A stretch of DNA of 64,000 bases, from the NCBI RefSeq assembly GCF_004210375.1, contig NC_134833.1:143274127-143338126 (forward strand), given 5' to 3'. Below the pieces are notes generated by a model. That model saw only the letters and a program-made list of their open reading frames with translations, ran no database searches and was not told where the DNA came from. Every line of letters starts with the position of its first letter. The first letter of the stretch is position 1. Shown in pieces: positions 1 to 64,000 of the stretch. The translations under genes were made by a program, and so were the position numbers. This DNA comes from Tachypleus tridentatus. Its lineage: Eukaryota > Arthropoda > Merostomata > Xiphosura > Limulidae.

Positions 1-20
1 ATTACTGAAGATTTCTTTTG

Positions 21-130
21 GTGAGACAGCAGTCCGTTTACTGACTTACAACGCTAAAATCCGGAGTTCGATTCCTGGCAGTGGACAGAGCAGATAACCA
101 AGTATGGCTTTGCTGTAAAATACACAACCA
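21..130 (+). repeat. SINE family 2 (tRNA-Val-like head)
   Basis: Shows ttacaacgctaaaat, the B-box gttcgattcc and gcagata.cc..tatggctttgctgtaa, all hallmarks of the family whose full copy is at 48957-49062. The 5' part is diverged. Confidence 0.75.
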
Positions 131-650
131 AAAGTGATCAATGAGTTAGTTAGTTTGTTTGTTTGTTTTTTGAATTTCGCACAAAGCTACTCGAGGGCTC
201 AATGAGTTAGAAAAGAATATCAATGGCACATTAAAATAGTTGGAAAATGAATTATAAAATGCATAGAATAAACCAAGTATACCTCTTTCTGCACTTATTC
301 AAGAGTTTCAGCCTAAAATAAACTGATTGATTTTAATTCTATGTTAAAATAACTCTCCATCTTCTTGTGAAAAAAAACTGCATACTATCTCGTACTTGTA
401 TTCTAAGCCTTGTTTCAGATATTTTGCTAGGCCTCTGAATTGTTGTCATCAATCAAACACAGCTTCCTCTGGTTAACAAACAAATTACAACATTAAAAAT
501 ACAGGTCACAACACGTACGGTAAAAGCTGTAGCTTGTAATAAAATATACTTAAAGAGTAAGAAAACTCAAAATGAAAATATATATTGTTGAATAATGTTT
601 TTTAATATTTTATTCTAGATGTTTCGATTCCTAAAGATCTCGTATTCATT

Positions 651-898
651 ACCAGGTGTTTAGTATGCTTGACTCGCACTATGAGGGTCGCAGGTTCGAA
701 TCTTCATCCCTCCCTTTCAACCGGGTGGTGGCTTTCATTATGTTATGGTCAATCCCACTATTGTTTGGTAAAATTGTAACCCAAGTATAGGCAATTGGTG
801 GTAATGATTAGATGCCTTCCATCTAGAGGATCGATTTAGGGACAGCTAGTGCAGATAGATCTCGTGTACCTTTGTATGAAATTCGAAACAAACAAACG
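651..898 (+). repeat. SINE family 1 (tRNA-Thr-like head), diverged
   Basis: Contains cttgactcgcactatgaggg, gcaggttcgaatc, tcaatcccactattg, tagggacagctagtgcagat and a caaacaaacaaac tail. Confidence 0.8.
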
Positions 899-1240
899 AT
901 TCCATATTAAATAAAGATCACTAATTATTTGAAACTAGTTACATTATTAATAAGTTCAATGCACATATCTTATTGAGAAAAATAGACAATCCAACTTCCT
1001 TTTCGTTAAGCATTAAAGACAAAACAGTTACTGTGTACCATGATTCAAAATTAAAGTAACAAAACCTCGTTACCCTTACTGAAGGATTATACAATGTTGG
1101 CATTGTCAAGTGCCTACAATTATTTCTAGCTATATTTTTAAAACTTAACTCTTAATATCATTTTCAAAAGTGCGAAAGGTGCCATATTCAATTGTATCTT
1201 TTTACTAATTAAAATAAAAAGACAGGAAAAGTTTTTGTAC

Positions 1241-1490
1241 GTTTGAATTTCGTGCAAAGCTACTCGAGGGCTATCTGTGCTAGCCATCCCTAATTTAGTA
1301 CTGTAAGACTAAAGAGATGGAAACTAGTCATTACCATCCACTGCCAAACTTGGACTACTCTTTTACCAACGAATAGTGGGATTGACCATCACATTATAAC
1401 GCCCCCCATGGTTGAAAGGGCGAGCATGTTTGGTGTCACTGGGATTCGAACCGGGAACCCTAAGATTAAGACTCAAGTGCTGGGCCAAGT
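1241..1490 (-). repeat. SINE family 1, minus orientation
   Basis: Reverse complement of the family: tttcgtgcaaagctactcga at the left (3' end of the element), gggattcgaaccgggaaccc (B box) and gctgggcc at the right. Confidence 0.85.
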
Positions 1491-1616
1491 TTTTGCAACT
1501 AGTCAGTGAAAGACAAAAAGAAAAAAAAACCATTAAAATAAGGTTTAAAAACGCATATATTATTAATTTACTAACTGCATTATAGTTTTAACAATTTACA
1601 CATTTTCTGTCCTACT

Positions 1617-1885
1617 GGCCTGGCATGGCCTAGCGCGTAAGGCGTGCGACTCGTAATCCGAGGGTCGCGGGTTCGCGCCCGCGTCGCGCTAAACATGCTC
1701 GCCCTTCCAGCCGTGGGGGTGTATAATGTTACGGTCAATCCCACTATTCGTTGGTAAAAGAGTAGCCCAAGAGTTGGCGGTGGGTGGTGATGACTAGCTG
1801 CCTTCCCTCTAGTCTTACACTGCTAAATTAGGGACGGCTAGCACAGATAGCCCTCGTGTAGCTTTGTGCGAAATTCCCAAACAAA
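1617..1885 (+). repeat. SINE family 1, full copy with target-site duplication
   Basis: Starts ggcctggcatggcc and ends cccaaacaaa. Flanked by the 10-bp direct repeat CTGTCCTACT (1607-1616 and 1886-1895). The anticodon-loop-like cTCGTAA and the B-box gggttcgcgccc mark a tRNA-derived head; CGT would be a Thr anticodon. Confidence 0.92.
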
Positions 1886-1895
1886 CTGTCCTACT

Positions 1896-3190
1896 AATAA
1901 ATTACTACAAAGTGATCTTCATTGTATATTGTTCAAATTATTAATCTTTTTAAAATGTGTACATTTTTTAACACACAAGAGAATTGTAAAATATATTTTG
2001 TCATATGTTTTAATGTCATGTTCGTTTGTCTTAATAACCACATGACACATGATAAAAACATTTCACTTTTTTATCTCATTGTAATCTCACCTTGAGATAG
2101 AGCATTGGCACAGTGCCTAATACCAGTTCTCGAAGGAAAGTGATAAAGTGTGTGCTGGGCGGTTTGACAGAGATCAACCTGCGAGCAGAGTCAGATATTT
2201 TGTTCTTGTTTTTTTGAGTATCTGAAAAATTTCATTATGAAAAACACTTAATTTGAAGTGAAAACTGAATAAATTATCTTTTATATATTTTAAGTTTTCA
2301 AATTGTTGGGACGTATTTCCAGTTTCAGGTTCCTAGTACTCTCTGACGGTACAATTGATTAGTTAGTTAATTAGTGAGTTTGTCGCCATGTTATCAGTGT
2401 GTAAAAGAATTGCAGAGTGTAATAGTTATCTAGGTTTTAGTTATATGATAGATATGAGATTATTTTTCACAAGAAAGTGACTGTTATGTTTAATTTGTGA
2501 CCTGGAACTATCAATGGATGTAACCTATAAAACTGTGTATTAGAAATAAAGAAATAAATCACTTTCATTATAATTAAGTGAACTGAACTCTGAATTATTT
2601 GTACTGAATAATAAAAAAGAACTTGTCCAGTAGAAAGAAGGTATTACAACAATGGTGTCAGAAATGGGATTATTTTGGTAAAAATGAAATAGATTCTAAA
2701 ATAAAGTGAAGAAATGTGCACAAAGCTCAATTATATATTTGCTGTAAATTATAAAACAGTTTAAATAGGAATTAAATGAGATTGGTAACACAGAATACAA
2801 AGTCAAGAGAAAAAAAGACAAAACTAAGAAGAAAAAATCAAAAGGAAATCAATAAAAAATGTATAAAAATTAAAAGAACAACAAAAGAGATAGAAAACAA
2901 TTACAAAAAAATAAAAGATCAAAAAGTAAGAGACAGAAATAGATTTAAGGTGTAAAGAAGAGTTAAGAACGGAAATAAATTCAACTGAAAACAAAATGTA
3001 AAAAAGGTGTTGGATTTGTATAGAAAGATTATTGTAGAAGGGTTAAAATAGTACAGAAAGACTATATTGATAAAAATTATGGCGTACAGCACAAGACATT
3101 GGTGAAATACAAAATAAAATAAAATAAAAAACCAACAAAGCAAAAACCTTGTATTAGACAAAAATAATATAATGACAGTAGACAAAAAAG
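1896..3190. other. AT-rich intergenic DNA, no gene seen
   Basis: Long A-rich stretches (2760-3180) give spurious minus-strand frames of low-complexity Phe/Leu/Tyr composition. No splice-linked exon, RNA gene or recognisable element was found. Confidence 0.6.
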
Positions 3191-3319
3191 GTTTTGTTTG
3201 TTTGGAACTAAGCACAAAGTCACAAAATGGCTCTCTGTGCTCTGCCCACCACTGGTATCATAGCCCAATTTCTAGCATTGTGAGTCCTCAAAAAATGCTA
3301 CTGTGCCACTGAGGGGAGG
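3191..3319 (-). repeat. SINE family 3, minus orientation
   Basis: Reverse complement shows ccccTCAGTGGCACAG, GAGGACTCACAATGCTAGAA, GGGCAGAGCACAGAGAGCC and TTTGTGCTTAGTTCC. The tail hairpin AGCACA/TGTGCT is intact. A third tRNA-like head is shared with 6715-6830, 13366-13483 and 39449-39580. Confidence 0.75.
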
Positions 3320-4805
3320 GTAAAAAGAAAGGGACAAGGAAGAAAGGAGTATCAATGAAAGTATAAAAAATATAAGAAATGAATTTGCAAATGTGAGTGT
3401 CAACCTGAATGGTAGGCAAGTCTCAACCTGATGATTTGAACTCCAAAAACTATTAAATTTGAAATATGAAAAAAGAGAGCCCTCATTGTTCTACATCTGT
3501 TACCAATATTGTTGTGATGACAGGACTTTTTTGGACAACTTCAGCTACTTATCCAGTTTCGGAATTTATCTGACCAGTTCAATAACATCACTCAGTCAAG
3601 AAACAAACAGATTATGACAGGAGAATACTATGGGAGACATATCAGGTTTAGTTCAAAATTATTTCTAAAGCACGTTGATGTAGTAATATAATAAACAACA
3701 ATCCATCATTTTACTTTCAACTCAAAAGGACCATCTTTAACAACATTAAGCAGCCTTTCAGCTGAGAGTCATAACAACTACCGAGCATTTGTGGCTATTT
3801 TATCAAACAGGTCTGGAGTGACAAACCATAAAGAAGTTTCTAAAGTAAAATTTAAGAGCAGAGTAAAAAGAATGGACAAAATCTTAGATTTACTTAAAGT
3901 ATATATATACAGAAAAGCCTTCCTAACTATCATACCTGGATTTTATTGTTGAAATGATGGATCCATTTGCACGTGCTACAGTAATGACAATCTGTGAATT
4001 AGGCAAAATATATTTATTTTTAAATAATGCTCTACACTTCGACTTGCAATATGAAGTTAAATGCATTAAAATAACAGATAAACAGCCAATGACACTTTCT
4101 AAAGGTTACATGAGCATCAGATCAGATAATATCAAAACATTACTTCTTCTGATGGTAATCTTGAAAAAATAAAAGGATTAATTAGACAACTGTTAAATGG
4201 AAGTATATCACTCAGTAGAAGGTGATTCAGTTGAAGTTTAAAAGGTCTCACTGTCAAGAATTGCAGATTAAAACAATTTTAATTGAAGAGTGTTTACTTA
4301 GAACGAAGGAAGTAAAAACTAAACAATTAGTGTTTCAACTGTAAGAAACTACTCCTGAAGGATGACAGATAAAAATAGTTACAAATGTATGTGGAACTTA
4401 AAATTTACATTTGAGATTTCAATCAATTCATCATTTGTAAGGTAACAATATCTTGAAGATAAAAATACTCTGGCTTTCCCAACAGAACTAAAGAATGTGC
4501 TGTTTATTTAAAAAACACTGAGGAAGAGTACACACAAAATGAAGTAGTGGAAAAACATATTGTATAAAAATATTAGATTGAGAAAGTTCATTCAGTTAGT
4601 TGATAAGTTAGTGAACCTTTTGCCAGTTATTAGTCGATTACTAAGTGTGTTAGTTAGTGTTGAGTTACATTGTAATCAATAGAAAATACTACAAGTAAGT
4701 TAAGTTTTAGTTGTAAGTTTGGTCTGTCAACTAACATAGCTTATAAACTTGTAATGTTGTATACGTATGGTTATCTGGGAAAAAGAAGTTAACTTGCTAT
4801 AAATG
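3320..4805. other. AT-rich intergenic DNA, no gene seen
   Basis: A 72-codon frame at 3954 has no recognisable domain or splice context and is judged chance. Nothing else was recognised. Confidence 0.5.
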
Positions 4806-4807
4806 TA

Positions 4808-5063
4808 TGCAGGTGGTTAAGGCAATCCGAGGGTCGCGGGTTCAAATCCTCGTCACGCCAAACGTGCTCGCTCTTTCAGCTGTGGGGGCGTTGTAATGTA
4901 ACGGTTAATCCCACTATTTGTTGGTAAATGGGTAGCCCAAGAGTTGGCAGTGTGTGTGGTGATGAATAGCTGCCCTCTTAGTCTTACACTGCTAAATTAG
5001 GGACGGCTACCGCAGATAGCCCTCGCGTAGTTTTGCGTGAAATTGAAAAAACAAAACAACAAA
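4808..5063 (+). repeat. SINE family 1 with deleted anticodon arm
   Basis: Reads aggtggttaaggc directly into aatccgagggtcgcgggttc; the usual gctcgactcgt is missing. The body (caatccc/ttaatcccactatttg, agttggcagtg, gctaaattagggacggct) and the acaaaacaac tail are present. Confidence 0.88.
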
Positions 5064-5767
5064 TGTATATTCTTCTCGAGAAATTATTATATGTCGCTAT
5101 ACGTACAACTGTTGTTTCCGTAAACAGACATATTTGGTTCATTTTTTCTTTAGTTAGGTATCACAAAAACGAATTATTAGACTCCTAGTTCCTTTAACTT
5201 TTATTAATTTTTAGCAAACATTTTTTGAAAACAACATACATATACCCAAGTCTCACATCTAGATTGTGAGACTTGCACATTTTGACTTTGTATAACACGT
5301 TGACTCATGTCTTATAAAATCCTACAAAAAATATAATATCCCATTAATGTCAATGATGTCACCATATTATACTAGAAATTAATAATTTTTGCGAAGAACA
5401 GTATCAATTACAATGCAGGAGAAATTATGCAGGTTGGAGCAGGTGACACCTGATATCCAATTCTTTCATAAAGAAGTAAGGAAGAACACCATTGTTTTGT
5501 GGTTGATTGGTTTGGTGTTTCATAGCGCAAAGCAATGAGGCTATCTGCACCTTGTTTCGTTATTTAACATTATCCTTTTATTATTATTTTCTGAGGTTTG
5601 CATGCATTTTAGCACTTGTTTTGTGTGTGTGCTTTGTACGTAACAGTAATGTTTATAATTAATGTTATTATAATATTTAGCATTATAGATTTAACAACTT
5701 TGAGTCTCACCAACCACCACTACTAGGTAAGCTACAAATAAGTTGGCTTATCTATAGACAGTAGCTC

Positions 5768-5956
5768 TTACGTAGGGCCTACATGAGAAAGCATTTCGGT
5801 TTTCGGGCCAATATCCATCATATCACGTGCTGCTACAATACTGCTGGCTTGTTGCTGCCCGGGCTGCTGCGAAAATACGCACCCTACTGCCCATTTTCTT
5901 TTTTTATAACGAGAGACCTTGAAAAGCATAAACATTTTCTCACTTATAAGTTTCAA
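5768..5956 (-). other. Unexplained GC-richer open frame (possible orphan exon)
   Basis: A minus-strand frame of 62 codons (MKLISEKMFMLFKVSRYKKR... QQPGQQQASSIVAARD) lies in a G+C-richer patch (gctgcccgggctgctgcg). I recognise no domain and cannot link it to other exons. It may be a terminal exon of an unseen gene or chance. Confidence 0.2.
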
Positions 5957-6164
5957 TGATTTTTCGTTATGTAAACAGGCGACACTAGTGAAGTAGATCG
6001 AAAAACTGTTAACGTAATATCAGCCAGAATAATAATCCACTTGATACTATACGATATATGATACATCAGGCATATTTCAATTAATAATTTGTTCTGTGTA
6101 AGAATTACGAAGAATTGTGTTAGTTATTCATTTAAGACGTGTAACTAGTTTCAAAGAAGTTATG

Positions 6165-6332
6165 CATTAACTTATGACTTAATTAGCTTCCGGTAAGTTA
6201 GGTATTAGTTTATAACTGTATTAGCTTCTTGTAAGATATGTTAATTTTTGACTTAACTATCTTCCTAAAGCTGTGTATTAGATATCACTTTACGACTTCA
6301 ACTACCTTCTTGTAAGATTGTTTAGTTTTCTT
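6165..6332 (+). repeat. Diverged tandem repeat, four units of about 40 bp
   Basis: Successive units share ttatgactta-attagcttc-ttgtaag-t--tattag (for example cttaattagcttccggtaag, tgtattagcttcttgtaaga, ttcaactaccttcttgtaag). Repetition is visible but eroded. Confidence 0.5.
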
Positions 6333-6714
6333 TCACCCCTTGAAAAATGGGGAGTTGGCTGTGAGAAATTATAAATGTAGTGGTTAAAAAAAACCGAAAA
6401 ACTAATACACAAATGGTACTTACAGATAGATACCTTCACTAACTTTCAATACCTTATTTTGCTCTGCATGTGATAAGTTTTTTACGCTGTTTGTTCTTGA
6501 TATTTCGAAATGAAGTATTTTAGTTTTGTGTAAAACTAAACTGCAGCAAATAAATACATTTATTTGCACATTCCCTGAAATTTACACTTTATTATATGTA
6601 CGTAATGGATTGTATTCAACGTTCAGTATTAGATTGATTGCAAGTGAATTATTCTATTCAGCAGGGTGCAAAAAAACACGTAGATGTCACTTTAGCGAGC
6701 AGCTTCGTAAAAGT

Positions 6715-6830
6715 TTTTTGGTTGGAATTAAGCAGAAAGCTACACAATGGGCTATCTGTGTTCTGTCCACCACCGGTATCAAAAACAGGTTTCTAGGAGT
6801 GTTGAGTCCGCAGACATGCTGCTGTGCTAG
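6715..6830 (-). repeat. SINE family 3, minus orientation
   Basis: Contains ggaattaagcagaaagctac, ggctatctgtgttctgtcca, caggtttctagga and gttgagtccgcagacatgct, the reverse complement of the family-3 tail and head. Confidence 0.75.
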
Positions 6831-7244
6831 CTTTATGGAAAGTGAAACTAATTTAATTTTTTGCTTACAGTTAATGATTCGAGTTTACAAGTAAAATCGA
6901 TACAACGACTTTTAGAAATATGTCATACTTGAAGCACCGTAGAATTCAGGTCTCTAAATTTAGAACTTCTCCAAAATGTCAAGATATTTTTACAAGTTCA
7001 TTTTAACAGGCTCCTCACGAGCCAGTGGGCGAAATTAAAAAAAAAAACAACCTAACCGGTTTTTCTTAATTTGAACTAAAATGTTTTGGACATTTTTATT
7101 GGAAAAAAAAAAAGGCATTTCCCGCACTGTTTTAGCATTGGGACTGCGAAAACTGATATGAAGCAGTAAGGTGAGTGACATCTGTCGGTGTATCACAAGT
7201 TTAACAGCCAGGAACAAGAATCATGGAAGTCTTTAAATAACATA

Positions 7245-7684
7245 CAGTGGTATTCAGAAGCTGTTTAGAACCACCTGGGTAGACATTATGCAGCAAGTTG
7301 AATACAATATTATGCTTGTAGGCACTTTCAAAATATTCCTGTCTGCTCATCCCACTCCTGACTATCGTGATGCTTCGACCTTCCCTAGGGAATCGCAGGC
7401 AAAAATCTTTTATATCTTTAGATGAAAACTAAACATAAAACGTGATAACAGAAATATAAAATGTTGACAATTGTATAATTAATGATGCTGAGAATGTGGC
7501 TTTTTTGATATGTACTGAATTTACTCCCAGCGAGTAGACCTTAGTACTAGCTAGTATTAATTGTTTAGTTATATTTCTATAATCTCTCAGTATTGTTAAA
7601 ATTGAGATTCAATATCTATATATCCAAAAATGTTACAAAAATACACAGGCTTTTATAGGGTGTCCTAACTTTTTCACATGACTG
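7245..7684. mobile_element. Possible Tc1/mariner-like MITE
   Basis: Begins TAcagtggtattcagaagctgtttagaacc and ends tagggtgtcctaactttttc..actgTA, which resembles eroded Tc1-type ends flanked by TA. No transposase frame is visible inside. The terminal inverted repeat is weak, so this is tentative. Confidence 0.35.
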
Positions 7685-7949
7685 TATACACATTGCTAAG
7701 GACTGAATCCAACTTTGATGCTCTGTCAAATTGTTTTCACATCAGATTTCACGAGTGGATATTGATAACTGAAAATAGAGAAAGATAGTAGAGAGAAGTC
7801 CCTTTTTACTACAGGAAATGGATTGTGGTAATGTGTTATGTAATACACCTAGTACATTGCAGTGACCAATGGAGTATGCTCTGTCTGAACTACTCTGGAA
7901 CATTGCAGTTATCTTCTATGATGACTTAACTGCACACGGGAAAACATAT

Positions 7950-8590
7950 AGCAATGCTTATAAAGGGATAAAGAAGGTTGTAGATTGGTTAAGGACAGAG
8001 AACATTGAGCTAATCCTAAAGAAGTGTGGATTATCTCGTAACTAGGTGAATTTCACGGGAGAAGTGGTCAGCAGAGAAATAATTCTCCAGATTCATTAAA
8101 GACTGACTCTAGCTAGAGTTGGCCAACACCAAAGAACCTGTATGAAGTGAAATGATTTCTAGTTCTGTGCACTTATTATTGTCATTTTGTAAACTTCTTT
8201 CTCTGGTGTAGATCATCCTTACATAAACTATTCGAGAAAACATATATAAAATTTGTAGGATTGCTAACTGTGAACAAGCATTCAACAAATTTAAGAAGAA
8301 ATTGATCAAATTGGCCTATCAAACTCTGGTAGATCCACTTATTTTAGATATGGATATCAGTGATATTGCAGTGGGAACAGTTTTGTCACAACTACAACTC
8401 AGAAAAAAACATGTTGCCTACTATTACAAAGCAATGAATGCCACAGAAATAAAGTATTGTATAATTTGAAAAGAATTATAAATTGTTGTTTAAACTATGA
8501 ATCACTTCCATAATTATCTATACGTAAGAACAGATACATCGTAGTTGACAAGGGAAGTTTCATCAAATGACTGTCACCACTGTGCTTATT
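7950..8590 (+). pseudogene. Decayed Gypsy-type LTR retrotransposon, RT/RNase H part
   Basis: Interrupted by stops and frameshifts. Recognisable pieces are an RT end with a VDWL..ENIELILKKC and FTGEVVS-like run, and an RNase H start: CEQAFNKFKKKL, LILDMDISDIAVGTVLSQ, then HVAYYYKAMN and, after a stop, NHFHNYLYVRTD. The order matches Gypsy polyproteins. The rest of the element resumes after the LINE insert at about 9950. Confidence 0.75.
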
Positions 8591-8599
8591 ATGTACATG

Positions 8600-9945
8600 G
8601 ACTATGGTCCTGTATTCAAGGCTCAGCTCCGTGCCAGCTGGCAGTCCACTTGGAGTGAGCAACGTGACAACAAGCTTTTTCAAATAAAACCCTATATTGG
8701 GCTTCGGCCGTCTAGTTTCCGTAAGGTTCGGAAGTTGTTCTAACTAGACTATGCATTGGTCACAGTTTTTTAACTCATCGTTTCTTTTATCTGGACCTGA
8801 TGCACCAGTGTGTAGTTTGTGTAACATTCAAATCACTATCAGCCACATTTTACTTTCTTGCCATCGTTACAACTCTCAACGACGGCACTATTATAAACAT
8901 GTTCTGTCCCAGGGTTTGTCTGTAACATTGGACAGTGTTATTGGTGATGGTGACACTCTCCACCTTAATAAAGTTTTTAGTTTTTTAATGGCCATTAATC
9001 TTTTTAACCTCATTTAAGTGTTTGATATTTATTCATCACACCTTTTTAATTGTGGTTCCCTTTTCAGAGTCTCAATCTCTCTAGTTCAATTTGACATTGG
9101 AAAATGGCCAGAACATTAAATAACTCGACACCAGGACTGGAAAGGCCAACTTCAGGTGATTAATGCTGCTGTTTGAACAACCCGTTAGTCGTCCTGGCGA
9201 GTTGTTATTACTATTTTGCTGCATGTCTTTTAACACTTTTATTACTTTACCTTTTGGTACTGGCCATAATGACACATAACCCTGAACCAGGACTGGAAAG
9301 ACCAACTTCAGGTGACTGACGGTGGTTCTTGAACTTACCTGTTAGTCTTCCTGGCGGGTTATGATCATTACCATTCTGCTACAGGAAGTCCTTTACAACT
9401 TTGTAGACTGGATGTCAACATTGGTTTTATGCCATTTTATGTTTTAATTGCTGTTTTGTTTAAACCTTTGTTTCCTTTTACGAATTTTACTACATTTATT
9501 TTACTTTTACCTTTCTACAGGACATTTGGCTAATTTTTATTGCGATTTTGCTATATGTCTTTTAACACTTTTCTTATTTTACCTTTTAATAATGGCTGTT
9601 ATGACAACATAACCCGGAACCAGGACTGGAAAGGCCAACTTCAGGTGACTGACGGTGGTTCTTGAACTTACCTGTTAGTCTTCCTGGCGGGTTATGTTCA
9701 TTACCATTATGCTAGAGAAAGTCCTTTACAACTTCTCTTACTCTTTTCTCTCTTAACATTGTAGACTAGGTGTCAACATTGGTTTTATGTTTTTTTCTGT
9801 TTTTCAATGATGTTTTGTTTCACCTTCATTTCCTTTTATGTATCTTACTACATTTAATTTATTTTTACCTTTTTACTGGGCGTTTGGCGCAGAGAGCCTA
9901 GCTGCTTTGTGCCATAAAACACTAAATCAATCAATCAAATGACTA
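8600..9945 (+). mobile_element. 3' end of an I/Jockey-like LINE inserted in the Gypsy fossil
   Basis: The coding tail shows SWQSTWSEQRDNKLFQIKPY, then (after a frame change) TRLCIGHSFLTHRFLLSG and a zinc-knuckle-like CSLCNIQITISHILLSCHRY, followed by a stop at 9015. The 3' UTR has three copies of a ~75-bp motif and ends ggcgcagagagcctagctgctttgtgccataaaacac plus an aatc repeat tail. The 3' hairpin (9886-9913) matches the SINE tails in this window. It is 5'-truncated, as is usual for LINEs. Confidence 0.82.
9130..9696 (+). repeat. Three copies of a 75-bp motif in the LINE 3' UTR
   Basis: Copies at about 9130-9205, 9289-9364 and 9621-9696 each read accaggactggaaag(g/a)c, caacttcaggtgactgacgg and gttagtcttcctggcgggtt. 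Spacing is irregular, with AT-rich spacers that are themselves partly repeated. Confidence 0.85.
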
Positions 9946-10760
9946 AAATTATATGCTATTCCTAACCAGGAAGCAGAAACTCTTGCAAATAAACTTGTCA
10001 ATAAAGAGATTTTAAGATTTGTTATGCCTCTGGGACTTCACTTGGATCATGGTACAAAACTTTGAATCAGACTTGCCAGTCTAAATAGCTATATTTGAAC
10101 GAACATCAGAAAATGTAAAGCAGTTCTTCAAGATACCAGCAATACACCATAATTATTGATGGTTCAGGAGTAAGTCCCATCAGACCTTCTTTACTCTCGT
10201 CCAGGCAACAGTTGCTCGGTAAAGTCTTATACAAGATATGCAGAGAAATTAAAGAACATCGTAAATGTAACATGACTTTACATGGGAACAATTTAATCAG
10301 TAAGTGATAAAATGAAATGTTACTATGATATTAATATTGAAAACACTGTATTTAATTGTGGTGACATGGTATATCTGTACAGTCCTCAGCACAAGAAAGG
10401 ATGAAATTAAATGTTTAAGCAGGTGCTTGAAAGGGTCATATGGTGTACTGAAAAGAATCATTCACGTCTTGCTAAATCCAGATGGATAATCAATACAAGC
10501 CAAAGGTCAACCTGTCTGATTGTTCTTAGAAATATGTCAGTGAGAGAACAGCCAATGGTAACTCAAGAGAACATGTCAATAAAGACTCAACCTGTAGAAA
10601 AACCTTGAGTTCATTTTAAGGTTTTTTTCAGAGGGCCATCAACATTGAAGCCACTAATGGATTCATCTGACCACATATCTAGAGAGAAATCCTTCGGTGA
10701 CAAGAAACCATCTCATCCATATACCGTGCGCCTTAAGACCACCAAAAATATTGTTGAATG
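9946..10760 (+). pseudogene. Decayed Gypsy element, integrase C-terminal part
   Basis: After the LINE the Gypsy remnant continues. At about 10300-10405 it reads KCYYDINIENTVFNCGDMVY then LYSPQHKKG, the chromodomain-proximal end typical of Gypsy integrases (GD-V-LY-P). Frames are broken and no LTR was recognised. Confidence 0.65.
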
Positions 10761-10867
10761 AACAGCTTAGTGTAGTTTCACTATCATTATTTTGTATTCG
10801 GAATGTTCAAGGGACTTCACAATCTGATACAAGAGGGATGTTCTGAGCTGTATTTTTAATGCAATTT

Positions 10868-11017
10868 GTTTCGAATTTTGTACAAAGCTACACGAGGATT
10901 ATCTGTGCTAGCCATGCCTAATTTAGCAGTTAAAGACTAGAGAGAAGACAGCTAGTCATCATCATTCACTGGCAACCCGTGGGCTACTCTTTTACCAATA
11001 AATAATGGGACTGTCAA
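10868..11017 (-). repeat. SINE family 1, minus, 5'-truncated
   Basis: Contains gtacaaagctacacgaggat, ctagccatgcctaatttagc, gggctactcttttaccaata and aatgggactgtcaa, then stops before the tRNA-like head. Confidence 0.82.
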
Positions 11018-11861
11018 ATTTTACTTGGAAGCTAGTAGTAATTAAATGCTTTAAATGTGATGTCCAATATCAAAGATATTTGAATGTTTATTATAAATAC
11101 GACGTTCTGTGAAGTGCCATAAAATTACCACAAAAGAGTGATTTTTAAAATAAAAGTCACTTTTGTTTTATATTAGTGAACGTCATTTTTTGTTGGCCTA
11201 CATCACACTTACGGTGACATACAAATGTTCACAATTTGTAAAAAGGTTAGATAACGAAATAATTTATTATTGTTACGTGAACTGGAAGTTGAATTTTTCC
11301 ACCAGATAATTTAAACCCTTAGGAAAAATTACGCTGTTACACATGTCACATCGTTATAATTCCAGTTTCTTACAGGTTTCAAGAAATCAATAACATTTTT
11401 TATTTTTTTCTTATCCATAACGATTTTTTAATAATCCAGACGACGTCTTTATAGTTGTTAATGCTTTTTTATATTGATTGTACTTTTAGATATTAATAAG
11501 TTAACATTTTGTTAAAATGTTTATTAAATGACAATTATGGTTATTAAATATTCAACATTTTACACTAAAAATTCGAACACCATAGCTCAGACAATTAGAA
11601 AAAATAAATAAATATCTAATTTCAGCTTAAATTGTGTTCATTCTGGAGTAAACTTTTCTCAAACACATTGAAGAATGTAATATACCGAACTTCAATGAAC
11701 AATAACAAAAGTACAACATGACTTTATGCAAACAATAACAATATAATTTATGGTTTATAAAGAACAAAGACATAATCTACGATATTCCTGACTAGCATTT
11801 ATTTACTTCTCGTTTACTAGCTATCTTCATATCACATTTTCTGTTATCTATTTATGATCTT
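11018..11861. other. AT-rich DNA including the 3' flank of the RDH-like gene
   Basis: No gene or element recognised apart from minus-strand poly(A) signal candidates close to 11800. Confidence 0.5.
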
Positions 11862-12893
11862 CTACGTTTCCTTCAATCCCGTTAACCTCTCACTCAATTC
11901 CCAAAGTTTCTCAGCTATTTTTTCATCTTGTGCATTTTGACTGTAAGTTTCTTCCTTGCAATCTCGGTAATATTTGCCAGATTCATCTTCCACTTCTTCT
12001 GAGATAGCACAGTGTAACACTGTTTGGCAGCCTTGTGACGGCATTTTAACAAACAGTAGTGCTAGAGGCAATAACAAAATCATCTTCAACCAAGAAGTTT
12101 TTACGTACCGTCCAAGATTTGTCCAAACCATTCCAGGACTCACAGCATACACATGTATTCTTCTGAAATTGTCTCCTTTTAGTTGTAAACGTCGATGCAA
12201 TTCTTTGACAAACAACACATTTGCTAGCTTACTGTTACAGTAACTTAATCGTTTGTCATACTTTTGTTTGGAATGAAAATCGCCAAAATCTATTATTCCT
12301 CGTTTATATACGACAGAAGTTACAACAACTATACGACTAGGTGATGATTCTTCCATCTTATCCAACAGCAAATTTGTCAAAAGAAAATGACCTAAATGGT
12401 TCACACACATTTGCATTTCAAAACCATCCTCTGTTAATAAATATGGGCATTGAAACACACCAGCGTTGTTAATTAGCACATCAATACGATTTTCGGAATT
12501 AAGTATATCTTTAACAAATCTTCTAACTGATGCCATTGATGATAAGTCTAACTCTTTGATTATAAGTTCTCCGCTAGCGGTCACTTTTCGGATATCTTGG
12601 ACTGCTTCTCGTGCTTTTGCTTCATTTCTGCAGGCGAGAATCACTCTTGCTTCTCTCGCTGCTAGCTCTTTTGCCGTAGCTTTACCAATACCAGAATTAC
12701 AACCCGTAATAATAACAGTTTTTCCTTTCATTAAACGTTTGCTTTTACATTTCTTCCATGAAAAGTGCACTTTGTACTGACGAATGGCAAAAATACTCAC
12801 AAACAAGAAAACACAAACACCCGTAAACACCACAGTAGCAGCCATTTTCACTAATATTGCTAAGTAGGCATCACTTGTCGTTTCAGGCTCCAC
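11862..12893 (-). CDS. Membrane-anchored short-chain dehydrogenase, retinol dehydrogenase 11-14 type
   Basis: One uninterrupted 343-residue frame on the minus strand. Residues about 14-37 form a hydrophobic N-terminal anchor, followed by a basic stretch (KKCKSKR). The classical SDR landmarks follow in order: cofactor motif TGCNSGIG (64-71), acidic LDLSS (116-119), NNAG (142-145), catalytic Ser in VVVTSV (193) and the YCNSK active site (Tyr218, Lys222), then VSPGMVWTNL. Order and length fit the RDH11/12/13/14 branch, which reduces retinal or other aldehydes with NADPH at ER or mitochondrial membranes; the substrate is inferred from family only. It is intronless here, while the relatives I know have several exons. 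It lies head to head with ECH1. A minus-strand AATAAA (TTTATT near 11798) could serve as poly(A) signal. The exact paralogue cannot be assigned by eye. Confidence 0.93.
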   Translation of the reverse strand: MEPETTSDAYLAILVKMAATVVFTGVCVFLFVSIFAIRQYKVHFSWKKCKSKRLMKGKTVIITGCNSGIGKATAKELAAREARVILACRNEAKAREAVQDIRKVTASGELIIKELDLSSMASVRRFVKDILNSENRIDVLINNAGVFQCPYLLTEDGFEMQMCVNHLGHFLLTNLLLDKMEESSPSRIVVVTSVVYKRGIIDFGDFHSKQKYDKRLSYCNSKLANVLFVKELHRRLQLKGDNFRRIHVYAVSPGMVWTNLGRYVKTSWLKMILLLPLALLFVKMPSQGCQTVLHCAISEEVEDESGKYYRDCKEETYSQNAQDEKIAEKLWELSERLTGLKET

Positions 12894-13075
12894 TATTCGC
12901 TTGGTCGTTTATATTCTTGTCGAGATTGCTGTTTATCGACCAATCAAGACTTTTCTCTCAAATAAACCAACGCGAACGATACGACATCTGGTGTGTGAAA
13001 AGGCTAAAGTTAGAGTTGTGGTCCTTCCCACGCAGTTCCTTCGTGAAGTTAGTGGCGTAAAGAGTGAAACGAAAC
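12894..13075. promoter_or_regulatory. Shared divergent promoter region between the RDH-like gene and ECH1
   Basis: The two start codons face away from each other across only 182 bp, so both promoters and 5' leaders must fit here unless upstream untranslated exons exist. A CCAAT element is visible at about 12940 (gaccaatcaa) and there are several CpGs (aaccaacgcgaacgatacgac), unlike the surrounding AT-rich DNA. No TATA box was identified. Bidirectional use is inferred from geometry. Confidence 0.55.
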
Positions 13076-13106
13076 ATGGTTTCCAATGTTATTTGTGGCT
13101 TGATAG
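13076..13106 (+). CDS. ECH1: ECH1 exon 1 (start codon, presequence)
   Basis: Codes [10 protein letters not shown] plus the first base of Gly11, then donor gtgaga. The ATG is the first in this frame after a TAA at 13058-13060. Phase 1 matches the acceptor of exon 2. Confidence 0.8.
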
Positions 13107-16100
13107 GTGAGAATTTTCGTCTTTTGTTTTGTATTTTTATAAAATCAGAATGCATCTGAGAAATACAGAAAAAGAAATGAGTATTTTTTTTTCCAAATTC
13201 GAAGAGACTTTAATAATTGCCATTATATAATTATAATCAGGATACTAAATTTTTATGTTTTAAGTTTAACTTAAATTTAACAAAAAAAGTGAAACTGGTT
13301 CCAGCAAAGCTAGAAGACGTAAAACTAGTAATTTGAATAACAGTATAACTTAAAAAAACATGCTTCCTCCCCAGTGGCACAGCAGCATTTCTGCGGACTC
13401 ACCACTAGAAACCGAGTTTCAATACCCGTGGTTTGCAGAGCACAGATAGCCCATTGCTGAATTCTAAACAAACAATCAAACAAATTAAAAGACATAGAAT
13501 ATAAACTTAATCAGCAAACTACAATAGTTGACTAATACTAACAAATAAAGAAAAAAACATTGTTCCAACTTATAATTTTCTTTCACACTACTATTAGTTT
13601 GAAGTATTTCTTGATGACGAAATACAGTCTGAAGTAGTGTTACATATAATATACTGAAAGTTAAAACAATATAATAATTAATTGAAAAAACATAGTAAGT
13701 TAAAGTAAACTGGATGTAAGCCACTGTAATGTAAGTTAAGGATATTCTTCTTGTGGAGGATACTACGTTTGTTACAAGACTTTTCTTTATTATAACCAAC
13801 ATTCACAATATTGTAAATCTAGGTTTGCATGTGTGACACATGTCAACATTAACAGCAAAATCATATAACCTTTTGTATAACTGTATGCATTTCTAAACAT
13901 AATGTGACTTTACTTAAATTTAAAAACTTCCACAAGTTCCAGAAGACACTTATGGAAGATATGGCCTATATTGTCAACATTTATGGAATTGGATGTATAA
14001 TTTCAATACAGTTTGTGTTTGTTATCAGTGGGTATGATGTGTATTACATATTTTGTTAATAAGTGAAATTTTTGTGTACATTTTAACTATTTTATACTTA
14101 TTGCTATAAACAAAATGCTATTGTGTTGTGTACAAATACAACATATTGGCTATATTAGATAATTTTTGTGATAACACAATACCAGTGTTTTTAGTCATAA
14201 ACAGTGTTGACAGTTCATAACAAAACAAATAAAAGTGGAATTGAAAAATGGGAGTAATAAGCCAGTCAACTGAGATTTCAGCCTGTAGATATGCTGTTGA
14301 TCTGTCTTATAGAAATTAATATTGCCTTATGACGTTTTTGTTTTTTAATAATATAACTGTGATATACATGTAATACACCTAAGCAACTTTTGTCTTTAGG
14401 CCGTGTAATTACCAGAACATCACCGAGAATTCCAGTTCAATCCTTGGCTGGAGTAATCTCCAGTAGAAATATATCAGAGAAAGCAAGATATACTATGTCT
14501 TATGAAACACTTGATATTACATCCCCCCATGAACGAATCCTCCATGTTCAGTTGAATCGACCTGACAAGTTGAATGCAATGAATAAGGTATTCTGGAGGT
14601 ATGGGAGGATCATATACTTGTATTAGTTGTTATAGAGAAATTGTTTTGTAAGCAAATACAGGACAAAGGTAATTATACATTGTTTTATAGCAGTGGTTGC
14701 CAACTTCAGGTCTGCAGATATGATTTTGCCAGTCTGCAAAAATATCCAGTTGAGGAAAAGAAAGGAAAAAGTTAATAGTAATAGGTACTTAATAATATGT
14801 ACAATTATTTTTTAATAAATATTTGCTTTATTAAAATTCTAATTCTTTCAAAGTTATTTTACAACCTTTTGTTTATCTATCTGTATTCTGTGTACTTTGT
14901 GTCTATAGGTCACATACTTCTAATAGTTCATAATTGTTTTATAGAGACTAGTGTCTTTGGAGTGTAAAATGGTGGGAGTTGCTGCTTTGAAGTACTTGTT
15001 TTCATTAATAATTTTTGAATAGTATATTTACAGTTTTAAGCTGGTCTTTTCACAACCAAAACACATCACAATACAAGTGCATCTGGTAAAATATTTGCAT
15101 GTCTAAGGATGTAATTATATGTCTTGAAAAAATTGGTCACAATTATTGTTACATCTTTAATGAATTCAATGCTAGTAATTAAATACTGGCTATCAAGGAT
15201 AAAGAGTTCTCTTTTTAGTGTGAAAGATAAGCAGTAAGTATCCTATAAAGCCATTGTAGTGTTTGTTGTATGGGGATGTAGGTTTAATACCTTTTTAATT
15301 TGTGTTTTATGTACTCAACTTTTTGTAAAAGAGCTGTCCTCTGTTAATTCTGGGCAAATGATAAGACTATAATACTGGACAAGTTTAACCAGACTGAGGA
15401 GTAGTCAAGTGGGAGGTCTCAGACATTTTATATAGTTTAAGATCAAATGTAGTCATATGAGTTATTAGTATTATTAAATAAGATTCTGTAACTTTTTAAG
15501 TGACTTATTGCTACATGGAATCACTCAAAATATTTCTTGTATATAAAAGTCTGATTTTTGATTTGTGGAAATAGATAGTGCTCTCAGAGGGTTGTCTAGT
15601 GTATATAATCTATAGGGTGGTCCTTTGAAGGCAATTGAAATTTTACCTTGTAACTTGCACATGTCTGCATGTTTGAAATATTCTAGAATGCTTCAGAATA
15701 TTATAATTGGCTGTGTATGGGTTTAGATTTTTCCAGAATGTTTTAGCATATTATTATTATGGAATAATCTTGCACATTGTACATGGAATATCATGTACAC
15801 AACATGACAGTAGTTTCTAGAAAAAGTGGATTGTCTGCTAGTCTTTTTGCTTGGAGCAGGAGTAAACCAACTCTTAGATGTTTCAAAGATGATTTTTATC
15901 ACTGGAGAGACTCCAGCTTCTGTTGTGAAATATTTTCCGGAAGGGTAGAAAGCCACCAGTCATGTGAAAGGCAGTTTGCTTTGACACAGTAGCAAACAAA
16001 ACTGGTCACATAAATGGAGCATTGGTATTGTTAGAACAAAGGTTAAATATTTGACATACCAGCATTATATCTTGGAACTTGTCTTGGCATGTGTTTACAA

Positions 16101-19100
16101 AAAACTGTATAGGGACCTTTCTCTAGTCCAGATATTGCAATTTTCAGTCAATTTCAACAAGAGTGGGAATAAGTGGACCAGTCCACTTATGCAACTACAG
16201 CTTACCCTGATGATCTATCAGAAGCCATAAAGGAAGTTAGGGACAGTGTCATTAAGTTTGCTGTAATAAAGCTTTGGGCCATCCAACCTAAATACAGTTA
16301 TCAAGAGTTTCTTGAACCAACATCATAACCTTTCTTGATGACATTCCTTCTCACAGAGTGTGATTTATAGTACCTAATGTACTGCATCATGCACAATTGA
16401 GGGCCAAGACATTATATGCCTTTGAGAACTTGATATCTATGGGATAATTTAAGCTCAGTGTCTGTGCAAAAAAGAACCTTGTGACATCTTTGTTGTTTGA
16501 GTCTGTCTCAGACACACTTCACTCCTGATGTCATTTCTGCTCCTTGCAGTGATTTTAACATTTTATGTTCTCATGTTAAACATAAGAAGACAAATTCTTC
16601 TCTTTCAAAATTTGTAGGACATCTATATCATCTCACTGAGGAACTCATTGATTTGTCGTTCTTCGATTGAGCTTTATATACAGGGAAACTGAGTAATTGT
16701 AAAGGCACTAAATGAGAAGGAAGGCATAGATAAACTTCCAAAGTGCATCAAACTGAACATGAGGAAGTTTAAGGACTCATCAGTTGAAGATTTTGTCACA
16801 AGGAACACAACAGGCTTCTTCAGGAGCCTCAATATTACACTTGTATTTCTGTATTATGATTATGATCCAGGATCATGAAAGCTCAGAGAGAACTATGGGG
16901 AGGTATTATAGACAGTTCAGTGCTTGAGCAAGTTGCATGACAATGCTGAAAAGGGCATGGCCCTTTCTGAGGAATATAATGCTATCTTCATAAAGAAAGA
17001 AGAATAAATACAATTCCTTCTTCGAGGTGTGCAAGGCCATAGAAGGTACTTTTGTAACAGGAAACGGTAAGAACGACTAATTATATAAGAACGTATGATT
17101 ATACTATTGTATGTGTAATAAAACAATCACATACTTTAGATAAATTATTTATAATATGTAATAAATAATTTTTATATCACATAATAAACACAGTACCAGG
17201 CCACTGTAATCTTGAACTTCAAATTCATTTAGCAACCTCCAAATATGGTCCAAAATGGATGATGTCTGTTATTTAATGTCACTTGTGTACAACAGAACAA
17301 GATTGGGGATTGATAGCTTTAGGATTTTTAACCTGAAATTTTAACATAATGTAATGTTTTGGAAAAACATGGGACATATTAGTCCATCTTGGCTGTTCCA
17401 TCCTCTAAACTAACTAAAAAATAATTACAAAAATCATAAAACCAGCCCTTATTCATGTATGTATGTATCAAGCTTTTTTTTAAACTTGCTTATATTTACT
17501 GTCTCTTCAACATCCAAAGGCAAGACATCGTGTTAGAAAGATGGAACTGTCTTAGCTGAAGATGACTTCCACCCTACAAAAATTTATATTTGTGTTCCCT
17601 AGTCCTACTACTCTCATTTTCATCAAACTCATCTACTTTTAACTATGTTTCAGTTATTTGCATTATATGAAAATTCTCCATTGCTGCAAGTGCTCTAAAG
17701 TTATCTATTTTCTTTCCTATACTTCCAGCATTACAGTGGTGATGATTAAGCCTATTCTTATAACTACTTCTATACTCATTTCTTTTGTCAAAACGTTTCT
17801 TTGCATCTTATTCTTTTCACATTAAGTTTTTCCTGGCCCTCAGCACTGTGTAGTCCTAGTTTACATGCAAATAGGGACCAACCAAATTATTTGTAATGAG
17901 TCATTAAAAAAGTAATGTTAAAGTTCTCAGTTGAAATCAGCTTGGTCCTAAAATTTTGCAGTGATTCTAAAAGTTAATCTGCTTACATTTCAGGGAAATT
18001 CTGGACTGTTTTAGAGAAATCTCTGATGACACAGACATCAGGGTTGTGATCTTGTCAGGAGCAGGAAGAATGTTTTCAGCAGGTATGTTGTCATTTGTCT
18101 GCAGAGCAAGCAGCTTGGTTATAATGTACCTTCATTTCAGGCATGGTTTTACACACATGAATTAAAATACATCTTATAAAATAAAAGTGAAAAAAAGTTA
18201 AAGTTGGAATAGTTATGTTAGGCACAGTTTATATATATAGTAAATAATATTTCATTTTATTTTATTAAACTTTAATACTTTTAATTACAGTTTCTTATAT
18301 TTGCAGTTTATTCTATTTTATAATTACGTTAATGTGTTATTCATTATTATTATTATTATTTTTAATTTCATAAACATTATTATTTTGCTGTACTGCCATG
18401 CTATCCTTTACTACTGCATCTCAGATGCTAAACTTTTCTAAAATTACAACATTGGAGCTGTTTCATGGACTGTTCATTGGTTGACTGGCTCCTAAACTGT
18501 TGGTCATACCAACTTCTAAGTAGTACCAAACACATTCTTTGGTCCTGAGATTAGCAGAAGCATAAAAGTATTTTGCTCTACCCCAATGGAAACCTAAAGA
18601 TTTCCCCAAAATTCCTTCTTCTAAACTTCTGGACTCATATACTTTTGAAGGTGCCAGAAAAGTTGTCTTGGCTTTGAAGTTTGCATGAAGGTAAAGCATT
18701 TCACCCAACTTTTTAGGAAACCCACATATTTCACAAAAACATTTCTATGGGGATTTCCCAAAAACAGATCACAAATTTGGAATTACTGTACATTATAGCA
18801 TGTAAATTAGTAGACTTACTAATTACCACTTGTAACTTGATTTAAAAAATTAATTTGCATTTTAGCAGCCCTGTAAATAACAATGTTTAGGTACAACAAG
18901 GGACCTGTTGGGCCATCTTGGCTGTTCAACCCTCTTCTGAACCAAACTAAAACTGTTAAATAAAATAAATTTAAAGTCAGTCCTTACCATTCATATATTA
19001 ATCAGTTTTTGCTTTTAAACTTATTCAAATTTATTGCCTCCACAACATCTAAAGCAACCCTTTCCATAGGCCAACCACTGTATTTGAAAAATAAAATTGT

Positions 19101-22100
19101 CTTGGGTATAGATGGCTTCTGCCTTGCCTAAATCTATATTTTTGTCCCCTAGTTCTATAATTATTGCTGTCAAGTTGGTACCATTCTAGTATCTACTTAA
19201 CATTCTAGGTACCATTCTATTAACCCTACTCTTAACCCTTTTTCAAAAATTTAATGTCTTTCCAAAGGTAAAGAGTCCAAGAGTGAACACAATATTTCAA
19301 ATATAGCCTAACCAGTGACCTATACAATGAAATTATAATCTCTTTAGAATTATATTCAATATTTCTGTAGATACAATCTGCTTGGATGACTTAAGAGACT
19401 GACCACCATTACACCAAAATCCTTTTCTTTCATGAAACTGATAAAGTTATTCCCATTCATATTATACTTATAATTCAAATTATGATAACCTACATGCATT
19501 ATCTTGCCTTTACTATAATTGAAACCCATCTTCCATTTATTCACCAAATTCACTAAGTGATTAAAATTTTTTTCTTAAATCATCAACATCCTATTCACAG
19601 CCAGCAACACCCGAGATCTTGTTATTATCAGAAAATTTAAGTGATTTATTGACCATAGGTCAATGGGTTATTTAATATTAATATATTATTTGATTAAATC
19701 CAAGACTGTTGACAGTGATAGATGAATCAAGTCTCTGTAATTATTATAAGTAAGTACTACATTGAGATAGTTGTATTCATTATTGGATTTATTTTTAATT
19801 GTGATTTCTATAGGTAGCTTACTTTGATCAGAAGTTAATTACAAAACCAATGAAAATGGAGAAAGGGAACATTAGACAGTATGGTTGAGATGATTTGGTC
19901 ATTATTAGCTTTTTGATGCCATTCAGCATCAAGAAATTCTCTTCCAAAATTCCTTATGGAGTATAACATCAAAAAGCTAATTCAGATACAAACATGCAAC
20001 TCAGGTTTAGCATTTATTAAATTAATAAGACTTATAGGAAAGTTACTGTGTTGACACTTTCCTTTGATATTGTAATCCATGAAATGTTAGTTGGTTCTTG
20101 TTTTCAGTTGTAAAGTCAAAGAATTGTTCATATAGATTTTATCTGAAACTCGAAACATTTGTTTCTACAGCATGCCATGAAATTTCATCCCATTATTTCT
20201 TTTGAGCATTTAATATACAACAGAGCCAAGATCATAACATTAAAGTTTAGCATTTAGTAAATTAATAAGACTGATAGGAAAGTTACTGAAAACAAGAACC
20301 AACTAACATTTTATGGATTATAATATCTAAGGAAAGTGCCAACTCAGTAACTTTCCTATCAGTCTTATTAACTTAATAAATGCTAAATGTGAATCGCATG
20401 TTTGTATCTGAAATTGTATAAGCCTGGTAACACTGAAACAAGTGAGGCATGATTTTTTCAGGCCATTTAACACTTCATTAATTTGGTAATATTAGCTCTG
20501 TAATCAGTTTGGCTTAATTTTGACAAGGTACTCTCTCTCTCCACTCACAAGATTAGCTTTTTTCATATTTTGCTTTTTTTCTCTATATGCAAACGTTTTC
20601 AGAAATGCATTCCACAAGCCTTCATCATCACTCTGTTGGAATACAAAATTCCAACACTTCTCTCATACAAACCATCATGCATCATCTTTCCACCAATAGG
20701 AGAGCACGACTGTTATGTAATGCACATCTTCCTCTATGAGTCACTATCGAACTATGTCAAGTTCAGATGTTCTTTCTTACATTGTTCAGTTAACTTGAAG
20801 TGGTTTATTTTTTAATTTTTGATATACTTTATTTACTACACGTTACAGTTATGTAGTTAATATTTTTATTAAAGCATTGCTTCCCCATGTTTGCAGCATT
20901 TTCCTGCTTATGAATTTCAAAGTTACTTTCATCACTTTGGGTACTTGTCTGTGGTTATATCGTTGCTTGTTCACTAGTAGGTAGAGAGGAATATGAGCTA
21001 ACCTCTCTTATCTATTCTGCCCCACTTCCTCCTGAGCCTTTCAAGCTGGGCCAGACGGACAACAGTTTTGATTGTTTGTACCCAACATGGAGTTTTCCAT
21101 GCCTTCCATTTACTATCTGATGATTCAGCTCCTCCATCATGAGTCTTTCCAGACTTTATCTCTCAGATATATGATGTTTTGCCTCTCATACCCATTTCCT
21201 ATGACCCTAGACCTTTCCTCTTGCATGAAATATCTTTCTTAACCTATTTAGTTGCACCCCCCTCAGTCCCCTGATATTAGTGTTCACTCAGACTGATTTG
21301 CCTTTCAACTGTGTGCCTTGTCTTCCACAGACTTTGAATCAGTCTGGCCTTACTTATCATCAGACTGACTTTCCCTATCTCAACTAACAGATGTTGGGAT
21401 CAGATCTGCGTGTTTAGGGGGTGAACCCAGATTATTTTGTCCAACATACTGAAGCCCAATTTTCTGGCCTGTGTCTTACCCTCATGACCCTATTAAGATA
21501 CCTTTCCTCCATTCTGTCATTGGCTTTTCACAGGAACTCTGAGTTGTTTTTTTCTGAAATTCTCTCTATCCTTTTTTGTTGGTTCACCTGTCATTTTTGG
21601 TTCTTGTGCTTAAAAGGTTTTTTTTGTTGGGACCTCTTTGGGTGTTATATGGGTTTGGCATGGACCCTTCTTCAGGCTCCTTATTTGTGGGACCTGCTTT
21701 TGCAGAATTAGGTGTTTGGCTCTGTTCCAAAGTCTTTAGAGTTGCAGGTAGCCTTGGCCCATCAACATTCTACCCTTAATACCATGGTAGCTTATTTGTA
21801 GCAATTGGGGCTAAGTGTAGCATTATTTCATGTTCCTTGACCTCCCCTTTTCCAACTTCTTCCTGCCCTCCACACCCACAATGCTATGGTTCAACAATTT
21901 ACTTGATGATGCACAATTTGCCAACAGCAGTACTAGTGACTTCATGATTGATTCAAGCTCAGTGCAGACTTGTCTCTTGGATTTCTTTCATGGATGGGAA
22001 CCTTTTCTCCCTGTTGTTTGGGTTCATAAGGTGCTGTCAGAAGGATGTTAGCCTCCTTATCTCCCTTCCTCCATTATCCTTTTACCTTCCCATCTGTCCA

Positions 22101-25100
22101 AGATCTGTTTACATGCCAACATCTGCTGGAGGCAGTTTAGGACCTCTTCACACAACAGGCTATTGAATCAACTACACCAGCTTCATGTGGGTTTTACTAC
22201 TGCCTGTTTGTAGTTTAAGAAAACCAGGGACTGGTATCTTGTCATTGATTTATCCCATCTCAATCAGTATATTCACACTCCTTGCCTTACCATGGAGATA
22301 TAACTTTCTTTTTGATGAGCATTTTCTCCAGGTCTTTGGATGACCAAGGTGGATATTTCCAACACTCACCTACACATTCTGGTGGTGGAGTGTTCATGTC
22401 CATATCTTTGGTTTGTCCATCAGGGGTTTGTGTACCAGTTTAGCACCTTACCTTTCAGTGTAGCCTTAGCATTGTATGTGTTTTTTTGTGTGGTCTCCTC
22501 CTTTCTTTGACATATTCACAGCATAGGGTTGTGCTTCTATATTCATGTGGATGGCTGGTTTTATCTAGAATATTCAGAACAGGAATTAGCCTGTCACACT
22601 CATAAGCTCCTGTTCCAAGCTTCACAGATGGATTTGTTGGTGGATATTTTCTGTCCCTTACCTTATCCTTTTGGGTGTTTTCTTCAACACTGATCTTAAT
22701 TGGGCCCAACCTTTTCCTCTCTGACTTCATTTTATAGAATGAACCATTAAAAACACCCAGTCTGTTCTCTCATTTATTTTCTCAAGATTCTGTTACTTTT
22801 TGGGGTGTGGTCCTCATTCCACCAGTTCCATTCATCCTTCTTTAGCCATCTATCAATGTGAGTATAACATTTATCACTTCTAAGCATTGAATCAGGGTTT
22901 CTGAGCTTCTCACCCAACTTTTGCTTGAATCTTCAACTTTCTCATGTGGCTCTTTGAGGGACATTCTTTGGTCTCCTTGATTTCAGAGTATTAGACTGAT
23001 GTTGTCACTTACCTTCCATTTTTTCATTCCACATGTTATTTGCTTCCCTGTCTTCTCCATGTTGATCTATTCTTTCCAGCATCATTGGTTCTCAAGTTGC
23101 CCATTGCTCCCAGACTGGGACATTAATATCTTACCTTTCTTCATATCTCTCTCTGTGTGCTCCCTGTTTCATCTATTTCTGAAGGCATTGTTCCTCCTCC
23201 TGGCCTGCAGGTATCAAAACCTTATACCACTCCACCTACCTCATCTTTTATCCAGATTGTACTTTGCTTCCTAAAACATCTGTGGCTCAAGAAGGTAAGT
23301 TCTCCTTTTCCCTCATCTGCCCATCCTCCATATCTCCTCTCACCCTCTTTCTGATCTGGAGAAGCTCTTCTGTTTTGTTCATGCCTTTTGTTGTTACATT
23401 GCTCGTATTGTTTTTTTTTAGGTTCTTGATTCTGCTTTTTTTATTCTTTGACTACTTTCCTCTTCCTGTGATCTTTCCCAAGTAATCCTGACCAATTGGA
23501 TTTGATGTTTGATCCAATTGGCCTGTTCCTCCTTGTCTCCTTCCCACTGTGATCTCTTTCATGTTTCTTCACATCAAATCTGTTACCTTACTTTCTCTCT
23601 TGCTTATTGTCTTCATTGGCTATTGGAGGAGGTTCTACGATTGGGTACATGGACAACTACTCCTGATCACCTCAGTGTTCCTGGCAAAGAGACACTTGAC
23701 TTAGATGTGGTTTTGTGCTCCTTCTCAGATCATCTGATCTGATCTGTTGCTTTCATTTTGAGGGTGTTCTCTAGATCCTTCTAGGGGATACATCTGGTCC
23801 TTCCTTCATTTTAATGTAGGATTTAAGCTAATCTTTTGAGCAAGTGGAGAGTGCTTTGTCTGGAATTATAATTTTCCTAAATGAAAATGTATTTTCAATA
23901 GGTATATCCCTCCACTCATACTTCCCAACCATCCTCCCCACAATCTTCTAGTGTTCATGTCTTCTGCCAAACTATGAAGTGATAGTTTGGTAGTGGCTTA
24001 TAGAGAGAATCACGTGTGTCATGTGATAATGGCACTGTCTTATTGGTGGAGAGGTGGTACATGATGATTTGCATAAGAGACATGTTGAAGCTTTGGATTC
24101 ATCATTACTTGATGATGAAGGCTTGTGGCATGCATTATGGAAAAGTTCACATACAGAGAGCAGCACAAAACAAGAAAAGTTAATCTTATGAGCAGAGGGT
24201 AGTATCTCTCTGAAATACATTTTCATTTAGGAAAATTATAACTTGCAGATAAAAAATAATGATCTGTAAAATCTGCTAGTCAGTTGTTAATTATCTTAAG
24301 GTATGTGTTGTCAGAATATTTAATTTCTCAAGATATTTACTAGTTTATCCTTTGTTGTTGTTTTTTTTTTTTTTTGTAAGTCCACTACCAGCTGTTGCTG
24401 ATTTTGGAATGTATGCTAAAATAATTCATTCCTACCTCTAAATCAAGTTTTGTATTTATAGATATAAAAGGATAGACAGTGATTTGCCTAGGAGTAAATC
24501 ATAAGAGTACTAAGCTTAAGTTCTAACAGACATATATTTAATGAGTCAAAACAGTAATACAAAAGCATAGTAACAACCATTGATAAGAAATCCATAGGCA
24601 AATGTAGAAGTAACTCAAAAAAATAAAGGTGCTTCTTGTGAAAAGAAAAATGCTTCTGGGAAATATTTGTTATGAAGTATTGGTTAATGTCTTGTTTTCA
24701 TTATTTTAGGACTGGACATTGGAGATATGACAGATTTAATAACATCACAGGTTACAAAAAAATTAGATGTAGCCAGGAGAGCCAAGTACTTACAGTCTCT
24801 AATTACTCTGTACCAGGAATCTTTTAATGCCCTAGAAAAGGTATTTAAATTATGTTTTGGTAATTTTTTCTACAGGTGTAAAGCCATGAATGGAGATTTA
24901 TTTTATATGTTGTGTTTTTGTTTTGTTTTCTTAGTCATTAACACCATTGACTAGAGCTTTACTATTATTGTTGGAATCATCAGAATAAAATTCTTAACTT
25001 TTAAAAGCAAGTATTGCTTGAAAGTCAAAAGGAAATTATTCTAATTGTGAATATTATCTTTATTTATGTGCTCTAATCCTCAACTGGTATTTGATTTACA

Positions 25101-28100
25101 GTGTCAAAAGCCTGTGATTTCAGCCATTCATGGTGGATGTATTGGAAGTGGCATAGATCTTATTGCGGCATGTGATGTTCGATACTGTACTCAAGATGCT
25201 TGGTTCCAAGTGAAGGTTACCATAAAATTATATATTATCTTTCACACAAGTAAAATGATATGGTAAACTGTGAATAGTACAGAAAGATGGTGTGTACCAC
25301 TCAAAAAATTAAAAAATGTTAAGAGACTTAGAAATGCTATAATACTAAAATGATAAGTTCTCTGAGACTAGCATTAAAGAAATCAGTATGACACTTATGA
25401 AATAACTAGCAAAACTCCAAAAAGTAAAATTTATTTAACATTTAAATTTTTTATTGTACCTATTTCAAGGGCTCGTGAGCCTGATTTGTTATATATAACC
25501 CTTTTCAAGGATTCACAGTGTCATCTTTGAAACCTTAAAAATCTTTGTCAGTATGGTGGTTTTTTTTTTAGACTTGTATTAGTAATTATATGTAGACATG
25601 GTGTTAAACCCACCAAATTGTTTTGTGAACTTTGCAAACTGAAGAAATGAAGTGATATTATAAATACTACGAATATAGCAATGTAACAAGAGGAAGCAAG
25701 CCAGATTTTTGAGTGGGAATTGGCTCTATCCTTTCACATCTGTCTGTTTTTTTGTCTTTCTACCAAATAAACATTAATGTGGTAATAAAATGTTTTTAAG
25801 TTTCATCTAGCTGCTTTGAAACAAAACATTAGTTATGCAATGAAATTTCCATATATTATGATCATGTGTACATTTTCATTAAAAATAAATGGTTTCTTTG
25901 CAAACTCATGAAAAACTTCATGAAATGTAATCAGTAGTGAAACTTTCATGAGTGTACTATATCTGATAGTCTTCACTAAAACCCCTTTGGCCAATTGAAA
26001 ATTAAAATACAAATTTCTGAGAATATATGACTAGAAAAAGTTATATAAGAGAAGGTCACAAAATCTTCATTTGCATTTTATCTGCATTCTGAGTTTAGAA
26101 GCTAAATTATAATGTTTAGCTGCAGTTTATTTTGTACAGAAAGATGGATGGACACAAAAAAGGAAAAAAATTGACATTTCAACCTGCTATGCATACATAT
26201 GGAAGATTTTTCATTCATTTTCTCAAAACAGATGAATTTACTTGCAGGTTTGAACAAAAGTAGAAATTTATTGGTTTTTAAAACTGGTGGCATTGAAATT
26301 CACATAAATAATAAAATATTTATTGTTAAATTAGGATCTTTCATCCTAGAATTAACATTAAAAATTTCAAGATTATTAACAAACCAATGCATTTCGAATA
26401 TTAGTGTTGTACATAAATGATGAATTCCCTAAGTTTGTGTGATATTTGTGCGTTAAGAAGAAAAATGAAATTTCACATATTGGTAATTAATAATATCTTT
26501 TTTGTGTGTTTCAAATGCTTTCTCTAGTCTTTGTGATTATTATAGATCTTTAAGATTGTTATTAAAAAATGTATTACAATTTAGATGAGTTATTTTTTAA
26601 TGATTTTTATAAGTTAGACTTTGCAAGGGGACTGACCTAATAGTTTAAATGTTAAATCTCTTTTCCTTTTCACAGTGGTAACTATTAACTTGAGATGTTT
26701 GTCAGGATTTTATGTGTTTATGGGCCAGATTCTTTACATTAGGTGTCTATAACTTGGTGATGAGTGTCAACAATAAGTCGACAGCACACCATCCACTTGT
26801 TTTAAAATAATATATTCAAAACAAGCCAACCATGTGTACAAAATTCATTTTACTATTGGTTATCAAAGTTATATCTAAAGCTTTAAATATTTTTTGTCAA
26901 AAGTCCACAAAGGCTGATTCAATTACTTTAGAACTCAGTTGAAAAGACTAATTATTTTTCTCTGCTGTTTTTTACTGCACAATCTACAATATACTCACTT
27001 ATGTTATTCCATGGGTTAACACACTTGTATTTAAAGCTTTAAATGATTCTCTTTCTTCTCAAAAGTCTACACAGTTTAATTCAGTTACTTTACAACATCC
27101 TTTGACAAGACAAGTTATTCTCCTTATTTCTGTTAAACTGTGAAGCACACTTGAAAATATTGTCCATTATTGCTAAACTAACAATCGTGCAGATTAATTT
27201 TGCTTTTAATAATTTAAGTTGCACCCACTTTGATTACCTTAGACTCACCTATATATACATACATACATATTGCCCAATTGATGCCTAGAACTTTCTACAA
27301 ACTAGGAGTTGTTAAGATGTAATAATACTCACTTAAAGCAACAACAAAAATACAGAAGATTCAACTAATGTGACATTAATTTATAACAACTGAACTACAC
27401 GCACAGTGTATGGTGGTAATGAAAATTGTCAAATAATTGGTTCTAACATTCTTCTTATGAAAACTAAATAATTGTTACATATTAGATCACTAAATAAACT
27501 GAGTAATAACTCTTATTTATACTAAACAGTCTTGTATATCCAACAAAGTTACATGTTAACACTTTTCTTTATCAATAAACTGAAAATTATTGCAACATTT
27601 GTTGGGAAGAAGGGGTCAAGCAGTGGATTTGAAAGATGGCTGTAACTTTTGTGAGTGTATTATAGTGTAATACTTTCAAAACAGTTAGATATATAGAGGA
27701 GGCTAAGCAGTGAATTTAAAATAGACTGCAACCTTTGTGAGTATATTATAATGTAATAGTTTCAAAACAATTATAGATGTATGTTGCTTGTTCAAACAGA
27801 AGGCAATGCATAGTTTTCTTGCACTTTATTCATCCTGAGAAAAGTTGCAATATGTAGCAGCACACTTAATTCTTGACTGTGTAGAAAATATGAGACTGAA
27901 AAGAAATAACTTACTTGTCAACCTTACAACATTAATCTTAGAAATAACTTACTTGTCAACCTTACAACATTAATCTTAGAAATAACTTACTTGTCAACCT
28001 TACAACATTAATCTTAGAAATAACTTACTTGTCAACCTTACAACATTAATCTTAGGCTTCAGTTTGTGAATAGATACTTCTTTTATTTACAGGCTCTTTT

Positions 28101-31100
28101 TATCATTGGCCATTGATAAGATTTTAAATCGGTTAGAAACTTGCATTGTCGTCCTTACTAATTTGTTTAAAGTCCTATAAAGGGTTAGTGATGGACAGAG
28201 CCTTCAAATAAAAGGATGTGTGCTCATTCACAAGCTGAGACTTTGGGTTAATATTATGAGATTAGCAAGTAAGTTATTTCTAGCCCTATAAAATTTCATT
28301 TGATGAGAACTACCAAGTGATTGAAAGGAGACTTAGATTCTCAATATTAGTTTCAATCTAGTGCTATGGACTTAATATTTTAGTAACTTCTTCAGTTTGA
28401 ACTTTGCGTGTTGAATCATACATGTTTGTGTGCAAATATATATTTCTCCAAGTATGTTGCACCTTTATAATCTTGTAGTTTTCTTTCTTATCTTCAGCAA
28501 GTTGACTTGGGATTTGCTCCAGACATGGGAACACTTCAAAGAGTTCCTAAAGCTATAGGAAACAACAGCATGTTGAGAGAAATGGTTTATACAGCAAGAA
28601 AGGTGGAAGGTTTTGAAGCTAAAGAAGTGGGTGCTTTGTCTTATTTTGAAAAATACTGATAAATGCGAATTTTAGTAAGAAATTTAGTTTTAAGATATGA
28701 TGACATTGGTGCAAAATTGAAATAAAATATTTGGCAAACACTGCTAGAAAAACAAGGCTTATTAATTTTGTCATCTGACTTCAACAGTGTGATTTTGATA
28801 CTCAGATACTTAGCATAAGAATAGCTCTGATTATCATTTGATTTCATTATAAAGAAGTGTTTGAAATCAAAGTCACTGGTATTTTTTGTTGATATGTTAT
28901 TGTTTACCAAGTCTTAACTTTGGTTTAGTGCTAGGTTATGTGATGTAACCTCTTATTAAGGACTTGGTGTTTTTTTATTTCTTTTAATTTTGATTCGTGA
29001 CTGCTGTGGTAATAGAATTAGTCTGAATATTTCTTTTTCTCAGCATTGCATCAGTGTTAACAGGACACACTTTTTGTGTAGATCACTTTAACAGTTAATC
29101 TTTCCTCTTGTTGGTGAGTGTAAATAAGTTGCAAACAAACTTACAAGTGAGAGATATTCATTATACTCTGATTTTTATTCGTGGAAATGTACATCTATAT
29201 AAAATTAACATAACTTTTTATAATGATGTTATGGAGTTTAAGCACATTTTTATCAATCTATCTACAGATGGGACTGATCAGCCGGGTTTTTCCCAACAAG
29301 GAAGCTATGTTATCAGAGGTCGACAGGTTAGCTGAGTCCATTGCTTCTAAGAGTCCAGTAGCTGTTCAGGGCTGTAAGGTGGCTCTTAACTACTCACGAG
29401 ACCACACCATCAGTGAGGGACTGAAGTTTATGGTGAGTCCCACAAGTAGTCACTAAAGTTCTTTCATTCGGTATTAGTTCTGATATCCACAGTATGAATA
29501 GTTGTTCACATGCTCACATGATGTATAGAATGGGAGAGCCACCAGCTGGAATCACTCTTTTTTCTTATAATGTGAATTATGTCATATTTTTTCACAGGTT
29601 GGATTTCAAATTTTTTCATTTGAAATATATAAGAATAAAAAATTTATGGGGATCCCAGAAGACAAAATAGAATCCCATTCTGATAAATATCTGCTGACAA
29701 ATGACTCCCAAAGTTGTGTTGCTATTCCACATCTGAGATTAAGGATGACAAGGTGTTCAAATACTATACTCATGATGATGTGTCCTGAAGTAGGGTGTAT
29801 GATCTCAAGAAATACATTCTTACAATTTTAAAGTCGTAAAAGCATATTTTAACAAGCTAGTTACTTTTCTTCAAGAAACATAACATTGGTGTCATGTGTG
29901 ATTGTATAATAAGGAATGACCACAGTAATTTCAAAAATTCTTGACAAAACGTGTGTGGAATCAACACACACTAAATGATCCTACTACAGCTATTGAATAG
30001 CACAACAAAACTATTTTTAAAGCTAACTTTCTTCTTATTCAGATGCTCCTATGTAAATAAAAAATATGTTTTTAAATATGTATGTGCTCTTAGTACAAAA
30101 TGAATATGCTGAATGGGTTTGCTGTCAAACAAAATAGTATTTTCTGTCAGCGCTGAAGATAACATGCAAAGGTACGTATATTAATAAGAATGTTTCTTAA
30201 TATACACTTTTACATAACACTTCATCAGTACAAGGTGACAAGAACCATATGTTTGATTTGTTTATTTTTTAATTTTACACAAAGCTACATGAGAGCTATC
30301 TGAGCTAGCTGTCCCTAATTTAGCAGTGTAAGACTAGAGGGAAGGCAGCTAGTCATCACCACCCACCACCAACTCTTGGGCTACGTTTTTGTCAACTTGT
30401 GCGCCCCGGCTGAAAGGGGGAGAATGTTTGGAGTGATGGGGATTCAAATCCGTGACCCTCACATTACAAGTTGAGCACCTTAACAATCTGGCCGGCCATG
30501 TTGGGTCGACCCGTATATTTGAAAGATATTGTGTAGCTACTTGGTTACCTTTATGTGTACAATTATTCATGATGACTTTTTACTTATTGATGTGTTTGTG
30601 ATTGCATTAGGTTTGGTCAGGAATTTGTGCAGATTCACCCTGTAAATAAATATTAATATTTATTGATTTACTAATTTACATTTTTGCAAAACAAGCAATG
30701 TACTTAGGAAAATCCACAAAAAACATATTGTGGCTTAATCTTCTGAGAAGCAAAGCTAAAAAAATTCCTATAAGCCATTTATATTTTTTTTCTTACCCTG
30801 TGTAACTAGTGTTTCTACAGAAACAGAGGAAGAATATTGCTTTCTGAACCAGTCTATACAGAAGTGTCAGTGCTGTTATTTTTAGTTTCATTATTTCATA
30901 CTTGACAAAAATATAAAACTTTTTCCTTTTATTGTTATTCATTTTAAATGCTTTTGTTTTCAGTTTTGTTATAATACCTGAAACTTTTTTCCAGTTGTTG
31001 TCATCCATTTTGCTAACCTGTTATGGTTATACTAACATTGTTTTAATTATCTTTTGTTTCCATTCATTAGTAATTCTTTCATTTCTTTCACCTTCAGCTT

Positions 31101-31264
31101 TACTTAAGATTAATGTTTATTTGTTTCATGTACTAAATGCTTTTTAATTTGTTTCCTTATAGCAATGTTGGAATATGACAATGCTTCAAAGTGAGGATGT
31201 TATCAAGGGATCAGAAGCTGTTGCCACAAAAGCAGAGAAGCCACCACATTTCTCTAAACTATGA
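13076..31264 (+). CDS. ECH1: Delta(3,5)-delta(2,4)-dienoyl-CoA isomerase, eight exons
   Basis: Exons 13076-13106, 14400-14598, 17994-18082, 24710-24840, 25102-25215, 28498-28626, 29268-29432 and 31163-31264 join with GT-AG junctions in matching phases to a 319-residue protein; the human protein is about 328. The enzyme isomerises 3,5-dienoyl-CoA to 2,4-dienoyl-CoA in beta-oxidation of unsaturated fatty acids. The crotonase fold is evident: [12 protein letters not shown], the oxyanion-hole segments [13 protein letters not shown] and [11 protein letters not shown], and the family signature around [17 protein letters not shown]. The N-terminus has many Arg and few acidic residues, like a mitochondrial presequence, and the C-terminus is SKL, a peroxisomal PTS1. 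Of the three catalytic acids of rat ECH1 (Asp176, Glu196, Asp204), Asp169 and Asp197 are present but the Glu equivalent is Gln189. An in-frame TAA at 13058 supports the chosen ATG. Confidence 0.95.
13366..13483 (+). repeat. SINE family 3
   Basis: Plus-strand copy in ECH1 intron 1: ccccagtggcacagcag, gcggactcaccactagaaac, gtttcaatacccgtggt, gcagagcacagatagcccat, with the second arm of the tail hairpin partly deleted, then aaacaaacaatcaaac. Confidence 0.8.
14400..14598 (+). CDS. ECH1: ECH1 exon 2
   Basis: Acceptor tgtctttag. Codes an Arg/Ser-rich presequence ([11 protein letters not shown]...) and the start of the crotonase domain ([18 protein letters not shown]). The donor used is ggag|gtatgg after VFW, leaving two bases that join exon 3 to give Arg in the conserved VFWRE. 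An earlier GT right after NK would drop the conserved VFWR. Confidence 0.9.
14690..14760. repeat. Possible hAT-like terminal fragment
   Basis: The string cagtggttgccaacttcagg, then tctgcagatatgattttg, resembles the common hAT end (cagtggttcccaacctggg). The opposite end was not found. Confidence 0.25.
15700..17110. other. Unassigned, probably repeat-derived DNA in ECH1 intron 2
   Basis: Base composition is less AT-rich than the rest of the intron, with short broken frames on both strands (for example 15777-15992 plus, 16917-17126 minus). It looks like eroded mobile-element sequence, but no diagnostic domain was recognised. Confidence 0.3.
17365..17770 (-). repeat. CR1-like LINE fragments, minus orientation
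   Basis: tagtccatcttggctgttcc and cttgcttatatttactgtct parallel the fragment at 18890 and the long copy at 57290-60190. The right part (ccagcattacagtggtgatg) matches the 5' endonuclease region at about 59905, so this copy is internally deleted. Confidence 0.6.
17994..18082 (+). CDS. ECH1: ECH1 exon 3
   Basis: Acceptor acatttcag, donor gtatgt. Codes [18 protein letters not shown] then [20 protein letters not shown] contributes to the oxyanion hole of the crotonase family. Confidence 0.92.
18890..19690 (-). repeat. CR1-like LINE 3' fragment, minus orientation
   Basis: On the minus strand the frame at 19356-19553 reads [20 protein letters not shown] and [11 protein letters not shown], the C-terminal end of non-LTR reverse transcriptases (W-N-KW-M-FN-K-K-M-G, EKDLGV). 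It lies in ECH1 intron 3, upstream of the DIRS-like fossil. Confidence 0.8.
19979..20418. repeat. Large inverted repeat, arms about 130 bp
   Basis: Left arm 19979-20106 (attcagatacaaacatgc ... gttggttcttgttttca) is the reverse complement, with few mismatches, of 20288-20418. The spacer (about 180 bp) holds an additional direct partial copy of the left arm (20244-20287). No transposase is visible; it may be a foldback or MITE-type element. Confidence 0.85.
20528..24243 (+). mobile_element. DIRS-like retrotransposon fossil
   Basis: About 3.7 kb in ECH1 intron 3. The termini are inverted relative to each other: 20528-20790 is the degenerate reverse complement of about 23950-24212 (for example gcattccacaagccttcatc versus gatgaaggcttgtggcatgc). 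At 23866-23899 an internal stretch (attataattttcctaaatga) is complementary to the extreme right end (24212-24243), as expected for a DIRS internal complementary region. Between them a decayed RT reads [37 protein letters not shown] and [20 protein letters not shown], and a likely RNase H end follows ([16 protein letters not shown]). No tyrosine recombinase was identified. Confidence 0.78.
24710..24840 (+). CDS. ECH1: ECH1 exon 4
   Basis: Acceptor ttattttag, donor gtattt. Completes the split Gly and reads [14 protein letters not shown]... to ESFNALEK, 43 codons, as in the helical segment after the first oxyanion-hole strand of ECH1. Confidence 0.92.
25102..25215 (+). CDS. ECH1: ECH1 exon 5
   Basis: Acceptor atttacag, donor gttacc. 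Codes [17 protein letters not shown], then [12 protein letters not shown] and QDAWFQVK, 38 codons. HGGCIGSG is the second oxyanion-hole loop; the Asp of GIDL (Asp169) matches rat Asp176. Confidence 0.94.
26877..27135 (+). repeat. Diverged direct repeat, period about 157 bp
   Basis: aaagctttaaat..tgtcaaaagtccacaaag (26877) recurs as aaagctttaaat..ctcaaaagtctacacagt (27034), with similar downstream sequence (ttcaattacttta / ttcagttacttta). Confidence 0.55.
27616..27776 (+). repeat. Two-copy direct repeat, about 86 bp
   Basis: aagcagtggatttgaaagatggctgtaac... and aagcagtgaatttaaaatagactgcaac... both continue with ttgtgagt.tattata.tgtaata.tttcaaaac. Confidence 0.75.
27903..28054 (+). repeat. Perfect 38-bp minisatellite, four units
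   Basis: Units start at 27903, 27941, 27979 and 28017, each gaaataacttacttgtcaac followed by cttacaacattaatctta, with no visible differences. It lies in ECH1 intron 5. Confidence 0.97.
28498..28626 (+). CDS. ECH1: ECH1 exon 6 (active-site exon with Glu-to-Gln change)
   Basis: Acceptor tatcttcag, donor gtgggt. Reads [18 protein letters not shown] to EGFEAKE, 43 codons. The first codon is CAA (Gln189), where the family normally has Glu (VKEVDxG). Asp197, matching catalytic Asp204, is kept. Confidence 0.9.
29268..29432 (+). CDS. ECH1: ECH1 exon 7
   Basis: Acceptor tatctacag, donor gtgagt. Codes [15 protein letters not shown] to [14 protein letters not shown], 55 codons. SRVFPNKE and SKSPVAVQ are typical of the C-terminal trimerisation part of ECH1. 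Confidence 0.94.
30251..30500 (-). repeat. SINE family 1, minus orientation
   Basis: In ECH1 intron 7: tttacacaaagctacatgag, gctgtccctaatttagcagt, tagtcatcaccacccaccac, gattcaaatccgtgaccctc, ggccggccatg. Confidence 0.9.
31163..31264 (+). CDS. ECH1: ECH1 exon 8 (C-terminus with PTS1)
   Basis: Acceptor ttccttatag. Codes [17 protein letters not shown] to KPPHFSKL followed by TGA at 31262. The terminal SKL is a canonical peroxisome targeting signal. Confidence 0.94.
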   Translation, partial: QCWNMTMLQSEDVIKGSEAVATKAEKPPHFSKL

Positions 31265-31800
31265 TGGGGTATAATATCAGTAAAAAAAAACAACTCTGAT
31301 ATTTGTTTATTTTTTTGTAAGGAAAGAGCTCAGTATTTTATTTAGTTGCTTATTTAGAAAAACATCTTTCTGCATTTTTAAAATAATATATTTAAAGTAC
31401 CACTGTTTAAATTTTACATTGATATTTCTGTATTCCCGGTGCACTCAAAGTTTATTTGTACACTGTTTAATTTTAGGTTTTAAGTAGTAAAAGTGATTTT
31501 TTAACATTTTTCTTGAAGCCTTATGTTTAAAGGTTCACACTATGAATTATTTGTTTTATAATAGGTGTAGACAGAACTTTTTTTGGAATTATTAGTAGTT
31601 ACAAGACAATGCAGTGTACTTCAAAATAATGCTTAATGTAAAACATAAGGACAAATAAACTACTACTTACTATTGTAATTGTTTTATGTGTATTTTATCA
31701 GACGATTCTTTAAGGGTAATTATAGTTTGGTAGGTTTATGTACTTTAATATAATGCTTAATGTAAAACATAAGGACAAATAAACTACTTATTATTATTGT
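31265..31800 (+). promoter_or_regulatory. ECH1 3' UTR and duplicated poly(A) signal region
   Basis: Two imperfect direct copies of a roughly 105-bp stretch lie side by side (about 31626-31735 and 31746-31855), beginning taatgcttaatgtaaaacat. Each contains acaaataaac, which includes an AATAAA hexamer (31655 and about 31780). Either could end the ECH1 transcript; which one is used cannot be read from sequence. Confidence 0.5.
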
Positions 31801-31859
31801 AATTGTTTGTGTATTTTATAAGATGATTCATTAAGGGTAATTATAGTTAATGAAGAAGA

Positions 31860-33850
31860 ATCCCATGTGGATTGTTCTGCAAACATAAAAATAAGGGTTA
31901 ATTTTGTTGTTATTGCTCCATTATCTTTAAAGGCTCAATAATCCTCTAAAATGTTTTTTATTAGTAAACAATGTCTGTAATAAGTATTAATTCATCTGGT
32001 TTAGAACATCAAAATAATGTGAAATTGTACCAGTGAATTAGGAGAAAGTTTTTGGACATAGAAGACAAATAACAATGTCCAGAGTAGTCTAATGACTTAT
32101 GCTTATATAGTACAAACTGTTCTAAAAATGCTAAATATGGTTTGTAGCATATTTCAAGAAATGTATTATATTTATTTAACAAAGCCATTTTGATAATTTT
32201 GTTACATGTTATGATTTATCTTGGAAGAGCCTCCAATTTATTATGTTACATATTTACATTTTGAAATAGCCTGAAACTTACAAACAATATTGAGTCTTTA
32301 CCTGACTTTGATATACTATATATATCAAGGGTTTATTATGAGTGAATTAATTTTGAATTGACGTTAATAAAATTTACTTAACAGGGATCTAGGTAGGTCT
32401 TCATTGATCACATGCCATTTACAAGTTGAGTTTTTCATCATTGAAAGTATGTAATGTTTTGGAAAAAGTACTAACATGTGATGTTAATCTGCTGAAGTCA
32501 AATGGTTTTTAATGTTCAAAAATCTACAAATGTTCTCGATCAATATCTGATGTTCCCAATTAATAACTGTTAATCACAGTTATAACTCCCAAGGTTAATA
32601 GTATACCAATTGCAACAAACTAACAGTATATATTCTTTCTTGGTACTTCGTGTTGGTTATGTTTCATAAGCATTTGAAAAATTTTTGAGTAATTTCTGCA
32701 AGCCCAACAATACTGGCAATATGCTAGTGCTTTCAGAAAACATGTATTGTTGATTGTTAAATTCAAAACCTTCTACAGATATAGTGAATATACAGGAACT
32801 TCACAATCCACATTTAACAGTGTAAGTTATGTGCACTTCTAAATGTATATTTAACTGAAGCAAACAGCAATATTAAAATAAGTGTATAATAGTAAATCCA
32901 TCACAGTTTGTAAAGTGGTTTGTTATTTTAAGAGTTTGGGGTGCAAGAAAAGAAAAGTTTAATTTGAAACACCAACTTATTAAAATGATAAAATCATACT
33001 ATAACTGATATATTTTGGAATCTAAATGAACTACACTTCCAGTATCATCTGAGTTATCACCATAATTGTAAAGGAAATTTTTTAGTAGCATCTTAACTTG
33101 CTGAAGAATAAGAATTTACAACATAGATAAACTGTAATGTTTCTTCCGTTTCTTTCAAATCCAAGTACTTTTGTTACATATTGAAAATAGTCAAGAAACT
33201 GAAGTTTTTATTGACCAGTATGTAAAACCGAGGTAAGTTTGCTCTTTGTATTATGTTTACTGAAAGACTGACAAACCTCATTATCATCTGTCATTTTTAT
33301 ATGAACATGGTTATATGTTGGAAGTAAAACATTTATGGTCTTCAATATAAATAAACTGCAACACAAAACTGCAAAAATACAGCTAGAGGGTTGATTATGT
33401 TATATATCAGCAAGTCAACATATAGTCAGAGTTGTAAGAAGCTGTATTAACTGAAAAGACATTTTATTAAGTGCTTATGGATTTCTGTACAATCAAACTG
33501 TCATTCTCGTGTACAAGATGACTTATGAAGTACTTTGATTTTGATCTGACATCCTTAAAGCAGTTTCTTTTGCAACAAACATTACACTGTAGAGCCATTA
33601 TAACTTCACAATCATCAGATAGTGTATGACCAGACGTGGTGATATGAGATCTAACACTAGGGAAGCTCCAAATTTTAGTATAACTACTTGACATCTGCAT
33701 TTTAAAATTTTCATTAGCTTGTAATCAGATAATTGCAACTCATTAGTATAAATGTTAAAAGTGAAGTAGAGATTAGCTTCCTTACAATTTTAGACTTTCT
33801 TTAGTTCAAGATGGATTTCATATATATATAAAATTTAAAACGACATTCTC
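31860..33850. other. Intergenic AT-rich DNA, nothing recognised
   Basis: No gene, RNA or mobile element could be supported. The minus-strand frame at 33467-33700 has no recognisable domain. Confidence 0.5.
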
Positions 33851-33859
33851 AACATAAGT

Positions 33860-34110
33860 CGAGGCTGTGAACACGAGGATCTATGGTTCACACTCCGTTT
33901 CTTTAAAATCATACTCCACACTTTTGTGTCATGGACTGGTATAAGAGAGAGAGAGAGAGAGAGTCAAGTCTTACCATTCAACTAGAGTAGCCCAAAAGTT
34001 GGCAGTGATGCTGTTAAGTGGCTGCATTTCCTCTAGTCCGTTAGTTGAAAATAAGAGACGGCAGCACAGATATCCCTTGTGGATCCTAGCATGAATGTCT
34101 ACAACAAAAC
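33860..34110 (+). repeat. Degenerate SINE family 1 with a GA microsatellite
   Basis: gagtagcccaaaagttggca, ctctagtccgttagttg and gagacggcagcacagat show an eroded family-1 body. A (GA)n tract of about 20 bp lies at 33942-33962. The head (33860-33900, ggttcacactcc) is barely tRNA-like. Confidence 0.6.
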
Positions 34111-34234
34111 ACCCAGGTATGAAAATACTTTTTGATGGTACTAGGTACATGTGCGATCGCCCCGCAACGTAAGCAACCATTTTATGTGGGGCAATCTCAT
34201 CATGGCACGAAGAGTCCATCCTTTTTGTATTTAA

Positions 34235-34350
34235 AGACGGCTGATATGGGTATTAAAACTTTTATTAAAATAAAGTTGGGAACTCTTTGTTAACCTGAAG
34301 ATGACTTAAGTAGGTCGAAACGTTGTTGAAACTGAGAAGTCACTCTATTC
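34235..34350 (+). repeat. Repeat with hammerhead-like core, copy 1
   Basis: Contains CTGAAGA (34295), a hairpin GACTT-AAGT-AGGTC, then GAAACGTTGTT. The same core and a flanking (g)atatgggt are at 37345-37445. Confidence 0.6.
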
Positions 34351-35049
34351 ACTATATGGATATTTGAAACGATATATCGACATTCATCACCACATAAATG
34401 TGCAACCTCGCAACAATATTATTAAATTCTGGGATCATTTCGTTGTTGGCATGGTGGGTTTTAAACGAATTGCACTGTATAACAATATATGCATTACGAG
34501 ATAATTTTCATATGTCTTCATGGAGATAGCCGATTTGTTTTCTCGTTTATTTACTTATTGGTAGGTCTTGTATATTACAGAAACTTTTCCTTTTCAAAAA
34601 AGTACTGAGATTAATAATAGTTATATATTATACATATAACAAATTAATATTTTTACATGACATCCGTTAGATGGCAGTTTAGAGCTAGTAAAGTTTAAAT
34701 CGTTTTTCTCGTTTATATACATATTGGTCGGCCGTGTATGTTATGGTAACTGTCTCTCAAATAGCATTTTGATTAGTGATAGTATATATAACAAATTACG
34801 ATTTTTACACGACATTCATTAGATTGCACTATATAGCTAGTAATGTTTAACTGAAAGCATTTGTAGCTCCAAGTTGTTATTTAAACGTTGATTTTTAAAA
34901 CGCTGGAAAAGATTGTATCATTGATTTATACTAGAGGTCGCATGTAAAGAACGTCTATTACAGAGCATACACTTCTCACTGACAACCCCTCGCAAACAAT
35001 GCAACACAAAAAGACTTAGAAGAAACAAAGTTGGTTACCCTTAAACTTT

Positions 35050-35317
35050 TGGCTAACTGGTCAGAGCGCTCGACTCGTAACCCGAAGAGCGTGGGTTCAT
35101 ATCCCGACACAGCCAAGTATACTCGCCTTTTCAGGCGTGGAGGACGTTAGAATATTATGGTCAATCCCACTATTCGATGGTAAAAGAGTATCCCAAGAGT
35201 TGGTGGTAAATGGTGATGACTACCTGCCTCTCCTTTTGTCTTTCACTGCTTGCTTAGGAACTGCTAGGGCAGGTAGCTCTCGTGTAGTTTTGGGTGAAAT
35301 TCAAAACAAATCAAACC
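35050..35317 (+). repeat. SINE family 1
   Basis: ggctaactggtcagagcgct, cgactcgtaacccgaagagc, gggttcatatcccg, tcaatcccactattcg, agagttggtggtaaatggtg, cgtgtagttttgggtgaaat. Confidence 0.9.
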
Positions 35318-35585
35318 TTAATCGTAAGTGTACCTACAGAATAATGTTATAAATGTTGAATTAAATCTGTGGGGTTTATATTCGAGTTTTTATATATATA
35401 TCTTACTGTGCAGTCTATCTGTGACACTAAGATCAAGGTAAGAAAATACCAGAAAATAATCTGCAGTACAGTAAAAGTTAAGACAAATGATAATGTTAAT
35501 AACAAAAGAGTTTACATCACGTGAAAACTTTCCATCCAGGTCTCTCTTTTTTTTTTATATATATATAGCGTTTTTCAGTTAGTCG

Positions 35586-35840
35586 AGGCCCGGCATTACT
35601 AGGTGGTTAAGGTGCTCGACTGGTAATCCGAGGGTCGCAGGTTCGAATCCCCATCTCACCAAACATGTTCGACCTTTCAGCCATGGGGCCGTTTAAAGGT
35701 TACCGTCAATCCCGCTTTTCATTGGTAAAAGAGTAGCCCAAGAGTTGGCAGTGGGTGATGATGACTAGCTGCCTTACGTTGCTAAATTAAGAACGGCTAA
35801 CTTAGATAGCCGGCGTGTAGCTTTGCGCGAAATTCAAACA
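35586..35840 (+). repeat. SINE family 1
   Basis: ggcccggcattactaggtgg, cgactggtaatccgagggtc, gcaggttcgaatcc, with a short deletion in the body (gctgccttacgttgctaaat). Tail aaattcaaaca. Confidence 0.92.
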
Positions 35841-36309
35841 GTCACTCGAAAGCTATTTCCAACAAAAAGAAAAACTAAACGCAAAATAATAATGCAGTTA
35901 CAGTCTTGTTTAACACTGAAGTTTAGACCCAGTCGTCTGTTTTACAACACATGTTAATATTAAGTTTAAAATACTGCAAAAGGAAAAAGATAAGTGATTA
36001 TACAAGTATTGTATGTGGTGGAGTTAAGTGTCTGGTGCGAATCTACGTTGGCAGTAGATGAAATTAATGTCAGAATTCAGTACTGCGCTTTTTGTGGTGT
36101 GGTATTTTCATCCGATATTTACATACAGGCACATAAAACACAAAATTAACCCAACTGTGTAGCAGCCAAACCCAACAACGATTGGAGATGAAGAAACATC
36201 GTTGGTATATACAGTCTAAACAGTGTAAGAGTTATAAGTATATGCTTGATATCTTGAACATATAGAAATCTTCAGAGTCGTTTAAACAGAATAAAAGGCT
36301 GAAAGTGGG

Positions 36310-36587
36310 GGGGCATGGTCGGGTGGTTAAGGCACTCGACTCCTAATCCGAGGGTCGAGGGTTCGAATCCCCGTCACACCAAACATGCTCGCCCTTTCAG
36401 CCATGGGGATGTTATAATATGACGGTCAATCCCACTATTTGTTGGTAAAAGAGTAGCCCAAGAGTTGGCGGTGAGTGATGATGACTAGCTGCCTTCCCTC
36501 TAGCCTCACACTGCTAAATTAGGGACAGCTAGCACAGATGGCCCTCGTGCAGCTTTGCGCGAAATTCAAAACAAACCAAACCAAACA
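36310..36587 (+). repeat. SINE family 1, full copy with target-site duplication
   Basis: Flanked by TGAAAGTGGG (36300-36309 and 36588-36597). The head has ctcctaatccgag (anticodon loop changed from ctcgtaa), gggttcgaatcc, a full body and a caaaccaaaccaaac tail. Confidence 0.95.
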
Positions 36588-36776
36588 TGAAAGTGGGAAT
36601 TTAATATACTTCAAACTGATAGAGCACTCAAATGAATTTAAAAATTACATTATGAAATAAGTATAAAATTTCAAACACCAAAATGGTCACAAAAATATCT
36701 AATTTGCTTTCTACCATTTCATAACTGTTTTCTGCGATAAACTACTGCGTAGTCGGTGAGACGGTAAATGGTAAAT

Positions 36777-36902
36777 TTTTTTTGTTTGTGTTTTTTTCTT
36801 ATAGCAAAGCTATATCGGGCTATCTGCTGAGCCCACCGATGGGAATCGAACCCCTGATTTTAGCGTTGTAAATCCGGAGACATACCGCTGTACTAGCGGG
36901 GG
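36777..36902 (-). repeat. SINE family 2, minus orientation
   Basis: cttatagcaaagctatatcg, ggctatctgctgagcccacc, gggaatcgaacccctgattt, gcgttgtaaatccggagaca, ccgctgtactagcgggg. Confidence 0.92.
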
Positions 36903-36928
36903 ACAAATGGGAAAATAACCAAAGATAT

Positions 36929-37177
36929 TTGTTTTTAATTTCGTACAAAGCTACATGAGGACTACCTGCACTAGCCGTCCCTACTTTAGCAGTTCAAGGA
37001 AGGCATCACCCACCGCCAACTCTTGGGCTACTATTTTGCCAACGAATAGTGGGATTGATCATAACATTATACCGCTCACACGGGTGAAAGAGCGAGCATG
37101 TTTGATGTAACGAGGATTAGAAATCGCGACCCTCATATTACGAGTTGAGCGCCCTAACCACCTGGCCATGCAGAGCC
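36929..37177 (-). repeat. SINE family 1, minus orientation
   Basis: ttaatttcgtacaaagctac, gtccctactttagcagttca, cacccaccgccaactcttgg, atagtgggattgatcat, ccctaaccacctggccatgc. It lies 27 bp after a family-2 copy in the same orientation. Confidence 0.92.
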
Positions 37178-37344
37178 TATTTGTGAATAGTAGGGTCATA
37201 AGTTAATTGGGCAGTTCCTAACATTTGATGTTAAGGATGATCAGTCTTTTAAGCCAACCAAGCAAGTGTTGTTATAAGTTAGAACAAACAGAATTTTATT
37301 ATTGATGACGAGAAACCCACTTGAAATATGAATATATCTTAGAA

Positions 37345-37445
37345 CGATTGGTATGGGTTAAAGTGTTCAGGTTAACCTGAAGATGACCTAGGAAGGTCGA
37401 AACGTTGTTCTATGCTTATCAATAAAACAGGATTTTAGGCCATAC
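37345..37445 (+). repeat. Repeat with hammerhead-like core, copy 2
   Basis: CTGAAGA (37377), hairpin GACCT-AGGA-AGGTC, GAAACGTTGTTC (37399 on). Flanks ggtatggg (37350) and ccatacct (37441) are mutually inverted. Confidence 0.65.
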
Positions 37446-37657
37446 CTATACAAATGTTGAATAGAAATCTAAAGGTTTGGTCTCACTTAGGTATTATTTC
37501 TTGTCTTAGACTTTTTATCTATGTAGGGCACTGAATTGTGTTTGAAAGTTTTCAAAGGAGGGCTAGTACTAATACAATATCTAACAGGGAAAGAATATCA
37601 CAAGAGGGCAGATTAGAATATCTAAATTAATTTCTATTCAAAATAAAAGAAAGAAAG

Positions 37658-37715
37658 TGCAAGCATGTTTAGTGTGACGGAAATTTGAACCCACGACCCT
37701 CAGGTTGCCGGGCCT
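37658..37715 (-). repeat. SINE family 1 head fragment, minus orientation
   Basis: aagcatgtttagtgtgacgg, tttgaacccacgaccctcag, gccgggcc: only the tRNA-like head remains. Confidence 0.7.
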
Positions 37716-38564
37716 ACCCACATATGATGAATTCAAAAAAGTAATACTTAAAGGATTTTAAAACGAATCACAATACTATTAAATTAGCATAACTAAGCTA
37801 TCATAAAAATCACTGTCACTAAATAAATCTTTTATGATTTTATGTAGGTTTCTTACCATAACTGTACAACAACTGAATTCGATGTAACAATACAATCCAT
37901 TCGTCTCGCTAACTCTCTTTATTTTCGTAATTATTAGGCTATACGAAAACCAATTAGTTATTTATTAACTGGTGATCGTATAGTCTATTAATTAAGTAAA
38001 ATCGTTTGTGATTTTCTACTGCCATCTTCCTGAAAAGTCTTGAGAAGAACTCTAGTAATGATGATTGGTAATCGATCCTGGATCTTACTTGACAGAATAG
38101 CTGATTGCTTTCAACTTGTACGGGTTTAGAACTAGAATCAACCACTATTTGAATGTTTTCTTTGTCATGGTGAAAGTGAGTTAGTACGGTTGACCGGTAA
38201 GAATTTTTAGTGTTGGTACGTTGTACCAGTAGGTAATGTTATCAAATCATTTGTGTTCAGACTATTCCCAACCAGATGTGACGCGTGCACATGACTAAGG
38301 GACCATTTTTAATTACATTCCAACCTGAAATGTATTTTTCGAATTAAACTTAAGTTGACTTTTTACCCCATATACTGCAGTAACTGTTAAAGTGTGCTAA
38401 TTCAAATATTAAAGCTTCGGTTCGCATAAGTTAACAAGTTAATTCGTACGTATAAAACGTGTGGGGTTAGGGTTAGCCATTACTACCGTACAGGGAAAAA
38501 TTGAAAATTACTTTCACTTCTGTTTCCTTGGACACCTGTCTTGAATGCACATGAAACAGTCCAA

Positions 38565-38849
38565 GGCCTGGCATGGCCAGGTGGGTTAAGGCGTTCTACT
38601 CGTAATCTGAAGATCGCGGATTCGAATCCCCATCGCACCAAACATGTTCGCCCTTTTTGCCGTGAGGACGTTATAATGGTACCGTCAATCCCATTGTTCG
38701 TTGATAAAAAAGTAGCCCAAGAGTTGGCGGTGGGTGGTGATGACTAGTTGCCTTCCCTCTAGTCTTACACTGCTAAATTAGAGACGGCTAGCGCAGATAG
38801 TACTCGTGTAGCTTTGCACGAACTTCAAAAACAAAACAAACAAACAAAC
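38565..38849 (+). repeat. SINE family 1, full copy with target-site duplication
   Basis: Flanked by AAACAGTCCAA (38554-38564 and 38850-38860). ggcctggcatggccaggtgg head, ctactcgtaatctgaag, full body, and a long caaacaaacaaac tail. Confidence 0.96.
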
Positions 38850-39448
38850 AAACAGTCCAATCAAAATCTAATAGGAGAGACATCGGACTTGGACATGTGG
38901 ACAATACATTAGACTGTTTATCAAGCAGACAAAAGACGCAGGGTGAAATTCCAGCCATTACCACGCTGAACACCCTGCTTCTCAGGATTTCCATGAAGAT
39001 GAAAGCAGAAACGTATGACATAGCCTACTTTGTGGGGTTTGTGTAATATACCCCGAATGTAGGCCTCTATTCAGAATTTTTAGTTTTCCGGTACGACAGC
39101 CACCCGCTGTTAGTTACAACAAATATTTGTGAGCGTCTTTTAGTAAAATTCATAGACCAACTAAAACAACTGTCGTACAAACAATCAACATGTCTCCATT
39201 GTCATTTATTTAATAGATATTCAAAGTTAAAAACTGCTCTTACGAACTTGATAATGCAGAATATGCATATCTGTCTGTCTATATATATATATGCATCTAC
39301 GAAGTAACTATAGATATGATAATCAAATACATTAATATATAAAGATTCACACAGTATGGCAGCAGAAAGGAAGGCCCCGCAGTATACCTGATCACTGAAA
39401 TGAAATTTTTTACGTTAAAAATAAGTAGTTTTATAGCGATGATCTCTT

Positions 39449-39580
39449 GTTGTTTGTTAAATTAGCACAAAGTTGTACAACAGGTTATCTGTGCTCTGCC
39501 CACCACGGGTCTCGAACACTAACTTGTAGGATTGGAAGTTCGCAGTTATAACGCTGTGCCATTGGTTGGTGGAAGGGGAG
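39449..39580 (-). repeat. SINE family 3, minus orientation
   Basis: ttagcacaaagttgtacaac, ggttatctgtgctctgccca, ccacgggtctcgaacacta, ttataacgctgtgccattgg. The outer tail stem AGCACA/TGTGCT is intact. Confidence 0.78.
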
Positions 39581-39837
39581 GTATGACCTATTAAACAAGT
39601 CACTGAGTTAAATGTTAGTGTCTTAGCATAAAACTTGTGTATTTCTATAGGTTTTATTTATTGGTCCTTAAAGAGGTGAATACGAAACCGTTACGAGAAA
39701 GACGTGCTAATAGTATTTGAATATATGTGGAATGTTTAAATAAATACAAGACAATTAAATAATTAAATAAACTTTATCAGATACATGTTTAATGTGGAAA
39801 GAACTGAACACTGTTTTACGTTATATTTAAAGTACAT

Positions 39838-39984
39838 TAACTGGTGGTTAGAACACTCGACTCGTAATCTGACGGTCGCAGGTTCGAATTCCCGTTACCG
39901 AATATTCTCGCCCTTTCAACCATAGGGACGTTATAATGTTACATTCAATCCCACTGCTTAATTAGAGACATTCAAAACAAAACA
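39838..39984 (+). repeat. SINE family 1 with internal deletion
   Basis: Head (actcgactcgtaatctgacg, gcaggttcgaatt) is present; the body jumps from tcaatcccactgc to ttaattagagac, removing about 90 bp. Confidence 0.85.
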
Positions 39985-40072
39985 AATTAAAATTAGCCAA
40001 GTAATTAATGTAGTTAACTTATATTAATACCGCCTAATTATATAGGAGTATACAATGTCACAACACTTAAAA

Positions 40073-40194
40073 ACCTCCGCTAGTGCAGCGGTAAGTTTAC
40101 GGGTTTACAAAGCTAAAATCAGGGGTTCGATTCCCCTCGGCGGGCTCAGCAGATAGCCCGATGTGGCTTTGCTGTAAGAAAACACACACAAAAC
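40073..40194 (+). repeat. SINE family 2
   Basis: cctccgctagtgcagcggta, gggtttacaaagctaaaatc, aggggttcgattcccctc, ggcgggctcagcagatagcc, then aacacacacaaaac. Tail hairpin 40147-40174 (CAGCA ... TGCTG) is perfect. Confidence 0.93.
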
Positions 40195-40530
40195 TTAAAG
40201 TTGTTTTATAATTTTTATAACTCACGTGTGAATAAAGACAAAGTAATATGTGAAACATACTACTGATTACAAAGCTTTGATTCATCATTTGTAGACCGTC
40301 GTTGTCAAAGGTGTCTTCCATCTTAATAAGTTTCGTTTGTAGCAAACATGTAGTTCTGTTAATGTTTAAAACTACATTATTTTAGATGAACGCTCAAATA
40401 CGAATCAAAAGAAAATTATCTTTTGACTCAGAAATTTAAAACATGTGAGATAAGTGAGGGCCTGAATAACATTGTTTCTTACAGTTAAATATATTTCCGT
40501 TGTTGTTCTTTGCCCTCAGGATTTATGAAA

Positions 40531-40772
40531 TCACCACAATCGACAACTTATCGCTGACTCATGCTTTCTACGAAAGCTGATTAAGTTCCGCCGCGAGAGG
40601 GCCAAGCACCCGAAACACCGTGTTCTTTTGAGCGGGGAAATTCGTAAGTGCCATTTGAGGTTTGTCGTAGCGGCGAGAGTGGTGGCTTGTGTTGTGTAAC
40701 TGTTCCTACTCATGTGGCATGTGACTTGGTGAAAATCGGTACAACGTAGAACGGTATAAGCAACGAATCAAC
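40531..40772 (+). promoter_or_regulatory. CpG-richer leader/promoter of the myosin gene
   Basis: This stretch has more G+C and CpG than its flanks (ttccgccgcgagagggcc, cgtagcggcgagagtgg). It ends at the ATG in the context atcaacATG. An in-frame TGA at 40722-40724 sits upstream of the ATG, so the reading frame starts at 40773 if the leader is contiguous. The transcription start itself is not determined. Confidence 0.5.
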
Positions 40773-40797
40773 ATGTCTATTACAGGTAGTAGTAATG
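40773..40797 (+). CDS. Myosin exon 1 (start codon)
   Basis: Codes MSITGSSN plus one base of a split Gly, then donor gtaagt. Phase 1 matches exon 2, and an upstream in-frame stop (40722) supports the start. Confidence 0.75.
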
Positions 40798-43700
40798 GTA
40801 AGTTTACAACCATTGAAAAGTTTATTAGAGAAACGCGTCTTTCTCGGATTCGTTCTTTTAAAGGGAATCAAAATATTTTCTCTACATTAGTACTAGTAGT
40901 TAACTTACACTGCTGCTTCCTATTTTCAGTCAGTTATACTTATTGTGTTTTCAGTTTCAACGGGTTATCGAACAGTAAAGCCCCTGGCGTCAGTGTAGTG
41001 CACCATCGATCTGTAATGTGTGTATTTTTTCTTGGAGCATAGCCACATCGGGCTATCTGCTGAGTCCACCGCGGTCTGTAGTAATCGAACTATTTGAAAT
41101 CATCGCATAACTAGATTTTAAGAATACAAAATGATGATTATGACGAAAAGAAGGCACTAGTACCTTTCCTTCTGCGAATGTGTGGTATCAAATCACGGGT
41201 TTTAGTTCAATTTTTTACCACCCAACATTAGCACCAAATTTTTATAAAGATTAAACAAAACACAACTTAAAAATAAAGTTATCTAAACAACATAATTCTT
41301 CCACCTCTAAAGAAATATAGACAAATGTTGGTATTTGTTAGATTTGTATCGGCAGACAAGTAGTATGCTATATATATATTTTGTTTATACCATATTTAGA
41401 GCAAGCACGCCACTGTCAATTGTGGTAGCGTTCTATGCATTTTTAAAGTTCAAATGTTTTTTAATTTTTCTTACAAAAATATAGATTTTATAACCGTATA
41501 GCATAAAAGTTATTAAATACATATGGCTTATCGTGTGCAACACCCTCGGTGGACTCAGCAGATAGCTTGATGTGGCTTTACTATAACAAAACACATGCAC
41601 ACTCGTGTGCAACATGATGCGTAACATTCATATTTCGCAGCGTCCTCAAAGAAGTGATTCGTTAAAAATCAGCTGTTGACTTACATTTTACCAAAATTTT
41701 TAATAGTAAAATTATATGTATATATATATATATATTAAAATTCTGGCTTTCAGCTATAAATATTAAAATTGCTAAAATTCTAATATGCTCATTGTTTATA
41801 TAATGTTTTTGTTGCCAGTTCATTAAACTAAATATTCTTTCAGGACGCCGACCAGAAGATGGCGTTCCAGATATGACTGTGATAAGTGATATTGATGAAA
41901 ATGGTATCAATACAAATTTAAAAGTGAGATACGACAAGGATGAAATATATGTATCCTTTATGTTTGTTTGCTAAAATAGTAAGGACGTACATCAGGCTTA
42001 TACGAATAACATTATCCAACAAAAGCAGATTAAAAATCATAACCATCTAGCCTGGGACTGGTGGTGTGGAATACATACCACCTGACGCGCGAGATCTTTC
42101 TGGAATAAGTTTTCCTGTTATACTTTGTGTACTAGACAAGTAGTTTTTATGTTTTGTTTTTCAGGTGCTCTATTTCTAGGTAAACACTCTAGATAAATCT
42201 CTGAGGAGACAGGCAAGTTCTTGAAAATTCTGAACACCATAATTCATACATACACACACACGAACATTTAAAAGATACATCCTTCAAACCAAAACTATAT
42301 ATACTTAGATGTACCCACAAAAAAATATATATTCCAATTCATTCACACATTATTTAAGCTAATGCAAAGGTTGCTTTTATGTACAGTAGGAAACCAGTAA
42401 AGCTTAACTGCCTGTTCTATGAAAAATATATAATTTAATAAGTACCAAAAGTTTTCAGCTGTTATATATATATGTGTGTGTGTTTGTTGTCATCTTCGAC
42501 AAAATTGAACTGCTTGTGGCATTTTATTGGTTCTGTTCACTGTTAAGTAAAAGCAAAAACCAAGAAGTTATATTCTTCTTTTTGTATATTTTTTGAAGGT
42601 CATGGAGAAGATAAGTGAATATTATGAGCATTTTGTTCCTCGGAAAACAAGTTTTAGAAAAATTCCACAACCTTGGGAGTTTATAAGACACTTTAGTGTT
42701 TATCACAAGAAACATAATTGCCAATAAATCAGAGCATTTATAAATGGGCTACTCTATAGGCGATCTGTTTTAAATTTGGTTTGTTTTATGGTACAATTCA
42801 ACTCTAATGTTGATCCACCAATTTCAGTAGTACCACTTACCTAGTGAGTATCAAAATTTGAGTGTTATGTTATTTAAGCTGAAACTTAATGTACTAATGA
42901 ATTTAGTTAAGTAAAATATACATTAAATTTAAAATTTTTGTTATTAATATTGTAAAACATTGTTCAGTACGGTCTTATTTGTCAATTTAGACAGCATGAA
43001 CTAACGGTTTACCCAATCCACATCGTTTATAAACCACGTAGGAGTTGTTTGTATAAGTACACAGCCCAACTTCGTGACGTATTATTTTATAGTACGGTCT
43101 AGCAACGAAACAAACGTTGGCTAAGAGGATACTATCTCGAGCACGAATCTTGTACGGAACTTCCGTATGGTACCAACGTCTCATAGGTCGTTGAACAACA
43201 AAAATGCACATTGTTTCGTATTCCCCTACAAGCTGTTTATCACACAATTGTAAACATGAAGTCACTTAGTACAGTGTCAGTAAACTTTACATATATCTTT
43301 AAATAATGACCTACATTATAGTTTTCTGACGACTGTGACCAACTTTCTGTTTTTTTGTTAAATAGAATCTAGGGTGAGTCTTTCGAGTAATTCCTAGCAC
43401 TTTCCGTTTCTAGACCACATTTCCGAGACTGCCAGGATAGGGTGGCATGTTTCCGCCCTGTCTCTTGAATGTATTTTATAGACTAGTGGCATAAATATAC
43501 ATATACGGATTACAATTATTTTATAAAGGGTTTACTAATACTTTCACAGAACTAGGGTTGTAAGGGTTAGCTGAGAAGAAACGGCCAATTGACACACACA
43601 TGGTGTTATGTAACATCTTAAGTATATTTCTCAGTCGTTGAAAGAAAAGCTATCTTGAAAAAAATACCATATTTTATTTTCTTCACGAATTATTAGAAAG

Positions 43701-46700
43701 TTTTGGGAGTTTTCCTCTCTCTATCGTGAAAATTATTAATATAAACTGATGTGTTATGATGACATAAATTCTTGACCAGTGTTTAAGAAAGTAAACGACC
43801 GCCAGGTTAGAGTTGTTGAAGAGTGTTTTCCACTTATCAAATAATATATATTTGTTAGGTTAAACACGAACATTAAGAGAGACTAATTAGTTCGACAATC
43901 CAGTAAAAGCGTTGTACATGTTAAAAACACGATTGTTCCACATCAAAGAACAGTTGATGAATGCTAATTTTTGCATCAGTAGACAGGCAATATAGTGTAA
44001 CTAGAACAATCTAAAACTAAAAGATAGCAAGTGCCAACAGTGTCAATATTCTGTGTATCATTTTGAACGTTTGAAACCGATCACATTCGGTTAGTTCTAT
44101 GCATAAAACTTAACATTTTATGTGTAGTTTGTCGTTAATAAACACATCATAATTTGTTTACAAGGATCAACAGTAAAATATGCGATATCTGGTATAAATT
44201 TAGTGTTACAGTAAAATAGTAATCTATTTACTTATAGTTGGAATTTTTAATGTATATAAAACAGTAAAATACGTTTTATCATTTGAAATAAATGATTATT
44301 TGATGAGTTATTTTATTAAATGCCTATTTCTGCTACTTTGGGACACTAAGTTCTCGTAAATTAGTAATTATGTACTTTTTGATTCAAGGCTGTAGTCCTC
44401 AATTGTAAGCATTAAAAGATTTGTCAAAGTTTAACCCAGCACTAGGTGGCTCCCAACTCGAATGAATGAACACGTAAATATTACCAGAAATTCTTCAAAG
44501 TCAACCACATGTTTAACAGTAGCGTTGCAGTAAAAGACAATGGTAATTTTAGTAAAGTTAATAAAGCTGGAATAGAACAGTAGTTTAAAGTTTGTGAAAA
44601 TCGTGGGTTTGCTGCTCTGAAATCATACATATTTAATTCTCTTGACCTTAAATTTGCTAATTAATGTTAACCCTAATAATAAATATATACCATATCTAGT
44701 GGAAGCTTCCAGATTATGGGGTATACAATGCATTGTTGGATTTCATCCAGTGTTTTAAAAATGTACCTATAGTAGAACAAACTCATAAACTCTACACTTT
44801 TTTTTTTACAAAGATATTTTAATATTGTTTTTTTGAGTTTTAGTTTTAATCTTGAAACACCACAATAATAATTGAAGTGATGCGATTTATTTTTGCGATA
44901 CACATTCGAGACCGAATGTATAACACGATTGTCCAAACGATTATGAAACAATGCTCATTGTTAGAAGCAAATCAATATTTTCTTTAACAAACAGATAAAA
45001 GTAAAAATATACATTTATTTTAAACGAGGGATTGGTTGATTCTTACAATAAAGTGTCTAAAGATTTAGTGGGTATAATTCTTAAAATAAAACAGTATATA
45101 TTTTCAAAGCTGAGCAGGTATTGTCTTTGTCAACTATTGTTTCAGTGGTTTCTTTTAACGAGCATGCTTGATACTGCCTTGTCAAGTCGATAAAATTATA
45201 TGAATGACGTCATACGTTATTAGCAGGTGAATCAGACGTTTTGTCTCAACGTGTTTGGCTGTAGTGAACATACATACCTGGTATTATTAGGTTCTGTGAA
45301 AACTGGTAATATCGACCAGCTCAGAATGCATGCTGTTAAAAGCTCTACACTCAGATTAACCCGGAACTAGGTTTTACATCTTTCATGCATGTGACATTCT
45401 CCTATAACACATGAGATTTGTTTATAAAAATATAATACGCCATTTTTATATAGGCTATACTGCAAAGATAAATTGACGATATTGTCTAAGGCGATATAAA
45501 TATATTTGATTCGTTAAGAGTAATTGGGATTGCGTCGTTACTGACGTGTTGGTCAACTTTCCCATCTGGCTATTTCTTTCTAACTAATATTTTTATTATG
45601 CATAAGATAATACACATATCTAATAAAAGGAAGTATAGTTGGTTTTGTCAGTTCCTTGTTTTGATATTAATAAACAACTTATTTACTTGAGACACCACTC
45701 GTAGTTGGATTGACAAGTAGGAATACTGAGTTTGAAATATTTACATTTGTGTCTTATCTTAGGCTTAGAAAGAATAGTTAACAATGCGTAACCTCTATAT
45801 TACGGTATGCGTTTAGTGTTTTAAAATCAATTTATAAAAAAAAGATGTCGAAGGTTTTCTGTCCTTGAAGTGCAGGATGATATAACAAAGTTTTTAAACT
45901 ACCGGAAAACGTCACGTCACGCATGAAAGCGACATGTATACATACTATGTATGTATGGGTCCATGCATGCAAGCCAGAGACTATTGATAATCGAAATCAG
46001 TTATTAGCCAAGCGTCCGCTTTTTCACTTGGAACGCTTGAATGTGAAATAAAAGTTACCATGAAAGTTTAAAGTTTTTATTGTAAGTTGAAGAGTTATTT
46101 TTATTGCTAAGAAATAAATAAAACAATATATGTTATTTCAGAAAACATAGTTGTTTTTTTTATTCAAACCAGGCCCGGCATGGCCACGTGGGTTAAGGCG
46201 TTCTACTCGTAATCTGAGGGTCGCGGGTTCGAATCTCTCATCGAACCAAACATGCTCGCCCTTTCATAAGTGGTGGCGTTATAACGTTACGGTAAATTCC
46301 ACTATTCCTTGGTAAAAGAGTAGCCCAAGAGTTGGCGGTGGGTGATGATGACTAGCTGCTTTCCCTCTAGTCTTACACTGCTAAATTAAGGACGGCTAGC
46401 GCGGATAGCCCTTTTGTAGCTTTGCACGAAATTCAAAAACAATAATATTGAAACCAACGTGTTACCATTACGGCTTCACTGAGGCAAAAAAAGACAGTTG
46501 TTAACTGAATTTAGATTTATACAAATGATTTCAAAATAATTCGATTCTGAGGAAGGAGGTAAACGTCACAGGAGAATATCACATCGTTGTTGTCAAATTA
46601 TATTTTACTTGACGTAAGGGATTGTGAAAGTACCTGCAAGAGAAACATTATATTTATCATTAGTATTAGGCTTATTAATTTATTAAACACTACATTCTTT

Positions 46701-49700
46701 ATCTAGTTCTTTAAGGATTTTCAAGAAGTAGCAGTTTGTGTAACAATATAATTCCAACCACGCTCTATTCATAACATCCATTACCAACGACGTGTTTCTC
46801 TCAGTTTACAACTCTTCAGGCCGATTGTGATGTAACAACATACGTACCGTGTTTCTCCGATAATAAGACCTACCCATAAAATAAGACCTAGTGTGATTTT
46901 TGGGGATAGTTTTAATATAAGCCCTACCCTTAAAATAAGCCCTAGTTAAGAGTGGCAGGAAGAGGAAAGAAATAAAAAAAAATAATTTATTAATTAGTTT
47001 AATAGTTAGTTAATTAGTTTGTTTAAGTATTAATCAGTTAGTTTAATAGTTTAATAATAGTTTATTTTAAATGGTTAGTTTAATAGTTTAATAATAGTTT
47101 ATTTTAAATGGTTAGTTTAATAGTTTTACTTTGTAACTTCATTTTTTTAATATATCAAAATAAGACATCCCCCGAAAATAAGCCCTAGTGTCATATTTTG
47201 GAGTGAAAATTAATATAAGCCCTGTCTTATTTTCGGAGAAACACGGTAGACACCTTTTACTAGTAGACCAAGAATAATTACAGTTATATTTGTCATAAGA
47301 AAGAAACTGAGGGGGGAAGCACACAAAGACAATATTATACTATTTAAAGCACAAATAAAATATATTGTTATGCTAATTAAATGTGAAAAAATTACAATTC
47401 CATTGTGATTTTAATGTGTAACTGTGGTTTATTTTCTGAGATAAAAAACTGACAGTTGATAATAACATTTGGTGTCATAAGACAAGCCATATCAATTATA
47501 CCTTGTTTGTCAACAAAATTCTCACCTATAGCACTGTCTTCACGGTCTAATTAATGTGTAAACAGCGCTATGGTGTTCGTTAATTCCGTGCTTTCTAGTT
47601 CTGCCAGTTTTACCAAAGCATACAGAAGCACAAGACCTGCATATCAAATTTGAGACGACGTTTTTGTGGTTACGCTACAACCTGCACATTTGTTTGCAGG
47701 TTTACTGCATGTTTTGGGTTTAATAACTACGTTCTAAGTTATTTAGATTTACTGGTAATATGTAAAGTTATGTAAGTACGACTTCTTTTTCTACACGTTG
47801 TATTAAACATCTTTATTGCAATGAAGTCAAAGTCAGATTAAATAATATTTATCAGATCGGGCACTTGAATTTTCGAACCTCTTTATCAGCCAAACAATGT
47901 TCGAGAAATTCATAGAAATAAAAGCTTGCTCGAATAAAAAAACAACAAACAAACAGTTTTTAACATTTTAATAAACGTCTGAAAAGTTTATGTGAAAGTT
48001 TTGCGTTCTTTATTTATAATTTGGAAATGGGTTGGTATTCGTTTTTCTAAAACTGTGGTGTAAGATCTTTCGATTTATAGCATATAACTCACATTCATTA
48101 CCATAACTTTATATTCAAATTTAGTATTTCTAGGTAAAGTTTGTAAAAAAATTGATCAGAAATTTAATAATAAGCAAATTGTTTATATAACATTGTATAG
48201 TAAAGTTGTCAGACTTTGTGATTGCTCTAGTTACATCCTAGTATGTTTTTAACATACTTAACTATTAGACATACACTGGAACAATCCTTGTTGCAGTAAA
48301 TCCATATAAAGAACTGGATATTTATGACTTGGTAAGTTCTTGGTAATTCTTTTGTTCTTATTGTGATTTGTAATGGATAGGTGTCGTTTTGAAACTGTAT
48401 TACACAAGGCTAAGGATTAATAATTACTCATTATTGAAGCTGAGAATAAAATATAAATGTGGCATTTTCAAACTTTCGCAAAATAGATTTTGTCTATTTC
48501 ATTGTTGATAATTATTTTAAATACAATTTGAAAAAATAGATTTAATAAATGTAAGAGAAGTATAATTGTACACGCTGTGAATAACTTTGTAATTATTATT
48601 ATTTTAAAGGACTGGGTTTTCAACTATAACGGTCAGAAAATTGGCCACCAGGAACCTCACGTGTTTGCTATATCGGAAGCAGCCTATTCCAATTTACAGA
48701 ATAAAAACCTAAACCAATCTTGCGTGATTAGCGGAGAGAGTGGCGCAGGAAAGGTAATTAAAAACTTATTTTTATTCGTTGGAACTTTAAAGTTCCATTA
48801 CAAACATATTAAAACAAATTCTTACAGTAATGTTAAAGGAAAAGTATGGCGATATGTATCTTCACCTAATACTTAGTAAACCTATTTGAACTTTGAACGT
48901 TTTTTTTAAATGAATTATGTTTAATTGTGTGTATGTTTATCTTATAGTAAAGCCACGCCCACCGCTAGTACAGTGGTATGTCTCCGGATTTACAACGCTA
49001 AAATCAGGGGTTCGATTCCCCTCGGTGGGCTCACCAGATAGCCCATGTGGCTTTGTTATAAGAGTAAAGCCACATCGGGCTATCTGCTGCGTCCACCGAG
49101 GGGAATTCAACCTTTGATTTTAGAATAGCAAATCCAAAGACTTACCGCAGTCCCAGCAGGGGACTATATTTAATTGACACGGAAGTTTTACAATTTAATA
49201 TTTCTGCGTCGACTATGTGGTATAAAAATAAAACTTATTTTATTTGAATAACGGTTGTTTATATGCCGTATAACCTATAAAAGTGTCATTGAATCATGGA
49301 ACGTGAAATGGCATGCAGTTAATATTAAAGTGAAATATTTAACATATCGCAGACACATAATTTTAGTGAAATAACTTTACGTTTTGGTGCTGTTTCACGA
49401 TATTCTTAAGTGTTTTTATTATAACTTAAACAGTACCAGAAAAGTGGTCCCTAGGTTGGACAGCAGTAAGTCTTCGGATTTACAATGCTAAAATTGTGGG
49501 TTCGATTCACCTCGGTGGACATAGCAGATAGTCCGATGCGGGTTTTCTATAAAAACACACACAGACACACACCAGAAGTGAGTCAGGTGGTTATAAATTT
49601 CATTTCCTACTGTGTTACTTGTAAAGTACTTTATTTCAATATCAAAACTAAGTGGGGTAAGAACAAAAATGTACGAGGTAAATCATTAACTGGAATATGG

Positions 49701-52700
49701 CATGTTTCTAAAGTTTACAGACAACTAATTGTACATTATATATCATGTTTAGATTCCATTTTAGGCTTTTACTTCAGAGATTCTCCTTTAAATTTCACCT
49801 CTTGTGAAAAAGAAAATAAATATTTAACATGCAGATAATTCTAATTAAAAAAAACAAAACATCTTAGGTGTGAAAAAAAGGTGCGGCCAAAAATGATTGA
49901 CGTGCGTCTTAAACCAATGAAATCAAAACTGGCAGCTACTCTTAATTATTTATTAGGTAGGTAGGCGTCGTATTCAATTTCAATCATTCTGGTGAGTAAA
50001 CAATAATATGCGGCCTAGCTAACTAATGGATATATTCTTTGCTGTAAAATTCTTGTCAATGCTATAACTGTAGCTACAGTTTTTATTTCATTGATTTTTG
50101 TCAATACACACCAACAAACTACAGAAAGTAAGAACATGACACTCAATAGTAACTAACATTAGCTTTAGGATCACAACCCTTGTAGTTTACACTCTAAATT
50201 AGTTAATATCTTCTCTTATAGTAACTACGTTAATTTTTGTCTACACTCACATACACTTCAAGCATTATTATTTACAATAATTGCTGCAGTTAATATTACG
50301 TGACCCTAAACGCTCTTTAATGAAGAGAATGTAATACATTTATGCTGAAAAGATGATAATGAATAATAACTGTTCTCCTCTACGATACTTCTGAAAACCT
50401 GAGCTAAAAATTGCTAATCCAGCTTGCTTGGCCTAACCAATACTTGTGCACGTGCTTTTTCAGCCAATAGTTTTTACTGCTGTAATTCAGTCGTTTCTAC
50501 TCCGAATGATAAAAACTAAAAAGGGTTCACTTTTACTCTTAGGTGAGACTATTTATAAATATTTGTAAATATTTCATACCGAGAGCTTAAACGACTTTTT
50601 ATGTATGCATGTGCAAAAAGTTTACTCAAAATTAAGCGGTTTTTGTTGAATAACTATACACATGTGACATATATAAACCAAATTTGACAACTAATTCTAG
50701 GTTGTGAAGATTTGTTAGTGTACCGTGTTCGATAAAAACCCATAGATTTTAAGTATGTTTTTTATTTTATCAAATGAATTTTACCTATTTCCGGGGCTTG
50801 GCATGGTCAGGTGGGTTAAGACACTCGACTCGTAACCCGAGGGTCGCGGGTTCGAAACCCCGTCACATTAAACATGCTCGCCCTTTCAGCCATGGGGACG
50901 TTATAATGTTACAGTCAATCCCACTATTCGTTGGTAAAAGAGTAGCCCAAGAATTGGCGGTAGGTGGTGATGACTAGCCGTCTTCCCTCTAGTCTTACAC
51001 TGCTAAATTAGGGTCGGCTTGCGCAGATAGCCCTCTGTAGCTTTGTGCGAAATAGAAAAACAAACCAAACCCTATTTCCGGTGCGAAGAATAAAAACACG
51101 AAGAAGTAGGAAAAAGAATTAATTAAAATTGAAGATGCAATATTTCGTGTACTGATAGATTGCCTTAAAGTTTTGAATGTGGGGTATGTGTCCAGTAGAC
51201 CACATCCACTGAAAATATGTGATATTTTGGATTACCACAGTACGAGCTACAGAAAATGAAAAAAATTACTAAACTATCACCTCAGTTAATAAAGAACAGT
51301 GTATCCCGCAGGCTGTTTTGGCTGTATAACACACTACCACGTGTAGGTGAAATTCCACAGCCCTGAAGCACGAGCAAATAGAACGCGTAAAGGTTCGTGG
51401 CCCAATATGTGTCGTCGTGAAACAACGACAATATTCTCCAAGAAACGGTTTGGGTGTCTGTTGCAAGAATGCAAAACAAACACCTTTAGTTTTTCACACT
51501 GTACGCCGAAAACGCAGGATTCAATAACAGCTGAATGAGTTTAGTCATTTTTAATCGCATGCTTGAATCACATGGATGCAGTTTGACCTACAATCCTCAG
51601 ACAGAATATTTTGTAAGCTTTCATTGTAGTTGCATTGTACGTGACATATCAAATATGGCGAGGTCAAAATATATCATAGGAATATTGGATGACGAACAAA
51701 ACCTCTTAGTGACTCGTACAACGTGCAACTAACTTTTCGTTTACGCTGACAAACAAAAACGAGTTGTTAGTCATTTCCGTTTCGATTTTTTTTTAAGTTT
51801 TATGTTTCTGAAACAGTGTCATATCTAATTTCTTTCCGTCTCGCTATTGTAAATATACAGTAATTCAGTTTCAGGTTGGAAAATTTTGAAAATTAGTTTT
51901 CATTATTCGTCAAATTCAAGTTTTTTGACTCGAAAGAACACCAATATTACGAAACAAGTCAATAGTTCAACACTTCATGTACTGGATTGTAGCACTAAAG
52001 CAATTAGCGCATATGTCAGTGTACAACTTCGACCATTATGTTTTATTTATGAAGTTCACGTAATTACAGAATTTAAAACCGAGTATTATAATATTTCCCA
52101 GTGGTTTGTATGGATGTAAGTTGAACATTCAGGGGAGCTGCTCCAGGAGCCAACCTGATGATAACTAGCACCACTTTGCGTGGATCTGATTGTACGATAT
52201 TAAGAATTGAAAAGTTTGGGAACACTTACAAATACTCACATGAAGCTGGGAACAAATTCGAGGAACAATTTTTAAAAACCATATGACTCAAATCTTAGAG
52301 GGTCGGAATACATCTTCACTTTAATATTGTACAAAACAATTACAGGAAACAGTTTTATTATACGTTAAAGCTAGCATGTTTTAATTATGTAACATTAGTA
52401 GGGTTGGACTGTGAGGCGTGGACAAAATATTTTTACTCCAGGGGCTATATAGGTTTATGTATATTACATTGAGCTGTTGAAAAGTAAGTTATTTGGAATC
52501 GCTAGTGAGTTAACCTTCAAGTGGTGGAAAACTTGGTTGACATGATTTTGAGTTTTAGTGTTATTTTCGAAAAATTGTTAAATTTCAGCGTCTAACACAT
52601 TTTAGCATATCACTGCTTGGCTTAAGTGATAGCTTTGTTAGTTTTCAATTGTGTATCTACTTCATCTCACATATGGTCGCGTTTTATATTAAGACATTAT

Positions 52701-55700
52701 TTTACAATGATATATTAAGCCTGATAAATCTGATTTATATGTATAAAATATCTTAATCTAAGATGCTATTAATAAACTAAGATCGACATTTTACAAATAA
52801 ATGTAAGTTGTTAGCCATGTTTACAAATGACGTATCAACATGTATATTATGCTAATTGTACTGCAGCAACATAAAAATAATAAAAATAAACTTACTACTG
52901 CAACATCAGGACTAGTTGAGTAAGTGAAAAAAAAAGCTGTAAAACAAGGACATTCTGTGACTTTCATTTTACTGACTAGAAACAACTTTTTTTTTCTATA
53001 TTGCCCCTTGTATTTATAATACACTCTTAAAATTTACTAGGAATTCAGGTGTGACTAGAATTCTTTAGGCCTATGTTATTAAATTTGAATTTTAACATCT
53101 ACATTTCAATAATTAAAAAGATATAGCTTATTAAAGTACTTTAGGAATTGGGGTATATTATAATAAAATATAATTTTATATTAATTGTCTGTGGTTCTTA
53201 ATAGATTTTCAACCCCAATTTTTCTATGAAATTACTCATAATTATTAGTTTTTGATTTTCGGAATAAATTGATGTAATGGGTAACCTTAACTTAAATTTT
53301 AAAATATATGGTTAAGTACTCATAAAATTAAATTTATAAGTTGATTAATATTAATTAACACTGAAATGTAATAAATATATTGTGGAACAAAAGATGATGG
53401 TGACAACTGGTTTCAGTATACTGACACTTCCAGTAAAGGGTTAACAAAAATCTTTCTTTCCAAATTAATCTGAAAGATATACATTTTCTGTTGTGTGATA
53501 GTACAAAGCAAATGTATCACTGCATTCAATTTTTATTACAGACAGAAACAACAAAGTTTATTCTTCAATATCTATGTACAGTAACAAGTACTGTTTCCAC
53601 TTGGGTAGAACAACAGATTATAGAAGCCAACACAATTTTGGAAGCTTTTGGTATGTTTTATTGATAATTTGAGGAACTAATGCTTATATAAAAATATACT
53701 TTTCTTCTGAAGTGTAAAACAGTTTTTGAAGAAGATCGAGGTAACAAATGACTATTTAATTTTTTTTTCTTTTATTCTTGTGTAAAGGTTTATATTCAGT
53801 GAATATATTTCTATATATTTTAGTGTAAAATATAGAAATGACTGTAAAATTCTTGTTTTTTAGTTTAAATAATTGCTGGAGTAATTTTATAGAAAAATTT
53901 TAGTTTAGAAAAATATAGATTGTATAACAAATAGAACTATAGATCCAAATTTCAATTACTTATTAGATGTATTTCATGGGATCTTTTGGCAGTAATATTT
54001 GCCAAGAGCCCTTGAACTGTACATGGGCTTAAGTCATTTGCAAACTTGCAGTTAGCTCACTGGCTTAGTGATAATGATCTTACTTGTGAGAGTAGGTTTT
54101 GACCTATGGATTTAATACCAGAGCTCAAAAGAAATAAAGAAAAATATTTTCTTCACTGATTTTCTATCACTTTTGCCTTTTTTAAGTGTAAGACATTTAA
54201 CTGTTATAGCTCTAGAACTACTGACTGGATATATATGATATCCCTCTGTTCTTGAAATATTTTTCTGAACTATTTACATGCCAAATTTCTCAAGGGTTTA
54301 TGACTTTGCTTGTTACAAGGCCCTTAATAGCATAACAGTCACATGAAAATATCGACAAAACTGCCATCAGTATTGTAATAAATTCAACTAATTACTACTG
54401 GGTCTTTTTTTGTATTTTGATATAGCAAATGAATGATTTTATCCAATATATTTGGTCATTTCTTTATCATATATATCATGTTAAGCATAAACATAAAACT
54501 ACTCAATATGTTATAATATGTGGACAACTTACCAGGAGTGAATGTTGTAGAAAAAAAGTCACTGGTTTGAGGATTAAACTGATTTTCATTCAAACTATTT
54601 AAAAAGTTCAGAATAATTTAAAGAAATTACAAGTATGATAAAATTAAGTTTTAAAATTCAGTTCTTATGAAAATACAGAGTAGCCTTAATTTTGGTAAAG
54701 AGGTCATTTAAGTATAGAACTGATGCATAAAACTGAAATGCAAAATAAAGTTTGAATTAGAGGAATGTTTTCAATACCACAAGAATATTTTGTAAATAAA
54801 ATATATAACTCTTCAATTTTAAAGCCCAATAACCTTTTTTATGTATGAACAGAGTTAAACCTTAAGAAAGTTTTAATATGGTAATGATGAAAAAATTTAG
54901 TATTTTTCTTGCCAAGAATTATAGATTTAATTTGTAAGTAAATATATATATAAACAATATATAATATATATATAAATATATAAACAATTTTACTTTTATA
55001 CTTTTTTTTAAAATTTCTGTGCTTGTTCTCTAACTGTTTTGGGTTAAACATCATTGGAATATTAAGCCTAATATTTCATTTTTTGTTGTTGTGGCAGGTA
55101 ACGCTAAGACTGTTAGAAATGACAACTCTAGTCGATTTGGAAAGTTTATTCAAATTTGTTTTGATGCTCACTATCAAATTAAAGGTTGTATCATACAAGA
55201 CTATTTGTTGGAACAGTCACGTATCACATTCCAGTCTGTGGGAGAACGAAATTATCATGTTTTCTACCAGGTAGTTGCAGCAGCACAGAAGAATGATGAA
55301 TTTCGAGAACAGTTCATGATTACTTCAGCAGAATCATATAATTACTTAAATCAAAGTGGTTGTACTACCATCGGTAGTACTGATGATGCTACCATGTTCG
55401 ATTCCTTGAGGTTGGCCATGTCAGTGCTTAATGTACCTTCCGAGATGAGTGATGGTATTTTTGGTGTTTTGAGTGCTATTCTGTGGTTGGGAAACCTTCA
55501 GTTTTCAGACTTGGACGGAGAAAAGTGTCAGTTAACACCTGGAGATGAAGACATTGTCATGAAAGTTTCAACACTTCTTGGGGTAGATCCAGAAGGATTT
55601 TCCCAGCTTTGTCTTCATCGTCAAATAATAGTAAGGGGAAATGTGACAGAGATTCCTTTCAAACTACATGAGGTAAATTCGGAATCATAATTTATAAAAC

Positions 55701-58700
55701 TCGAGTTAAAAATTACTGAAATTCATCAGTTCATATCAAATACACAGTAATTCTATTCTGTTCCTTCTCCATCATTTGATAAACATTGTATATGTAATTT
55801 CAAATCAAAACACAATATATTCCATTGATTTCTTTATTAAATTGACTATAATTTATTTGGGATAGCTAGGTATTAAACTTTTGAATTATCTTTTGGCAGC
55901 TAATGTCTTAATATGTTTTAGTATTGTATATATAAATTGTCAAACTGTCTTCTGACTTTTAGGTATTTGTTTCATCACTGATTGCTTTTGGACTTTTACA
56001 GAAACTGTTCATTTAATTTTCATTATATCGTTAATATTAGTTCACATACATTTCCACATTTTTATTTTACCACAAAACAAACATGATTTTAAATGTGGGT
56101 TAAATTAATTTTGTTTGGTTTTATATTTTGTAACTTCAAGATAGTAAAGGGACAGATAACTCTAAAAATATTACAGGAATAGTTTTAGTAAATAAAATAA
56201 GCCTTGTGGTCAGACATTAGAATTACGCCTATTATATTCTTAATACTGCATTTTGTATATGATCCCTTAGGGATTGTCAAGAATTAGAAGAGTGTATAAT
56301 GATAATATGGTGTACACAGTGTGGGTGGAATATTACTATAACCGTGATTTGCTAGCTTGGAAAACTCATTCACCCTGCAGCTATTGTTGTGGTAAAAACA
56401 GTTTATATGAAGTGTTCTGACTACTAATGTGTTTATGGTACCTCAGCTGGCCTGATGAGCTTTGGACTGAGCAAAAGCATTGGCTGAAATTAACATTCTT
56501 GTCATAAAACATTAAATTTAGGTACTGGTTGTTTAATCCACTTGATTAACTTTCACCCAAAAGCTGTTGAAGTATAATGCTATCAGAAGTTTAGGTGTTC
56601 TGTAAACTAATTATTTTTTTCATTTTATTATGATGTCAGGCACAAGACAACAGAAATGCAATGGCCAAGGCTCTATATTCTCGTACCTTTGCTTGGATAG
56701 TAAGCTACATAAATAAGTGCACTAACCCTGGAAAAGATAGTAAGAGGTTTCTTGGAGTCTTGGACATATTTGGATTTGAAAATTTTGCAGTAAGTTGAAG
56801 TATACTTTATGAAAAAAAAGGAATTATTGTTAGTTTATTCTTACGTTTTTCTAACAAAAAAAAAATTGCCTGAATTATTTTGATATTCATCTGCTACATT
56901 TTTCACATTAAAGCTGAGCCTCAAAACATCAATTAAAGTTTTAATATTAAGACAAAATTACATAATTTTATTATTTTGATATTTTATCCTTTATTCTGAC
57001 TTATTAAAATAATTGTAAAAACTAAATATTTAAGTAAGAACCATATAAAAACATTTTGTAATTTTTTATGATATGTCTTGTTACCAGTTTAAGTAACACT
57101 AACTCTTGTTATTAAGGAAAGCAAGTAGAATGTTAACTTGTGTTTTTTTATGAACTTCAGATGAATAGCTTTGAACAGCTGTGTATCAACTATACAAATG
57201 AGAAACTACACAAGTTTTTCAACCACTATGTATTTACCCTGGAACAGGAAATTGTGAGTATTTAATACTTTATATCATAAATTTCATAAAATTTTAAAGG
57301 GACAAGAAGGAACTTATTAGCACATCAACTTCCAACTGTAACCATTCCTTACAACTTGTATTCATCCAATCTTTTTTTGAACTTGGTTAAGTTTTCTTCT
57401 TTCACCAACCTTGAAAGCAGCTTATTCCAAAAGCTAACTACCCTATTTGTAAAGTAATACTGTCTAAACTGTAGATGAGTTTTATGCTGTCAAAATGTGG
57501 ATTTATGACCTGACCCCTTGTCCTGCTCTTTTCACTACTAAACACAAACACATTTGATGATTCTATATTATCAATACCCTTAATAATCTTAAGCACCTCA
57601 GTCAAATCACCACTGACTCTTCCCCTTTCCAGAGAAAACAAGTTTAAATATTCCAGTCTTTCTTCATAGGTCAATCCCATCATCCCAGGTATTGACCTTG
57701 TGTCTCTTCTATGTAATCTTTTCTAACAATTCAATGTTCTTCTTGAGGAAAGAAGCCCAAAACTGTACACAGTACTTTAAATGAGGCCTTACAAGTTATC
57801 TCTATAGTGAAACAATAATATCCATTGTTTTGTATTCAGTATTTCTATAGATGCTACCCAAAATTCCATTAGCCCTATAGCTAGCTAGCTACAATACACT
57901 GTTTAGATGACTTAAGTGAATTTTCAATCACAACATCAAGATCTTTTTCTTTAACATTATTTAATGTATTCTCATTTAAATTGTGAAATCCTAAGGGCAT
58001 CACTTGATATTTTGGATTGTTAAACATCATCTACCATTTATTGGCCCAGTGTATCAAATGATCTAAATCTTCCTGTAAATTTACCTCATCTTTGATACAG
58101 TTAGCCACCCCACAAATCTTAATGTCATATGCAAACTTCAAAATTTTGTTAGTTATTCTAGGGCCAATATTATGAATATAAATTGCAAACAGCAGAGAAC
58201 CCTGAGACACAATGTGTGTAGCTGTGATCCAGTCAGATCTAACTCCATTTATTACTACTTTCTGCTCTCCAGTCAATTTTCTATTAAATTTAATAGCATT
58301 ACTTTGTACCTACAGTTTTGATTTTTGTAACAAGTCTTTTGTGAGTTCTTATCATATGCTTTCTGAAAATAAACTTAGACCAAATTCACAAAATTTCTTC
58401 CATCAATTTTTTCAGTCATATCTTCAAAAAATGTCAAAAATTTGTTAAAAAGGCTTTTCCTAGTGTATCAAACTGCTCTAAGTGACTCTACAATGCATCT
58501 TTAATCACACTTTATAAAACCTTTCCAGGTACTGATCTAAGACTAACTGGTCTATAAATGGTTGGACAATGTTTATCACCTCATTCAAATATTGGACTAA
58601 CAGCCAATTTCCGATCTTCTAATACTCTTCCACTGCTCAATAATCTGTAAAATGTATTAGCTAGCAGTTTACAAATAAATTCTTTAAGTTCTTTTAAAAC

Positions 58701-61700
58701 TCCAGGATAAAAGATGTCATGTCCAGTGGATTTATCAGTACTTAGGTTTCCAAACTTTTGTCTTACAAATTCAAAACTTAAACGATATCTTTTACATTAA
58801 TATTTTTGTCAAACATTAAGTGCTTCCTTCGTAAAAACTGAAGATAGCATATAATTTAATGAATTTATCACCTTGTAATATTCTGAGATCATTTACCACC
58901 ATTATTTTTAAGAGGCACAGTTTATATCCCAACATTTTGCTTACCATCATATACCCAGATAATCCCTTATTTGATTTAACTTTCTTAGTTTACTTTCATT
59001 CATATATAGTTTTTGCTCTTTTAACTTTCTTTTTAACCAACTCTCTTGATTTCCTATAGTCCTCCAAAGCCTAATTATATCCAGAAAGTTTAAATTTCTT
59101 GCATTTATTATATTTACCCCTAATATGATCTCTTAAACCTTTAGTAAACCATACTGACTTATTTTGTATGCATATCCTACATCTCTTCAAGATCTCCTTC
59201 CAACCCTTTAGCCCAACCTACAGAAGCCAAATCACATCTCATTCCATCAATATTGGTTTTCCTGATATTTTGAATTTGGTTATTATTCTTCAGTTTTATG
59301 TATAATTAAAATTAAGAATCTAATAATGTAATGGTTGTTTGTACTTAAATGCTCACAAACTGCAACTCTATCTATTATATTCACATCAAGTAGTAACATA
59401 GCTTCTTCTCTTGTATGTTCCTTTACTAGTTAGTGTATAAAAGTATCCTGAAACATTTCTAAACACCTATCACCCTTACTGCAAGATTCAAAATGTTCCC
59501 AATTAATACTATTGAAATTAAAATCTCCCATAAATAATAACATATGTTTCAGCTACCACTTGGATCTTTTTTATACAATTTCTCATTAACTTCCATATTT
59601 TGACCTGATGGTCTATAACAAATTTCAATTAGAAGACTTTTTCCTTTTGTATTGACTAAAATCAACCCAATCTAATTCAACTTCAATGTTATTTTCTTTA
59701 ATATGCTTTAAATCAACAGGATACAATTAACTCTTTCCTTTTTTTTTCAATAGTCAGTTTCTAACAAATAATCTGTAGACTGGTATTTTAAAAGAATTTT
59801 TTCATCTAATTTGTTCAAATCTAACCAAGTCTCAGTGATACCAATAATATAAAAATCCACAGTTTCCACAACTTCCTTGAAGTCATCAGTTTTATTTATT
59901 ATATTCCTAGCATTACAATAGTGACAATTAATCATAGATTTTAAAATATGTTTGTGTTTTATGCCCATTGTACATTTTTTCCTGTCAATCGTAGTTCCTA
60001 TTTTACTAGTATCACAGTCCTTATCTCTGTCTAACCCTACTTTAAATCAATCATTACTGCTTAGTTAAGAGCCCTTGCTAACATGCTAGCCCCCTGCTTT
60101 GTTTGTAAGGCATCCCTTCCAAAACGATTAACCTTTCCAATAACATTGACTCCTTTAATTAATTGTGTTTCATTTTTTTTCTTAATAGAAGAACTCTAGA
60201 TTTTTGGAGAGTAAGTAAGATCTGTTAAATATATTCTGGAATTAGTTATGAAATATGGAAAATAACCATTTTACCAAAACCAAAAAGGGCTGAAATGGTG
60301 ATAATCTGTTTATATTTATTAACCTTAAGTAAATAAATGCTGAGCCAGGTTTGAAACCATGTAATACTGCAAAATGATTTCCACATTTAAAGCTGTGGGT
60401 ACATTATAAGTATAACAGTTAAACTCTTAGCATCAGTGTTAGGGTATTGCTGACTAACTGACTTCTCATTAATTAGTAGTTCAAAATTAGCCTTGCTATC
60501 TTTGTGATAAATTCAGATATTTTCTGAAGAATAACACCTAGTAATTACTAATATATATTCATCATAATTAAAATCACATGTTGGTATTAAATATTTGTAG
60601 GCAAGTATTAAGTATTTATTGTTGAATTTTTTCTTCCAGATTTGAATTATTTGTGCAATATTTAAAAACATATATTTAAATTTTTCATGAGAATTATACT
60701 CATAAATAATCTGTATTAACATAAGCGTAAGTTATTTTCAATCTAATAACCTCATTTTAGGATATGTATATGTTTGTCAAATATTAATACTTTTTAGCAG
60801 TGTTAATGTTATATTTTGTAGTTTTAAATTTATTCAGTAGATGTTTTTAAACAACAGAATAATTATCCGTTTTGGTTACAGTACAAACAAGAAGAAATAA
60901 CATTTTCCCACATTACCTTCACTGACAACACTGAATGTTTGGAATTATTAGAAAAGGTAAGAAGGAACTTTAAAATGGTGGTTAGTGATTATAAAAGTAA
61001 AGGTGAGAATTAATACTTGTACAGATTATAATTAACTGTGTATTTTCTCAAGGCTGAAGAAAACAAAAGTTCACATGTAACTAATAGTTCAGAATAGCAA
61101 TGTATGTAGCTTCCATGAATAAAACTGCTACTTATGCCTGTGTATTTAAAAATACTGCAAAGCTCAAGAACTATAGAAGACAAATTATTTAATCTAGTTT
61201 TAGTTAATTTTTAATAAACAATAATTAGAATAAAGTTAGTCAAAGGTGTTTGACAAAATTCTTATTCATTCAAAATTTCTCCAATTTGTTTGTTTTGCAA
61301 ATGGAATATGATTTTTCTTACAGTCTTTTTGTTTCTCATGAGAGATTTAATAGCTTTATATGACTAACATTATGTGGTGTTGTGATGTGGATTCTGTAAA
61401 AGGTTTGTAGTATACAGAAATATGAATAAAAATTCACAGTGATTTTTCTGATTCAGATTCTTGTTAAAAAGTCTTAATTCTTAAACTAGAGATATTTTAA
61501 GCATCCCTGATGAAAGATATTGTAGTTTCAAGTGCTAAATTGTGTATTTGTTTGGAATTAACTTGACCTTTTACTTTTACAGGCCCCAAAATGTATTCTT
61601 CGACTGTTGACAGAAGAGTGTCGAATACCAAAAGTAACATTTTTTATTGTCTCATAATTCTCTGTTAATTTTATTCAAAATTTATTTGTGATAAGGTATA

Positions 61701-62656
61701 AAATTCCAATGAAAATTTTAAGAACCATGTCATTTTTGTATATGATGAAATATGTTTAAAAGCTACTTGTTATTTTGTTATAATAAGTCTGTTTTGAATG
61801 TTAGACCATAGGCATTTGAAACAAGCATTCCAAAGATATATTGTATCTATCACAACTGATAGTCAGATGTCCTCAACTGGGCTTGAATCATGGCAGAAAT
61901 ATTAGTTAAATTCTATGCTAAGTGTGTTCATGTCTGTAATCAAAATATTATTTTCTTCACATGTAGTCTTTGAAAAAATAGTGTTGGTTATTAAATCTGT
62001 GTAAATTGTTATTCGTAATATTTGTTATTTTATTAGATTGTAATTTTTTTGACCAAATGGATTATTTCTGCTTTAAACAAACTTTAGTATAGACTCTTGA
62101 GAATAAATTGTAATCTTTAACAATAAATTTGTTTGAAATGTTTGCATTTCTGTAGGTAGTAAGACACTCTCATAGTAATAATGACAAAGCATCAAACAAT
62201 TGTATCAAATAAGAAGTTATATCTGCTTTCATTAATAGGGCACTGATATTAGCTACAAACTTTAGTATAGACTCTTGAGAATAAATTGTAATCTTTAACA
62301 ATAAATTTGTTTGAAATGTTTGCATTTCTGTAGGTAGTAAGACACTCTCATAGTAATAATGACAAAGCATCAAACAATTGTATCAAATAAGAAGTTATAT
62401 CTGCTTTCATTAAAAGGGCACTGATATTAGCTACGTGAACAAGTTACATCAGGAATTTGCTTCTCACCCAAACTACGTTCGAGGAGATGACCGTCGACGA
62501 TGGGATATTGAATTTGGTGTTAATCATTATGCTGGTGAAGTTGTTTATACTGTTGATGGATTTTTGGAGAAGAATAAAGATGTGCAACAAGATCAACTGT
62601 TTGATTTAATGCAGTTTTCTTCTAATGCCTTAGTTAAAGATCTCACAAATTTCCAG
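40773..62656 (+). CDS. Unconventional myosin heavy chain, N-terminal 544 residues (gene continues beyond window)
   Basis: Eleven exons join in phase to 544 codons: 40773-40797, 41844-41950, 48269-48331, 48610-48753, 53542-53650, 55098-55672, 56640-56789, 57161-57253, 60882-60956, 61583-61633, 62417-62656. The product is an actin-based ATPase motor. Visible are GVPDM (about 14-18), [16 protein letters not shown] (45-60), P-loop SGESGAGKT (106-114), [18 protein letters not shown], switch [10 protein letters not shown] (157-165), switch [10 protein letters not shown] (383-390), and [20 protein letters not shown] in the lower 50-kDa part. The rest of the motor, IQ motifs and tail lie outside. WVEQQ..EA..ILEAFGNAKT and [12 protein letters not shown] most recall the VII/X/XV group with MyTH4-FERM tails, but the class is unresolved. 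There is no N-terminal SH3-like domain; only about 13 residues precede GVPDM. Confidence 0.95.
41018..41094 (-). repeat. SINE family 2 fragment, minus orientation
   Basis: agcatagccacatcgggcta, tctgctgagtccaccgcgg, agtaatcgaac; truncated within the T-arm region. Located in myosin intron 1. Confidence 0.8.
41543..41600 (+). repeat. SINE family 2 tail fragment
   Basis: ccctcggtggactcagcaga, tagcttgatgtggctttact, aaaacacatgcac: only the 3' half remains. Confidence 0.75.
41844..41950 (+). CDS. Myosin exon 2
   Basis: Acceptor tctttcag, donor gtatcc. Codes [20 protein letters not shown] and [15 protein letters not shown], the usual motor-domain start (G-V-x-D-M, N-L-x-x-R-Y, x-I-Y). Exon 3 supplies the expected TYTG. 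Confidence 0.88.
41951..46170 (+). other. Myosin intron 2, left part: no gene or element recognised
   Basis: AT-rich. A CpG-richer patch at about 42985-43265, with a 92-codon minus-strand frame of no recognisable domain, stands out slightly. Short TA and TG microsatellites lie near 42466-42484. Confidence 0.4.
46172..46446 (+). repeat. SINE family 1, full copy with near-perfect target-site duplication
   Basis: Flanked by ATTCAAACCA (46162-46171) and ATTGAAACCA (46447-46456), one mismatch. Head ggcccggcatggccacgtgg, ctactcgtaatctgaggg, full body. Confidence 0.93.
46847..47246. mobile_element. Non-autonomous DNA transposon (MITE), TA-flanked
   Basis: Left end CCGTGTTTCTCCGATAATAA and right end cttattttcggagaaacacgg are inverted repeats of about 20 bp, with TA on each side. 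Subterminal ataagccctag/ctagtgt..attttgg motifs are repeated inward. The centre holds a tandem AT repeat (about 37 bp, agtttattttaaatggttag). No transposase. Confidence 0.85.
48269..48331 (+). CDS. Myosin exon 3
   Basis: A 63-bp exon, acceptor actattag, donor gtaagt. Codes [21 protein letters not shown], containing the VNPY motif near the nucleotide pocket. Confidence 0.9.
48610..48753 (+). CDS. Myosin exon 4 (P-loop)
   Basis: Acceptor ttttaaag, donor gtaatt; 48 codons from [20 protein letters not shown] to [11 protein letters not shown]. It ends inside the ATP-binding P-loop; Thr114 comes from exon 5. Confidence 0.93.
48957..49062 (+). repeat. SINE family 2, full copy inserted into an older copy
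   Basis: A 106-bp unit, gcccaccgctagtacagtgg ... ggctttgttataag, bounded by the 11-bp duplication AGTAAAGCCAC (48946-48956, 49063-49073). The head has a perfect 7-bp acceptor-like stem GCCCACC/GGTGGGC and T arm AGGGG-TTCGATT-CCCCT. The loop TTTACAA would give anticodon TAC (Val-like). Confidence 0.96.
49063..49164 (-). repeat. Older SINE family 2 copy, minus, interrupted
   Basis: agccacatcgggctatctgc, gtccaccgaggggaattcaa, aaatccaaagacttaccgca. Its 3' tail (tttatcttatagtaaagccac) lies left of the insert at about 48936-48956. Confidence 0.9.
49449..49572 (+). repeat. SINE family 2
   Basis: ttcggatttacaatgctaaa, gggttcgattcacctcggtg, atagcagatagtccgatgcg, then a cacacacagacacacac tail. Confidence 0.88.
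49573..50783 (+). other. Myosin intron 3, unassigned stretch
   Basis: No exon, RNA gene or mobile element was recognised. Confidence 0.4.
50795..51070 (+). repeat. SINE family 1, full copy with target-site duplication
   Basis: Flanked by CCTATTTCCGG (50784-50794 and 51071-51081). Head ggcttggcatggtcaggtgg, cgactcgtaacccgaggg, gggttcgaaacccc; full body; caaaccaaac tail. Confidence 0.96.
51082..53541 (+). other. Myosin intron 3, right part, with a CpG-richer patch
   Basis: 51290-51540 is richer in CpG (agaacgcgtaaaggttcg, gtcgtcgtgaaacaacgaca) and has short frames on both strands, none recognised. It could be an eroded element or a regulatory block. The remainder is plain AT-rich intron. Confidence 0.35.
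53542..53650 (+). CDS. Myosin exon 5
   Basis: Acceptor ttattacag, donor gtatgt. Codes [14 protein letters not shown]... then [17 protein letters not shown]. It completes the P-loop and leads to switch I. It ends in phase 1, matching exon 6. Confidence 0.93.
55098..55672 (+). CDS. Myosin exon 6 (switch I, upper 50-kDa domain)
   Basis: The longest exon (575 bp), acceptor tgtggcag, donor gtaaat. Codes [49 protein letters not shown] and [15 protein letters not shown]. Switch I is intact. Confidence 0.95.
56640..56789 (+). CDS. Myosin exon 7 (switch II)
   Basis: Acceptor gatgtcag, donor gtaagt. Codes [20 protein letters not shown] to [20 protein letters not shown] is switch II. Confidence 0.95.
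57161..57253 (+). CDS. Myosin exon 8
   Basis: Acceptor aacttcag, donor gtgagt. Codes [20 protein letters not shown] to EQEI, the relay-helix region after switch II. Confidence 0.94.
57290..60190 (-). pseudogene. Long decayed CR1-like LINE in myosin intron 8
   Basis: Minus-strand pieces run in the order of a CR1-type ORF2: endonuclease ([26 protein letters not shown] near 59747-59968), reverse transcriptase ([49 protein letters not shown] at 58031-58276) and C-terminal region ([31 protein letters not shown] at 57438-57683). Many stops and frameshifts make it inactive. It opposes the host gene. Confidence 0.85.
60882..60956 (+). CDS. Myosin exon 9
   Basis: Acceptor ggttacag, donor gtaaga; 25 codons, [16 protein letters not shown] and TECLELLEK, matching the usual E-x-I-x-W/F ... 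F-x-D-N-x-x-C-x-x-L-I segment. Confidence 0.92.
61583..61633 (+). CDS. Myosin exon 10
   Basis: A 51-bp exon, acceptor cttttacag, donor gtaaca. Codes [17 protein letters not shown], the L-L-x-E-E-C-x-x-P segment. It joins exon 11 in phase 0 to give IPKGTD. Confidence 0.9.
62077..62434 (+). repeat. 178-bp tandem duplication spanning an exon boundary
   Basis: Two copies, 62077-62254 and from 62255 on, differ at about one visible base (aatag versus aaaag before the exon). Each carries intron sequence, the acceptor AG and the first 18 coding bases of exon 11 (GGCACTGATATTAGCTAC). Translation from the upstream acceptor reads GTDISYKL then TAG, so the upstream copy cannot be spliced in productively by itself. 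Confidence 0.92.
62417..62656 (+). CDS. Myosin exon 11 (last exon visible)
   Basis: Acceptor cattaaaag, donor gtcagt; 80 codons from [14 protein letters not shown] to [20 protein letters not shown]. Its first 18 bases and acceptor are duplicated 178 bp upstream. The following 1.3 kb shows no further myosin exon. Confidence 0.93.
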
Positions 62657-64000
62657 GTCAGTAAAATTTCAGAATGAAAAGTTTTGAAATCAGCAATATC
62701 TTTTAATGAAAGTGAAATAAGTTATAGCTGCATTTTATGCAAAGCTAAAAGTTTGCTTTTGAAGGTGATATCTTACTTCTGCACAGAGGAATGCCATTTC
62801 CCTCATACATCTTCCAATGAGATTTGTATGCCTCTAACTTTGAACTAAGTCCCATTTAAAATCACATGTGTAATGTGAACTGTGCTGTTGCTTTGAATGC
62901 AACAATAGCCCTCCACTAATAGAGCATTATGCAACCTCCATATGCAGTTACTTCCTCTGTGCACTTTCACTTCAAATAACTTCATTTTCTCCTTGACACT
63001 TATTAACCCTTTCACAATGGATCAAAGGTCAAATGTCTTGTATTTGTGTACTTTCTTTTAAAATTTTATTGAGCTACAATTTTAAGAATTTATGTTAATA
63101 AGTTTGGTATGAAAGTGTAGATTATAATTTAAACATTAATATTATAAATGAGTTAATTTTTTAATTTAAAAGTAAAATTAAAAGAACATACACCTAAATA
63201 TTGATTTTTGTGATGTCAAAATACTAAATCTATAGTTTTGTACAAACTATGAACTCAAATTACCAATATTGACAAGCGAGAATATAAAATGAAAATCCTC
63301 ATATCTTTTATTTTTCTAAGATGTGGCTTATGTACTTAATCAAACATAGTGGTCCTATTTACCTCTATCCATTTTTGGAAATGGTCCCTGTATAGGCTTA
63401 CTTCAAGATATGAGTGTGAATAACCAGTTGGCAGCTTATTGGTTTTTCTCATGCATTTTAATCTGTTAAAAGGCTCCTACATCCCTCTGAACCAAGAGTT
63501 CAATGAGATAGGTTGTCTTTAGTCTGCTCAAAGTTTCATTTTTCTTAGACCTAAATACAGCTAAATATAAGCTTGTTAAATTATAGTGGAATTCTGTGGT
63601 ATTAATATAGTAATTTACGATGTTTTTTTTTTCGTTTTTCAACTGTAAATTTTAAACCTTACAAATTTTTTATTTCACTTCCTCTGCGTGTGAAATCTTA
63701 AAAGGCTTATCAACCCATGTTCAGCAACAAATAAGTTTAAAGGTTTTAGTTAGAAGACTAGCTTTTAAGATAAATAAGTTTAATAATTTGTTTCTAAATA
63801 GTAATAATCTATTTAGACATATAATGTATAATAATCGGAATGTGACTGTATATTACAAAACACTATCCACTGAAACCCAGTCAAGACAGTCACTTTGTAA
63901 AGGTTAAATGTTAGTTTAATGTAACTGAATATGGTAACATGAGTGCACATGCACCTCATCAGTGCAAGTTATGTAATGTTAGCTAAGCATGACTGGAAGG
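62657..64000 (+). other. Myosin intron 11 (incomplete), nothing recognised
   Basis: Begins with donor gtcagt after exon 11. No further motor exon was found up to the window edge. Confidence 0.5.

Follow-up and report, generated by a model that had tools for sequence, protein, structure and literature searches.

A LINE and three SINE families in a horseshoe crab locus

The window, which is the whole analysed stretch of 64,000 nucleotides from Tachypleus tridentatus, contains a host gene for a short-chain dehydrogenase (11865-12908, minus strand) and myosin head exons (48532-48873, 55091-55687 and 62414-62674, plus strand), for which the best match among solved structures is myosin Va. It also contains copies of a LINE and of three SINE families, whose 3' ends carry the hairpins collected in Table 1.

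The cited LINE copy, described earlier as I/Jockey-like, which is a putative assignment, is reduced to the C-terminus of ORF2 and the 3' UTR, and no reverse transcriptase is kept. The translated remnant displays a GHxxLTHxxLL...CxxC...H...C pattern (CCHC-like, by eye), which we take to be the ORF2 C-terminus; a Pfam search of the remnant gave no significant match. A short pattern from the C-terminus was matched by 20 viral and 137 prokaryote-contig stretches, none of which was a relative by tblastn. Viral contigs were also scanned for the LINE, family-1 and family-2 tails, the family-1 core and the LINE 3' UTR. One of these scans gave a match, which lies within an ORF resembling a phage ribonucleotide reductase and was put down to chance; no match came from the remaining four, nor from a scan of prokaryote contigs with one pattern. 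The two imperfect tandem units of the 3' UTR (9195-9530 and 9527-9888) both stop at TTTGGC, where the hairpin starts, and the hairpin itself is single, not duplicated with them. The direct repeat around the copy is identical at 11 of 11 positions, and 1 of 200 random placements scored as high; at its start, some bases could equally belong to the repeat of the LINE tail. On both sides of the LINE lie decayed pieces of an LTR-type element (8170-8572 and 9934-10350), with the LINE inside the element; these pol-like fragments are assigned to the LTR type on our assumption.

The preliminary description did not include another LINE-type tail, which lies on the minus strand (5551-5524) and is called the second LINE tail below. 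Its alignment with the cited LINE covers 49 nt, starting at the first hairpin base and continuing to the end of the terminal repeat (z 12.7). This tail has no recognisable LINE body upstream and no clear target-site duplication.

The family-1 SINE measures about 275 bp; its 12 copies of alignable length have a mean identity of 78%. Family 2 is about 115 bp long (8 copies, 76% identity), and its putative tRNA-like head almost abuts the hairpin. Family 3 is similar in size to family 2 (4 copies, 71% identity; 3187-3322, 6708-6835 and 39445-39575 on the minus strand and 13364-13475). Matches to Rfam models, both below the gathering score, were obtained for family 1 (tRNA, 23.1 bits at 36309-36381) and family 2 (tRNA-Sec, 28 bits at 48957-49030, with an ARAGORN prediction at 48957-49032); for the family-3 copies, no tRNA stood among the Rfam and ARAGORN matches listed. 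Two arrangements of copies were observed in passing. An inverted pair of family-2 copies (48970-49151) matches the Rfam family MIR2646 (E 1.5e-6, 45.6 bits against a gathering score of 245), and at 36778-36972 (minus strand) a family-1 SINE is followed, immediately after its tail, by a family-2 SINE.

Table 1. LINE features and hairpin-bearing 3' ends in the window
Feature	Position	Strand	Remarks
5'-truncated LINE copy with hairpin	8573..9933	+	direct repeat ATCAAATGACT at 8562-8572 and 9934-9944
Frameshifted ORF2 C-terminus remnant	8573..9017	+	three-frame translations
LINE 3' UTR with two imperfect tandem units	9195..9888	+	spacing 332-358
LINE 3' hairpin GGCGCA-GAG-AGC-CTAGCT-GCT-T-TGTGCC	9886..9913	+	
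LINE terminal tail	9914..9933	+	AATC-type repeats at end
Second LINE-type 3' hairpin GGTGCA-GAT-AGC-CTCATT-GCT-T-TGCGCT	5524..5551	-	LINE-like tail to about 5500
Family-1 hairpin, best-scoring	1840..1870	+	SINE about 1616-1888; duplication CTGTCCTACT
Family-1 hairpin	36531..36561	+	duplication TGAAAGTGGG
Family-1 hairpin	38790..38820	+	duplication AAACAGTCCAA
Family-1 hairpin	51020..51049	+	duplication CCTATTTCCGG
Family-1 hairpin	1251..1281	-	duplication CAAAAACTT
Family-1 hairpin	46398..46428	+	covariance model
Family-1 hairpin	848..878	+	outer pair 4 U-A replacing C-G
Family-1 hairpin	5009..5039	+	covariance model
Family-1 hairpin	35266..35296	+	covariance model
Family-1 hairpin	35799..35829	+	covariance model
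Family-1 hairpin	10879..10909	-	covariance model
Family-1 hairpin	30276..30306	-	covariance model
Family-1 hairpin	36942..36972	-	outer pair 4 U-A replacing C-G
Family-1 hairpin, decayed	34063..34093	+	E 1.6; excluded from 26-row shuffle test
Family-1 SINE truncated within hairpin	150..198	-	TCAATGAGTTAG copies at 138-149 and 199-210
Family-2 hairpin	40146..40175	+	SINE about 40071-40190; duplication up to 13 bp, one mismatch
Family-2 hairpin	36801..36830	-	descriptor scan, covariance model
Family-2 hairpin	87..116	+	covariance model
Family-2 hairpin	49031..49059	+	duplication AGTAAAGCCAC; ARAGORN head 48957-49032
Family-2 hairpin	49061..49090	-	inverted relative to 49031..49059
Family-2 hairpin, weak	41555..41584	+	E 2.8
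Family-2 hairpin	41034..41063	-	missed by model R1
Family-2 hairpin	49521..49550	+	missed by model R1
Family-3 hairpin	3211..3241	-	descriptor scan, covariance model
Family-3 hairpin	6731..6762	-	covariance model
Family-3 hairpin, broken inner stem	39464..39495	-	covariance model
Family-3 tail, hairpin 3' arm deleted	13439..13464	+	excluded from 26-row shuffle test

The hairpin, its parts and its fold

The hairpin previously described at the end of the LINE (9886-9913) is present, and those of the SINE families lie at or near the positions given for them: 1840-1870 for family 1, 40147-40174 for family 2, and 3241-3211 and 39495-39464 on the minus strand for family 3. The family-2 example, however, is atypical, as its outermost C-G pair occurs in only 1 of 8 copies, and the 3' arm of the family consensus reads TGCTAT. 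A descriptor consisting of the outer stem, GA(T/G/A), AGC, a loop, (G/A)CT, T and the outer stem was run over both strands. It gave 10 matches in the 64 kb, and 9 of these lie at 3' ends of repeats; in 200 first-order Markov sequences, the mean count was 0.59 and the highest 4. The tenth match (55855-55886) falls outside every repeat found in the window and is taken as chance. The fold of the LINE hairpin was equalled or bettered by 2 of 31,986 sampled segments of 28 nt, both elsewhere.

In a set of 26 hairpins, a G follows the outer stem in all 26 rows, with a T opposite it in 25. The bulge is therefore best taken as two nucleotides adjoining a G.U pair. The triplet made up of this G and the bulge is GAT in 22 rows, GGT in two and GAG in two, and the loop varies in length from about 6 to 10 nt. 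The inner AGC/GCT stem had been described as constant, and its three pairs are indeed formed in 26, 22 and 23 of the 26 rows; in family 3, however, the outer stem is better kept than the inner one.

Folded as bare sequences, the second LINE tail and the consensus sequences of families 1 and 2 adopt the shared hairpin at minimum energy. This also holds for a family-3 variant one base off its consensus, while the true family-3 consensus forms the outer stem only (-6.6 versus -5.4 kcal/mol for the shared structure). In the cited LINE, a rival register, in which GAG pairs with CUU around the loop CUA, is better by 5 kcal/mol (-15.4 versus -10.4 kcal/mol). When a few flanking bases are added, the LINE keeps its own register, and the second tail and family 2 keep the shared hairpin. 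With 5' flank, family 1 prefers a GGCTA/TAGCC hairpin and family 3 another register.

A covariance model (R1) was trained on 13 family-1 and 3 family-3 hairpins, and the window was searched with the filters off; owing to a shortened calibration, the E-values are rough. The top ranks went to the 16 training copies and to the truncated copy (match at 178-208), in which the 5' arm does not belong to the element. Next came the cited LINE (21.2 bits, E 0.00056), followed by the second LINE tail at 19.4 bits (E 0.0021). The earlier proposal that a structure-bearing 3' tail links the LINE with the SINEs, as in stringent LINE-SINE pairs, is supported. Five of the 8 family-2 copies are found with E-values of 0.016 to 0.23, and the next match in the window has an E-value of 1.4; the remaining copies comprise one at 41557 (E 2.8) and two that are among none of the matches listed.

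When the structure was removed from the model, the LINE fell to 5.6 bits (E 1.7), behind the first non-repeat match (E 1.3), and the second tail to 6.8 bits (E 0.72); the best three family-2 copies reached about 11 bits (E 0.03). When the structure was slid by two columns, the LINE scored 8.6 bits (E 4.2), against 11.8 bits (E 0.41) for the second tail, and E 0.09 was reached by a non-repeat match. Since the LINE match is lost without the structure or with a displaced one, the link to the LINE rests on pairing. Family 2 is found equally well by sequence (for its best three copies, E about 0.03 by sequence versus 0.016-0.04 with structure), so the structure adds little there.

The window also holds fragments of another LINE (about 57441-60046, minus strand) with endonuclease-, reverse-transcriptase- and C-terminus-like pieces, presumably CR1-like; Pfam gave no significant match for them. 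Downstream of these fragments, to 56900, the hairpin was not found by eye, and R1 gave no match there with E <1.

Covariation, relationships and insertion

The preliminary description stated that the outer stem varies in sequence while its pairing is largely kept. This is seen between families, in few events; within families, it is not. In the hand register of the 26 hairpins, 115 of 156 outer cells are paired. When the 3' arms were shuffled over all rows, the observed pairing was reached in 4 of 5000 shuffles, a figure that overstates the significance because the rows are not independent; with shuffling within families, it was reached in 3495 of 5000. When each family was reduced to its consensus, outer arms paired better with the partner of their own family than with those of other families: the actual assignment ranked first among the 24 permutations of four families, and with five families it was reached by 4 of 120. 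Column-wise shuffles of the fitted 24-row alignment were not clearly exceeded by the covariation score (125 of 500), the paired cells (58 of 500) or the cells changed on both sides (53 of 500), nor were they when families 1 and 3 were taken alone (224 of 500).

The change is clearest at outer pair 4. All 8 family-2 copies have A-U there, the 3 family-3 copies and the LINE have C-G, and the second tail has U-G; the 13 family-1 copies have C-G in six cases, U-A in two and no pair in five. At outer pair 3, the 3 family-3 copies have A-U, and 7 of 8 family-2 copies have G-C. Pair 5 forms in 17 and pair 6 in 9 of the 26 hairpins. The R/Y scatter among family-1 copies has the appearance of CpG decay that followed insertion.

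Families 1 and 3 have homologous tails: their alignment spans 51 nt and takes in AATTC and the AAAC repeat (z 14.4). This leaves three tail groups: the LINE tails, family 2, and families 1 and 3 together. The independent covariation events are therefore few. When each tail group is represented by its consensus, 9 of 12 possible pairs form at positions 3-6, for which random arms give a chance of 0.014. Between the tails of families 1 and 2, the alignment has a z of 5.9. The second LINE tail aligns with family 2 over 37 nt (z 4.1), with family 1 (z 3.1) and, more weakly, with family 3 (z 2.7); the alignments with families 2 and 3 run past the hairpin.

The tRNA-like heads had been described as unrelated to each other. 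This holds for families 1 and 3 (z -1.4 to 1.6, 12 copy pairs) and mostly for families 1 and 2 (z 0.0 to 4.3, 12 pairs), but not for families 2 and 3, whose consensus sequences align from head to tail (z 11.3, reached by 0 of 300 shuffles). Copy by copy, the z-values for these two families range from -0.1 to 9.8 over 16 pairs. These alignments suggest that family 3 is a chimera, with a head like that of family 2 and a tail like that of family 1.

Direct repeats were examined at 22 elements and called clear when reached by no more than 3 of 200 random placements. Such repeats flank 9 of the 22 elements, with some bases ambiguous with the tail repeats; at the other 13, no clear target-site duplication was found, and these include the 4 family-3 copies and the second LINE tail. 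The duplications measure up to 11 bp for the LINE, 9-12 bp for six family-1 copies, and 11 and up to 13 bp (one mismatch) for two family-2 copies. The comparison of duplication lengths suggested with the original observation thus gives agreement between the LINE and the SINEs where the duplications are clear, that is, in 9 of 22 elements and for families 1 and 2 only. The family-1 copy at 150-198, truncated within its hairpin and bounded by a 12-bp duplication, is of the kind that target-primed reverse transcription starting at the 3' end would leave.

A probable recognition element and its possible users

The hairpin is probably a handle by which a copying enzyme grabs the RNA of the LINE and of the SINEs. 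The explanation that we favour, with reasonable though limited confidence, is that one LINE lineage uses it for recognition at the 3' end, and that at least two sister LINEs of this lineage provided the SINE tails. Several LINE subfamilies of this lineage would carry the hairpin, each with its own terminal repeat. Family 2 would have acquired its tail from a LINE like those in the window, and families 1 and 3 would have taken theirs from a sister LINE ending in hairpin-AATTC(AAAC)n, which is to be expected from the differing post-hairpin sequences; within the 64-kb window, a LINE with an AAAC tail was not seen. The RNA would consist of an outer stem of 4-6 pairs, the sequence of which may drift while pairing holds, and a core with a nearly constant G.U, a two-nucleotide 5' bulge (mostly AU, and AG in the LINE), a three-pair AGC/GCU stem and a loop of 6-10 nt. 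The reverse transcriptase of the LINE would bind the bulge and the stem and begin target-primed reverse transcription in the downstream repeat. The data show that the structure is common to these elements, that the tails are homologous and that the duplications agree in length where they are clear; binding by a protein, an as yet unseen sister LINE and the direction of transfer are what we infer here.

It had been suggested that one LINE mobilises all three SINE families. In its strict form, the LINE family of 8573-9933 would do so via the hairpin alone, with any terminal repeat. The hairpin common to the LINE and the SINEs and the agreeing duplication lengths are in keeping with this proposal, but the sequences behind the hairpin are not. 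The LINE ends in AATC repeats, families 1 and 3 in AAAC and family 2 in AC, and the segment of AATTC followed by AAAC repeats that is common to families 1 and 3 is in neither LINE tail. In stringent LINE-SINE pairs, the repeat after the stem-loop is usually common to both partners, a customary rather than a defining feature. In this case, the tails share a stem-loop, more weakly in family 3, the consensus of which forms the outer stem only, and the LINE and the SINEs have no common terminal repeat. Because the terminal repeats differ, a single LINE for all three families is unlikely, and sister LINEs fit better.

It is similarly doubtful that the hairpin is simply inherited sequence, in which pairing is a by-product with no present role and the likeness to the LINE is partly chance. 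Such an origin would agree with the sequence homology that links family 1 to family 3 and family 2 to family 3, with the absence of covariation within families, and with the inner stem that is not kept in the family-3 consensus. It would also agree with the comparison of the cited LINE with every SINE consensus, which by sequence alone is not significant (z 0.3-1.6). With structure included, however, the match of the LINE to the model is significant, its score being lifted from 5.6 to 21.2 bits, and the descriptor matches stand well above their control. The matches of the second LINE tail to families 1 and 2 likewise speak against chance. It is very improbable that another fold is the functional one, such as GGCTA/TAGCC in family 1, possibly as a switch overlapping the shared hairpin: family 1 does adopt it at minimum energy once a few flanking bases are included, and GGGCT/AGCCC could form in family 2, but the shared hairpin persists in family 2 and in the second LINE tail when flank is added, and no more than three such pairs can be seen by eye in the LINE.

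A further reading is put forward tentatively. The handle of the whole lineage may be a code of bulge and stem, not of the loop: sister LINEs that differ in their terminal repeats would retain one hairpin with a drifting outer stem, so that free exchange of SINE heads and tails would be possible. If this were true, family 3 would be a natural swap, with a family-2 head on a family-1 tail.

Comparable systems have been described. In monocots, an L1 lineage, ZmSINE2, ZmSINE3 and sorghum SINEs have a common 3' hairpin with compensatory changes, according to the available part of the review by Ohshima (PMC3747384). By analogy, the horseshoe crab hairpin appears to be a case of the same kind. In the monocots, as apparently here, a 3' end of about 50 nt is common to LINEs and SINE families, and a variable stem is combined with nucleotides conserved elsewhere (PMC3747384). 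However, the loop UCU and the 3' flank CGAG are conserved in monocots, whereas here it is mostly the bulge and the inner stem, and the loop varies; the LINE type is also different, being L1 in the monocot system and another here. For ZfL2-1 and ZfL2-2 of the L2 clade, the stem-loop is required and bound, and stems can be exchanged if paired but loops cannot, as reported in the accessible text of Hayashi and others (PMC4176376), which also reports from other work that UnaL2 needs a bulged nucleotide. The 3' stem-loop and the bulge are points of likeness, with the protein recognition established there and presumed here; the loop sequence decides recognition there, and here the loop is the least conserved part. 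The present case would add a further LINE-SINE partnership held by RNA structure, in which recognition apparently lies in the bulge and the stem, not in the loop.

No account of these SINE families was found in the literature covered, subscription papers and repeat databases being outside its scope, and a search of paper texts with strings of the repeat sequences gave no match. The literature on horseshoe crab and chelicerate SINEs yielded nothing on these families, with PMC7815833 giving, in its available text, only the overall repeat content. The exchange of heads and tails is known from hagfish, where SINEs with different heads or bodies occur on one LINE tail, and one body occurs with different tails (PMC7245038). 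The hagfish tails derive from RTE and CR1, and the main text of that paper uses neither the term hairpin nor the term stem-loop. According to the same paper, a beetle SINE seems to be mobilised by an I-clade LINE.
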